This document shows positions 1 through 64,000 of a DNA stretch of 64,000 bases, piece after piece. Every line of letters starts with the position of its first letter. The first letter of the stretch is position 1. The notes beneath the pieces were generated by a model that saw only the letters and a program-made list of their open reading frames with translations, was not told the origin of the DNA and did not search any database. The translations under genes were made by a program, and so were the position numbers. Location: contig NC_049979.1 of the NCBI RefSeq assembly GCF_000003815.2, positions 19,645,654-19,709,653 on the forward strand, in the 5' to 3' direction. This stretch comes from Branchiostoma floridae (taxonomy: Eukaryota > Chordata > Leptocardii > Amphioxiformes > Branchiostomatidae).

Positions 1-189
1 TACATATATTATGTCTAATGATATATTTTCATTTTTACTGGCTATCTGAGCAATACATGCTTACGTTCTATCATTCAGTCAACCCTTTAATATAATGTAT
101 TCTACCAGGTCAAAGGTTACAAAAGCGGTGCGGAATTTCGCTCACAATTTTTCAGCTGCGTTTTTTAGTTCCTCAAAATCATTTCCACC

Positions 190-208
190 ATGAACTCCCA
201 TGATATCG
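190..208 (+). CDS. ZNRD2: ZNRD2 coding exon 1, only 19 nt
   Basis: The coding part is six codons plus one base, ending ATATCG before GTAAGTACT. It was found by asking which upstream donor could supply the missing first base of the Asp codon at the start of exon 2. The resulting N-terminus ends in an Asp-rich DPDDYDW, comparable with the acidic VDDFSW start of human ZNRD2. An automatic ORF search would miss it. Confidence 0.8.
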
Positions 209-3200
209 GTAAGTACTGTTTTGAAGTTATAACATAAGAGCTTCAGCATCAACCTTATAAGTGTTTGGCAAGGTTGTGTGTGATTCTGAACTGATGATAT
301 GAAGAAATTTGAAGTTCTCTCCCAGAGGCCAGACCATGTGTCCGACAAATAGAATTTCATGTACGCTGTGGCTATTGACACACTCAGTGTGCCAATAGCC
401 AAACAGGCTATTGACACACCGAGATGCCAGCCAGCCAATCAGAGCTTGTAACATGACTTTCCGACGCAAGTATACAAAAGGAACGGGTTCCGCACTGGTG
501 TTCCAGTGCTAAATCAATGGGTCGAATCGGCCTCAGCACTGGTTTTCCAGTGCTGAAGAAACGTCAGCACTGGTTTTCCATTGCTGAACGGCCTTGTTCG
601 AGTGCTGAAGCTCCCTCAGCACTGGAATTCCAGTGCTGAACCCAATGCGAGCACTGGATTTCCAGTGCTGAACTTCTCTGAGCACTGGTTTTCCAGTGCT
701 GAACTGCCGTCAGCACTCGGGTACCAGTGCTGAACTCGCGGCAGAGGTCATTCAGCACTGGTTACCCAGTGCTGAAACCGCCGTCAGCACTGGAACCGAG
801 TGCTGATATACAAAAGTAACGGGTTCAGCACTGGATTTACCAGTGCTCGGGAACTTTTCAGCACTGGAAGACCAGTGCTGTAAAAACTTCAGCTCTGGGC
901 TTCCAGTGCTGACGTTTATAAAGCACTGGAACGTTCCAGTGCTGAACGTAATATTCGTGTACTAGTAGCATGCGTCCGTACGGCTGTCAGTTATTTCCTT
1001 TAGACTTAGGTATATCTATGCGTGTTATTTAATCTCCAAGCAGATCTTGCGTGGCACTAGCTTTTACTAGCTTTAGACTAGAGTAGACACTTGTGATATT
1101 GTTAATTGTGTATGCAGTTAATGGCACTCAAGTTTCTTTTCTTTTGGTCAATTGATACAAAAATTTTAAATGAACAAATCACATATTCTATACTTGTGGC
1201 AAAGTAGTGTCTTTTTAGTCAGAGGTAGACAACTAACAGTTGGTCTATCTGTGTGGTAAAAAGATCGCTTGTTTTTTTTTTTTTTACAAAGAATAGGTAG
1301 TTACAGGTGGACGACACATTCTGCTGGGTGTGCCAATAGCCTCGCTCATCATTAATGTATGTTGTGAAACCATCACCACTGTCACTATCATTCTATCTTT
1401 CTGTGTAGACACCAAGTACTAATGTGCTAACACCTCTCTTTGGACAATGATTGTAGCACCGCTCTAGGTGATAAATTTCTAAATTCTGACTCATGCTTAG
1501 AGGTCAGACTGACACAAACAAAAACACTGTTATTCATAATCATACAGTTTACTCTGGCCTGTTACTTTTAGTATAGAATTCCATTGCTTCAAGCAGGTGT
1601 TGGGTGGGACCAAACTGTTGTGTATTCCTTTCAAAATATTTATCCTCCCCAATCTCTGCTTTGAGATAGCATACATGCCCCTCACCTATACATGTTTGAT
1701 GGGAGCGGGGGTATGAGCCTGTGCGCATCAGGTCATCCCTACTATTCTCAATATAAAAGTGTGTTGGATTATTTTCGTACAGGTTTGACATTATGAGACT
1801 GGCTTCCCCGTACACAGAACCAAATGATCACTTCTGACATGATGTTTCCTTTTTATTTTTAACTACCAGACCCAGATGATTATGATTGGCAGCCGCCATC
1901 AGAGGCTGACTTGAAGGTGATCGAGGCACGTCGTGAACGTAACGACCAGATCAGTAAGCGGATGGGAGACTATCTCCTGAAGGGGTGGAAGATGCTGGGT
2001 ACAAACTGTGAGGAGTGTGGGGTGAGTATTCTGATGTCCTAATGCTACATAATGGTTCAATACATCAGGGGATTTTCTCAAGAGGAAATGAAAGGGGGTG
2101 CTGCACACTCATGCTCTAACTACACTACCACCTTACCCAGAGCAGATTCTCTGAAAAGCTAGTAGGTCACATGTGGCCATATGTGTCCTCAATTATGACC
2201 GCTCTTATTGTAAGAAGCCATACAAATTACAATACTGGGGAAGGGGCCAAATTTACACCATCCCCCCACTCCCTTGCACTTCCATACAATTCTTTTTTTA
2301 CAAAAAAAACCTCTAATATACTACCTGGGCATAATGTCAGTGATTAATCAAATTTCTTCCTGAATAGTTGAGTTTTGTTTCATAATTACAATCACAGATA
2401 CCAATGTACATAACTCATCTGTATATTTACCATATCTGTTCCCTGTAGTGTATTCTGCTGAGGGACAAGCAGGGAGCTGACTACTGTGTTGCCTGTAATG
2501 AACTTGAATCTGATCATGACAAGGATAATCCAGGTGAGGAGATAATGGCCTTTGTGCTGTACTGTCTGTGTTTGTTTATTTTTGTAGTCACATAGTCTGT
2601 GCTAGTGTTAAATTGACATTGTATTGGAGTTTAGCTTGTCTTAGACTTATAATTTTGCAATTCTCTGGCATTTTGTCAAGTCTCTTGACTTGACAAATTG
2701 CCAGAGAAAGGCAAAAGGTCATATGCAAATTTTGAGTCTCAAACTAAAATATTCAGATTTCCAAAAACTTTGCCCTGAACCTACAGTATTGAATGTATGT
2801 TATGCATACATTACTTTTCTGGCAATGCCAGCATTTGTAGAGTGGAAAAAAGAGACAAAGGAAAGGGCTTCAGACTTCTCAAGAAGTTTTTATCATGATT
2901 TTAAGCAAACTTCTTGGAATTTTTCTTGATCCAGCGGTGAATGAGGAGGCAGCTAGAGGACTGCATCGAGAGGCCCAGTATGCCACAGCAGCCAAGGACC
3001 TGGCTTCCTCTTCACAAGAACATGTCATCAACCATGTGGCCTCACCGCCAAGAAACGTCACCCAGCAGGAAGATACCGTGCCAAGGAACAGACTCGTTTC
3101 GGCAAATCCAATAGCCGTTGTGTCCAGCGCGCCGCAACAGGTCAGCTCGGCCAGTCAGAGCCATGCATACTCACCGACAGAGGCTGCTGGCGAATGGGGA

Positions 3201-3362
3201 GAGCTGACAGAAGTGGCAGGCATGTCGGTAGAGGCCGTTCAGAAGAAACTGTCATGGGCAACTGAAGAGTTAGGAAAGACCTCCTCAATAGAGAATAGCA
3301 TTCAACTCTGCATATTGATAAAGGCTTGTGCAGAAGCATTGATAGCATTGAAAAAGATGTAG
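190..3362 (+). CDS. ZNRD2: ZNRD2 / SSSCA1 zinc ribbon protein, four coding exons
   Basis: Coding exons fit at 190-208, 1870-2021, 2449-2533 and 2935-3362, giving 227 residues (human about 199). The start ATG at 190 has a good context (CCACCATGA). This exon codes MNSHDI and leaves one G; the donor is GTAAGT, and exon 2 completes GAC, so the join reads MNSHDIDPDDYDW. Exon 2 carries the family signature RRERNDQISKRMGDYLL (about residues 24-40). A CxxC (NCEEC) and a second CxxC (YCVAC) about 15 residues on form the zinc ribbon, split by the exon 2/3 border. After a low-complexity Ser/Ala/Gln linker, the conserved C-terminal block SWATEELG...SIQLC..IKACAEAL ends at TAG 3360-3362. ZNRD2 is a small autoantigen (p27) in vertebrates whose molecular role is poorly defined. 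The four phases (1,0,1) agree across all joins. The downstream neighbour FAM89 is tail to tail. Confidence 0.93.
492..945. repeat. Array of about 14 short palindromes (TCAGCACTGG-N4-CCAGTGCTGA)
   Basis: Each unit is an inverted repeat with arms CAGCACTGG and CCAGTGCTG around a 2-6 nt centre, and neighbouring units are about 30-40 bp apart. Units begin near 492, 533, 564, 595 (half unit), 616, 650, 680, 710, 752, 784, 825, 858, 889 and 921. Arms are conserved while the spacers between units are not. A longer block, TATACAAAAG(G/T)AACGGGTTC followed by a unit, occurs at about 472 and again at about 807, so there is a second-order repeat of about 335 bp. The array lies wholly inside ZNRD2 intron 1, so it should be transcribed as a string of hairpins. 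Confidence 0.93.
1549..1815 (-). other. Open frame of 88 codons, unrecognised, antisense in ZNRD2 intron 1
   Basis: The frame is hydrophilic and not low-complexity; it ends NRPE then TAA. It has no ATG at its 5' end (the first codon at 1815 is GTG) and a TGA lies just upstream in frame. It would therefore have to be an internal or terminal exon, or a decayed gene piece. A possible acceptor (GTCAG near 1836) lies upstream but would include that TGA. I do not recognise a family. It may simply be chance. Confidence 0.2.
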
Positions 3363-3640
3363 AAAAGATAGGAGCAGTACAGAAGCAGTTATTGTGTAAC
3401 AATACCACCTTGTTGTAGTCTATAAGGCCAGTCAATGTTGATTGTTATCTGACAATGACAATCACTCAATTTCAAACCCTTACTTGTAGTACCATGTTTT
3501 GGTGCTAGGTGGTGCTGCTGCATCACAATGCATGTAAGTGTAATAGTACAACTTGAAGGTGTATGTGTGCTATTCACATTATGTTTTTGTTTACACACCA
3601 CACCTGGACAGTAGAAAGCCTATAAATTGTTCATTACTAG

Positions 3641-3646
3641 AATAAA
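3641..3646 (+). terminator. Candidate ZNRD2 polyadenylation signal
   Basis: AATAAA lies 279 nt after the ZNRD2 stop. A second AATAAA is at 3857-3862. Either could serve; neither can be proved from sequence alone. Confidence 0.45.
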
Positions 3647-4865
3647 ATATCTCCAGATAGGTTCAGTTATGGTCCTTGTGTTGCATCTTTTAAGTCAATT
3701 AAAGATAAAATTGCAGTGAAAGACCAGCTTACACTCTTGATGCTACCCACAGCTTTAACATTTGCAGTTCAACATCAATGCCTTACCATTCATGCCTTTG
3801 TGTCAAATGTACATTGTATGCTGTGTGCAGTACTGTAGTTTTCCTGGTTGGTCAAAAATAAAATCTCTTTTTTGATATACTTCTTCATTTCATTCTGCCT
3901 GACAGATGGCAAACAAAATTCAAGAGATGCATTCTTACCAGGAGGATACTCTTTCTCGATTTAACCAGTTTTACAACAATCCTAAATTTTCAAGCAATGG
4001 GGTAATCCAGTATGCCTGACACCTATACAGGCTATACGAGGAGCCCGGGAATTGAAGGTATGTTTCCAACAGAGTATATTTTTAAAAAATAGCCTGGACC
4101 CCTAAAACCAGGATTCAGTCAATTTAGCCACCTTTGAACAATTTCATATAAACGTTGTTTTGGATCTCATAACCCAAGTAAGCAGGAAAGCTATAATTAT
4201 ACTTGGAAATATGAAACCTACCATTGACCTATACTGATGTAAGAGCACGTTTCTATGCCACAGAAAGTGGGACAAACAAGCTAGGAATAGCTCAGTGCTA
4301 TGCAAGTGTCTGTGCTCATTACATCTGTATGAAAAGATGCTGCTGTCTGTGGGATTCAGGCAAGCAATATAGAGAAAACATTGGCAGAGTGTCAGGAGAT
4401 ATTCATAGCTTTTTATTTTCAGCTTTGCAAAGCCATCCCAAAACAGCGACTTTGAATTCATGGTTGGAGGCACCATCACATATTCATTGTAGATTTTTTT
4501 ACCGTAGGATTTTTGTGATGACTCGTATGATGACCATCAAAGGCTGCATTTTATTGGACACATACAAAAGGACCCTAATTCGCCATCTTTAATGCACAGT
4601 ACAGAATGTTTGCGGGCCCTTATGTCGTTGTCATTGCTTTTTCTTTCCAGGATTCATGGTGAATCCCCTTGCTGAATTCAGGTTTTAAATACATCAACTA
4701 CTCTCATGTATAGGAGTACCCCCCAATTCATGTATTCAACCTATTAAGCTCTTAAAAATTTATGAAATGTAAAAAATGTGACTAAAAACTTAACTCCCTT
4801 TTACCAGCTTGACCTACATAGAACATGTACCAACATACAGGAACTCCAAACATGCTTTAGAAGTG

Positions 4866-4871
4866 TTTATT
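4866..4871 (-). terminator. Candidate FAM89 polyadenylation signal
   Basis: TTTATT on the + strand reads AATAAA on the - strand, about 1.66 kb downstream of the FAM89 stop codon. Nearer candidates were not obvious, but the choice is a guess. Confidence 0.3.
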
Positions 4872-6531
4872 CTAAAACAATGTAACGGTACAGAAAGCAC
4901 ATCCAAATAAATAGGAGCCAATAAACATGTCACAGTAAATAAAAAAAAGGTTGCTTGTACTTAACAAGGAAACTGTTGTTCTTTACAATGTGGCCATTTC
5001 TTACATAGACAAAGATGTAACGTTTAATACAATCATGCAGTGATAGCAGGTATATATTTAAAGTATTTATATCTTTACAATACAAGGTTAAGGTTTAATG
5101 CTAAATTGCACCTTTTTGATGATTGTACCCAACTTTACTGCCTAATACCACATGAAACTTTTATACCATCTGCGTTATTAACAAGACATTTTCACATACA
5201 TGTAAAAATGCAGCATTCAGTAAACAAGTGAACAACATACAGCAACATGGACTACAACAATGTCCAAACCTTTTTAAACAAGGTTGCACCAAAAAGCCCT
5301 TTCTAATGCAACTGTACAATCCTAGAGTACTATATATGAGTGTATGGGATAAATAAGTTGCATTTTTTAACCCTTTCGAATTATGGCAGTTTTTGAGCAG
5401 TCAGCCAATTTAACACAGCATTTTGCTATATTTTGACGAGATAACTTCCATACAACAAATACAACAAAAAAGTTGTTATTATATGGCAGTTTGCTCTGGA
5501 TATCAAAGTATTCTCAGAGTTAACATCAAAATAAGATCAGAGGTCTGAATGAAAATTGCTGTCCACTGTTCCCATACTTATGCTACATATGATCCCAACA
5601 GGCTCTGGAACTTACACATGAAAAGTGATTTCATGCATTACATCAATGTTTTGGCATGGACAGAAACACCCATCCTTGGCACCCATCAGTGATCACATTA
5701 TGGCCACTCGGAGGATACAAACTGTGTGGCAACTGTTAGATATGTCGCATCATTTATACCTTACAACCTATCCTCTACCACTACACTGTCTTCAGTATAG
5801 GACCTGATAGAAAAAAGTACAAAATACGCACCATTTTTAGAATATTTCTGCACACAGGCAACAATACATGTACAAAGCACCTAGTACTTGTACACCTGCA
5901 ACATTGTTATTATTCTTGTTAATACAACAGAGTGGTCTGCATGATACAAAATCTATAACATTTATACAAGACTACCAGAAGCCTTTTTCCCATCCTTAAG
6001 CGCCTTTAAAGACCATCAAGGAGGCATAATCTTATCTTAACACAAATCTTAAAATGTTCTGTCTGGAAGACATAGTATATATAGTTGTATTTATAGCAGT
6101 ATGTATAAAAGATGGCAGATAAAAAGATTCTAGCTAACTCTGCAACCTTGTAAATGTTGACAACTACCTTCTACTCATGAGCTCCATCAGGCAACTACAA
6201 TGTACATAACCCTCTACATAAATATGCTTTAAAGCAGATATTTCTATAAAACAGACTTAACATACAATGTACTGGCTTATCATAACAGAACTTTTGATAC
6301 AAATCCTTAACTAGACACACAGTTTAACGCTTGGGGCCTGCCCTGCCCTGGCTTACGAGGGTTTCCAGTTGCAACTGTGCTTCTCCATATTTACAGTCAT
6401 GACCATTAGACAAAATACCGGTACTCTACGTGGAAGACACTGAGATGCGTTCTCTTATTCAACACAGTCACAATCATCTTTTATACATGTCTGGTGCTAG
6501 TAAAGATGAACAAGTATAGCCCAGCTGTCCA

Positions 6532-9500
6532 CTACACATGATTGGATCCGTTCAACTGGCTGTAGATGTCACTCCATCTGATACCCAGCCCAGGAGAAAC
6601 TACACTTCGCGATGACATAAAGTCTCCCAAGAAATCGTCCTCGTCTTTCATGTCGTTCTTGATGTTGTCCTTGATATGGTCAATGTCCGATTCAAAGACT
6701 TCTGTTTCATCTTCCTCTTCTTCATCTTCGTCATCCTCCTCTCTGCTGTCCTCGTGGATGGTGTGGTCGTACAGTCTTGAGTCCATGCTGAAGGAGCCGC
6801 TCTCCGAGGTGGGTTCTCCGATGGACTGTTTCACCTCCTGGATGCCTTCGTACAGCGACCACAGTTTACACAACAGCGAAACGTCCATCTGTCGCAGGCC
6901 AATCTGCAACGGCAGGAAAAAAAATTTAATTCATGTGAAAATTGTGGGTTTTACAACATTGACACACTAGCTCATGACAAGTAGGGTTTACAATAAGATC
7001 ATTTAACAATTGGTGGTTTAAAGTCTTTGGATACACTGTACTGTATCAACAGTAAAGTAAACAGTGGGAAGGTTAAAACTCCCCTCAGGTCATTCTAAAT
7101 GTTTAACCAACTGCATAATGACAACACAGACTCCCTTTAACACATTTAATCCCGTGTTTGGATAACCAGACTGACCTAGAACCCCTCACTTTTGAATATG
7201 TCATCCTCAAGGGTGAGACCAGATTGACAGAAAGGCTGACAGCACACATGTTGTACTTTTCACTTTTTAACAAGTAGTCCTGGGGGAATAGGAATGTTGA
7301 CAGAGTAAATTGACAACACACACATGCCAAGGACACACTGCAGGGTAATTGATTGCACAGAGCTCCTTGTAGACACTTCTTACAAGGTAAGGTCTCCCAG
7401 ATTAATGGAGGGTCCATGAGATTGAAGAGGTGCTGGGATTGCTTTGACATTGACGGTGGAACTAAAGACAAAACAAACACTGAGATTTACAACTTCTCCA
7501 TGTAAATACCAAGCTCAGCACCCTATACAAGGCAGCGCCCACCACAAACAGTTTAAGGCAGGCATAACATCCTTTGAACAGGTAAAAATAAGACTAAACC
7601 AAAACACAACGACAAAAGCCAACCTGTTTATGGAAGGACATGGTTACTTCTAGTCCACTGCTGCCTTTCAGTAAGGATTTGTAGTAAGAGAAACAAATAA
7701 ACATCCCCCAAGTTGAAGAACCAGTATCTGGTGACCACCTAGCTACACTCGTATATAGTGATGGGGCATTATGGAGGATATCTCCGAAAGTCAAGGATAT
7801 AACAATAAAATACTATAGCATAGAACCCGTAAATTGAAAATGCTGATAGTCACATAGTAGAATGTAGGGCATTTTTTATTTGCTGACAACAAGGAGGTAC
7901 TCCTTGCTGACAAGAAATAGGGATTTCCAATTAAGGCAAATAAACATAACTCTTATCATGTCCCCCTATGGACTTTGCTATCACCACCCTAGAGTGCTAG
8001 CTATAGGTTTTCAAGATGGTGCCAGCTTTCTACATGTAGTAGTCCTGTACTGTGTCAATCAACATTCACTTCATCAGGCTCCAACTTATCTTAGCAAACT
8101 CAAAACAGTCAGAGAAACCTTACAACACAAAGGCTAATTGTCAAAACAGCGATCCTAGGAAAAGTAAAACTACCTGTATGTAAAATAACTTGAGGTTAGA
8201 GATACTCTCACTCAGGCTACCTGTCTGGGTCAACAGTCTGTGTGTGCACAGCGTTAAGAACCTGTGTAAACATTTACTGACTGGCTGGATGAGATTGTAA
8301 GCCTGAAGTAACAATAGTGAGGGAAACCCCTCCCTTCCTCTTCTGGGTGATCTCCCTGATTACTATATACACACCTGTTTTTCTCATCTTACAGGACCAA
8401 CACATATCTCAGGAGGATGATACCTTCCTCTCTGCCCCCCACCCCACCATATACACATCTGCAATTTCTAAATTGGTTTGATGGTAGGGTAGCATTTACA
8501 TGTAGAATAAAAATTGTACAAAGAGTATGTTTATCATTTCTGCAGTTTGATCAAATCCAAAACCTTTCCTATACTAGTAAATAGTTTAATGTAGGTAAAT
8601 CTAGCTGCAGACACACTGGCATATTTTTTAAGACTCAGAACATACATACTGTACACACCTGCAACCTATAACTGTTCTGTCTAATATGGTGTGTGAAACA
8701 AGCTATCCAAGGTCTGGTTTGTAACACAAATAACAAGAAAAAGATATTCCCTCTGGTCACACTTAGTGCTATCACACCATCAACTTGTGTAAAACAAAAG
8801 CTAATGCACTCTCAGTCTCAGCTAGCCCTGTACTGTTGTAATGGGCTTGTGTTATGATTATACCTTATATTATATGCAGTGTGGAAGAAGAAAGGCCATA
8901 CTTATAAACATACTTTTAAACAAACAATGAATGAATTGGCAAAACAAATTGAGACAAACAATTTCCAAAAGCATGCTTCATTTCCGAATGAACCTTGTTT
9001 GATACATGCATGAGAGACATCCACTGTGCAATGCATGTGTCTCAAGAGCGCAAGGTCAAAAACATGTCCATTTGGCCTTGGTTGGAGACGCACCATTTCA
9101 TCTGAAAAGATGTTTAGCTAAGATACCCCCCTCCCCCATATAAACACAGGTGCAGCCCTTTTTTGTCAATGTCAGGGCCAATTCTACCAAAAAACAGCGA
9201 AGTTATCTGGCAATTCAGTCGTTATGGTGAGAAGCAAAAACTCTAGCCTAAATCTGTACCCGCCGCCTCCACCATGGCATAACCTTGTGTTCAGTACAAT
9301 TTACAAAGGAAGGTACTCCAGCACTGCGTGGTAGTCATGGTAGTAAGAAATGTCCATGTCTTAAATCCTAGCTTAAACTTTTAAAGTTTCAGTCAAAGTG
9401 AGAGATTTGGTCAAGCCACCCTGCAACTTTTCATATAAAATGAGTCCCACATCAAAGGGGGGGGCCTGTTGTTTGTCCTCTTTAATACCTTACTCCCTAT

Positions 9501-12500
9501 AAACATGCTTAGATAGTGTATTGTGTGCAATCTGAGTTAAAGCCATTTGCAACATCTTTCCCAACATTATATACATGCATAGGGAATGAATAAAGACTAT
9601 ATTTGTAGATGTTAGCTGATGGTTTTGGAAACGTGCCTGGTAAGTTAGTGTAGCGTCAGTAAAGGCCACCCATTAGTGCCATTCCTTTCCGCCAAGAGTC
9701 GCTCCTCAACATTGCCCACATTCTCTTACACTTTGGTGACATTTGTGACATAGCTGCTAGTTTGTCCAACGGGCATTACGGTGCTAAGATCGACAACCTC
9801 TCAAAGCTATGTCATTTCACAGGTATGTGCTCGGGTAAATAATACACGTCTTCGCAAAAATCCGTGTCATCCGCATGGCTGAAGTCACATCTGCGAGGGG
9901 CACATTTCTTACCCCAGTGCCTGAAACAATCAAAATATTTCAACATACTTAGACATACCGTAATAGCTGGTTCAAGTGCCATTTCCTAATTTTCTTAACA
10001 TAATCAGGAACATTACACCAAATGTCATAAATTAGCTTTGTGTTGCTTCAGTATAATATAATTTTCCATTATCTAATGGTTTCAAAGAATGGAGTATCTT
10101 GAATAACAGTACAAGGCACACTAACTTGACTAAAGGGTAGACAAATTACTCCATACTATCTTGTTGAGTTGTCCCAAGACTAAATGAACATGTATATCAT
10201 GTAGGTCTCTACTTTCTATAATTGTAATTTCTGGGCATATGAAAAGCCTGTTGGTTGGGAGGAGCTATCCACATAAATGTACTCAAACTCATATTTATCC
10301 ATAGCTGCCAATAGTAAAATGGAGTGAGCTATTTTGTATACAGGCCCCGTTCTCCCCAGAATTTTTTAGTATAGTGGAGGGGCTGGCAAAAATAACCCGC
10401 ACCAACGCGCTGCACTTTCATGAAAATGGGTTCATTTTGCAATGACAGAGGGTGTCAAATACTACAAGTATAATATACTGTTGTTATTCATTTGTTGTGA
10501 AGTGGCAAAACTACTATTGTTTTGATCATCGCTCATTCACAAGTTTTTGCAGACAATGCTGACTGGAAAAGTGATGCCACTTGGTACAAAAATCTGTGAA
10601 TTGTCATTAATCTTAGCAAAACTAACAAAGAAAATAGGGAAGAAACACACTAAATTTGAAAAATAGTATAGTGGAGCTGGCTGAGAGTATAGTGGAGGGC
10701 CTCCCTTATTCCACTCTCTGGGGAGAACCCTGGTATACCTACTTCTACCTGTTAGACTAGACATACATTTTGTTTTTGTATTGATGCAATGCATTCAGAC
10801 TGACCCTCCACAAACTGACCTTTTTGCCCCGCATTTTATTTTACAGTGAATGGCCAGGATATTCACCTTTCCTTGGGTTAGCCCTAGGGTCAAAATGTCT
10901 CAACAGATGTCACTGCCCTCTCATCTTGACAAAGGATGAATGACGTCCATGAAAATGTCAGAATTAAATATCTTTGATACAAAAACCTCTCATGGAAAAG
11001 TGGGGAAAGACAGAGAAAAGAAAGGAAAAAACTTTTACAGTCCCTATGGCCAGTATATGGACACTCGGACAAACCTACATGTAATGAACAATTGGCCCAA
11101 AGCCGACAAAAACAGCTGGAAATGCATCTTAGCTGGCCTTTTCCTACTGATAGGCACCTGAATAACTGCAGAACTCTTTGATCTACAGCTTGAAAGTGAT
11201 CTGTAGAAATCAAAAACCACTGCAGACAGCTGCTCAAGCATTCAACAGGGATTAAGACAAAACCTTGGGTCTCTATGTCAACTTCAAATGTAATTTTGTT
11301 CCCTTCACAAAATTCACATGCCAGGAGGTCTTGCCACCTGATTGCCTGTCATTTATTTCTCTTCAAAATAAGAAATGAAAACAATTTTATCATCATCCTG
11401 TGTAGATGGCAGAAAACCCATGCATTATTATATAAAACTAAATATAATTTTGACTTAATTCTTGAATACTGCAATAAAGAAATTGGACAGTGACAAATAT
11501 CCCACATTCAAGATATAAAGATGAAATTATGAATCAATCACCTTTTGTATGAAAATGGTATATGGACATGTTTACTAATTTCTAAATCTGCAACATCAAT
11601 CATAGTGGTAGAATGTAGAGACGGTGACCGCTCTATGTTCCGAAATCTCCATGTTCCGAAATCTCTATGTTCCGAAATCTCTATGTTCCGAAATCTCTAT
11701 ATAAATGGTTCCTGCAGCCTGTGATATATTATATTCCGATATACTACATGTATGCAGGCGGCAGTCGAAGTGAGCGATCGTTGGGGAGGAACAGCCTACA
11801 TGTATCTAACACGGACCTTGGCAGCGTTTCATATTCTTAGATCAAATATCTTTGCCTTTTATTCTCATTTTATACAATTTGGGTGGACGAACTCCAACTC
11901 CATCGTAGTGTCAGACGAATTTTCGTCAAACTTGGGAAGCGCCATTTAGTGACCTGTAATGACCTCGCACCACCTTGATAGCATCGTATCGAAAATTTTT
12001 GACGAAGAATAAAAATATACTCTCATATTCATCAAAAATATATATTGATAACAAGTTACATAAACCAATAAATACATATAATGATGTATGCATACAAAGT
12101 AAACATTATTTTGAAATATACATATGCATACAAAGTAAACATTATTTTGAAATATACCTGCGATTATTCGCATTATACACGAGACCAGATAAATTGCGGT
12201 TAGAAAATTGTGCGTGTTTAGAAATGAAGACAATTTTCCGCTGAAATTTGCGATCGAGTTCAGATTCTGTTTCAGATAAACAGTTCAAAACCTCTCCATT
12301 GGCACAAGAGGGGAGTATTAGAAGAAGGTACATGATAAAACCAGAATTTGAATGTTTTCAGCACGGGGGACCACGCACGTGCACGCGACCGTCGGAATCG
12401 GGTCGGCGTTCAGGAAGGGTATCGGAACCTTAGTTTGTGGGCATGAGCTTAGTACGAGTTACTATAGACTTAAATACCATTCACGTTATATGTACATGAT

Positions 12501-15500
12501 TATATATTTCGGAACATAGAGATTTCGGAACATAGAGATTTCGGAACATAGAGATTTCGGAACATAGAGATTTCGGAACATAGAGATTTCGGAACATAGA
12601 CATGTAACCGTAGAGACAAAGATTTCAAAATGGGGGAGGGGGGCAACCTAGAAGTGTAGGAAGGTCAACTGTGTGGTCTGACTTTTTAACCTCCAATAGG
12701 CCAGGTGTTAGCTTGTACCCAGCTTGATTACTGACAGTACACCGCCTACTCTAATGACAGATTCCTACCATCATAGGTAATGGGGCTGAACTATGGTATT
12801 AAAGGAATCACTTGCTGACCACACCCTATATTGAATGGCAATGCTACCTTTGTCAATGACAACCCTGTATAACTAATATCATAGCATTAAAGCGCGAGTC
12901 ATAATAAAGGAATGTTGTGGTATTGCATTTGTGACATCAGTCTGACTGCACCTGTGTTGGTGTACGTTCTATCATCATACATCCATGCATATCTATCAGG
13001 GCATGATAAGCTTGTCAGATAGCAACAACGAGTACGGTAGAGGCACCCATATGGTAGAATGCCATACATGTATGTGATTATTATCACTTCAACTGGAATA
13101 ACAGGACTTGGAATCCAGCTGTGAAGGCCATTCGATTATGGCTCCCAGTTGTGCAGTACATAAAAAGAGAGATTCTCTGAATTCCTTGCTTGAACTTGAT
13201 CTTTCAGCTACATACTATACAAAAAAACACCTTTTGAGGCTTTTCAAAACCTTCTCATCAATAAATTTGGTATTCCGGTAGACTAAGATAATTATACCAT
13301 ATGTCAATATTTTGCCAAAGTCAATATTTCTCAAAAAGGTTCAGGAATATCAAGAATTTGTTTCCAATACATTGGATGTAATCTTGAGGCTGGATAACAG
13401 AGAGATTTGCATTACCAGAAAGCGATAATATAAACTCAGTAAAGGAAACTAGAAAAGTTAGCACTTTCTCAAATTCTCCAATTAGTATTCAGCAATCTTC
13501 AAACTTTGATAAGTTCAACATGGTCATTTCTGACAGTCATGGCACATCATAGTCCAACTAAGCCCGAAAAATGTCTTCAGAAGCTATCCCCAACTTTACG
13601 TCCCAGTGTTATTGTCAAACATCCAAAACTGAAAGGTGGAGAGGGGACTGGGGCCAACTCTAGTACTTCAGTATGGATGAGAAGGACCAGAGATGTAATC
13701 AATGAAGACTGACAACCCTGCTGAGGGTCAGCTCATGGCAAGCTGTGCACTTAATTGCGTCCCATGTGAGGACTTGGTTGAAAATTGTTTGGACCAGAAG
13801 CTGTCCAGAAACTGCACAGTCTGCATGTATAAATGCATAGCTCTTTTTACAGTTGAAGCTTTGATGCAGTGCAGGCATATCATCTTTCAGTCCCCATTGC
13901 CAACCTGCAACACAAGGCTTTAAATCTCAAAATGAACTACTTTTGACAAGCCTAGGGCACCTAAAAATAAGCATGTCACTGCTGAGTTGTTCCTAAAAAC
14001 AGAGATGAATATGATGACCCAGATATACTTTTTTGTTTGTCTAACATTGTATTTGCGACTGCGCTAGCCAATCTACTTCAACAGAATTTGATAGCACAGA
14101 GGTGCACATAGCAGCAACTCAGTCAACGCAACCTTTTGACCAGACACCAAGGTCATTTCACAGGGAGAGCTAGAGCCTTGGAAAACATGTGACGGGCTTG
14201 TGAGGCCAAGAACACCATCTGAATGCTAAAACCTGAAGCTCAAAGACTCCATTGCATGCTTGACTTGTCTGTGTATTGTGTCTGTAACGTACATTGTATA
14301 TACTGGTGGTGTGAAGCTTAACCATCTGGACCATCTGTTATCAGATCCTAAGTCTGTAGTGCAAAGCTACAAGGTAATAGCAATACTACATATACACATT
14401 GCCCTGGCTTTCAACACCAGGGCTGTTTCATTACACCTCCTGGATTGGTCAGAAAAAAAATGTTCTTTCCTGACCCCACCCTATTCTAACCTAACCCCTT
14501 ACCACTCATCTCAAATGCCAAACACCTTCAACATGTTCAAAATCATTCAACTGCTCTTCACTACCCAGGCTTTCCTTTATCTTATCAATTTTGCTAACAC
14601 CCCTTGGGAATCATAAATGGAACAGCCCTGCAAATACTGGCGAATGAAATTTCCCATTAGAATTCAATTTACAATTCTGATGACACTGCTTCTCTTTTAT
14701 GGACACACTGCAATCAAAGACAACCTGTCTTGTATGTTTGTTTTAGTCTTCATAGGTCCACTGTGTCACATCAATCAAAACACCTGTGTCTTCCTTACAT
14801 CGTAAATTGACAGTGCATAATGAAATATGTGCCATAGAAAATACAGCAAACCACTTTTGCCTTGTATTTACGAGGGGTATCTACCTCGGGGTTGCATCGT
14901 TCCACTCTGGTTAAGTATTGTGTAATGGGCTCTCAGAAGCTGTTAAAACAATAGTCCTCTTCCCAACGGAACATTTCCGGCCATGTGAATTGATTACGGG
15001 TGCATACCCTCTGCTTCAAGCCATCTGGCTGGTAATGGAACAGGTCATTTGCGCCCAGTTTTGTACTTGATGAATGTGGGCATCTGCAGAGTTTACAGTC
15101 AACATGTCAGGTAGATGGACCTTTCATCAAGCCTACAGCTTTCTAATCTTCTTTCTTGTAAATCATTGATATTCATAAATCCACTTGCTGTCAGGACCTC
15201 ATTTATCACGCCTGGTCCATTACTTCAAATTATTACTATGCCATATCCATGGCATGAGCTTAGGGATACAGCTCAAGGATTAACAGACAATGTTCTGTTT
15301 CTCACATGACTCCAAAGACTGAAGTTATTTGCAATTGATTATTTGAACGTCATTCTTCTTCTTGTAAATGTTTTAATAAATTGCTGTCATAATCAAACGA
15401 TACAAATATAGCAACGTTAGAGCCAGCATTCCACAGTGAAGTTCCTGGAAACAGAGATATCTTTCCAAAACAAATTCTACATTTCCTGAAGGACTGAAAT

Positions 15501-18077
15501 CTGCCATGCTCATCTCCTGTCCATCCTGTATTCAAAATCTATAAATTTAACCTTTTATATAACTAACAGTCTAACATTATCGAGTCAGACACCCCTTCCA
15601 AGAGGCTTCTCAAAGTTCTTCAAACGCATTTTGCCCCAAAAAATCAAGTGAAATCAACAAATTGGTATCCCTTTCCCTGATCTCTAACACCCCTCCCAGT
15701 TCAATGGACTATCCCAACCAAGGAGGAAGAGACAGACCCCTCCCAATGGGAGCACACTGCAGTATTTTGTCATCATTTCATGCATACTCGCTGTCTCTAT
15801 GAATTCCCAAACCTCCAATTATATATTCACTTTGAGGCAGCTGATACCCAACAGAAATCCTAACTGTCCATTGTCTATTCCCAGCGTTGTCCATGATGCA
15901 GCCATGCAGAAGAGAAGACACTTTATAATATATATTACTTATTATTATATGTTACTAACATCAACTACTAGATATAGAGTGTTACATGATCCCATGTACC
16001 ACCTGGGTTGTCCCAGACATAAGGACTGGGGTGGTCTATGCCCTCACACTGGCCAGATACCACCTCTTTCCTATCAGATAAGGTTACCTTATGAACCCTC
16101 TGCTGAGTGGCTTATGTCAGACTTTATTAGATAGGACAGCCCTTTTGGGGCATACCCTAAATCCATGGAAAAGATTCAGTTTCCTAATATATACATCTTA
16201 CATTAAGGAAGACAGTGGAATAGCATTTTCCTGTAAATTCTTATTCAATTGCTGGGAAAAGCTGCAAGGCTTTTTTCTTTATTTTAAGCCTGGGTTATTT
16301 GATTATTTTTTAAGTGGGGTATTTCTGGTATTTTTTCCCTCCTGAGTTCTTTTTTCAGCAACATTTAATTTGGGAAATCCTCTGGGTGAATGCAAGAAAT
16401 ACCAGTCCTTAGGCTTTAGGATTGACATCTGAACCTCATTTACCCCTCCTTACATGTTGCAGAACACAGTAACCTCCTTGTGTTGTGGGGAAAAAAAACT
16501 CACAGGAGAGCAAAAAAGGGAACGGCAACATGGGGTTTGATTCCTGTTTATTTGTAGGGGGCGAATGCAATTGACAGGCAAACTATGATGTTTGCTTGCC
16601 ACACACAGTTTCAGCAAATTTCCACGGGAAAGCATATACGGACAAAACGACTAGCACGCACTGATTCCGTTTATAGCACAAACACACACAAGTGCAGCTT
16701 CCAGCAGGCATTGGCAAGAAGGCTTTAGAACTTCCTCTCACAAATCCAACATCCTTCTGTTAATTCCGATTATTCCTCTTCTTGCTACTGTACTGCCCTT
16801 ATAATGAATTGGCCTGATCGCTAGATCAGCAATACTTTGAAACCAGTAGAAAGTAAGAAATCTTAGTTGTACCAAGACATCATTTCTTCCTTGAATAAAC
16901 CACACTGCATTCAAGAAATGCAGCCAAATATATTACGTTCTTGTTCAAGTATTCAACTCTAGTGCTAACCCATTTTTCATGAGGGCATTTCAACAACGAG
17001 CTGTCAAACCAAGAAAGCCACACACTCCTTCAATGTCAGCTGATATCAAAGGCTCTCATTAAAAACCATAACAAGGGAACAGCCAAGGCCCTGCTAAAAC
17101 TGACAGAAGAAAACGTAAGAAGGAGTACAAGCAGAAATTTGAGCTGAGGTCCCAGGGTTGTAGTCAAAGGGTTCCCTGTTTAGAAGGGTCACATGTGTCT
17201 AACCCCTTCAACCACCCACTTTGTCACTAAGGAAATTAGAAGCAACACTACCTTTTATTGACTCTAACATTCAATACAAACTCACTGCTTTCCATTAGCT
17301 TCCATTGAAGCGGAAGTCTTAAAAGGAAAACATGTGTTGTAGAAATAAGTTAAGTATAAACATTTAGAATTACTTGAATAAGTGTCAATATTACTTTTGG
17401 TAAAGTAGACAGGTGGAGCAGAATTCAAAACAGGTGTGTATTACCAGGAAAAACTGTGTATAATCTAATTTTTTAATTGCTATGATACAAATACAATCTA
17501 ATTAGGAGAAAGTTCTTTTGTTGTGTTTTAGAATAATCCAACCCCTAGTTTGTTTCCTTGATTCAATCTCTCCAGGCCTGCACTTTCTGACAAAAACCGA
17601 AATTGCCTCAAGGCGTTTTTAGCTCTTTCGAAGGAAGGCCAAAAGGAAGTATTTCATCAACTGATTTAGATAACATCTGTCAGACTAGGGTTGTAACATT
17701 TCCTCTATGAAAATTCATAAAATCTGAGCATCAAATTTTATTGGTCTTTACAGGAAATTTATTCTTACAGGTGAACTGTTACATCACAAGACAATACTTA
17801 CCATTTCTCTCCTGAGGAGAGCTATAGAAGCCTCTAGTCCCAGCTTGGGCCGTCTCCTGGCCCCGGGGACGGGATGGTCATGTCCGTTGGCGCCGTTGGA
17901 CCCGTTACTGCCGTTGAACAGGGCCATGTGGTGCGTCTGGGACCGGGACAAATCGTCCTGAATCATGGACTGTTTCGTGTACAGTCGCTCTAGGTCTCTC
18001 CACGAGTTCGCCGTGTGGGTGTTCAACAGCCCGCTCAGGCTCTTCGGAAGGTCGGGTAACCCCTGGATGTTCGCCAT
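6532..18077 (-). CDS. FAM89: FAM89A/B orthologue (leucine repeat adapter protein family), two exons
   Basis: Coding exons are 18077-17802 and 6903-6532 (215 residues; human paralogues about 185-190). The frame is open further 5' to a GTG at 18143, but the first ATG is at 18077 and gives MANIQGLPDLPKSLSGLLN, matching the family start (GLPPLPRGLSGLLN in FAM89B). Next comes SWRDLERLY.K.S.I.DDLSR, then a Gly/Asn-rich linker and LEASIALLRREM before the GTAAGT donor. Exon 2, after TTGCAG, reads IGLRQMDVSLLCKLWSLYE, the most conserved block of the family. The C-terminal third is strongly acidic (a run of Asp/Glu around 6705-6740), unlike what I recall of the human proteins. In mammals FAM89B (LRAP25) is described as an adapter linking MRCK to LIMK1; that role here is inference. 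The 10.9 kb intron is phase 0. Paralogues A and B probably arose after the lancelet split, so no letter is assigned. Confidence 0.92.
10341..10732. mobile_element. Nonautonomous hAT-like MITE (392 bp)
   Basis: The ends are inverted: CAGGCCCCGTTCTCCCCAGA on the left, and TCTGGGGAGAACCCTG on the right, which reads CAGGGTTCTCCCCAGA in reverse. CAGGG at the tips is usual for hAT elements. A subterminal motif, TATAGTGGAG, appears just inside the left end and twice near the right end. Flanks share GTATA, which may be what is left of the target duplication. No transposase frame is present. Confidence 0.7.
11621..12611. mobile_element. Foldback element with 16-bp tandem-repeat arms (991 bp)
   Basis: The left arm holds four copies of CTATGTTCCGAAATCT; the right arm holds six copies in inverse orientation (TTTCGGAACATAGAGA). 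Outside the repeats the tips are ACGGTGACC and, inverted, ACGGTTACA. AGAG flanks both sides and may be a 4-bp target duplication. The interior contains a direct duplication of about 45 bp (12083-12160, TGCATACAAAGTAAACATTA). No transposase is seen. It lies in the FAM89 intron. Confidence 0.8.
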
Positions 18078-18139
18078 CGAGGGCACTCTGGGTCTCCTCT
18101 GCGCCAGTTTCGCTGGGGAAAGTTTCTCGGTCGCCTCCG

Positions 18140-18403
18140 TCACACCGTGCCGCCGAGGTAAGAGCAGCTGAACGGTAACCTAAACACGCGACAATCTACC
18201 TGATCACTGCTGGGGCTAAAATCCTCGTCTGTGGTACAAACACGAACTGACCCCAACAATAACAGAGTATAAACCTTGTACAAACTGCTTTTCCACGCTG
18301 ATTTGAAGTCGCGAGACGAAGAAATCGTGCCGGGTTGTCCTGAGAGAGAAGCAGGCAGGAAGAGGTCTGTTCCGTCTGCGGAAGTGGCCGTGTTGGGTCG
18401 CAT
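18140..18403 (-). promoter_or_regulatory. Possible 87-codon upstream ORF in the FAM89 5' leader
   Basis: A frame opening with ATG in the FAM89 5' region (MRPNTATSADGTD...) ends in TGA at 18140-18142, 62 nt before the FAM89 ATG at 18077 and out of frame with it. If the leader is unspliced this would act as an upstream ORF. A TTTAG dinucleotide context near 18184 could equally be a splice acceptor that removes it. Confidence 0.3.
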
Positions 18404-19565
18404 GTAGCCTTGTCCTGGGCTCGGTGCTTGCTGACTCCGCTAAAAACGGGCGTTCCGGTGAATTCCCAGGCGATGACGCCGTCAGATCGCTTCCGTCACT
18501 TTAGTGAAAACGTGCCGGTCGAAGTGGATGTCGCCTTCGTGACGAATCGCGGTAGAAATTTGTAAATATTTGAGCGTGCGTCCACAACAGTCCGCCCACA
18601 CATCCTCACAGTTACACAGGACCAACCTGGACTGTTCCAAGAAAGAAAAGAAAACTTGGGGGGTGGAAAGGGGCGACCGCATAAGATGTGTACTTTAATC
18701 TGAAACAATGAAGAAAACAATAAGACTAAAAAGAGTTATCATACAAATATATAGCAGATAATGAATACAAAATAGTTCTAACAATAGCGAAATATACTGT
18801 AAATAAAGTGTGTCCTAGTGACTGTGACCTAGTGACACCCCTTAATTTTTTTGAAACAGTCCACGGTATCAAATACAAAAACGCACAATGACGTACTGGT
18901 ATGAATATGCAGTACAACCGGTCCAAATATGGGCATGTTTGTTGTGACGTCAGTATAGGCGACGTTTGTCAACAGCATGATAACCATTGTCAAACTCTCG
19001 TGGCAGGAAATACAAACAATTTTGTTGTAAACATCAGCTTTACAATATCTACTGTAACGTTATGCTTTGGCGTTAGTGGCACCGTTTATTTTTCAGCATA
19101 GTAGTCACTTTCAATGCAATTGCTTATTTGTTTTGCTATACTCTGATAAAAGTTAATTAAAACGTGATCTTCACGCCATGTAACGTTTAATAACATTACC
19201 GACTTTCGCAAACTATGTATGTGTCATGAAATTTTAGACCACGAGTTCGACTCTCTACTACTGTTATCAATACTAGATTAAGCTGACTGATGATTCTATC
19301 AGATTTTATGAAACTTCAAAAAAGGGAGAACCGTAACGGTAACAGTTGATAGTGATTGGTCATTCCGTTCTTCAAACATTTTACAAAGATTAGAATTACA
19401 CATGTACTAGAAGAGCACAAATACGACGAAATAGAATATTCCCTGTACCAACAAATTTACATGTATCCTTAAAGCTCACCCCTGGCCCAAACGTGCGTGC
19501 GTGCGTGCGCGCGCGCACTTGTTTGTATGTCTGTGTTTGTGTTTGTGTTTGTGCGTGTGCGTGTG

Positions 19566-19616
<51 letters not shown>

Positions 19617-22600
19617 GTGTGTGTGTCAACGTACAGAATGAAATCAGAGGTCGATGCTGTTGGGTGCACTGGATCAGAGGTTGTCTGCAGAGAGCTTTGA
19701 TCCCGGTAGAGGGGGCTGCTGAAGTGCGGGCTATCGATAGATGGGTCCGGGTTGGTTGCTCGGCGATACTGCTGTTTCACATGAGCCACCTTTTCACAAA
19801 CAGTCTTCGCCGCATTTTCATTTCATCCCTCGATCTTTAGGACGATTCACCTTGTATTTGAGCAATAATGTTATATGCAGAATCGTTCCAAACTAAACCA
19901 CAATGAATTTCAGGATCTGAAAATTTAAGAAATGGCAACCCCACAGTTTCCACAAACAGCGAGCATCGTTTTTCAGCGGAGAGGTAATAACGTTATGTCT
20001 ACATCGGAAAATGCAGATTCTACCGGTCCGCGATGTCTCATACATCATATCCCTCCAGCTTAAATGTTGAAGACAGCCTAAAACGTCCAAGTACTGTACA
20101 TGGCGATACAGTTTTATTTGGCACACAAACAGTCTCAAAGTGTTCTACCGGGCCATGGTTTGTAATGTCTAAGAGAGTGTATCGGTGGGGTTTGCATGTT
20201 GGGTCTTTCGTGTGTACTTTAGTCCATGGTTTTGATCTCTGCCAAACTTTCCCTTTTAAATATTTTTCAACTTAAATATTTGACAAGAAGTGAACTTTAT
20301 TGTGCCACTTTCCCCCGGTTTGGAATATCTTAATGTTGCCATCTTCATTTTCTTAGAAATTCGTCTGTCATGTAAGATGAGGCATGCGTGTCCCTATCTT
20401 TTACTGAAGAACTGATGCATTGATGTATATCATACGCACCTTAAACGTCAATTCTTCACAGCAATCAGTTTTAACTTGGTTAGGTGAAACCTGTTACATG
20501 ATTATGATGACTAGAAGACTAGAAACATCGTCTCAGTAAAGTCCGCTTACTTGAACGAGCATCAGTCAAAGGTCTTCAGGAGGGTGTGTCATACAGATAT
20601 CTACTAAAGCTTTGCGTTGTGGGAAAGATGCCGTTCATACATTGAAAACGGTGAATGGCATTGAAAATGACTTTGACCCCATTGAACAAGAGCATGTTTC
20701 CACCTGCCCTCTACTGGCTTCTTGTTTCCGCCGCTCCCGGTTTCGAAAACGTCATCGTACACGTGACGGCATTGTTTTCAACTTGTGTTGTTTGCACTTC
20801 AACCTTTGTAAGCATTTGAGCAGGTTTCTGCGTCGTTACAGACTGGTATGAGTATGCGAAAGTAGGACTTAAAGTTCATCATTCCTGAAGTGCGCATTTT
20901 TTCGACTGGTACTCTGAGAAGTGAAGTTTCTTCGGAATCGCACCCAGAGTTACAGGCCGCCAGTTGGCTGTTACCTCAATATGGCAATGCCGTGGCGCTT
21001 CCCACCACCTGGCCAACCCGATCGAAACCAGCAGGAAGGTGGGTTCCTCTTCTTCATCTTTCGCCACAGACTACGCGTACATTAAGAACCCGGGAGGAGC
21101 ACATTTGAAAGTTCATCTACGTAGTAATCCCAAATAAGTTTTTAAAAGTTTGGTTATACATGTTGTCAGCCTTAGCTTGCAGTTCATACTACTAGTACTT
21201 CCGGGTCTAGATCTGATCATGTACGTAGTGGTTTTCAAAACGTTAGTACGGGCTCTGAAGATTTTTCAGTATTGGTCGGCAGTAATATTATACAGAGTGT
21301 TGACTATAGCCTTAGTGGTCACTGGCACTACTGTAAAAACAAGAAAACAAGAAGTGTGATACCCTATAAGTCCATTAAATATTTGGGAGTTGTTCTCAAT
21401 TCCTTGTTTTATCTTGTCTCCCTTATTTAGATGTTATGAAAAAGAGGTTGTAACTAGAATAATGTATTTCTATTGCTCTTCAATGAATTTAAAGGCATTT
21501 TGCACCAAAACTATATGTGCTGCATACTAGCTACGATGTACTGAAAGAGTGAGAGAAACGCCAAACAATAACTCCATTTTCATGGCTAAAATGTATGCAA
21601 CACATGGTGTGTTGGGGGTGCGGGGTATATAGATTCAATAGCAATGTCTTCAATTTGATTACCAAACGTAGCGGATAATCATACAACACATGTGAATGTG
21701 AATAAAACTCTACACTACGTGGAGCGTATGGCTACGTTGCTACTTCCGTGACCCCATGGCATGGGGCCTCAAATGTCTGGCAAACAAAAGGTTTACATTT
21801 CACAGAGAAACTGAAGACTGGATAACAACTACCATCGCTTCTGGAACTACGTTACGTTTGTGAACGTTAATGCCATGAACCTTAGCTACTTCTGGCGAAT
21901 CTTGCATTTATGACTTATCGTTATTCCAATACATAACTTCTTCCTACGTGTTCGTCATTAGGTTTGCGGCATATTCGCTTTTACTGACATGCATATTATT
22001 GACATCATGGCTCTTTTGACAATCAATACTAGTATCCGATTTATCGAAGTGCAGATATATCTATAACCACGGGGAACACGTAAACCAAACAACGGCCTTT
22101 GTGATGTTGAATCACATGAGCTGTCAAGGGTGAGCCAGGTCAGCCAGTGGTATATGGCATCATTCAGAAAACAACTAACGTTACAATGTCAACAAAGAGG
22201 GCCGTCAGTGCCAACGGTGCGAGACGGTTACCCGCAAAAATATGCGCCCAAAACACAACAATATGCATTTTGAAATGCAGAATCCTCTCGCACACCCGGC
22301 TAACTTTGATAAAATTGAAAAACTAAATATTCATGGTTTTTCAGCCTTCTCTCCCCAATGTCTGTAACGTTTTTTAAAGATCAGATATAGGAAAACAATC
22401 GATTTCCTCCAAGAAGCGCCATACTGTGGAAGTTCATATGGTGCCTGCTCTACAGGTGTGTCACCTTTGACCTCTCTGTCACAAAGCCTTTCATTCCATG
22501 GCTAAATGGCCCAGTTTCGGTGACGTTGTGCCCCTTTGTTCTTGTTTTGCCGATCAATCCCCACAGGTTTCGTGTTTTGACAGATACATTCATTTCTACC

Positions 22601-22798
22601 TTAATAGGCCTCCCTGATAGTATCGACTTCTGTCAGTTTCTAGGGTTTATCATACAAATAATCCGCATCTACTCCATTAAGCGACCACCGAACTAATTAT
22701 GCAATCCTACACGATATTATTGCAGCGTTTTACATAGACTACATCTATAAGAAACGCACAAGAGAACAGCTTGTGCATCAGTGAGACCGCCAGAGCGA
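18404..22798. other. Intergenic: FAM89 promoter side and unassigned DNA
   Basis: The first few hundred bases beside FAM89 are more GC-rich, as expected of a promoter and leader on the - strand. The rest, up to the large inverted repeat, shows no conserved coding frame on either strand. Only the (GT)n tract at 19541-19626 stands out. Confidence 0.5.
19541..19626. repeat. (GT)n microsatellite
   Basis: A nearly pure GT dinucleotide run, preceded by GTTT, GCGT and GCGC variants from about 19493. It explains the Cys/Val and Thr/His open frames on both strands, which are not genes. Confidence 0.97.
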
Positions 22799-24453
22799 AA
22801 TAGAGTTAATTCCAGTTGTGGCGGCCATTTTGGATTTCTGGGGTCATCCGGGGTCATGGCACCAGAACGAGACTGCAGTGGGTACCAGCTGGGCATTCTA
22901 CTATATAGGCTGTATTGCAGACATAAGTATGCCATCTTCGGGAGTGCATTTCACCCCTCTAAGGTTAACAACTGCACAATATATGCCTGTTATCTATAGA
23001 AAATATTGTTTTGAACATTTGAACTTGATTTTGGTGATATTTCTTATTAATTTTTCACATTTTTTGACGGGTGACCTGAGAACAATTAATGTCAGTGTTT
23101 ATGTCTTCCATATGCGCTGTGTATCGGTAACTGTGATTAAACCCTACAATAACATGGAAATATCGGACTGACAGACCTTTGGGTAGAAATTTAGAAGCCA
23201 TTTGGCTGCTATTCTGATGATTTCACGATGCCAAGAACCGTTCGGCAAACTACACTCTATGGGAAAATCCTGCGGCTCTCAATGGGGAAGGCGGTGTATG
23301 TACCGGGTGTGCTCCTTTACTTGTTTCCCAATTTATCTGGCAGTGTTTTTATTGTTTTATTTTAGTTTAAACAACATACCCCGTAACAAAAATGCCCACA
23401 TGTTGCATACCATTGTGGGATGAAATGTTTACTGTTGTTTTTGCAATGTTTCAATGCCAAGGTGGAAAAAAAACATGACTTTGATTGTAAGTGCCAGCGA
23501 AGTAGGGATTGTAGCCTGAGTGTCATCCTAGGTAGCTTATTGGGGCTCCCATACTCACCCCTCACAAACCAGAGGGGTGAGTATGAGAGCCTCTGTAACC
23601 AACTAGGATGATACTCAGGCTAGAGTCGACCCTCACATTACTCTAAAAAACGGGCTTCATGCCAGTTTCAGATCAGTGTGGGTGGAAATGTGACAGAGTT
23701 TTCACAGATGCTGCGAAGATCTGTTCATAAAACTACGTATTACTAAGTTCTGTCGCCAATTTACCTCTTCCACTGACGATAAAATTTACGTTTTTCTCCA
23801 CGTTGGCATTGAAAAATCCCTAACAGAAAAAAATCTGCTACATTTCAACCCACAATTTTATGGACCCAACATGTGGACTTTGTTGTGTAGGGTTATGTTG
23901 TTTAAACTAGAATAAAACAATGAAAACATGAATTGGGAAGAAAGTAAAGGAGCACACCCAGCATGACATTCCCATAGAGCGTAGTTTGCAGAATGGATCT
24001 TGGCATCAATAAATCATCAGAACAACTGCCAAATGTCTTCCAAATTTCTACCCGCAAAGTCATCCCCATATTTTGTGTATTTGTAGGGTTTAATCCCAAT
24101 AGTAAACCTACTATATCACAGTTACCAATATAAAGTACTCATGGATGATATAAACACTGACATTAATTGTTCTCAGGTCACCCGTCAAGAAATGTGAAAA
24201 ATTGATAAAAAATATCACCAAAATCAAATTCAAATGTCCAAAACAATATTTTCTATAGATGACAGGCATATATTGTGCAGTTGTTAACCTTAGAGGGGTG
24301 AAATGCACTCCCGAAGATGGCATACTTATGTCTGCAATACAGCCTATATAGTAGAATGCCCAGCTGGTACCCACTGCAGTCTCGTTCTGGTGCCATGACC
24401 CCGGATGACCCCGGAAATCCAAAATGGCCGCCACAACTGGAATTAACTCTATT
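22799..24453. repeat. Large imperfect inverted repeat (arms about 680 bp)
   Basis: The segment 22799-23480 recurs in inverse orientation at about 23785-24453. Both begin AATAGAGTTAATTCCAGTTG when read inward. The first 350 bp of each arm are almost identical, and the inner halves are more diverged, with small indels. The spacer (23481-23784) contains a second, independent small palindrome. No transposase frame and no clear target duplication were found. The structure ends about 480 bp before the TRANK1 start codon. Confidence 0.9.
23512..23622. mobile_element. Small hairpin MITE nested in the inverted-repeat spacer (111 bp)
   Basis: Two arms of about 50 bp (TAGCCTGAGTGTCATCCTAG inward from the left, TAGCCTGAGTATCATCCTAG inward from the right) meet at a loop of a few bases between CACCCCTC and GAGGGGTG. 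It would form a near-perfect stem. Confidence 0.85.
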
Positions 24454-24934
24454 CCCAAATCATCGGCTTTAATTGATATAAAAGTATATAATTCCATTGT
24501 AATTGTATAGTTTCTTTATGCAAGGAAGTTATATAACCTCAAATTAAGCTAGTGTTTAGTATATCTCCGCGACTCAACCTCTGCTTGGAGAATAAACTTG
24601 GTTCAACATGTGTTTCTTGTTCGCATGGAGCCTGCCACCTGGCCTTATCAAACGGGGTCCAGTAGATGTTTTGTCATTTACATTGTTCGCTACCATTCAA
24701 TCAAACCAAAACATTAGCTTATAGCTTTTTAGAGCACTGACATAAATATACCCGACTACTAAAGCTAAGTCTATGTACAAAAAAACGTATAGAGTTGAAG
24801 ACGTTTAGGTACGCATTTGGCATGTTTGGTATGGTCCAATTGTCACCGGCAGAATGCCAAGGCGGGACGGTGCCAAAAAAACAAATTATGTTGCTTCGGA
24901 ATTTATAGCACTCCAATAGCTTCAGTCATTCAAC

Positions 24935-27900
24935 ATGGATGACTTCTATACGTCCGAGTGGCCAGATGATTCAGAAATGGATATGTTATCTGGAGATTGG
25001 GAAGAAGTGCCGGACGCCTGGGATTTTGACCAAACGACCGGGATGTCACATGCTACAGCTACTAGTAGGTTTCGGATCGTAGCACGTGTTGTTGCTTTGT
25101 TTACCCAAGGAGCTTTTGGTTTACCGGGTATCTCTATATTTGCAGCAAGTCTGTTTGGTTGTTACAACTTTGCTACATCGCACAGTGTTCTCATTCCCGC
25201 AAATTATGCCTTGAATACGTAAATTGCAAAATCATATTAAGTTCTCGTGAAAGGGTTTGCTGAAAAGGCTGGGCTGTCTCCCAGGCCTGTCTACCTGGCC
25301 TGTCTACCTGGCCTGGCAACGTACAATCACGTCAGGCTACCGAGATCCCCCCATTCATACTCCACAAATAGCTGAGGGCCCCAATGCCCTTTTGCGTAGA
25401 GCGTAATCGGCCGTTTTAATTTTACATAGAGCGTAGACGGATCGCTTAATTCAACGTAGAGCGTAATCGTTGCATTTTGCGTAGAGCGTAATTGGCTCTT
25501 TTAATTCTACGTATAATGCGTTGTAGCTCCCTGGAATTTACCGTAAAACGTAATGGATGAATTGTGCGTATAGCGTAATCAAACCTGCCCTAAGTCCCGT
25601 CAAAATGCAGGAAATTGCGTTTCAGAGGGTGGAGATTTCCAAATTTCCGTGGACCTCCTTTGCGACGCCCTGCACCAACTGCGCTCACGGCGACATGGTG
25701 AAATTATGTTGCGGGCGTCGCCCTCAAAAGCTTAAACTGTATTTTTGATAGAAAGAGTCGTCGATTTAGACATCCAGGTAATAAGATATGCCAAAAACAG
25801 TTATTCCAGCAAAATCATATCCAGTTGCTTAATGGAGTAACTGTTTTTGGCGGCATTAAATATTGCCTAGTCTGCGAGAAAAAGTTGCCCCTCAAATGCA
25901 GGAAATAGCGTTTCATAGGGTCAAGATTTCAAAATTTTCCCGGGGAGCATGCCCCCGGACCCTCCTAGGATTGTCGATGATAAAAATTCGGTCGGCAATT
26001 TGCTGCCGCCGCTTCTTCCACCTTTTAACTCAACTTTTGTCACTTCTATGTATCATAAATACCATCATTGACACAAACGCTCAGTCGCTCGGTGATGAGT
26101 TCTGCATTATAATGTGTGGGGATTGACACAAACGCTCAGTCGCTCGGTGATGAGTTCTGCATAATAATGTGTGGGGAAGCTTTCAAATTTAGCGTAGAGC
26201 GTAGAGAGACTTCCTGAATTTAGCGTAGTACGTAGCCGGCCATCAAAATTTAGCGTAGAGCGTTGTCGGGACCCCCCCATGGGGGCCCTCATAGCTAGCC
26301 TCTCATGTAGCTGCACTCTCTATCGGAATGCAGGAAAATTACAGCCATTATGATGGTTTGCATGTACGGAAACTAGTGGATGCTAGTTGAAACGTCTGAC
26401 CGTTTCCAAAATCATATCAAGTTGCTTTAGCAACTACTCTTTGGCGTGAATTATAACTGTTTCCTTGTAACCTGGGTCAAACTTACATGACTGACAGCAA
26501 GAACATTTTACTTAAACAGACATTTTTTTCTAATACAGTCATCTCTTTCTCTCAGGGTTGAAGTCAGAGGTGGAGAAGATTGGAGCACGTGCAATGTCCC
26601 TGTTTCGGCAAGGAGATTATTTCAGTGCCGCCCATTGGTGGTCAGAGGCACTGCAGTACGCAGAGATACTCGGCAACAGGGAAACAATTGCCCGGCTCCT
26701 CTTGAACCGGTCCACTTGTGCCCAAAATATTGGGCGGGAAGATATGGCTCTGTCTGATGCTGAAGATGCCATCAGTGCTGATCCTACACGGTTAAAGGTA
26801 AAGGTTTATGACAACATGAATGTCTTGCATTAGAAACCCGCTGAGAAAGTGACACAAATGGCATATACCCTTATATCCTGTTTTGCCTGTATGACTACAG
26901 TGTTTTTATTATTCACACTTATCACCCGGTCCGGGACACCTGTATCGAACGTTATTGTGGCTCAGCATTGACATAATATGAATTGACAGGAAATTTCATT
27001 TGATAGTAGGTCACAATATAGAAAGGTTACCATGTTCTCCAACTCAGAGCAATTGATTCTAAAAATTCAGCCGGTATTCACTTGAATTGTGACGCTGGCT
27101 TTATTCACTTGAATTGTGACGCTGGCTTTAAGAATCATATCTGCTCAGTGTCACTGTACTACATGAAACTTGTCTGATGATTTCCAAAATCTATCTATGA
27201 AGTTGATTTAGTGACAGTTATTTTTGCAAACTGCTTTGATCATTTGAACTTATTGCAACCACATTTTGTTTCTCTGTCTCCTTTAGGGGTACCTCAAAGC
27301 TGGTCTGTCTGCTCTCAGGATGCAGCGCTTTGACCAGGCCCTATACCTCTTCCGCAATGGGTTTCTCAAGGCGGCAGAACTTAACAGGCCTTTGCAGAAA
27401 GAACCGCTCGAGTTCCTCATTAACATAGCTGGAGTCATTCATTGTCTTCATGGTACGTTATTGCAGACTGTGCTATGGAAATCATTTGGCCTTGGTGGCT
27501 TTGTGAACCGAACCAATAAGTCTCTGTAATAGTTAGATGTGGTCTTGCCACATATATTGCTGCAATGTTATTACATCAGTAACATTCGCATATCAATGAC
27601 GTCGCATAGGAAGGCTTGTCCCGGACATCCAGAAGTAATGATTCATGTGCTAGTAACAAGTCCAATACATGATTTATAGAAGTAACTTGTTGTTCACTGA
27701 ATTTCAGGATTTCGAGTGGAAGTCTTACTTCAGACCATTCGACCTGCCAAACGCCTCCGTACTATGCTTGTGGAGCAGTTGGTGATGGACAAGAAATGGA
27801 ATCATCTAAGAGCTGTCTTCTTTGGGTAAACAGCGCAGTTATTCAATCTGGTATCCAGCCTTGTTCAGTTTTGGTTGGTTTTCTAACAATCGCTACCTTT

Positions 27901-30900
27901 ATTTAGAGCGACTGTTAGGAAGACAAAGCGAACCAGGATATCTGTTATTGGTAAATCTGGTGCATTCAAAGTAAAAATGATAGTCACGTGTTAAGCTTTT
28001 TTGTGTTATTAGTCTGATAGAAAATGTAGTTTGATCATTGTGAACTCACAGAGGAGGTGCTGGACACCGGCCAAACAGTGGAGGCATTGCAACCGGCTGT
28101 GACACGTCCAAAATCAACCTGTCACCCATCCTTCACTACTACTACACCCAACCACTTCCACAAGTCCGTCACACCATCTGTGCACTTCTCCAGCATGGAT
28201 CTGGATTAGGAGATTTCAGCCTAGAGCCAGGAGACACACCCATTCATGCTCTGCTCAATGTGGAACTGAAGAGCGGTACGGACATACTGTCCTCCCATGT
28301 CAATACATTAAAGATGTGTTTCAATTATGATTTTTTACCTAGTTTACTGCACATTTAGGCTGGTATATAACTTTGGCTGTTATGGTGAGAGATTGCGTTC
28401 ATTTTACAACTGCGGAATGATAATTTTTTTATTCATAGTTTTTTGTATCTGCTAAAATGTTTTGTATGTTTGCAGGTGACAACAGTCTTCAGATAATGAC
28501 GATGGTCTGCGAATCTCTCACATCGCGATTCAGTCACTCACTTAAAGCTACCAACGCAAAAGGCAACACCCTATTACATGTAGTCACCATGGCAGATAGA
28601 GACCACCTGAGCACCAAAAGCTGTGCCTTGCGGGCTTTGACGCTTTTGCTTCAGGCTGGGCTGGACCCTGGCATCACTAATACTGATGGGAAAAAGGCCG
28701 TCCACTACGCTCGGAAAGGATCCGAGCTCTTTTATCTCTTGGAGAATGGATGCGATGAAGGTGCGTAATAGATAAGATTAAATTCTGCTGAGATGTGTTA
28801 TCACAATGATCAATGATGGCTTATCAAGCCACCAAAGTTGAAGAAAATAATGAAAGTAGATATCTGCATTGATAAAGAGGCCCACTAGATTCACCATTGA
28901 ATATTACGCATTTTTTTCCTGCAGCTCGAGGCGCATCAAACAACTTCTCACAGCCGCCACCAACTCAACCACAGCCCAGTCAGCCATCAGTTCCTCCGCA
29001 CACATCAAAAGATAAAGGACAAAAGACTAAAGCACACATGACTCCCATCGAACGGGCCAGGAAGTTCATGCAAGAGGGAAAATCCATGGATGCTCTGAAG
29101 ATCTTTGCACGAACGATCAGTGAAGCAAAGCTAAAAGGCGATGGAGACATGACTGCAGAACATCAACAATGTCTGGAAGGCATAGCTCATGCAATGGAGA
29201 ACATCAAAGGTAAGTACCATTAGTTGTACAATAGTTGTACCAATAGTAGCATATCGGTACAAATAGTAGCATTTTGGTACAAATTTGCCTTTCAAAATTC
29301 TATATGAGTTAGCTATGACTCCATAAGGTTGACTATACGGACATCTTAAGTAACTGGTTTGTTTCCCATTAGATTAGCAAAGATATGCCTCTAACTTTTT
29401 CCTCCTTGAAGTGTACTTGACATCTTTCTCTGGTTACTTCCCATTGCCTTTTGTTAACCTCGAAAAGCAAATGGTTGCAAAGTGTATCCTCAGACTGATG
29501 GATTTACAGTCTCAGAGTGAGTCATGTTATTCTGTCTCAGTTATAATGATGGTTAAAGCTAAATAACTTTTCATATTCCCGAAAATTTGAATTATGCTTT
29601 TCATATTACTTGTTCAGTGGTACCGAGACAAGTTGTCGTTGAGGCACCTCTGTCCGTGTGGCGGGGCACTGTGGTAAAGCTATCATCTCAAAAGAGGTGG
29701 CGCGCCCTTGGGATGCTCCTGACAGGAGGAGGGAACTACTGCAACACCGGTGACGGAGGTCTAGCCACCGGCTGCAACACAACATGCGTTCCCTTGGTGG
29801 AAGTCTTAAAGTTCTTTGAGAGCGAGGAAGGGAAACAGAGTGGTCTGAGGAAGTACAGCGTGATAAAAACACTGTTGAAAGGCGGTACCTCCCCAGACGG
29901 AGACACCAACGACACCCACCCCATCAGCCACTGCCTGGAGAGTGAAGACTTTGCAGCAGTTCAAATGCTTCTTGAACAAGGAGCAAACCTTTCCAAGCTG
30001 ACACTCCGGGAAGGGGATACTCCTTACCATGCAGCGGTCCAGATTGCAAAAGAAGGTGGTCAAAGTCAAAGTCTTTTTATTGCTTAAATTTATCTATCAC
30101 AACGTTAATTATTTTAGTACAATTGCAACTACTGTAGCTTTTGGATGAGAAGATTTCAACAATTTCTGACATTTTTCATGAGTAAGTACAATATGTATCT
30201 ACATATATGGGATGATTGTACTTTTTTTATTCTATCAAAATGTACCACATGGGATTGTGGATTGCTTAGAAGAGATATGTTAGTGTCTTTCACCCCATGA
30301 GATGTTACATATGGCAGGAATTAGTCGACTAAAAATCGTTCCTTCAACTTCCACTCAGGAAAATGTGGAATCCTGAAACTCCTCATCAGCAAAGGAGAGA
30401 TTGACCATAGCATCAGGGACTCAAGTGGAAACACCTTGATGCATGTTGCTGTCAAGGGAAAGTAAGTGATAATCACTATCTTGTAGACTCTGTAATACAA
30501 ATGTAATGATAATCTCTTTGTTGATTAGAATGGGAAGGAAGTGTTTGATTCATTGGTTAGTTTATATGTCAAAGGTTTGGACTGTATGACTGCTTGTTTG
30601 TTTGTTTGGTTGGTTGGTTGGTAGGTTCTTTGATTGGTTGGTTGGTTGGTTGGTTGATTGTCTGCGAGCCCTCCTTACTTGCTTGATCATGTTACTATGG
30701 TTTTACTGATCAAACTTGCCTTACCGCTTCTAAGCTGTGATTTCCCATTCTACAGATATTCAATGGACGGTGCAAAGCTCATAGAAGAACTAGTTCGCAT
30801 GGGTGTTGACCCGTCAGTAAAGAACAATGAAGGCATGACGCCACTCGACTACCTGAAGGAGGGAGATCGCAGAAGACATCTTTTGGAACCACTTATGGAG

Positions 30901-33900
30901 AAACAAAAACAGGTACCAACAAGGAAATCAGACCACAACATCAACAATAATAATTCCAACGAGATGGACAAAGGTATGACAAGTTACCCAGCTGACACAA
31001 CTGCAGATAGCTGGGAGGACGCCGCAGCTACCAGGGAGTCAGGAGACAAGAAAAAGCCTACTCAAGCAAAGAGACAGATATCGTCATCTCAGGCGCAAAA
31101 GAAATCAGTCAAGGAAGATATTAAAAGCCGCATTCTTCATTCCATTGAAACCATTCCGTTGCTGAATAAGGAGGAAACAGAGGAAAGGCTGCTCCGNNNN
31201 NNNNNNNNNNNNNNNNNNNNNNNNNNNNNNNNNNNNNNNNNNNNNNNNNNNNNNNNNNNNNNNNNNNNNNNNNNNNNNNNNNNNNNNNNNNNNNNNAGAG
31301 ATGAAGACTACCAGACACCAGTTACGATGTTTTTGACAAAGGCCTTCCATGGGAAGTGGAGTGTACTGACAAGGTGAAGAAGATTCTGAAGAAGAAGAGT
31401 TTTCCCTATGACATCAAGAAACGCGTGGTAGAGAAGGTAAACCGACTTGCAAAAGGAGAGTGGATCCCTAACTTGACAAAGACAGTTCGTGGTCGGCCCC
31501 AAGAAGAAGGAATGCGGTTGTTTGAAGCAAAAATAGACAAAGCTTCCAGGATCTTGTGGGAGATAGCCATCGCCTTTTCACCACGCTTGAGTGATAAGCC
31601 AATAAAGTGGCTAAAGGGGGCCCAAGAAGCAGAAGAGTCCACCACCTTGACATCTGGGGGTCGAATCTACACTGAGATCATCCGGCTCTGGGACATCGTC
31701 CTTGATCATGACAACCTTGAACGTGCTATTGACCAGGCGGTAACATCATTCGTGCGGGGTAAAGCCAGCATGCCCATGGCAAAGAAGAGTCTCATTGGAA
31801 GTACAAGCCTGCAATTCAAATCAGCTCCAGCCACCACCGATAGGCTTCCAATGTTGTTTACTGAGAAAGAAATCACAAACAGAACCAAAGAGATCCCAGA
31901 GGAACAGCAGTTCTTCCCTGCAGCCAGTTCTAATGAGAACGAGTACAACATTCTCAAGTTCTACTGCTTTTCATCTTCCTTGGTCAACAACATCCTTCGA
32001 GATGACAGCTTACCAGTAGAGTTTCCCTTCAAAGTGACCGACCTGGAACATGCCATTGTCCATCTGAAAGCCCAACCTCCCTCGTCGATCCTACTACTTG
32101 GGCGAAGTGGGACAGGGAAAACAACATGTTGCCTATTCCGGCTTTGGTATGCATATTTGTCTTACTGGACCAAGAGTGCTGCTCATGGTTTTGAACCGTG
32201 GGTTCCAAAAAGCAAGGCATATATTCAACGACGCATCAGAGCAAATAATGAAGATGACAATGAAGAGGAGGAAGAAGAGTCAGAGATCAGTCCAGCTGAA
32301 AACAGTGGCTCAGAAGAGGAGACTTGTACAAAAAACAAAAAGGAAGTGAACAATGTAGACAATGGTCACCAAATCCATCATCCAGAAACCAAAGTAGACC
32401 CCTCCATGCAGAAAATAGATGATGAGGATGAATCACTCCACACAGAGATGACAAAGCGTGACTGGAAGGAGCCAGAACCAAAAGAGAATCTGGATCGTGG
32501 CGAGCAAGAGTTTGAGCACCTTCATCAAATCTTTGTGACGAAGAATGCTGTACTCTGTAGTGAGGTTGGAAAGAACTTTCGTGAGCTTTGTCATGGAACT
32601 GAAGCAGCTCAAAAGTACCTTGAAGCTGACCAAGATGAGAAGATTTCAGTAAGACTTCAAGACGTTGATCCAGCAGGCTTCCCGCTCTTCCTGGACTCCA
32701 GGCAATGGTTGCTTATGTTGGATGCTTCTCTGGAAGAGCCCCACTTCTTTAAGAGAGGTGATGGAGGACATATGACTGAAGAGATACCCGGTTGGATGGA
32801 GAATGATGGTCCAACGACATTCATCCCTACAGATTCTGATCTAGAAGACGACTCTGGTGATGATGATGATGATGACTTCGAAGGTGGACAGGAGCTCGAC
32901 AAGTTGAAAGCAGCAATCGATGCAGCTGAAGATAGCGGTCGACCCCAACATGAACGGCTCACTATGAGACGAGAAGTAACGTATGAAGTGTTCCGCACAG
33001 AGTTGTGGAAACGTGTGAATCGTGGGAGAGTAGAGTTCCATCCTACCCTGGTCTGGATGGAAATCATGTCAATCATCAAAGGTTCGGTTGAAGCTGTTGA
33101 GACAAAGGAAGGGTTCCTCAGCCGTGAAGAGTACCTTGAAATCGGCAAGAAGCGTGCAGAGTTTACTGGTGACCGTGACATGATCTACGACATCTTCCAA
33201 ACCTACCAGCATGAGAAACGACAACGACACATGTTTGACGAAATGGACTTCGTACACAATCTGTACAAGCGACTTGCACAGGCCGAGGATGTAGACTGGT
33301 CCATACATCAGGTGTATGTGGATGAGACGCAGGACTTCACCCAAGCTGAGCTTGCATTGTTGATCCGCTGCTGCTGTGACCCAAACGAAATGTTCTTCAC
33401 CGGAGACACGGCTCAGAGCATCATGAGAGGGGTGTCCTTTCGATTCAAAGACCTCCGCTCGCTGTTCCACAAGGCCAGAGAGTCACTGCAACAGATGGGA
33501 AAGAGGACAGCAGTGCAGGTACCCGACATGTATCATTTGACGCACAACTACCGGTCTCACTGTGGCATCCTCGACCTGGCAGCAGGTGTGATCAAACTAC
33601 TGGAGAGGTTCTTTCCCTACTCATTCGACCATCTACCAAAGGACAGGGGCATCATGGAGGGACCCAGGCCCCTTTTGCTGCAGGGATGCTCACAGAAGGA
33701 CTTAGTCACCCTTCTACAAGGAAACCGTCGAGCGACATCCACTATTGAGTTTGGCGCTCACCAAGTTGTTCTGGTGGCAAACAGTGGGGCAAAGGAGGAC
33801 ATGCCTGATGTGTTCCGTGGATCACTGGTCCTCACCATCTATGAATCGAAGGGACTGGAATTTGATGATGTGTTACTATACAACATCTTTAAGGACTCAC

Positions 33901-36900
33901 AGGTAAGCAATGTATCAAACTGTCTTGTATATATATACATATATGTTTAATGATCTGGACGTTTGCGGTTGGTTGTGATAGTAATCTCACTGACAATCTA
34001 AATACATTATTGAATTGTTGTTTTAATACTTTATTTGCAGGCAAACGAAGAATGGAGGGTTGTGTTGACCCGCATGGAAGAGGATATGGGCAAGGCTTCC
34101 AACACAGAGGCACGAGTAAAATCGGAAGGATTGTTGAAGATTGACGATGACCAGAGCAGTGCTGTGGCACAGGCCAGACCTCTGGAATTCAACCCAGAGA
34201 AGCACAAGGCATGTAACTTGGTCTATTTGTTCACTTTAAAACCCTATATTGAATGCTGAATGAGATGTTTCTGTTTCATCAACTCCCATCCTTTCTCTTT
34301 CTCCCCCGTCTTATGTATGTTTGTCTTTGGTGTTGGTTTAACCAAATAACGCCTACCTCTTTTTATCGGTTAGGTGCTGAACTCTGAGCTCAAGAACTTG
34401 TACACTGCCATCACTCGTGCAAGGGTGAACGTCTGGATTTTCGACGAAGACACAGCTAAGCATGCCCCAATGTTCAAGTATTTCCTTGCACAGCAGTTTG
34501 TCGAAGAGCCACAAAGGGATGAGCAAGGTGAGTACTGTCCTTTTTGACTGTCCATGACAGATCATGGTAACAGTCTTGATCCTGATATGTTTCCTGGGAC
34601 AACACCTTATCTGACTTGTATTTATTTTAGGTCAGCTGTCTTCCAACGTCTTCGTGAAAGAGTCCACACCTGAAGAATGGTGTCAGCGGGGTGAGTACTT
34701 CTACAAGAAGGAGCGATGGGAAATCGCTGCAGACTTCTTCAAGAAAGGAGGAGATCGGAAGAAAGCAAACATGGCCTTGGCACAACATCTCGCTCATCAA
34801 GCCAGCCAGGACGCGACTATCACAAGAGAGAAACACAAGATAAGACAGAGGTTCCTGGAGTCAGCAGACCTCTTTCTGCAAAGCGGAAATCACGTGGACG
34901 ACAGAGACGCCCTGGTCAGAGCAGCCCGGTGCCTCACCAACTCAAGGGACTACCAGCTAGCAGCTCAGCTGTTTGAACGACTTGGGGAGGTATGTTGTAA
35001 CTTTTCACTCCTTCACGATAAGTGCTATATATGTAACTATGGTTTTCATCATTCCCCAGAACAGCCCATGTGGCGTTATAGTAATTAGTTGATAGTGCTC
35101 TGTACACAAATAATTCCATGGCACCATGCTAAAAGGACAGCTTTTTCATGATGTACTAGTAATGCCTTGCCTTATCATGACCACTTATTTATTAGGGATA
35201 ACAGGGCCAAAGAACAGAAAGAAAAACTCTTGTAGATGGTACCCATGCAAATGTATCCTGGGATTTATCATCCTAGTGCTTTGAAAATTGTTTTCCTGTG
35301 CACACAAGTACTAAGTACCACGTATACCAAGTGAGGCCAAACAACATGGAGATGTCAATAATGTGAATGACCACAAGAGGCAGAAGGACAACTACAGTTG
35401 TTTGGCACAAAGTTGGTAAGAGAAGTTCTTAAGCGAGGTATGCATTTCTGTTCCTAGTTTTCAAGCGCTGCCCATCTGTACCAGAGAGAAAACATGAAAG
35501 TGGAGGCCAGTCGCTGCTTCGTGCAGGCCGGAAACTTCAAGAAGGCGGTAAATTTCTTACGAAGTGTCGATGAGTATGAAGCTGCTGCTGATGTGTCCGA
35601 GCAGTATGTCAAGTTGCAAAGCAAGTGCCAGCAGGAGGGGCTGAATCCAACTGTTGTAATGACAGCGCCTATTCACACACCAGATAACCTTCTCCTTGCA
35701 GCCATTGACCACTACCACAGGCATGGCGAAGAAGAAAATATGGTAGCTTGTCTGAACCGACTCCCAGTTGATACCCGTCTGACATTCTTCAAGAAACACG
35801 GCCATGAAAAGGAAGCAGCAGAGCTTCTGAAGAAAGAGGGAAGGGGTCAGGAAGCGGCCGAGCTGCTGAAATCAATAGGAGAGTTTGAAGCTGCCGCCAA
35901 AGCTGCAGACCAAAACCAAAATCCACAGTTTGTAGCCGAGTGTCTACTCATCCAAAGTCGCAAGCAGAGGAAGCATACGACAACTGACATCCAAGGGACC
36001 AAGGACAACCTGATAACTTGTATGTTCCTATACAACAAGTGTGGCAACAATGAAGGCAGGGCTGAAGCTAAGATGATGCTTGGAGACTTGACAGATGATG
36101 ACAGTATGCTAAAAAGTGCTATCAAGCACTTTGGGATCAATATTGCAGGAGCTCTGGAGGCAGCAGCCCTGCTAGTGAAGAGGAAGAAGACCTTGACGTT
36201 CAGTGATATTCACCACATCCTGGCACTCATGGAAGACTTCTTCAGCCTGATAAGAGCTCTCTTGCTCTTCAGGGGACACAGTGTAAAAGAGCAGCAATGG
36301 ATAAAGGCATGTGAGCTATTCTACGGTGTGAAACGCACAGACGTCCGCAGTGCAACATTCTCTTCATCCGAAGAGCCACGTATCTTGGATGCCTTGGACA
36401 GAGACTTTCCTGGGAAAAGCAAGTCTACAGCGAAGATGGACCTCCACACAGCAAGAGCATGCATGGCAGGAGACCTCCTCAGAAACATAGATCAGCTGAA
36501 AGAAAAGTTGACAAAAATGCTACAGTCTATTGCAACAAGAAGCCGAGTATGCCATATGTACACAGCTGGATTGAGCTGTTGGAAAGGGGATGCCTGTGCT
36601 TACCTACACCATGCGTATGACAAGGACACTCTCAATTCGCTTCTGCAAGCAACGGTGCTTCTCATAAAAGTTCAAGGGCTCTTTGACCTTGGATATGAGA
36701 AGATAAAAGACAGCACATGGGAGACGGTACAACAGGCTTTCGCTTCCCACAAAGAATGTGGTGCAGAGAAAGGCAGGCTATGTGATGACCTATACGATAT
36801 CCTCTTCCCAACACACGGCCACCAGAGGCTTCTCACTCAGAGCTTCTTGACAGCTAGAGATGTTTTCCACAAGTTTCAGGGAGATGCAATTGTTTTGTCA

Positions 36901-39159
36901 TGCATTCGCGACTATGCCAGGTCTCTATGGGAATCTGCCAGTCACAGCGAAAAAAGATCAAACACAGACCTCCTGATCAAGATAGCCCACCTGTTTCGAC
37001 TAGCCAAAGACCCACCAGTTAACTTCTCAAGTCTACTTGTGTCTGCCGAGGAAGGGTTCAAGAAGGAGGCTTTGAAAAGACGCCATCCAGAGAAGATACC
37101 ACTTCACATTGGCATGATCTGCTTGAAGGGTGGTACGACCAATCCAGTGTTTGTCAGCGTCATGAGAAGACTTGAGGAATTCATCCAAGACATCTACGTA
37201 AGGGAAAATGTTCTGTCTTCAATGGGCAACATGAGGGCTTTCATGGGTTTGCTGGCTAAGAGGGCTAAGGAGCCACTTATCCCGTCGTTTGCAAACACTT
37301 GCTTCTTCTTGGAACTACTTGTTGTAATCTGCTACTCAATGTATGCCAAGATGAACCAACACATGCTGCTTTGCCTCCCTGCAAGCTACATCTCAATGGT
37401 CCACTTGTTTGATCGCCTGTGGAGCAATGGTAGGACCTCTATCTATTCATCCATCGAAAGGTTGCCTTACAGGAAAGATGAGGTGCTAGAGAAGATTAAT
37501 CAATGCATTTGGTTCATCATAGACATCATCTGCCAAAGTGAAAAGTTCCCTGATTTCAACGTCATTGATGATGCCTTCCGTCCAAACATCCCTGACTATG
37601 CGGAAAGCGGCGAGATGGAACGAGTCTTCATCCTGGCAGCAGTGTTGATTTGTGGTTGTGGTGGGCCTGTGGCAAAGAATGCCGAGATTCCTTTGCGGAG
37701 AGCTCTGTACCAGATTAACATCAAGAAACACTTTCCACAACGACTTGCAGATGCCATCAGAGGAATGAGATCAGCCAAAGGAATACGGGATGTTGTGATC
37801 CTCCTACGAGACTTACTACAGGCCAGGGATCAGGAGTACCTTCGGCACTGCTGTTGGAAATATCCAGGCAAAATGACAAGGGGTACCGGTATCTACAGGG
37901 GACTCAACTTCGAGCAAGTGAAGCCTGATATGTTCATCAGAGGTTTCTGGCGAGAGATGGCAGTAGAGTTCTACTCCCATGATGATGATGTTGTAACGCA
38001 TGCCAATGACAACACTGTCCACTCTCACGCTGATGATGCTGTGAATCATACCGACGACAACCCAGTTAGTGCGCTCTCACAAAACGACATGTGCGAAACG
38101 TCTGGCAATGACGTCCTCAACCCACATGGTAGCGCAAGAACTGTAGAGATACCGGTAGAAGCTTCACAGGCTGACTTGGAAGATGACATGTTTCATGCCC
38201 AAGACGAAGATGATGTCATCATTGAAGATGAATTTGAAGAAGAGGAAGTTGATGATGGTACCCAGACTGCGGATGATCCTACACTTACAGAAGGCCTTGA
38301 AAATATAAATAGAAGGATTTTGGAACAACAAGCTGATATGAAGCGACGACAAAAGGCAGCAAGCACAATTCAACAGTTTTGGCGTGCACTTGGCAGAATT
38401 GGGCCAAAGATTGAGAAAACAGTGTTCGAGTCAGCACACAGGATTACAAACATTGAACGTCAGATGTCAGTGGAGCAAGATGACCTGCGTGAATTCAAAC
38501 TTGACGACACAGGATGCCGCATATGTGGCGTCACTTTTGGGTCTCGTCCACATATCCGTGATGACGCGGAAGAACAGGAGGAAGATCAGGAAAGGGAAAA
38601 CTTCGAGGAAGCCTGGGATGTAGATCCTGATGGGGTCAAACCAGAGGAGGAAGAGCTAGATATCATCACTCGCGAAAAGCATTTGCAGGACCCAATGCAT
38701 TCAAAGAATCTTAGTGAGTTTGCTCAGTTCAAGCAATTCTACACCACAGATGTTGCTAGGGTCCAGAAACGGTTTGACAAGTTCACACTTGAAGCTGATA
38801 ATGACAAGGAGAATGAAGGAGCGGTCATGTTGGAAATCCAAAAGGTAAACACAGCACAGGACTTGCTTCGGAAGTTACTCGAGAAGATCAAAGATGAATG
38901 TTATTGGAACAAGCGACAGGATGCCTATGAAGCACTTCGCAACCTTCAAGAGGCTCTTGTTGCATTTCGGAGAGCAAAGCGTCTCATAGAGAGACAGGCT
39001 GATGAAGAGGGCACATTGGCGGCATTCGCGGATGAAGAAGGCGAAGAGTTCCGCAACCTTGACGAAGATGACTTCATCGCTGTTGGTGTGAAGAAACAGC
39101 GTGCAAAGGGCAAAGGCGGTCGCCAAAGGAAGAAGAGAACTAGAAAGAATCAGAAGTGA
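24935..39159 (+). CDS. TRANK1: TRANK1: TPR, ankyrin repeat and helicase protein, about 15 exons
   Basis: Exons fit at 24935-25064, 26556-26797, 27287-27452, 27708-27825, 28052-28275, 28476-28760, 28925-29209, 29618-30055, 30359-30461, 30756-31196 (then a 100-N gap), about 31321-33902, 34041-34208, 34374-34527, 34631-34989 and 35458-39159. All joins outside the gap keep frame. The product is about 3130 residues plus the gap; human TRANK1 is about 2925. Order: an acidic N-terminus, TPR-like helices (exons 2-3), ankyrin-type repeats (exons 5-10), an SF1 helicase core, then a long helical region with a CCCH finger, an IQ-like motif and a Lys/Arg tail. TRANK1 (lupus brain antigen 1 homologue) is linked in human genetics to bipolar disorder; its biochemical role is unknown. 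Exon 1 is the least certain: it has the right phase (A + GG = Arg) but no homology I recall. Confidence 0.93.
25065..26555 (+). other. TRANK1: TRANK1 intron 1
   Basis: Donor A/GTAGGT after residue 43 and acceptor CTCTCAG before GGTTGAAG restore an Arg codon. Most of the intron is a single mobile element (25373-26291). A short direct repeat (CCTGTCTACCTGG) lies just before it at about 25285-25312. Confidence 0.7.
25373..26291. mobile_element. DNA element with GCGTAGAGCGTA repeats, in TRANK1 intron 1 (919 bp)
   Basis: The tips are inverted, TGAGGGCCCCAATG on the left and, inverted, TGAGGGCCCCCATG on the right. TAGC flanks both sides (25369-25372 and 26292-26295), fitting a 4-bp target duplication. 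Inside the left end are about six diverged copies of GCGTAGAGCGTAATCG; inside the right end three more in the same orientation. The middle has a roughly 50-bp block repeated (TGCAGGAAATTGCGTTTCAG near 25605 and again near 25897) and a 52-bp exact-looking tandem duplication (about 26070-26174). No transposase was seen. Confidence 0.75.
26556..27825 (+). CDS. TRANK1: TRANK1 exons 2-4: TPR-like helical pairs
   Basis: Exon 2 contains FRQGDYFSAAHWWSEALQYA and LLLNRSTCAQNIGREDMALSDA-type helices; exon 3 continues with GYLKAGLSALRMQRFDQAL, a typical TPR A/B pair. Exon 4 (GFRVEVLLQTIRP...) leads to the ankyrin region. The region aligns in order with the start of human TRANK1, where the second TPR reads GYYRAGYSLLRLHQPYEAA. 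Confidence 0.85.
28052..31196 (+). CDS. TRANK1: TRANK1 exons 5-10: ankyrin-type repeats and linker, up to the gap
   Basis: Ankyrin signatures are scattered: GDTPIHALL (exon 5), GNTLLHVVTMADRD and DPGITNTDGKKAVHYA (exon 6), GDTPYHAAVQ (exon 8), SSGNTLMHVAVKGK (exon 9) and DPSVKNNEGMTPLDYL (exon 10). Exon 7 is a Pro/Gln/Ser-rich linker followed by a helical hairpin (ARKFMQEGKSMDALKIFART) resembling a TPR. Exon 8's donor is weak (G/GTGGTC) but its phase is right. Exon 10 runs into N at 31197. Confidence 0.85.
30598..30660. repeat. (TTGG)n / (TTTG)n short tandem repeat in TRANK1 intron 9
   Basis: A run of TGGT and TTGTTTG units with two interruptions, between exons 9 and 10. Confidence 0.9.
31197..31296. 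other. Assembly gap of exactly 100 N inside TRANK1
   Basis: The round number suggests the placeholder for a gap of unknown size. Frames on the two sides do not match. Just after the gap, the true frame has a TGA at 31302-31304, so coding probably resumes after an AG acceptor near 31320 (ACACCAG), or the bases at the gap edge are wrong. Missing coding sequence and an intron are both likely in the gap. Confidence 0.95.
31321..34527 (+). CDS. TRANK1: TRANK1 helicase core exons (SF1, UvrD-like)
   Basis: The exon to 33902 and the next two carry the motifs in order: Walker A GRSGTGKTT (32100-32126), motif II VYVDETQDFTQAEL (about 33312-33353), motif III GDTAQSI (about 33400), motif IV-like NYRSH (about 33547), motif V TIYESKGLEFDDVLLYN (about 33836-33886), and motif VI YTAITRARVNVWIFDED in the exon 34374-34527. 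The set DEtQ, GDTAQS, LEFDDV and TAITRA is that of UvrD/Rep-type SF1 enzymes, so ATP binding looks intact. A long acidic, Glu-rich insert lies between motifs Ia and II (32245-32360), as in human TRANK1. Confidence 0.92.
34209..34373 (+). other. TRANK1: TRANK1 intron with GC-AG splice sites
   Basis: The protein must read NPEKHK then VLNSELKNLYTAITRAR. The only in-phase cut after KHK is AAG/GCATGT, with acceptor GGTTAG before GTGCTG. A GT two bases further on would put the next exon out of frame and meet a stop at once. Confidence 0.75.
35458..39159 (+). CDS. TRANK1: TRANK1 last exon: C-terminal helical region with zinc fingers
   Basis: A single 3.7 kb exon starts in frame after TTCCTAG (FSSAAHLYQRENMKVEASRC). 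Its first third is a run of TPR-like helical pairs (FVQAGNFKKAVNFLRSVDEY, ELLKKEGRGQEAAELLKS). A CCCH finger of spacing C-x8-C-x5-C-x3-H lies at 36550-36609; human TRANK1 has a similar finger (x8, x4, x3). Near 38360 an IQ-like stretch (STIQQFWRALGRI) is followed at about 38514 by a CRICGVTF zinc-knuckle half. The very C-terminus is coiled and acidic, then basic (KKQRAKGKGG...), which could bind RNA or act as a nuclear signal (inference). Stop TGA is at 39157-39159. Confidence 0.9.
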   Translation, partial: FSSAAHLYQRENMKVEASRCFVQAGNFKKAVNFLRSVDEYEAAADVSEQYVKLQSKCQQEGLNPTVVMTAPIHTPDNLLLAAIDHYHRHGEEENMVACLNRLPVDTRLTFFKKHGHEKEAAELLKKEGRGQEAAELLKSIGEFEAAAKAADQNQNPQFVAECLLIQSRKQRKHTTTDIQGTKDNLITCMFLYNKCGNNEGRAEAKMMLGDLTDDDSMLKSAIKHFGINIAGALEAAALLVKRKKTLTFSDIHHILALMEDFFSLIRALLLFRGHSVKEQQWIKACELFYGVKRTDVRSATFSSSEEPRILDALDRDFPGKSKSTAKMDLHTARACMAGDLLRNIDQLKEKLTKMLQSIATRSRVCHMYTAGLSCWKGDACAYLHHAYDKDTLNSLLQATVLLIKVQGLFDLGYEKIKDSTWETVQQAFASHKECGAEKGRLCDDLYDILFPTHGHQRLLTQSFLTARDVFHKFQGDAIVLSCIRDYARSLWESASHSEKRSNTDLLIKIAHLFRLAKDPPVNFSSLLVSAEEGFKKEALKRRHPEKIPLHIGMICLKGGTTNPVFVSVMRRLEEFIQDIYVRENVLSSMGNMRAFMGLLAKRAKEPLIPSFANTCFFLELLVVICYSMYAKMNQHMLLCLPASYISMVHLFDRLWSNGRTSIYSSIERLPYRKDEVLEKINQCIWFIIDIICQSEKFPDFNVIDDAFRPNIPDYAESGEMERVFILAAVLICGCGGPVAKNAEIPLRRALYQINIKKHFPQRLADAIRGMRSAKGIRDVVILLRDLLQARDQEYLRHCCWKYPGKMTRGTGIYRGLNFEQVKPDMFIRGFWREMAVEFYSHDDDVVTHANDNTVHSHADDAVNHTDDNPVSALSQNDMCETSGNDVLNPHGSARTVEIPVEASQADLEDDMFHAQDEDDVIIEDEFEEEEVDDGTQTADDPTLTEGLENINRRILEQQADMKRRQKAASTIQQFWRALGRIGPKIEKTVFESAHRITNIERQMSVEQDDLREFKLDDTGCRICGVTFGSRPHIRDDAEEQEEDQERENFEEAWDVDPDGVKPEEEELDIITREKHLQDPMHSKNLSEFAQFKQFYTTDVARVQKRFDKFTLEADNDKENEGAVMLEIQKVNTAQDLLRKLLEKIKDECYWNKRQDAYEALRNLQEALVAFRRAKRLIERQADEEGTLAAFADEEGEEFRNLDEDDFIAVGVKKQRAKGKGGRQRKKRTRKNQK

Positions 39160-39562
39160 AAGCACCAATGGGTAAATAATGAAAAGCAGGTTTCAACGTC
39201 ATCTTGGATTTGGATGTCAAGAAACTTATCTTACCTTACAAGTGAAACAACTTTTTGTCCAAGAGAAGTGTCAGAATAGTTAATCTGGTTTAGTTAGTTC
39301 TTGTACTTACAATTTTCCTATTAATTGTAAAGATGCTATGTTTTGCAGTGAATCTACCAACCATAAAGGTAGTGTTAGACAAGTACATGTATTAGAAGCT
39401 CATAATGCTTACAAGATATCTTTCGTTTAGATTAGCGAGATTAGATTAGAGAATGAGAGTAGAATATATTTTCGATAGATTATGGTCTACAATGGCTGGT
39501 TTGTGTGACAGAAGATTTTGATTGTCTTGTCCCTCTTTTCTGGATCTGCATTGCATTGGATA

Positions 39563-40140
39563 CGAGGGGCGTTCAAGAAGTAATCCACCTGACCCATTTC
39601 CCAAAGGAGGAGATTAATGAAACTTGGTGCAGTTATTAGTCTTTCTCTTCATAGGAATCACCCAGAGTTATGCATTTCTACCATCGTTTGATGCAGCTCT
39701 GTACACCGTTTTTGTAGGACGCCCCAGGTTGGTCCTGCAACAGATGCCTCATCAATGGCAGAAGAGGGACGACCAGGTCTGGGAGCTGTTTCCACAGACT
39801 TCCGGCCATGTTTGAATTCACAATGCCAGCGTTTTACAAGGTCATATGATGGGGCATCATCACCATAAGTTTCTTTTATTTCATCAAAAGTCTCATTTGG
39901 TATGCGTCCTTTCAAATACAAAAACCGGATCACTGCGCGACACTCAACTGGCTCCATTTCACACCTGGTCCATTTCACACCTGACTCAGTTCAAACACCT
40001 TTAAATCAAAAACCAAAATTAGTTCAGAGCTGTTTTTTGCAACATAACCCATAAAGATATGAATCATTACATATGCAAAATTTCATCTAGATCAGACAAC
40101 TGGAAGTGGGTCAGGTGGATTACTTCTTGAACGCCCCTCG
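39563..40140 (-). mobile_element. Deleted mariner element (578 bp) with transposase remnant
   Basis: Long terminal inverted repeats (CGAGGGGCGTTCAAGAAGTA at the left, the same inverted at the right; about 35 bp in all) are flanked by TA on both sides. On the - strand, 39978-39658 encodes the start of a mariner transposase: a helix-turn-helix region with FLYLKGRIPNETFDEIKE and the linker PRPGRPSSAIDE, then frame breaks off. The catalytic domain is absent. It lies between the TRANK1 stop and a likely poly-A signal, so it is probably within the TRANK1 3' UTR. Confidence 0.92.
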
Positions 40141-40430
40141 TAGTATATATATCCACCCAAAAATTGGCTTAAAAGTCCTTGTAACTCTTCTAATCATGTT
40201 CAACTCAGGCAAACTGGTAAAAATTGTAGTTGTTCCAGACCAAATGATGCTACAGCAACAATTTGCTTTCAAATGGCATTCTATATTAACATCTCACTAA
40301 TCTCATGATCAGGCCTGTTTTCATTTCAATTCATGCCTGGTCTTTAGTGTGCAAGTTTGTGTGTGTGATTACATTTACAACCTAGAAAGCCTAGTAGCAA
40401 ACACTAAGAAATGTTTTGGTCATATTTTGA

Positions 40431-40436
40431 AATAAA
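40431..40436 (+). terminator. Candidate TRANK1 polyadenylation signal
   Basis: AATAAA is followed by a GT/T-rich stretch (GTTTTTGTTGATTTG), the usual arrangement of a downstream element. Using it would give a 3' UTR of about 1.3 kb containing the mariner remnant. Confidence 0.45.
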
Positions 40437-40736
40437 GTTTTTGTTGATTTGTATCTATTGCCTTGTCATTTGTTCAATAAGACGCGGGGAAGCGTCTAAA
40501 AATCCAAATGGTCTTATCACAAAGTTATGCAGTACTGAGAATAGGCAAGTTTAACATCTAACTCTTAATTTATAGGACAGTCAAAAAATCAAATAGGAGC
40601 AACTTATCCCCAAATAGCATTGACTTGTCAGTGGTTCATTATATATTACATCCATGTAATTATACCATCAACAATGTGTATGTATAAAGAAAGACAACTC
40701 TATCATACATACTGAGTTCCTTTGACCGTTGAATAA

Positions 40737-41216
40737 TCGGGTTATTGTTATTGGGTGGGCCGCCAGGGGCTGAATTGCGAGGAGCTTACAATAGGCGGGG
40801 CTGAATCGCAAGGGTCTGGAGCGAGCTGCCATTCGGCGCCACTCAGGTGACCTCAATACGACTGTCGCAAGTGTCTGGAGCGAGCTGCCATTTGGTGCCA
40901 CTCAGGTGACCTCAATACTACAGTAATTGCCCCAGGTGCGGCCAAGGTACTGTAGGTTTTGAGGCACTCACACCGCACCATCGCACGTGTGGCGGGTTCT
41001 TTAACGTGCCTGGGGTATGGCTCTCCCCAGACACGGGACCTCCATTTAACGTCCTATCCGAGGGACGTCCCTAGCCGAAGCTAGGTACTCATTTTCACCT
41101 GAGTGAGGAAAGTCATGTAAAGTGCCTTTCCCAAGGACACAAGATCGGTAACACGGCAGTCGGATTCGAACCCGCAACCTCTCGGTCACGGGGCGAACAC
41201 TGCGCTACGCGGTCCC
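40737..41216 (-). mobile_element. tRNA-derived SINE (about 480 bp)
   Basis: Read on the - strand, the head has a pol III A box (TAGCGCAGTGT, 41208-41198) and a B box (GGTTCGAATCC, 41172-41162) at tRNA spacing. The body follows with GGGAAAGGCACTTTACATGA, a central block shared by several invertebrate SINEs as I remember it. The tail ends in AATAACAATAAC near 40740. Towards the tail, a block of about 58 bp (GTCTGGAGCGAGCTGCCATT) is duplicated in tandem (about 40806-40860 and 40866-40920). Confidence 0.85.
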
Positions 41217-41778
41217 ACACATTAAGATGTGGTTTGTGACTGTCAAAAAGGCGAGACAGACTTGCTGTTATCCACTCCCAGGGTGGTATTATGTCAACAG
41301 TCTTATTCACCAAGAGACAAGGAAAACAACCGGCAGACATAAAGCTCATTTCATGTACATTGTATTGAAAATAATCTCTGTAACTTTCGATCTATATTAA
41401 CATGTAACAATCAACTACACAAACAGGAAAATCTACAGTAGCAGCTCTGGGCAAACCTGAAAAACAACATTATGTACATTGCTACATGTATATACATTTA
41501 CATATGTATCAAAATTGGTATGCAAACTCATTCGTACATAAATCAGTCTAAAGATTGGCAGTACTACCATATCTCAACAGACACCTCCTAAATTACTTGC
41601 GACACTGTCGTCTCGAACAATAAGACAGTGTTGATCAAATCATCCTGAGCAGCAATGTAGCCCTGGCAACTATGGCTTCTTAACAATAAATCTCTTCAAT
41701 ATTACCACTGACGAAGTTCGTCAACATGCATGTGTACCAACATGGGAATGAAAAAAAATAGGATTTTGCCGGAGGCAT

Positions 41779-42449
41779 CTAGTGTGACATGTCCATGACA
41801 TCAGCAGAAGTCACTGTCTCCCACGATGAGCTAGTCTTGTCGATAGGGGGCAGTCTTCCCAGGGTGATGCTGCCGCCGCCTCGTCTCTTCCCCAGGTTGG
41901 CCTGGAACGGCATCGCCCTGGCTCCCAAGTTTCCCTTCTTACCTGACAGGGCAAACAAATTGCATGTTGTTAGACAAGATCACGATCAGAAGATGATGAC
42001 CATGATAGAAATTACAGTTGAAGAACATAACCGGAAGGGAATCTGCAAAAGAAGAGAAGGTTCATTGTGATGGGTCAAGTCCACTCTTCAAAGTTCTTGG
42101 GATGACTCCACTATTTTCAGTCCAAAGGTCCAGAGGACAGTTATAGAATTTTCATCTGACAGTGACTTTTTTTAAAGGTATACACATACCTCCAAATTTT
42201 TTATGGCTGTCTGTCCATCTTGTTCATGGAGTGACCTAGTCTCGCGAGCAAGAGACCTAGTCCCCGTGAATAAGATGGACAGATAGCCATCGAAAATTTG
42301 GAGGGACTAATGAATCTCTTCAACAAAGTCTAGAGGAAATGTAAATCATGACAATATTGATCATAATGGTAACTTACGATTGCCCCATGGCGGTAATGTT
42401 CCATAGTGCCTTCCACGTGGAGGCAGTCCTCTCATTGGGCGAGCTCTCA
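41779..42449 (-). CDS. ROCO-CARD exons 10-11: Arg/Gly-rich tail
   Basis: Exon 10 (42449-42378) reads VRARPMRGLPPRGRHYGTLP and exon 11 (41942-41779) RKKGNLGARAMPFQANLGKR then SITLGRLPPIDKTSSSWETV, ending ADVMDMSH and TAG (41781-41779). The tail is basic and disordered by composition; I recognise no domain. Confidence 0.7.
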
Positions 42450-45400
42450 CTGCGAAATGAGACGAGACAGGATGAGAATTCCATTGGCATTTTTGGTGAG
42501 AGGTTACATGTAATTGTATCAACAAAAATAACACATTCTCCTCTTGCAAAAAGGTAAAACCTTCTCAATGTAGTTCTTCCGCATGCTGTTTTCTTTCTTG
42601 TATACAATGTTTCTGTAGTTCATTCCTTTTTTCATAGGTGAATTATTCGTAATGTAATACTTTGAATAGTGGAAGATTTTCCTATACATCTATCACTTGT
42701 TTCTTTGCCATTTTCCACATCTTCCTGGGCTAAGGTGGTACAAATATCTAAAACTACGATTACAACAATGGAACATCTCCCGTCTTCGTACTTTTGAAGA
42801 GAGACCTGAGGTAACAGCAGAGTATCTTCCTTACCTGATGGTAGATGGGTTGGTCTTGTCAGCTGTCTCGCTAAAGCCGGGTAGCCGTACTTCTGAAGTG
42901 CCTTGCAGAATATCGGGAAGCCATGTTCAGGCCTGTGGGTAATACAATAAATTTTAGACTCGGCTATAACGCAATAAAGAGATTTCAAAAACATTAAATT
43001 GCTGCCTGAAACTTGGCATACATTAACGTCCTGGTTCAAGCCAGATTCATCATAATATGACAATAATCATTTCAGAGTATTAAAGAATTATCAAATGCCT
43101 TTGAAACCAATGGATTATTCCTGGGTAGACTAACGATGGTGGCATGCTTTTATAGATCTCACAAGAGCATGAGTAAGATGTATAAACAGAGCTTCCCATG
43201 AATAAACAAACAAAAACAAAAGCTAAAACATCTAGTAAAGATCCACACCTTTCGCTCAGGATGTCCACGAGTTTGGCGGCTTCGTCCTGTCTGGTGAGCT
43301 GTGTCAGTATGGCGGCCATGTCTGCCTCCCTGATGGCGTGGTTCTTCAGCATGTAGTCCCGGATGTCGCGCACGTCCAGGTGACGTATGATAGTCAGGCG
43401 GTGACGTTGCAGCGCCAGCTTGTGTTGTGCCTCAATACCTACAAAACAGGTTTAAAGAAACATAAGTAATGTGCCCTGATATTTTCTTATTTTTTGTACC
43501 AATCTATATGAGGAAAACACATGCTAAGTTGAGTATAATTCGTAGTTAGAGGAGATTTGTTTTGAGTCTCCAAACGTTTTTTTTTTTTAATTTACTGTAG
43601 AAGCTTTTTCATCATGAGAAATGCGTACGTAGCATTTAACGTTACTGATGAAATAATCATTAGTTCATTGCAGTCACAAACTAGGTAGCAGACAGTGAGA
43701 TGAAACTTCCCGGGAGTATTTGGCCCCACATTACTTTTTGCTCAGTCTTAACAAAAGTACATGTACATTCGTATTCAATATCGTACACGTGATCCTAATG
43801 ATCTAGACACCGACCTTTGTCGTCGTACGACTTGGCGACGTAGTCGTTGACCATGGGGAGCCGCCCGATGGTGCTTGGGGCGTGCAGGCTGCTGGAGATC
43901 CCCGGGGAAATAGTCGACTCGCCCAGAGACAGGTCCTTAACAGAGCTGGACATGGACGCCAGGGACGACTGTTGGTCCTTCAGACGAACGGATGGCACCT
44001 TCAGCTCTGAAAGTAGAAAAATCCGTGTGCGATGTTAGCTTTTAAATATGTCTGAAATTAAATGACCTTATTCTTGCAGCAGGATCGAAAGTTGTTTCTG
44101 TACTCAGGCACTATATTTGTTGGATAACCTAACCGAGCTAGGAAAATTTAGAAGCTAAAATATTTTTGTCGGCAAAGCATCGTCATGACATTCTCCAAAC
44201 AGAGTTTGGGTCGAGGAGAGGGAGGTAGTGGCTGGGATTTTTACTGCTCCTGAGTGGAGGGAGCGGTAAAAATCCCGTCCATTCCGGACCCCCGGACCCA
44301 ACCTTTGTTTGGAGAATGTCGTCATGTAACCCTAATGATCGCTGCGAATATAATGTGTCCCTGAAGGTCAGACATCGAAGTTAGGGCTGCCCATTGACAA
44401 GCATGTTGAAATACACTGAATGAAGGCTTCAAAAAAGTATTAACCCATAGTTCAATCTTTAAAATTCTTCTCCACCAGAAAGTCACTTGGGTCTAGTTTA
44501 TAAGCATTCAAAGAAAACAGAGGGTTGTTTGGCTCATTCTCGGAGAAAAGCTCGCTCTATGAAAGAAACCTCACCTTTGACCCATTTTCCCTCCTGATAC
44601 AACCAGTAGCACCCTATAACTAAAACCTGTCCTTACACCAGCTGAACTGCTGAACTGAACAAATTTTGACCCAAACAGGAAAGCTTAGACCCTACCTGTC
44701 TCTTCTAAGTCAAAAAGTCTCCAGATTGGGCAAAAATTTTCAAGGAAAAGAAGGATTTTCAAGGATTTTAAGTCACACCCAAATCGTCTTCCCATTTTTT
44801 GCCCTCTACCGCGCAACGCAACTCTGACGTCAGCCCTGAAGTGCTATGAGCTCTGACACTTAGATGGAAGTGTTTGTCATGTACAGATAGATTAGATATG
44901 ACAGACGATACCTGTCTTGGTGGCGATAGGCCTGAGCAGTTTGGCAGCGAGTCCCGGGTACCCGCACCGCTGCAGGGCGGCACAGAACACGTTGAAGGCC
45001 CGCGGTCCTCGCGCCATGATCATGTGGATGAGCTTGGCAGCCTCGTCCTGATTGGTGAGCTCCGTCAGGATAACCTGGAACTCAGCCGGCTTCAGAACCT
45101 TCCTCTGGACCAGGTAGTCTCGTAGGGGCCGAACGTTTAGTTCCTGTGGGACGACGTCGAGCATATTAGTCTCCGATCCATCGTTTAAGATTGTGTCCGC
45201 TCCAAATATTCAACAAGCTTAATATGGACAGCTTCTATTGGGATATTGGATTGTAGCAGCAGTATAGTACCGTATATACCAGACGTGCACTATAATCCAA
45301 CAATCCAACGCAATTGACGTCAACTTAGTAAACAAATACCTATAAAGAAGCCCACCTGTATGATAGTAGCCCGGTGCTGCATGAGGATCTCCCGGTACCT

Positions 45401-48400
45401 GTCCTCACCGACCGCGGCCGTCAGAGGCAGGAGGGACGGTACTGGGTCAGGCTGTATGACCACCTCCACACCACTGCCCAGGTCCAGCTGTGGGATCACT
45501 GCGGAGAGGACGTAGGTAGGTAACGTTATCACTATTCACATGTAGTCGCCACATGCACATTTGAAAGATATGAACGATCCTTCTCTCTTTAGTCTTTGTT
45601 ACGTTAGAAAACTTTAATACTGTACAAACCTTCTGATGCTTCTTGAAACGGACTTAAGTCTAGTTGCTAGATATGCTATGACCCATTGATTCGTGACAAC
45701 ATGCTGCTTCCTGATAATCATTTAGTGACAAAGCTGAGGTGGGCAGAAGCACTAATGAATAATGCATCTCTTGTTGATGTATATATGATGTTGAAATATA
45801 GGGTTTAACGAGTTTCCTCTAAATCATGCTATAGTGTACTAGACTATGTTGTGCACTTTACTACATGTTGTGAAGATAGTGCATCCTCTTGAAAATCATA
45901 TCGGTAAAGATCGTTACACACCTGTAGTCATCTTTGGTTTGATGTCGACTGCAGGAGTCTTTGGCGTGTTGACCACATATCTCCGTAGTCCTCCCGTCTC
46001 TGTCAGAGAGAACAGAAAAGCAAGTTAGCACATCTTAAAATCTCCTGGTTTCTTTAACTAATATAAATGACATAGTACATGTATGGGATTTATAATATAT
46101 TGCAGATAAAATATTAGGTTGGTCCATTGCTGATGCTGAGTGGGAGGAATGATTTACATTTTGAAAAAAAAAAGAAGTACGAGGTAGTGTTTATCTAACC
46201 TTCATCCGGCGGGAACACAAGTTTGGGATCCACGAAGCCCCCGGCGGCCCTGGGACAGATCACACGCCTCTTGCCACGAGGCTGGCGGAGAACCTCCTAG
46301 ATAGAGGAGAAAAGGTATTGGGTGAATGTAGAAACGTTGCGGGTTTGATGAAACACCAAAAGGAAGCTTGTCCTAACAATGTTCACGCAGTGCACAAGTG
46401 TGTGAAATGTCAGGGGCAGTGTTAGGGTTAGCGTAATGAGTTATGCACAACAAGTACATGCAGTTCTATACCCACCTTGTAGAACATGTGTGGCATCTCA
46501 ATGTTGCGCTTGACGCAGTGGGGGCAGACCAGATAGACATCGTGCCTCAGGCCCGGCCAGCTGGTCAGTAGAGCAGCCACTCCCTGGAAAAGTACACAAA
46601 ATTTACTATAACTTATAAGCACAAATTCAAAAGAAGCATTAAACATTATTATTGGCAAAGTAGACAATAATAAAATCATAAATTGCATATGGAGTATAGT
46701 GAAAAATGTTACCCGATAGATTCTGAGGATTTCCGTCCACATGGTGTCTATCTCGAAGCTGTCCCCTCGCATGGCCAGCTCCACCACCGCGGAGCTCTCC
46801 GCTGCCCTACGGCCCAGGTAGACTCTCATCCGGGAGGGTGTCGTCGCCAGGACCCCATCCTTCCAGTCCGCACGGGTAGCCACCGGATCGATGTACTCCT
46901 GCATACGGACACTGGCTGCTTCAAAGAAGCCCGTCGGATACCACTGTCTAAAGCCAAAGATGATGGTGAGTTGTTCGGTGTCCTCCGGTACCCTCGGTGG
47001 CCAGAACAGCTCGTAGTGTGTCGCCTTGGCGTCGTCCGAGAAGTACCACGGGACGTGCATGACTCTGTTGTCGGACCGGCTGGTCGTGACGTACCAAAGG
47101 CCGAGATGCTGCAGGGCGGCGATGACCCCAGACAAGATGTCCCCGTACAGATCGCCGAACTGGCTCCACAGGAAGCGCAGGATCGTCTCGTCGAGGATGC
47201 CGTGTTTGAGGAAATCCGCCTTGCGGTCTTCGAAGTCGTCTTCACTGATGTTCCTGACGCCAGCTGACCGGAAGCGTGGGTGGTTGAAGTCGAAGAGCTT
47301 CTCGATGTCACCTCTGAGCAGGAACAGGAAGATGACCTTGATGACCTTGAAGAACTGTGTAGGGTTGGGGAACAGCAGGTCGCTCAGGAGAGGAGACTCA
47401 ATCTCGGCGCCAAACCAGAAGATGTCCCGTCTGTGGTGAAGGAACCTGATTGCGATTTCCAACTTTGGGCCACTGAGACCTGTCAGCTCTCGGGCGACTT
47501 CTTCTACTTCGTCCCATGTCATGACTTGCCTCCCCTCCCCGTGCCTCTTCAGGACGGTGTACAACTCTCTCCATGACCACGGCACCGGGAAGGCCTCGCT
47601 GTTAGCTGGCTTCTTCTCCTTCATCATGAAGCCGACGATCTCGTTTGCTAAGTCGTCCAGACCAGCTAGCTCCGGTGAGGAGCTGACCGCGAACACTTTG
47701 CTCGGCAAGCTGCAGCGATTGCGGATGAAATGTTCCAGCTCCTGTCGTCTCTCCAACAGCATCTCCCTGTTCAAGCCGTACAGTTCGTTGGACGGTTCCA
47801 GTCTACTGTGGCTTTTCATAGCGTCGTTGATGTCTTTGGCTTTGGTCTGCAGGTCCGATATGAGGTGCTGCTCTTGTTGCTGGATGCGCGCCATGATTTC
47901 CACGTGCTTGGCGGCGAAGTCTTTGGCTGTGCAGAAGTCGCTGTGAGTGCCGACCAGAAGGACTCGGCACTGCGGCACGCGAGCGTTCAGCAGCTCCAGC
48001 CAGTTCCCGACCGCCTGTCTGTACTTCGAACTGACGTACTCGTGTGCGTTGAACAAGACCAAATACAGGGCGTTCTTAGGAATAACCAGCCGGTCGGTGA
48101 AGTAGTCGAAACCGCTGGTGTCCACCAATTCCACTTCGAACTCGTCAAACGTCCACAGATGACTCTCCGGGACGGTGGGGTTCTCTGGGTAGAACGGTTC
48201 GTCGTCCTCTCCTGTCAGGTGAGACTCACTCTGCAGAAGTGTCCGCACCAAGCTGGACTTCCCTGAGCCGGGTCCTCCCAGCACCACCACCTTGTGATGA
48301 GGCATCTGCGCGATCCCCGTTCTCTTCATCTCCGTCACATACTCGTATATCATGGGCAAACCTTCGTTGCAGACGTCTATGGGAGGCTGGCGGAGGGGGT

Positions 48401-50051
48401 TGTCCTTTACCGTGAGCACTGTCAGTCCCGCCATTTCCAAGATGGCGTTCGGCAAGGCTTCAATGTTGTTACCATCCACGAGAAGAACTCTGAGTTTCGA
48501 CAGGAACTTCAAGTCCACGGGCAGCCAATCGATGTCGTTTTCTCCCAGATCAAGTTCCTCAAGCTCATGTAGCAAAGTCAGCTCCTTAGGGAAGGCCTCG
48601 AACTGATTGTTGCGAAGCTGTACCTTCTTCAGACGTTTTCTTCCCTTGATGCCCTTCAGAGTGCTCAAGTTGTTGTTGCTGACATTTAGTTCCTGTAGCT
48701 CGCCCATGTTGGGGAGCAGGTCCGAGATGGAGCTCAGGAAGTTGTTCTGTAGACAGAGGATCTTCAACTTCCCCCACTTTGGTGCCTGGCCGGTAGGAGT
48801 CGTAGTGAACAGCTTATTGTCCGAAATGTCCAGTTCTATCAACTTGCTCCTCTGGAGGAGAAACGCGGGTATGGAGGTCAGACAGTTCCGCTCAACGTTT
48901 ACTTTCTTCAACCTCTTCATGAGGCATTCCTCCTCTGCCACATCTGCTATATGGTTGTTCGACATGTCCAGTTCCTCCAACACGACGAGGCTCAACACAA
49001 CTGCAGGGATTTGCACGAACTTGTTACCGGCCAAGTTGAGTTTCCTGAGACGCTTGGTACACTCCAATTCGTAAGGCATTTCCTTGATCGCATTGTTCGA
49101 CGCGTCTAAGATTTCTAATCTCTCTAGTTTCTCTACAATTTCAGGAAGCGTTTCAAACCTGTTGTCTGACATCTTCAATCTCTTGACGCTAGTGGCACCA
49201 TAGATTTTACCCTCTACGATCCAGTCTGCCATCTGATTGTTCGAAATGTCAATATCTTCCACTCCTTTCAGTAGAGACACGATTTTGGGAACAGACTGGA
49301 ACTCGTTCTGAGAAAGATTGATTCTTCTGAGTTTTGACAGGTGGCAGGGTCCATCCGACACCCTCCGGAGTTTGTTAGCCGAAGCATCCAAGACTTCGAG
49401 ACTCTTAAGGTCAAGTATGAATCGAGGTAGAAAGGGCAGCTCGTTGTGGCTCACGTCCAGTCGTTTGAGGAACCTCATGCGGCACTCCTCGTCGTCAGTC
49501 ATTTCCCTCATAGTGTTGAACGATACGTCAAGTTCAATCAGAGCGCGCATGCCCAGTACGGCCTTCGGGAAGGACACGAACCTGTTCCGAGACAAGTTTA
49601 ACTTGGTGACTCTCTTAAGCCTCGGCTTCTCCGGGAACGTCGTGAGTTGGTTACCGGAAAGATCCAGCTCTTCTAGATTATTCATGCCAAGAAGTACTTC
49701 GGGTACAGCCTTGACTAGACGGTTGTTTGAAAAGTCAGCGCGCCGGAGCTTTACCAGGGAAGCCATCTTTAACGGCAGAGATTTGATGAGATTTTCCTTC
49801 ACCAGTAGAACCTCGAGCGACCTCATGTCCGCTATGTCGGGCGTGATCCGCGCGATCTTGTTGTAACTCAAGTCCAAGGTCACGACGTCCTTGAACTGGT
49901 AGACCTGGAGGGGCACGGTGACCAGGTCACACCGGCACAGGTTCATCTCTCTCTTGCCGCTGTCGTCTGACGACACTCTGGACGCGATGTCTCCCATGGT
50001 CAGGCTCATGGCCGGGGCCACGGGCTGCTGCATCACGTCAAGGGCGGCCAT
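41779..50051 (-). CDS. ROCO protein: LRR-Roc-COR with two CARD domains, 11 coding exons
   Basis: Coding exons on the - strand: 50051-46713, 46583-46476, 46296-46200, 45999-45922, 45498-45356, 45143-44912, 44006-43815, 43438-43249, 42932-42835, 42449-42378 and 41942-41779. Every join keeps phase with GT-AG sites, giving about 1570 residues. Order: about 22 LRRs (residues about 25-560), Roc GTPase (about 580-790), COR (about 800-1110), a short exon with CPHC, a Pro-rich linker, CARD1 (about 1257-1330), a Ser-rich linker, CARD2 (about 1410-1490), and an Arg/Gly-rich tail. LRR-Roc-COR resembles MFHAS1; CARDs in a ROCO protein are not known to me from vertebrates. ROCO GTPases act as dimeric switches and CARDs recruit partners with CARDs, so a signalling scaffold in immunity or cell death is the likely role (inference). 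Confidence 0.88.
42189..42304. mobile_element. Hairpin MITE in a ROCO-CARD intron (116 bp)
   Basis: Arms CCTCCAAATTTTTTATGGCT and, inverted, CCTCCAAATTTTCGATGGCT enclose a short centre (GTCTCGCGAGCAAGAGAC). The whole element could fold into one stem. Confidence 0.8.
42835..43438 (-). CDS. ROCO-CARD exons 8-9: second CARD, split by an intron
   Basis: Exon 8 (43438-43249) gives HLDVRDIRDYMLKNHAIREA, then LTRQDEAAKLVDILSER; exon 9 (42932-42835) gives PEHGFPIFCKALQKYGYPAL. The intron cuts between the fourth and fifth helices in phase 2. The octamer QDEAAKL and the FC.ALQ..GYP.LA block are shared with CARD1, so the two are duplicates. Confidence 0.82.
44184..44326. mobile_element. Hairpin MITE in another ROCO-CARD intron (143 bp)
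   Basis: The left arm CATGACATTCTCCAAACAGA and the inverted right arm CATGACGACATTCTCCAAAC pair, as do inner blocks GGGATTTTTACTGCTCC and GGAGCGGTAAAAATCCC. Different sequence family from the MITE at 42189. Confidence 0.8.
44912..45143 (-). CDS. ROCO-CARD exon 6: first CARD
   Basis: One exon holds a whole CARD: ELNVRPLRDYLVQRKVLKPA, then ILTELTNQDEAAKLIHMIM and GPRAFNVFCAALQRCGYPGL. The motif order L-x2-L-x3-L..G/VL...QD.A.KL....GP.AF..F..AL...G...LA is the CARD consensus. It follows the linker exon in phase 0 and leaves in phase 1 (ACA G/GTATCG). Confidence 0.85.
46713..50051 (-). CDS. ROCO-CARD exon 1: LRRs, Roc GTPase and COR
   Basis: The ATG at 50051 opens MAALDVMQQPVAPAMS. LRRs follow without break, each of about 23 residues with LxxLxxSxNxL cores. 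The Roc P-loop is GGPGSGKSS (about 48290-48265), the switch II region VDTSGFD, and the base-recognition motif THSD (in place of NKxD). All are in the expected order and the P-loop Lys and Ser are present, so nucleotide binding looks possible. The COR part contains HVPWYFSDDAKATHYELFWP and GFRQWYPTGFFEAASVRMQE, like MFHAS1-type COR domains. The donor follows IYRR-type sequence at CGG/GTAACA; open frame beyond it is intron. Confidence 0.92.
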
Positions 50052-50073
50052 TTTGAAATGACTACAGTGCCGA

Positions 50074-50145
50074 TTATCTTACCTTAGACTTGACTTCAAA
50101 GTGTTCAGAGGTATACTCCTTTGTTGCTTTGTCTAAAGAAGCCAT
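50074..50145 (-). promoter_or_regulatory. 23-codon upstream ORF before ROCO-CARD
   Basis: An ATG with a good context (CAAAATGGC) opens MASLDKATKEY and stops at TAA, 22 nt before the main ATG. The words AAATGGC(C/T) precede both starts. Near its end the sequence reads AAG/GTAAGAT, a strong donor consensus, so it could instead be the end of an alternative first coding exon. Without splicing it would be an upstream ORF that limits main-frame translation. Confidence 0.45.
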
Positions 50146-53100
50146 TTTGCAATCCTCTTCAAATGGCACTTTTCTGAAAAGAAGAGACGGCAAAGTTAAA
50201 AAGAATATTGTTTAACTTCTCGGTATTGTTTAATATGTTGTCACAGAAATTTCAGAGCTTTTTAGTAAGAAGGAAAGAAATATGGACCGTAAAAAGTGGC
50301 ATATGTATGTACATTATCATGAAATGGTTTTATCTTTACATCCACACGCTCACACATGAGTTAATGAGACATTGCACGTTCAAGGATAAAGGAGACAACA
50401 GTACCCCCCCCCCCCCCCGACACAAACACACACATGTATGCACATATGACAGCGCATTCTCCATATTAACGATGACCGTATTTCTCGGTAACCTATACAG
50501 GATGTTTCTGAAGGAAAGTACACCTATCTTTGAATGATTATGATTACTTGGAGCGCATCACTATGATATGAAAAAAATCCACAACTGAGAAGAGCAAGAC
50601 AAGTATGCTTTCCATTGATGGCATTCCCCCAGTTGTTTATCAAGCAACCAGTAACTATGCCTAAACCTAAACCTAAATCTAATGTATTTTCTAACATCCA
50701 TTTCATTAAACCACTCGCGGCTTATAGCAATACAACGTGAGTCTAACTCAAATTGTCATTTTGGCTAGTACAGTAAAAATGGACATGACAGAAAATAGCA
50801 AACATGCATTGATGAACAGTATCATCGCCAAGCATCACTAGCGCATTACTCAAACATAATGGTCGTAGACTATTCAATGGGAATTAAATGTCTCAGAAAA
50901 AGACGTACGGCTAAGAGGAAATATATACAACCTTATACCCTAACTGATGAAAACGAGTGACAACCGGTGCTACAGAGGTAAGCGCCCTGAAGCCATTATG
51001 TCAATCAAGAAACATCAAGTTACCAACGCGAAGCTACATCACTGATTGTTATAAGGTGTGGAAAAGTTCTGACAAGAAAACAAGAACAATACCCACCACC
51101 ACACCGCTGCTGAAGTTTCCTTAGATTAGTGCTGACCCATAATGTCTATCGCGCCCCCGTCAATTGTGTGTGGTGAAAAGACCGGTTTCATATACACCCG
51201 CACGAGAAAACTCCGGGCGTAGGTTTACCTGTTGCCTAGCGGTAGCTAGTGCCAAACAAGAGATCACTGTACCAACAACACTCATTGAATCAGCGGACTC
51301 ACCCGGGAAATAATTAAACTCTGCTCGAAAACGCCACCACACGCGGACTCATTTCCATTCTTGCTGGCCAAAATTGAGAGATGTGGAAATCTCATAGTAC
51401 GTGGCGTTCGCTGGCAACTTTTTTCCGTTGACGTACACAAAGACACGTCTGTGACAGGTTACCAAACCTCCTGCCAGAAAAAGTAATATCGCGTTACAAT
51501 GGGTGGCATTGAGGTGAACAAAACTTAACCCATGGAATGTGTCAACAAAACCATGACACCCTTACAACCCACGTAAACCTTCAGTTAGGAGTGTAAGAAA
51601 ATCCGCCTTTTTAGCTGAAACCACGACGTTTTTGGTGTCACAAATGTAACATGTATACATAATAATCCTTCGGTTCCCCTCATCACTACGACAAGCATCA
51701 AAACACTAAAATGCCGCCCGGACAAAGGGTTCTGGGTTTAACCATAAACAACGTTTTGCTTATCTCTATACAACCTATCAAAGACCATTAAAACTAACTA
51801 GATCTCCTGACGTACCCCACAAATTAGTGCGCAGTGCGTGTGAATGGTACAGCAGGGTCAAAATGCGCCCTCCCTGTTCACATAGTAACGCTTTCATCGG
51901 TGTAGACCTCGAGTAAATAGTAGACCCTTTGCTACAAAAGGCGCTATGAGCGAACGTGGTTTCTGTATATGATTCTATCACAATTATTCTACCATTAAGA
52001 AAAAAGCGCCTCCGGTTGAAACATAAACACAGCTGTGGAAAGACTTAGTGTCCAAGACTTACGTGGATGTAACGCCAAGTTTGTATATCGCTTATATATT
52101 TTCGTTGCTTCAATTCGAAGGAAAATATACGAGCGTCACCCAAGAACGTTGAGACTAATACATTATGCATACTCGTTGTTCCTGTGAGAGTGTTGATACC
52201 AATTCGCAAGACTTTTACCACCACCTACTTCGAAGGGACCTTGTAAGATTGAAGCAGTAGTTCTGTACCCATATCAAGTGTGACAGGGGAAGCTACCAAC
52301 CATGCTTCTATAAAACGTTCTACCAAGACAACGCATGCACACAAAACTCTAAGTACACAAGTAACCAGCACAGTTTTAAAATGTTACAGATTTCAGATCG
52401 TTTCGTTTCGTATCGACATGTTGTAGCTAGGCTAAAGGGGAAATGAAGGACCAGCTAGTGCACATAGCATATTATAGAAAAGTGAACTGCTATCAATTCG
52501 TAGAATCTTCATAAACATACTACAGAAAAAGATATCAAATGAGAAAAGTCACCAAGTATCAGAACGTCACATATCCCGATGGTTACAGTTGCCATACAAC
52601 TGCAACAGTTAAAAGCACACAGCAACACGGTATGTGACATTACAAGTCGTCGGTCGAGACGGTGGCGTTACGAGTGACCTAAAACTGTTTGTAGATGCAA
52701 GCTAAAGACCAACTTACAGATATTCTGGAAACACGTACGGAGCGAACTGCGTCGTCATATAGACTAAACATGCAAATCTACTAACGTTACTGTTGGAGGT
52801 ACACACCTTCCACGTAGCTTGATCTAATGAGCCACACCAAGCTCCAAGATTTGTGACGACTCAACGCTGGGCTCTGAAACTGGTTGTCAAGCTCACTCCC
52901 TTATTGTAAGGCATGTCATTCACTGGGTACCCAATCTAGTGAAGCAAACACAGAATACATACCTTCCTAATCTCCCTTTCTTGTGTCCATTACGCCTCCA
53001 TAAGAGTTGCTTGCATATCGTAATCCATAAACTCACGAACTTTGAAAAGGGAGACTTGGATTTAGCGGGACAACCGCAGCCCGGGGTCTTCTTCGCCAAG

Positions 53101-54939
53101 GAAACGCGGTGAGTGGCTGGCGGTGTCAGGTGAATGAGGGTCAAGCTGGCGGCTTTGAGTCCGAGTAGTGGCGGGGTGGGATGGACTGATCAGCGGCGAT
53201 TCACGGGCATGGCGTGACGGAGACTGTATACGGGGAACAGTGACTTGAGTACACAGGCTGCCAAAAGTACCTGACAGTCCGTTCTTAAGGGTAGTCACAA
53301 TACCATGAGTAACAATACGTCCTATTTGCTGGTGGTAAATGTTGTCGCCGATTTTCGAACCACTGCGAAGGGCCAAAGACTATAATGAGTTGTAAGACAC
53401 GTTTGTCTGGAGAAAAAAAATCACGTTGTTGATAGGGGGAGGGAAGAGTTCTGTAGGACCCTGGTGGTCTTTTCTTCTGGAGATTGATCGCGTGAAAGGA
53501 CTGAATAGTTTGGGGAAACGCAACGCGCGACGGAGAACAAAGACGTTAAATTTGATACAAACAAATAAACAACGGGACCAGCGAGACAGGTGTGTCCGCT
53601 GTGTATTGTTGAGCTTGGCTAGGCGCCCTCAAACGTACTTTACAAAGGTTTATCAACAACTCCATCATAACCAACAAGGTTTTAGAATGGGACACTACAA
53701 CTTACAGTGAAGTTCTAAGCCAGTTTTACAACCATCAGTATGGAATATGTTTGGAATCAACATTACGTGAGGTGGCAACAAGCATGTACTGTGCAAATAG
53801 AGCGAGCGCGAAATGTGTTGCTGAAATGATTGTAATATTTATCACACCCAACAAGCAGTTTAAATTGGCTATGCTTACAGGGTCATATATCAATGTAAGA
53901 TTTAAAGCACGTATTCCTACTGTGCTAGGAGCTAAATCTATTTAGGGTGACAGCGCCCTGCTGATAATTATATCACAATAATTACATTAAGGAGCTTGAC
54001 TTAATCAAACGTGGATCACCCAGGTGGGAACTCATATATCATGTCTAAACGTGATTTTGTTTGTTGTGTGTTATGTGTGTTAAGTAAAGTATAACGCATT
54101 CCCAAATATGTCAGGTCGCAGTTATAGAACTGAATACAAGCCAGACTGTAGTTTGCAGAGTGCTAGCCTCCTTCCATTGTGACGGGGAGGGCGATTTTTA
54201 ACCGAGATGGTTCTAATACCGGAAAAGAATTTTTGTCGAAAAGGCAAGTAGTCAGGGCAAGAAGGCTAGCCAAGTATACAGAAAAAAAGGGTGAACATTT
54301 TCTGAGATAACCCGCCTTATGTATCTCTAAGTAGGTCATTTTCGATGTAGTAACAATACCCGTGTGAAGTATCCCACGTGTGATATTTTACAATAGTATC
54401 ATGCTAAATCATTCTTACTATGCACTCGACAACCGTTTGCTGCTTGTTACCCCATAATACTTAGAGATATAAGAATTAGTACGTCTGTGATTGCTGTTTA
54501 AATATTCTGTCAATATTTACTCAATGTTAACATGTTTTAAGTTTGGGCCTGTTTGGAAGATATCACTGTTTACTCGCCAATGTCAACATGCATTAGTAAG
54601 ATAGCGACACTCTATATTCCTGAGCAGTGAACATCGTTGTTGACTCTACAAACAACGCACTGATTCAGCAGGTAAAGGACTTGCATCTGTCCTCCTTTAC
54701 TAAGGAAAATAAGCGTTTTCTTTTTGCGCTCAGAAAGCTGTACAAATAAGAGCGCTTGCTTCACCATCCCCGTAATGACACACATCGGCCTTGCACCTGA
54801 CAACAGCGCCACCTACCCTTGCACTACTGAATCCCCTCTTGTAAGTATCGTGGCGTTGCTATAGTAACGAAGTTGTCGGTACTTTCCCTCGGTACTGATT
54901 GAACCAAAGATACGACACAAACGAAATGTTATTATCTTC

Positions 54940-55260
54940 GCCAAGAATGTTATATTTTGGGTAGCGTATGTGGGTTTACTTGTGTGTAGAAAAGCAGCAT
55001 AATACTAATAGTAGAACGCCTGAATGGATTGAATTGATATTTGGTATGTAGACCTGAAAACGATTAGATTTTGGGCTCCCTGGCAGCTTGTTACGTTACT
55101 GCAGCGGAACCTCCGGGTTTAATATTTCTAGTTCTGGGCATGCTGTGGCCATAATTTTTAATTGGTAGATAGCTCTTGGGCTGAGAGTAGATGGTGTTCG
55201 TTTGGAACTGCAGGGGCCGGTTTAGTGTGAGAGTTTGAAAGGAAATAACTCAAGAAGGGG
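54940..55260. repeat. Dispersed repeat, copy 1
   Basis: This segment (from CGCCAAGAATGTTATATTTT) matches copy 2 at 56068-56425 in the same orientation over many blocks: AACGCCTG, ATTAGATTTT, GGTAGATAGCTCTTG, GGTTTAGTGT. It may be the 3' end of a retroposon. No coding frame remains. Confidence 0.7.
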
Positions 55261-56067
55261 TTGACAGATCGTCGTAATTTTTAGTATGTAGATGAATATA
55301 ACATGACGTTTTAATTTCCGTTTGCACACTCCTTTTTTAACCATACATATGATTAAATGTTCGCTCTGGGCCAAGTATTTTACGAGTTGTGCAAAATATC
55401 CGACCGTATCATCCGACCACACTACAGTGACTACGTTCACCAAATTATGTAAGATGAAGAAAATGAGCTATCTACTGCACTTACAATATAGAAACCGGCC
55501 GGCTATGCATGGCAGCATGTACTCCGTCATAATGTACATGTAACGTTATTTATTTATCAAGCATTACAATCGATAAACACTATGTGATTAAAAACAAACG
55601 TTTCTATTGCACAACGCTTGTTGGCAAAAATTGTCAAGGTAACAGGCAACGATACGGTACCTTGTTTTAAAAAGCTGTAATCTATAGCCCGATATCGATT
55701 ATGAAGCGATACACATCAAAACGTTACACATCGATCAGGTAACTAAACAAGTTGTGAAATAAGACCTGATGATGAATTCAGCACCAAGGACAGGTCGACG
55801 TGTACTCTTTAGAACTGTCCTGAATGACAATATTAGACTGTTAAATGACATACTCCTTTACGTACAATGCAAATCGTCAAGGTAATGGCTTGGATTCTTT
55901 GCTGAACTGATTCATGACTCGTATGACTGCCCACACTAAAAAGAGCCTGAAACATGATGAGTCCTCTACTTTCAGGAATGGACATGCAATGGCGCCACCT
56001 GCCGAGATATATCCAAATTGTCAGTAGCAGCACCTCACGTTTTGGACAATTATAGCAATAGTTCGCC

Positions 56068-56425
56068 AAGAAGGTTATATTTCGGCAGCCTTTGTATATC
56101 TTTTATTATATGTGTGTGTGGGTGTGTGAGGGGGTTGTAGAGGACGAACATAACACGAGAACGCCTGGATATATCGGTATGTGGGTAGGTCTCTATGAGA
56201 CCTGGAAATAATTAGATTTTAGGTCCCCTAGGGGCTTTTTACGGTACTGTGGTGCAGTTTTCGGGTTTGACATGCTATTACTATAATTATTTGAGTGGTA
56301 GATAGCTCTTGAGGCCGAGAGGAAGTGGTGTGCGTCGCCTAGCGGTTTTTTTTTTGGAACTTCAGGGACTGGTTTAGTAGCAGGGACTGGTTTAGTGTCA
56401 GACTTTGAAAGGGTTGAAAAAATTG
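56068..56425. repeat. Dispersed repeat, copy 2
   Basis: It begins CGCCAAGAAGGTTATATTTC and follows copy 1 in order, about 1.1 kb apart, with a TG-rich expansion near 56110 and a short internal tandem repeat (AGGGACTGGTTTAGT, twice, about 56364-56397). Confidence 0.7.
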
Positions 56426-58328
56426 TCATGATTGCAATGCTTCATAAAGTTAGATCAGTAGTAATTTATGCAAATTGGAATCATATTTGCATAAGCAACG
56501 GGATAAGTTTATAAACCCGTTCTGTTCCATTATAGGACTATTCCAACATGTCACATTTGTAACTGAGAAAGATACGAACATGGCCTGATTTGCATAATAA
56601 TGACAAATGCCAAAATCTCATTGTGGTAAATGACGGGAATTTCTTACTTGGCATTTGGAAGTTATGTACAGGTGAATATCATCGAACATTAAATATACAA
56701 ATGAGGACCTCATTCACATACATTATCAAGAAATGCTGCTATAGCCTTCTTCCTTTAGATAGATTTTCTCCGTCTGTTATTTAGGAGGAGGAGATGAGGG
56801 CCTTATGTGCATACTTAATGACAAACACGCATAATACATCAGTTCTAAAGGTTATGCCATGTTGATTTTATGGATTACGTGGATGACATCCTCCGGATAC
56901 CCAAAAGTGCGAATAAAAAATTGGTTGGCAAAAAAAGATTGCCCTCGGTATGCAATCTAGGTCGTCAGGAAGATTGAACAAATTACTAAACACACTAATT
57001 ACGGCATGCCCAACAATAGATTTGTCATGTTTGTTCTATTCTTTTTCGTGTTTTTTCTTTTTTTTTTGTATATATTTTTTAAATTTTCTTCCGTACGCAC
57101 ATCACACATACAGTAAATCGTACAACTACACAACAGCTTTAAAATAAGTTTCCCGAAACACCCAAGTAAAACAGGTCACGAGGCCACCTATCACCATCTC
57201 GAAATACTTTATTGCATACCTATAACCATTTTCTTGTTATACCAACATATTGTCTTAACTGTACTTTTTTAGTACACAGCATTAGCTCCTGATGCAAATT
57301 GCACCGTCCTACTACATCTTACATGCAGGAGACATTAAACTGACACAGGAAATTAATTATAACAGGAAGGTTAAAGAATTTTCTGTTCTTGGTTTGACCT
57401 ACTGTCATCATTTTTCCTTCCTACAATAATCACACTAGTGACTGCATGCCCCTATTTGTTAAGCTGGCAACTCCGTAGCCTCCATCACCGGCCTTTCTGG
57501 GGGCATTGGCGGAAGATGTTGTGGGGGGAGGGGGGGGGGGGGTAGCTGTAGAAGTCTGTGAGGCATCTTCAATGGTAATGAACTAAATTTTTAGATACTA
57601 ATGATATAATAATCAAACGTGACTACCCCCTTGTGCCTCAGGATCCGGAACACCGGCAGATGCGGAGTCTTGTCCTTCTTTCCAGACCCTCCACTGCCGT
57701 GAAGCTGGCTTCTTCTTCTCGGCCACAGATAGATAGATATCTTATATCATAACTTTATCAAAGAACATCACACATGTCTAGAGCTTTCTTCCAAAGATAT
57801 CTATCCACAAATATACATTTTTGAGAATTATTTGGGAATTAGATACGTGCAACTTGCTGCAAGCGCAGCGACTTCCTTTTGTAGCTGCCGACCGAAAACA
57901 ACCGAAATCAGATTCTCCCGTCACAGATGAGATGCAGTCGTCAGGTTCACGTACTGTATTCATGCTATAATAGGTATTTGTTGTAGAAAGGCCACCACAA
58001 AGATAATCAATCATGATGCTAGGTTATCAAATTGACATTTGTTAGAGATTACGTCCGAGTGCGTTTTCACCATACATTTCAGTTTTTCTGATCTTTGGGT
58101 TCTTCTTTGTCATTTATCATGTAAGGTGACCCCAATACGCAATGCCACTCATGGATGCAGTGTCCGATAATCAGGTGAGTTAATACACACTGCTCTTTTC
58201 CACATTATTACATTTCGTCCGTTTCAACGGCGAAGAAAGTTCACAGTGTATAATTTGTACTGACACACCAAACCAACCACTTGTCTTGTCTGTTAACCAA
58301 CCTCGACTGATCCAGTACGCGGCTCTTG

Positions 58329-58359
58329 ATTGGCTAGAGCACGCAAAAAAATGACGTCA
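58329..58359 (+). promoter_or_regulatory. DEGS1: Inverted CCAAT box and full CRE upstream of DEGS1
   Basis: ATTGG (58329-58333) and the palindromic CRE TGACGTCA (58352-58359) lie 150-180 nt before the DEGS1 ATG. The pairing and distance fit a CREB/ATF and NF-Y bound housekeeping promoter. No TATA box was seen at the expected place. Confidence 0.5.
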
Positions 58360-58506
58360 CTAATCACGCCACACTGAAAGCCGGCCGACGGATAACCCAG
58401 CCCGGTCTTTTGACAAGTCCCAACGTTTAAACTTTAACTCCCCTGTACCGTTACAACCAGTCTTTTTACAGGGCAAGTCTTCGGGCGGGAACACTGAGGG
58501 GAAATC

Positions 58507-61500
58507 ATGGGCTCCACGGTTTCTAGAGACGATTTTGAGTGGAGTTACAGCGAGGAACCACACGCCTCTCGCAGGAAGCTCATTCTAGGTCAGTTGACAT
58601 GCATGTGTCGTTTCCGCTTAGCTGTGCATGATTCAGAAGAAAGTACAAACGTATAAACGTTAGTTGACACACTAATGTTAGCACTTCTTTGACTTAACAA
58701 GGAATATTTTGTGGGAATTCAGGGCGTTTTATGGCTTTATAGCAATGCTGTGGTGTTCTGTACATGATAGGAAAATGACCTATATTTTCGTGGAGTAATT
58801 TATGCAGCGGCCATTTTGCGTTCGAAAAAAAAATGTCACGTAACATTTCTCGTCAAGGCTGTCTGGCCTGTTGCGATTAGGCCCACGAGAAGCAAAATAT
58901 TCGTCCGTGAATGATTCCGAGGAAAAATTTTGCAGGGGAATGTCGCTGGACAATACATTTACTCGAAGCCCATAGCTGTCAGTGTATGCAAATTTAAACA
59001 CAGGTCTTGACCAAACGCCCAAAGTAAACGCCTGTCTCGGCTGCAGTCAAAACTCAAGAGGGTTCACTTTTGTGCCAAAGCCCTGCAAACATGGCCTCAC
59101 CAGGGGTCATTTTCAACTGACATGCAACCTTTTTTCACATCTAGAACACCATTTGAAGCCAGTAATTCAACCATGTAGCCAAGGACATTATGTAATGTGT
59201 ATGCTTGTGTAGCGGTGTCTTCAGACATAATAGAATTTACTTACACTGTGCAGGCACCATGATTGGCATGAAGCATGATTTATTTATTTTTTGGCGTACA
59301 AACTTTTTTCCATGACCAGTGAGATATGATTGCTCGCTTCAAGCCAAGGTATTTGCAAGCTTGGACTTATTTCATTCTGCTTCTTCTGCTAAGCTTCTAA
59401 GCATCATGCATGTGTAGGTAACGATGTGTTGTGTACTAGTATTTGAAAGCTGCAGATCTTACTGTACATCTTGAAGTAGCTGTGATGTTAATTTTTATTC
59501 ATGTCTTTCATGGTGACCTCCCAGCACCAATTCATGACACCGCAAATAATACCTCCCAACTCGACATTGATTCCCTGACATTGGTGAAAATGATTCTATA
59601 CCTGGATCTATGTAGTAAATTGTAAGGCGTAGGAAATTTTCACACAAGGATCGTAACCCAGTTCATTCTGATTCCCATGGCAGGAAATACTTGTTTGGAT
59701 TATTTGTGATCTTTGGATTTCCTGTCATTTATCAGAGTATCATCAGAGTGCACCCTCTTTTAATATGCAAAGACTATTATAATCAGAATAATGCAGTAAC
59801 CTCATTTACTGTTGATACCAGTTATGTGGAAGGATTTCTTGTAATTCATTACTACTAGTACTAGACTAGTATATTGTTGTAATGTTGGAGGCACTTCATT
59901 TCAATATTTTAGGGACAACACAACAAATACTCCAGAGATTGACAAACAATTTACTAGTAACTCTTAAACCACGACAGGTGTCCATACCTTTTTGCTCTAT
60001 TCTTACTTCCAGCTTGTTTGTTTGTACATTTGTATATGACAACAGCAAATGTGCAGTGTAGTGGGCCCTGACAGCTGCCATTGACCCATGACATTTGAAG
60101 GTTTTAAGGCTAGTCGAGATCATGAGCATATTTGTAGATTTGTATTTTCTCACTTTGGTATTGAGTATTTTGAGGGGAACGGGTTTTCTGCGCGTGGAGA
60201 ATTTGCGCGTGCGCGTGAAAAATAAAGTTCCTGAAAAATTTGCCGCAAGGAATTCTATGGTAGAAAAATTTGAACCTATGATATAATTCCCCATCTGTTA
60301 CCTGAATTTTTGGTTTGAAAAAACCTTGATTTTTAGATCCCTTGGGAATAGGTTAATTTGCATATTTTGAACATTTCAAAATCACGTAAATTTGGCAGAA
60401 ATGAATTGAAAAATTACTCATATGAGGTTTTATATTGTAAAATGTAACAATTTGAGGCTTTTCTCCATTCTAGAAGCTTCATTTCATCTTTTTTGAAGCA
60501 GATTGTTTCACGCGCAAATTTCAAACTTTTTGCGCGTGAAAAGTTAACATTTAAAAATCACTTGAAAATCACTCAGGTCGAGATTTTGTACTCTAGAATG
60601 CAACAATATGATGATAAATTCCATTTTGTGCCATCTTGTTTGAGCTTTTAAGTGTAAAACTGCAAAAACTTTTTGAATCCCTTTGGAATCAGCTAATTTG
60701 CATATTGTCACACGCAGATTTTTCACGCGCAAGTTTTCACGCGCAAATTCTTCACGCGCACAAAACCCCAACCCATTTTGAGTTTGAAGTTAAAAGATGT
60801 TAATGATCAAACAAATACATTGTTGGTCATATAGAAGTCCCCATTATTCCATGGGTTACCAACAAACTCCAACAAGTCCAAGGGTGGAAGGGACCAATAA
60901 TACCCAGTGCTCCTCAGTCTGTTCGCTAGACAGATCAGGAGTTCAAACATCTCTGACTGACTACAGCACTCAACAGCGAACTCCTGCACCCAATCGCCCT
61001 AGTGTGTGTGCTTATGTAGTGTACCCATGACTACATAACAGTCTGGCTTATAGGACAATAGGCTATTCATTGGTTGTGCACTCTAGTTTCCTCCTTTCTG
61101 TTCTGCAGGCAAAATGAAATCAATGGTCATGACTTCAGTGAACATGGACAGAGAATGGACCGATCCCGATCGAACGTATATCGAACAAATAGAACAAAGT
61201 GGAACCCCGTATTCTATTTCGAACACCTCCGTCAAAATGAACCCCTGGTGTACAGAAATGGCCAAAGAAAAATGCTAATGCTATTCTTTGTTGAAGACTA
61301 CACCCACCTAGTATAGGTATTGTGGGAGGGAGAGCCACTGCATAGCATTACGTTGATTTTGGGCAGGATGCACGTGTATAACGGTATGTATAAGACACGG
61401 GACTCTGCACTGGCAGAGTTTGTAGATGTGTCCCATTAGTTGGCGTGTAGTACAAGCTCCCTCCCCACGAGTGCCTAAGCTGCTTTCTTCTTGATTTCGC

Positions 61501-62378
61501 TTTTATCATGAGCATGAATGCAGTTGTTATGTATGCAACAAACGAAGTAGTAAACCAGTCACAGATAGATGTACCCTGGTTTTCACGTGCATCGACCGTA
61601 TGTCAGAAACCGGGCACTCCGGCCCACCAACAAGGTATTGATATGCGGTGCTTCCCGCTTCCGCTTTGACTGAAATTATAACGTCCTTACCACAACTATA
61701 TCCGCCCCCTCCTCAGATGACTGTACCCAGTGGATGAAGCCTTCAACAAAAAAGTCAGCGCATTTTTTTTCGGCCCGGTCTGAGAGGTTTTCAGCGTCAA
61801 AAAAGCTAAACAAAGTCAGTCGTTATTATCAACTAAATAGCGGCGGCGGCCAGTTCTGTCCGACAAACGCTGTTTTTGGCGGAGGTGTTCGAAATAGAAC
61901 ATGATCGAACAGGGGGCGGGGCTCCGGGATCGGTCCATACAGATAAGGATACTAGTTTGTGTGACACAAACCCTGCTGACCAGGGCTGTAACTGGCCCCT
62001 CCCTGCAGGTCGGTGGATGTTGGGTGGGCTGCTATAAGCGAGATTTAATCAGGCTATAAGTATAGTATACTATATTCTCGATGGCTTATATTGGCCAGTG
62101 AGGTCACTTTCAACATGTTCCGTCATCTTAGCTTGAATAACCAAGCTGAACAAACCATCCCAGACTGTAGCTGCAGCAGAAATGAACAGACATGCCACAG
62201 GTGGCATGAAAATTTGATCATCTTACTTTACGATATTAAGGTTGGTAATTTGTTGTACTGTTTGTCTGTTACAGCAAAGTACCCGCAGATGAAACAACTT
62301 TTTGGGCATGACTCCAACATGGTGTACAAGGTGGGCTTCATGCTGACACTACAGCTGATAGCCTGTTACTTTGTACAG
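58507..62378 (+). CDS. DEGS1: DEGS1 sphingolipid delta-4 desaturase, first two coding exons (3' partial)
   Basis: Exon 1 (58507-58588) codes [20 protein letters not shown] and SRRKLIL; exon 2 (62275-62378) continues [20 protein letters not shown] and a hydrophobic helix ([15 protein letters not shown]). The G/CA join restores Ala, and the exon 2 donor CAG/GTGAGT is phase 0. The start matches DEGS1 (MGS.VSR.DFEW.Y...PHA.RR). The enzyme, in the ER membrane, puts the 4,5 double bond into dihydroceramide to make ceramide, using cytochrome b5. The three His-box motifs are on exons beyond the window. Gly2 is retained; DES1 is reported to be N-myristoylated there. Only about 62 of some 320 residues lie in the window. 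Confidence 0.92.
60175..60774. mobile_element. 600-bp MITE with perfect 8-bp target duplication
   Basis: ATTTTGAG is repeated exactly on both sides (60167-60174 and 60775-60782). The ends are inverted: GGGAACGGGTTTTCTGCGCG at the left, GGGTTGGGGTTTTGTGCGCG inverted at the right, both followed by GAATTTGCGCGTG. The unit (T)TTCACGCGCAA recurs several times near both ends and in the centre. Eight-bp duplications and subterminal repeats are typical of hAT (also P) elements. No transposase. Confidence 0.85.
61156..61936. mobile_element. Nonautonomous DNA element with interrupted terminal repeats (781 bp)
   Basis: The left tip TGGACCGATCCCG and the inverted right tip match. Inside, GATCGAAC and TTCTATTTCGAACACCTCCG on the left pair with CGGAGGTGTTCGAAATAGAA and GATCGAAC on the right. 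A clear target duplication was not found (ACAGAGA and ACAGATA are similar). Confidence 0.65.
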
Positions 62379-63686
62379 GTGAGTTTGTCAGTCTCTTTAG
62401 AAACCTAGCAACAGAGTCAACAACAATGATCATGGGTCAGAGTAGATACATGTACTAGTACGCATATGCACAAAAATATTCAGTCGTGTAAATAATTTTC
62501 AAGTGTATTGCTAAGTTTATGTATTGACTATTAGTTTGTGATGAGTCAGTGTTTCTTTTCAACCAAGGTTGTATAAAGTTTCATTCCTTATGTTGATTCC
62601 ATTTTCAAAGCACACTGATGAATTCTGAAATGAAACTATGTATGCAAAGTACATACTGAAAGCACAAACTTGTAGGTTTGTAGAGATGTATTTAATACAA
62701 TATGATTGCATAAACAAGATTGCATAATTTAGACTAGAAAGGCCGGTATTTGCTTAGGAGCAAATTCAGCTATTTTCACTCCGCTCTCCCTCTTTATGCA
62801 AACATGGACTCTTCCAAAATTGAATTTGAAAAAAATGAATAACATGAGAGAATGACCCGGAACTACGATGCTACTATACTATTAGTACGTAGTACTGTAT
62901 GGTAATCAAACTTTTATTTCGTGAACACAACACGCACACAACATGCTAGTGTTTCACACATTAATAAAGAAGGCACCGTGTTACTTCAAGAAAAAAAGTT
63001 TTTATTTCACAAACGGAAATTGTGTTGTATTTTTTTCTACAGATGCAACACGTTATGCGACCCTAAACGTTGGTATTACGTATCCACAGCAGACAATAGC
63101 GTGGCTTACCTGCTTATTTACACAAGGCAAGGGCAGCTTAGTTACTGCACTTATTCAAGGTTGTCACAAGCATAACTAATCTTCATACAAGCAGACCTCT
63201 CCAAACAAACTGTACTACACTTTTAACTCTTTATCAAGATATGCTTATTAGCCGTTTTTAGCGAAGCGCATTAAAACAAAATCCAATTGGATATGATGCA
63301 ATATGGCAGCCCTGCAATGACATTATCAGTACAAATACATATAAAGTTAATGCACATTGTATTTAGACAAAAGGATCACATTCTATCTTTATACTTAGAG
63401 GTAATCAGCTAATACATAATATTGATGAACAAAGCTAATTAGCCACTGTATGTTTGCACGACGTCTGTTTTATATATCTCAATGTTTTGTATGCTTTTTG
63501 TCTAAAAAAGGATGCAGCAATTGCAGTAATTATACGTCTGTTACAACCTTAAAGTCCCATTTATTTTCCACATAAACTAATCAGTTTATGACTATTTAAT
63601 TGTTCTGATAAACTGTTTTTAGTACAGTACAGTACATTATTAAATTACACAGCATATACCATGGTGCGGTGTCTCAAATAACCTAA

Positions 63687-63876
63687 TCATACATCAAGCT
63701 GGTAGATATATGTGGAGAAGGAGACCTCAGCCAACCGTTCACACTTACGCCACATCTTCAGAAAAGACGCTGGAGCCGCATGTTCCCCGTTTAGGAACTT
63801 TATTCGAACCGACACACAACAGACATGTTTCGCCGTGTGGCTTCCTCAGTGTTATGGGCTCATACATCAAGCTGGT
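63687..63876 (-). mobile_element. Small insertion flanked by 17-bp direct repeats
   Basis: TCATACATCAAGCTGGT occurs at 63687-63703 and again at 63860-63876, bracketing 156 bp. The direct repeats could be a target duplication from retroposition, or the edges of a tandem repeat. The insert contains the hammerhead-like motif on the - strand. Confidence 0.6.
63815..63856 (-). ncRNA. Candidate type I hammerhead ribozyme (Penelope/retrozyme type)
   Basis: Read on the - strand: stem I strand CATAACA (63856-63850), core CTGAGGA (63849-63843), an extra A, stem II GCC-ACAC-GGC (63841-63832), core GAA (63831-63829), a minimal stem III ACATGT, cleavage-site C at 63822, then stem I strand TGTTGTG (63821-63815). 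The two stem I strands form seven pairs, one of them G-U. All fixed core bases (C3 U4 G5 A6, G8 A9, G12 A13 A14) are present; position 7 is G, and the A before stem II is an oddity that may weaken it. Tiny stem III is a trait of retrozymes and Penelope-like elements (established knowledge). Confidence 0.5.
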
Positions 63877-64000
63877 GTTTCTGTCACAGTTTCATTATGT
63901 ATGTGGGACACTTCTTGCACTTTGCTATCCTCTCCTTTGTGTCTGTTGGTGCCACCTTTGTAGCCAGTTGACTATTGTGTTCTCTGACATTTCCTTTGTG

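What the first reader, a model, noticed from the sequence alone, without database searches (positions are those of the whole stretch)
41779..50051. ROCO GTPase fused to tandem CARD domains
Eleven coding exons join in one phase to give LRR-Roc-COR-CARD-CARD. I know of no vertebrate ROCO protein with CARDs (DAPK1 has a death domain, MFHAS1 none). Such a protein could couple LRR sensing and a GTP switch to CARD-mediated assembly of caspases or signalling filaments, making it a candidate undescribed immune or cell-death sensor.
Basis: partly seen in the sequence, partly recalled or inferred. Interest (0 to 1): 0.82.

Follow-up and report, generated by a model that had tools for sequence, protein, structure and literature searches.

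The report
LRR-ROCO GTPase with tandem CARD domains
A gene in what looks like a lancelet genome appears to encode one protein with a sensor part, a GTP-driven switch and two CARD domains of the kind that trigger inflammation or cell death, and other genes in the same genome join such a switch to CARD domains too.

Summary
Eleven minus-strand exons (50051-41779) join in one open frame of 1570 residues: LRRs, a Roc GTPase, COR and two CARDs (Pfam CARD E=2.6e-32 over the tail). Joins E1/E2/E3 are confirmed by uninterrupted ORFs of relatives in the same genome, and each CARD spans an exon join. The COR-to-CARD join (E3/E4/E5) rests on frame, distance, intron phase and analogy. No transcript was available, and reading through E3 meets a stop after one codon, so a CARD-less form or two genes remain possible.

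Of 47 places matching this Roc-COR in the 513-Mb genome, only this gene has a listed CARD within 60 kb. Eight of nine other tandem CARD pairs lie in one unspliced ORF with COR, on C5/C6. Their CARDs and COR look like other lineages, so ROCO proteins probably gained tandem CARDs at least twice. Four COR-B genes have death domains downstream.

Most likely it works as an NLR-like sensor with a ROCO GTPase switch and CARD output. ROCO proteins with CARDs are already reported from Trichoplax (PMC4104024), so this is a new variant of a known kind.

The parts
41779..50051 (-). whole 11-exon gene model, 1570 aa
46713..50051 (-). exon 1: LRRs, Roc, COR-A and first part of COR-B (aa 1-1113)
48372..49892 (-). 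leucine-rich repeats, about aa 54-560 (14 strict motif matches)
47937..48293 (-). Roc GTPase domain, aa 587-705; GGPGSGKS at 592, DTSG at 644, GTHSD at 701
   Evidence: 1.3e-4; motif positions; LRRK2 Roc, E 0.014
47364..47582 (-). COR-A, weak profile match aa 824-896
   Evidence: E 0.11; coordinates; homology to L022
46264..46973 (-). COR-B, aa 1027-1160, spanning introns 1 and 2
   Evidence: 1.5e-5 joined, none for the E1 part alone; alignment across both joins
46476..46583 (-). exon 2
46200..46296 (-). exon 3: end of the ROCO core; read-through meets a stop one codon after the donor
45922..45999 (-). exon 4: linker, phase 1-1, weak coding signal
45356..45498 (-). exon 5: linker and first helix of CARD1
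44912..45143 (-). exon 6: rest of CARD1
44913..45403 (-). CARD1 (aa 1240-1332), interrupted by intron 5
   Evidence: (1.8e-17)
43815..44006 (-). exon 7: linker between the CARDs, phase 1-1
43249..43438 (-). exon 8: first part of CARD2
42835..42932 (-). exon 9: rest of CARD2
42836..43436 (-). CARD2 (aa 1398-1492), interrupted by intron 8
   Evidence: (3e-15)
42378..42449 (-). exon 10: basic tail, phase 1-1, weakest exon
41779..41942 (-). exon 11: tail and stop codon

Best explanation
A ROCO gene of LRR type, without a close copy in its lancelet-like genome, acquired tandem CARDs at its 3' end, probably by exon shuffling at phase-1 introns. The encoded protein is most likely a cytosolic sensor that works like an NLR or apoptosome protein. 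The LRRs detect a ligand or partner, the Roc-COR pair changes its GTP-dependent monomer/dimer state, and the exposed CARD pair recruits CARD proteins (APAF1/caspase-9, NLRC4 or RIPK2 type), starting a CARD assembly that leads to caspase activation or NF-kB signalling. Shown here: the frame, the domains, exon joins 1-2-3, and other ROCO-CARD-CARD ORFs in the genome. Inferred: one transcript across E3-E5, GTP switching, the ligand, the CARD partner and the output.
For: One open frame of 1570 codons; CARD profiles 1.8e-17 and 3e-15. COR-B completes only across E1-E2-E3, and ORFs L022, L029 and L031 align through both joins. All 6 boundaries of the added modules (E3/E4, E4/E5, E6/E7, E7/E8, E9/E10, E10/E11) are phase 1, a pattern noticed after the fact. 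In 8 of 9 tandem CARD pairs elsewhere in the genome, COR and both CARDs share one unspliced ORF, so the order ROCO-CARD-CARD is really used. LRR-ROCO ORF L030 has a death domain (1.4e-14) in an ORF about 0.9 kb downstream on the same strand. Chance of a same-strand CARD within 6 kb is about 9e-4 per place. P-loop, DxxG and THxD motifs are present (meaning recalled). CARD1's best solved natural matches are APAF1 (1.7e-6), NLRC4 (7.9e-6) and caspase-9 (1.3e-4).
Against: No transcript. Reading through E3 stops after one codon, and the best-scoring ROCO relative, L022, ends its ORF about 39 residues after the aligned part with no further domain found in it, so E3 could end a CARD-less ROCO. An ATTAAA lies at 45618 in intron 4. 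E4 is weak and holds an ATG that could start a separate CARD protein. E4, E9 and E10 were not recovered by the de novo exon scan. Only 1 of 47 places matching this Roc-COR has a listed CARD near, so no second copy of the LRR form was seen. The Roc profile match is below cut-off. The structure model of Roc-COR failed (pLDDT 39).
Confidence: 0.66

Rival explanations
1. Two neighbouring genes: a plain LRR-ROCO gene ending in or just after E3, and a separate tandem-CARD adaptor gene starting at the ATG in E4 or in an unseen 5' exon.
For: E3 reads through to a stop one codon past its donor, not far from where the relative L022 ends. ATG in E4. ATTAAA in intron 4.
Against: E3, E4 and E5 fit in phase. 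Only about 700 bases separate E3 from E5, with no AATAAA on this strand from 41000 to 50300. In the open E5 frame there is no ATG before the one inside CARD1. Eight other loci have COR and tandem CARDs in one unspliced ORF.
Confidence: 0.17
2. One locus, several products: full-length ROCO-CARD-CARD plus a CARD-less ROCO (stop after E3 or E4), and perhaps an LRR/Roc-less CARD form from the upstream candidate exon 50173-50083, which could join E2 in phase.
For: Stops just after E3 and E4 on read-through. Intron 1 is 129 bases and open in frame. The upstream candidate exon has very strong splice sites and ends in phase 0, as E1 does.
Against: No RNA evidence. The upstream candidate's coding score is weak (LLR 2.7). 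It does not contradict the main reading.
Confidence: 0.3
3. The protein is a negative regulator or decoy: its CARDs sequester CARD proteins, as CARD-only proteins do (recalled), and the ROCO part only controls this.
For: Sequence cannot tell activator from inhibitor. The title of PMC4658032 (search listing) says that human MFHAS1 stimulates TLR2/NF-kB signalling following negative regulation.
Against: An attached sensor and switch suggest regulated activation. Other COR genes have death domains downstream.
Confidence: 0.15
4. Gene-prediction artefact: unrelated ORFs strung together.
For: E4 and E10 are weak, and a de novo exon scan did not recover E4, E9 or E10.
Against: Profiles for COR-B, CARD1 and CARD2 each cross exon joins, and the de novo scan recovered E2, E3, E5, E7 and E8 exactly.
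Confidence: 0.03

Closest known systems
LRR-Roc-COR ROCO proteins without other domain (MFHAS1/MASL1 of vertebrates, bacterial Roco)
   Same: LRRs, Roc and COR in the same order. MASL1 binds guanine nucleotides and GTP affects its complexes (abstract of PMC3995007). The core aligns along its length with LRR-ROCO ORFs of the same genome.
   Different: Two CARDs added after COR. No direct comparison with MFHAS1 was made; I had no sequence of it.
Trichoplax ROCO proteins with CARD or death domains (Civiero et al. 2014, PMC4104024)
   Same: Animal ROCO proteins carrying CARD.
   Different: I saw only text and a figure legend; the exact order of domains and number of CARDs per protein was not visible. 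A placozoan, not a chordate.
Roc-COR-CARD-CARD genes on C5/C6 of the same genome (L003/L017, L015, L018, L019, L020, L041-L043)
   Same: COR followed by tandem CARDs in one ORF; Roc-like exons upstream in the five looked at, confirmed by profile for L019.
   Different: Ankyrin repeats upstream where tested by profile (L018) and none of the LRRs seen. COR-B and the CARDs share one exon. CARDs and COR look like other lineages.
DAPK1
   Same: ROCO protein ending in a death-fold domain, tied to cell death.
   Different: DAPK1 has a kinase before Roc-COR, no LRRs, and a death domain (PMC6337361, passages); here LRRs, no kinase, two CARDs.
CARD-bearing NLRs and APAF1; lancelet APAF-J with two CARDs and NB-ARC (PMC11747288, passages)
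   Same: Nucleotide switch and CARD output in one chain.
   Different: The switch is a Ras-like Roc GTPase, not a STAND ATPase, and the CARDs are C-terminal.
Prokaryotic LRR-AP-GTPase-COR conflict systems (PMC8195603, passages)
   Same: LRRs, Roc-type GTPase and COR followed by a variable C-terminal domain.
   Different: The bacterial C-terminal domains named in the passage include effectors such as GT4, TIR and caspase; here CARD adaptors in an animal.

Membership tests
ROCO protein | Roc GTPase domain with nucleotide-binding motifs | tested here: met
   Roc profile 1.3e-4 and 5.1e-5, below curated cut-off; motifs at 592, 644, 701; alignment to L022, which scores Roc 4.6e-12
ROCO protein | COR domain directly after Roc | tested here: met
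   COR-B 1.5e-5 across E1-E3, just below cut-off; COR-A only 0.11; full-length alignment to ORFs with COR-A up to 1.2e-14
ROCO protein | GTP binding and nucleotide-dependent dimerisation | not testable with these tools
   needs protein
CARD protein | CARD profile match above curated cut-off | tested here: met
   63.6 and 56.4 bits against a cut-off of 23.9
CARD protein | six-helix death fold in a structure model | not tested
   the second structure job never got a place
CARD protein | homotypic binding to another CARD | not testable with these tools
   needs binding assay
NLR | NACHT or NB-ARC ATPase domain | tested here: not met
   Pfam NACHT only 0.17 at the P-loop, far below cut-off, and no NB-ARC listed; so it may work like an NLR but is not one
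DAPK1 | kinase and ankyrin repeats before Roc, death domain at the end | tested here: not met
   LRRs before Roc, two CARDs at the end; no kinase, ankyrin or death domain listed at E up to 1 or, for Roc-COR, up to 10
MFHAS1 orthologue | closest relationship to vertebrate MFHAS1 in a tree | not tested
   no MFHAS1 sequence at hand; in the own-genome tree the gene is a long branch without a supported close sister

The most novel reading that the evidence does not exclude
Lancelet-like animals run a class of GTP-driven inflammasome/apoptosome-like sensors built on ROCO GTPases. LRR-type and ankyrin-type ROCO proteins gained tandem CARDs independently, other ROCO genes carry death domains in the same place, and the ROCO module is an alternative to the STAND ATPase of NLRs and APAF1 for assembling CARD signalling platforms.
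Probability: 0.35. Interest if true: 0.85.

Novelty: new variant of a known kind. Interest (0 to 1): 0.62.

Why it matters
Known animal CARD platforms (NLRs, APAF1) use STAND ATPases as the switch (recalled). A ROCO GTPase joined directly to CARDs would be another way to do the same job. It would give a testable link between ROCO proteins, the family of LRRK2, and innate immunity or cell death. That two ROCO lineages in one genome carry tandem CARDs, and that others have death domains next to them, suggests the combination was selected repeatedly.

Tried and rejected
Single-sequence AlphaFold of Roc-COR gave mean pLDDT 39 and was not used for a fold search. Scans for relatives in prokaryote genomes (Roc-COR) and viral contigs (CARD1 part) found none at E 1e-3. 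NCBIfam matches were LRR look-alikes far below their cut-offs. tRNA scan: none.

I tested whether all ROCO-linked CARDs form one clade. With the 18 ROCO-linked rows the p-AU is 0.0002, but this also forces out two L005 CARDs that nest among them, so it overstates the case. With L005 included (20 rows) it is 0.021, and that still forces out one C16 CARD. I named the groups after seeing the tree, and the split between the two large CARD groups has weak support (79/88). The CARD set of 35 came from loci picked for score, long frames or tandem pairs, so it is not a random sample of the 149 matches; the COR tree holds 15 of the 59 Roc-COR matches plus the window gene and 5 C5/C6 genes. The short intron needed to join the upstream candidate exon to the start of E1 was looked at and not adopted.

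The COR-B genome search listed 40 matches; 8 have a same-strand CARD within 20 kb downstream and 6 within 1 kb. Four known ROCO-CARD loci (L015, L019, L020, L041) are not in that list, so it undercounts. Two of the 6 (C6:406666 and C5:25809207) have a single CARD match and were not fetched.
Full report
What was checked. The finding describes an eleven-exon minus-strand gene from 50051 to 41779. I found every exon border in the sequence and joined them: all introns are GT-AG, the frame is open and the product has 1570 residues. A codon-usage test, with exon 1 and the neighbouring 1233-codon ORF as coding model and the gene's introns as background, gave every one of exons 2-11 a score reached by at most 1.1% of 2000 intron segments of equal length. 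Exons 4 and 10 are the weak ones. Exon 1 is part of the training set, so its own score proves nothing. A de novo scan for open segments with good splice sites, with thresholds set near the known sites, recovered exons 2, 3, 5, 7 and 8 exactly and exon 6 with another acceptor. It missed exons 4, 9 and 10 and listed no strong coding exon upstream of the gene.

Domains. Pfam finds many LRRs in exon 1 (best 7e-46), a Roc match below its cut-off, and two CARDs in the tail with 2.6e-32 together. COR-B reaches 1.5e-5, just below cut-off, only when exons 1, 2 and 3 are joined; the exon 1 part alone gives nothing. COR-A is at 0.11 in the expected place. The P-loop, DxxG and THxD motifs are present (the meaning of the motifs is recalled). 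Against solved structures the best natural matches are APAF1, NLRC4 and caspase-9 for CARD1, after designed proteins, and caspase-9 and APAF1, weakly, for CARD2. The Roc part matches LRRK2 Roc at 0.014.

The same genome. The window lies in an unnamed assembly of 513 Mb in 431 contigs. The 12 numbered contigs up to C19 whose lengths were shown have 17-34 Mb. This fits Branchiostoma floridae, but that is recalled and not proved. CARD is found at 149 places, from 150 of 187 candidates scored. The Roc-COR of the window gene matches 59 stretches, 47 distinct places, itself included. The best-scoring relative, L022, is 28% identical, so there is no near copy. Uninterrupted ORFs L022, L029 and L031 align straight through the exon 1/2 and 2/3 joins, which settles those joins. 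Five LRR-ROCO ORFs (L022, L023, L025, L029, L030) were scanned; they score Roc up to 1.2e-15 and COR-A up to 1.2e-14, which carries the membership of the window gene.

Where the CARDs join. Of the 47 distinct places only the window gene has a listed CARD within 60 kb. CARDs among the 37 unscored candidates, or CARDs cut up by introns, could be missed. Elsewhere there are nine pairs of listed CARDs less than 700 bases apart, all on C5 and C6. In eight of the nine, COR-A and/or COR-B and both CARDs lie in one ORF without any intron: L003 and L015, L018, L019, L020, L041, L042, L043. The COR matches run from 8.6e-7 to 0.011 and only the COR-B of L018 and L043 pass Pfam's cut-off. The ninth pair, in L005, has no COR in its ORF. 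Upstream of five of the eight (L003 through L017, L015, L018, L019, L020) I saw Roc-like exons, and in some ankyrin-like ones; profile matches were made for the Roc exon of L019 and the ankyrin exons of L018 only. So the order COR-CARD-CARD exists in this genome independently of any splice model.

Two origins. In a tree of 35 CARDs from fetched loci the two window CARDs are sisters (99/95) and the CARDs of the C5/C6 genes form another group (99/97, with one C16 CARD inside it); the split between the two large groups is weak (79/88). Forcing all ROCO-linked CARDs together is rejected at p-AU 0.021 when the nested L005 CARDs are included, the fairer of two tests; the other gives 0.0002 but also forces the L005 CARDs out. 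The groups were named after seeing the tree. In a Roc-COR tree the window gene sits with the Roc-COR genes found by its own search, and the C5/C6 COR domains stand apart (100/100), though the window row is a long branch and the C5/C6 rows fill only about 41% of columns. The simplest reading is that tandem CARDs were joined to ROCO proteins at least twice.

Death domains too. Of 40 COR-B matches, 4 have a death domain within 6 kb downstream on the same strand, as has 1 of 59 Roc-COR matches, one of the same genes; the chance rate is about 9e-4 per place (150 of 588 death candidates were scored, so this is a lower bound). One is an LRR-ROCO gene on C12 (L030), where a separate ORF carries a death domain (1.4e-14), after a short ORF that looks by eye like the cysteine-rich COR end (no Pfam match). 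That parallels the window gene: a large LRR-Roc-COR exon, a COR tail, then a death-fold module. L030's splice model was not worked out.

How it was probably built. The borders of each added module in the window gene are phase 1 on both sides: exon 4, CARD1 (exons 5-6), the linker exon 7, CARD2 (exons 8-9) and exon 10. Equal phase on both sides is what exon shuffling and duplication need (established knowledge). The introns inside the two CARDs sit at different places, which a simple duplication does not explain.

How it probably works. By analogy with NLRs and APAF1, and with ROCO proteins whose oligomeric state depends on nucleotide (PMC6337361, passages; PMC3995007, abstract), the LRRs would sense, Roc-COR would switch, and the CARD pair would recruit CARD proteins. 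A lancelet protein with two CARDs and NB-ARC, APAF-J, binds DNA, and lancelets have RIPK2-like proteins (PMC11747288, passages). Bacterial LRR-AP-GTPase-COR proteins carry at least 24 different C-terminal domains, conflict effectors among them (PMC8195603, passages). These are analogies; nothing about function was measured here.

What speaks against. Exon 3 reads through to a stop after one codon, not far from where L022 ends. So a CARD-less product, alone or beside the long one, is possible, and a separate CARD gene starting in exon 4 cannot be excluded without RNA. An ATTAAA lies in intron 4. No AATAAA was found on this strand from 41000 to 50300, and the nearest one downstream of the stop is 1.9 kb away, so the 3' end is not defined.

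Known or new. Civiero et al. 2014 (PMC4104024; passages, section 5 part 1) state that Trichoplax ROCO proteins include CARD and death domains. A Roco review (PMC6337361, passages) recognises three topologies: LRR-RocCOR, with kinase, and DAPK1. The amphioxus domain-shuffling paper of Zhang et al. 2008 (PMC2575513, passages) has no word beginning with Roc in its main text. Huang et al. 2008 is not held. Aplysia has ROCO domains joined to TIR proteins (PMC9334734, passages). A figure legend on sponge NLRs names a COR domain (PMC12909245, passages). My searches listed no paper that by title or abstract start describes a lancelet ROCO-CARD protein: 20 of 10,926 listed; 25 of 32; 7 of 7; 20 of 39; 20 of 97; 10 of 219; 16 of 19; 7 of 8. 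They cover open-licence papers only, most hits were seen as listings, and supplements were not read. I therefore call it a new variant of a known kind.

Noticed in passing
window 50083-50173 (-): A candidate exon just upstream of E1 with very strong splice sites and an open frame ending in phase 0; 31 bases lie between it and the E1 start codon. It may be an alternative first exon that could join E2 and skip LRR-Roc, or part of the 5' UTR with a short upstream ORF.
   Followed up: partly
window 46584-46712 (-): Intron 1 is 129 bases and open in frame, so a form that keeps it would have 43 extra residues and no stop.
   Followed up: partly
window CARD1 (44913-45403) and CARD2 (42836-43436): The two CARDs are sister domains (44% identical) but their internal introns lie at different places and phases (0 and 2).
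   Followed up: no
window 29563-39159 (+): Large ORFs of a neighbouring gene on the other strand with ankyrin-like and P-loop stretches by eye, TRANK1-like by recall; convergent with the ROCO gene.
   Followed up: no
window 31197-31296: Assembly gap of 100 N inside the neighbouring gene.
   Followed up: no
window 22785-23168 (+) and 24114-24515 (-): ORF segments nearly identical by eye in opposite orientation about 1 kb apart, so probably a long inverted repeat.
   Followed up: no
L010 4301-7351 (+), L011 5465-8182 (-): CARD and AIG1/GIMAP-type GTPase domains in one ORF, another GTPase-CARD combination in the same genome.
   Followed up: no
G000 C6 about 361-466 kb: ROCO cluster in which three COR-B genes have death domains downstream while one between them (C6:406666) has a CARD 264 bases downstream, suggesting exchange of death-fold modules between neighbouring copies.
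   Followed up: partly
L013 3187-5034 (+), L016 3687-5201 (+), L007 1411-2298 (+): Ankyrin-CARD and CARD-B-box ORFs, part of a large CARD repertoire of this genome.
   Followed up: no
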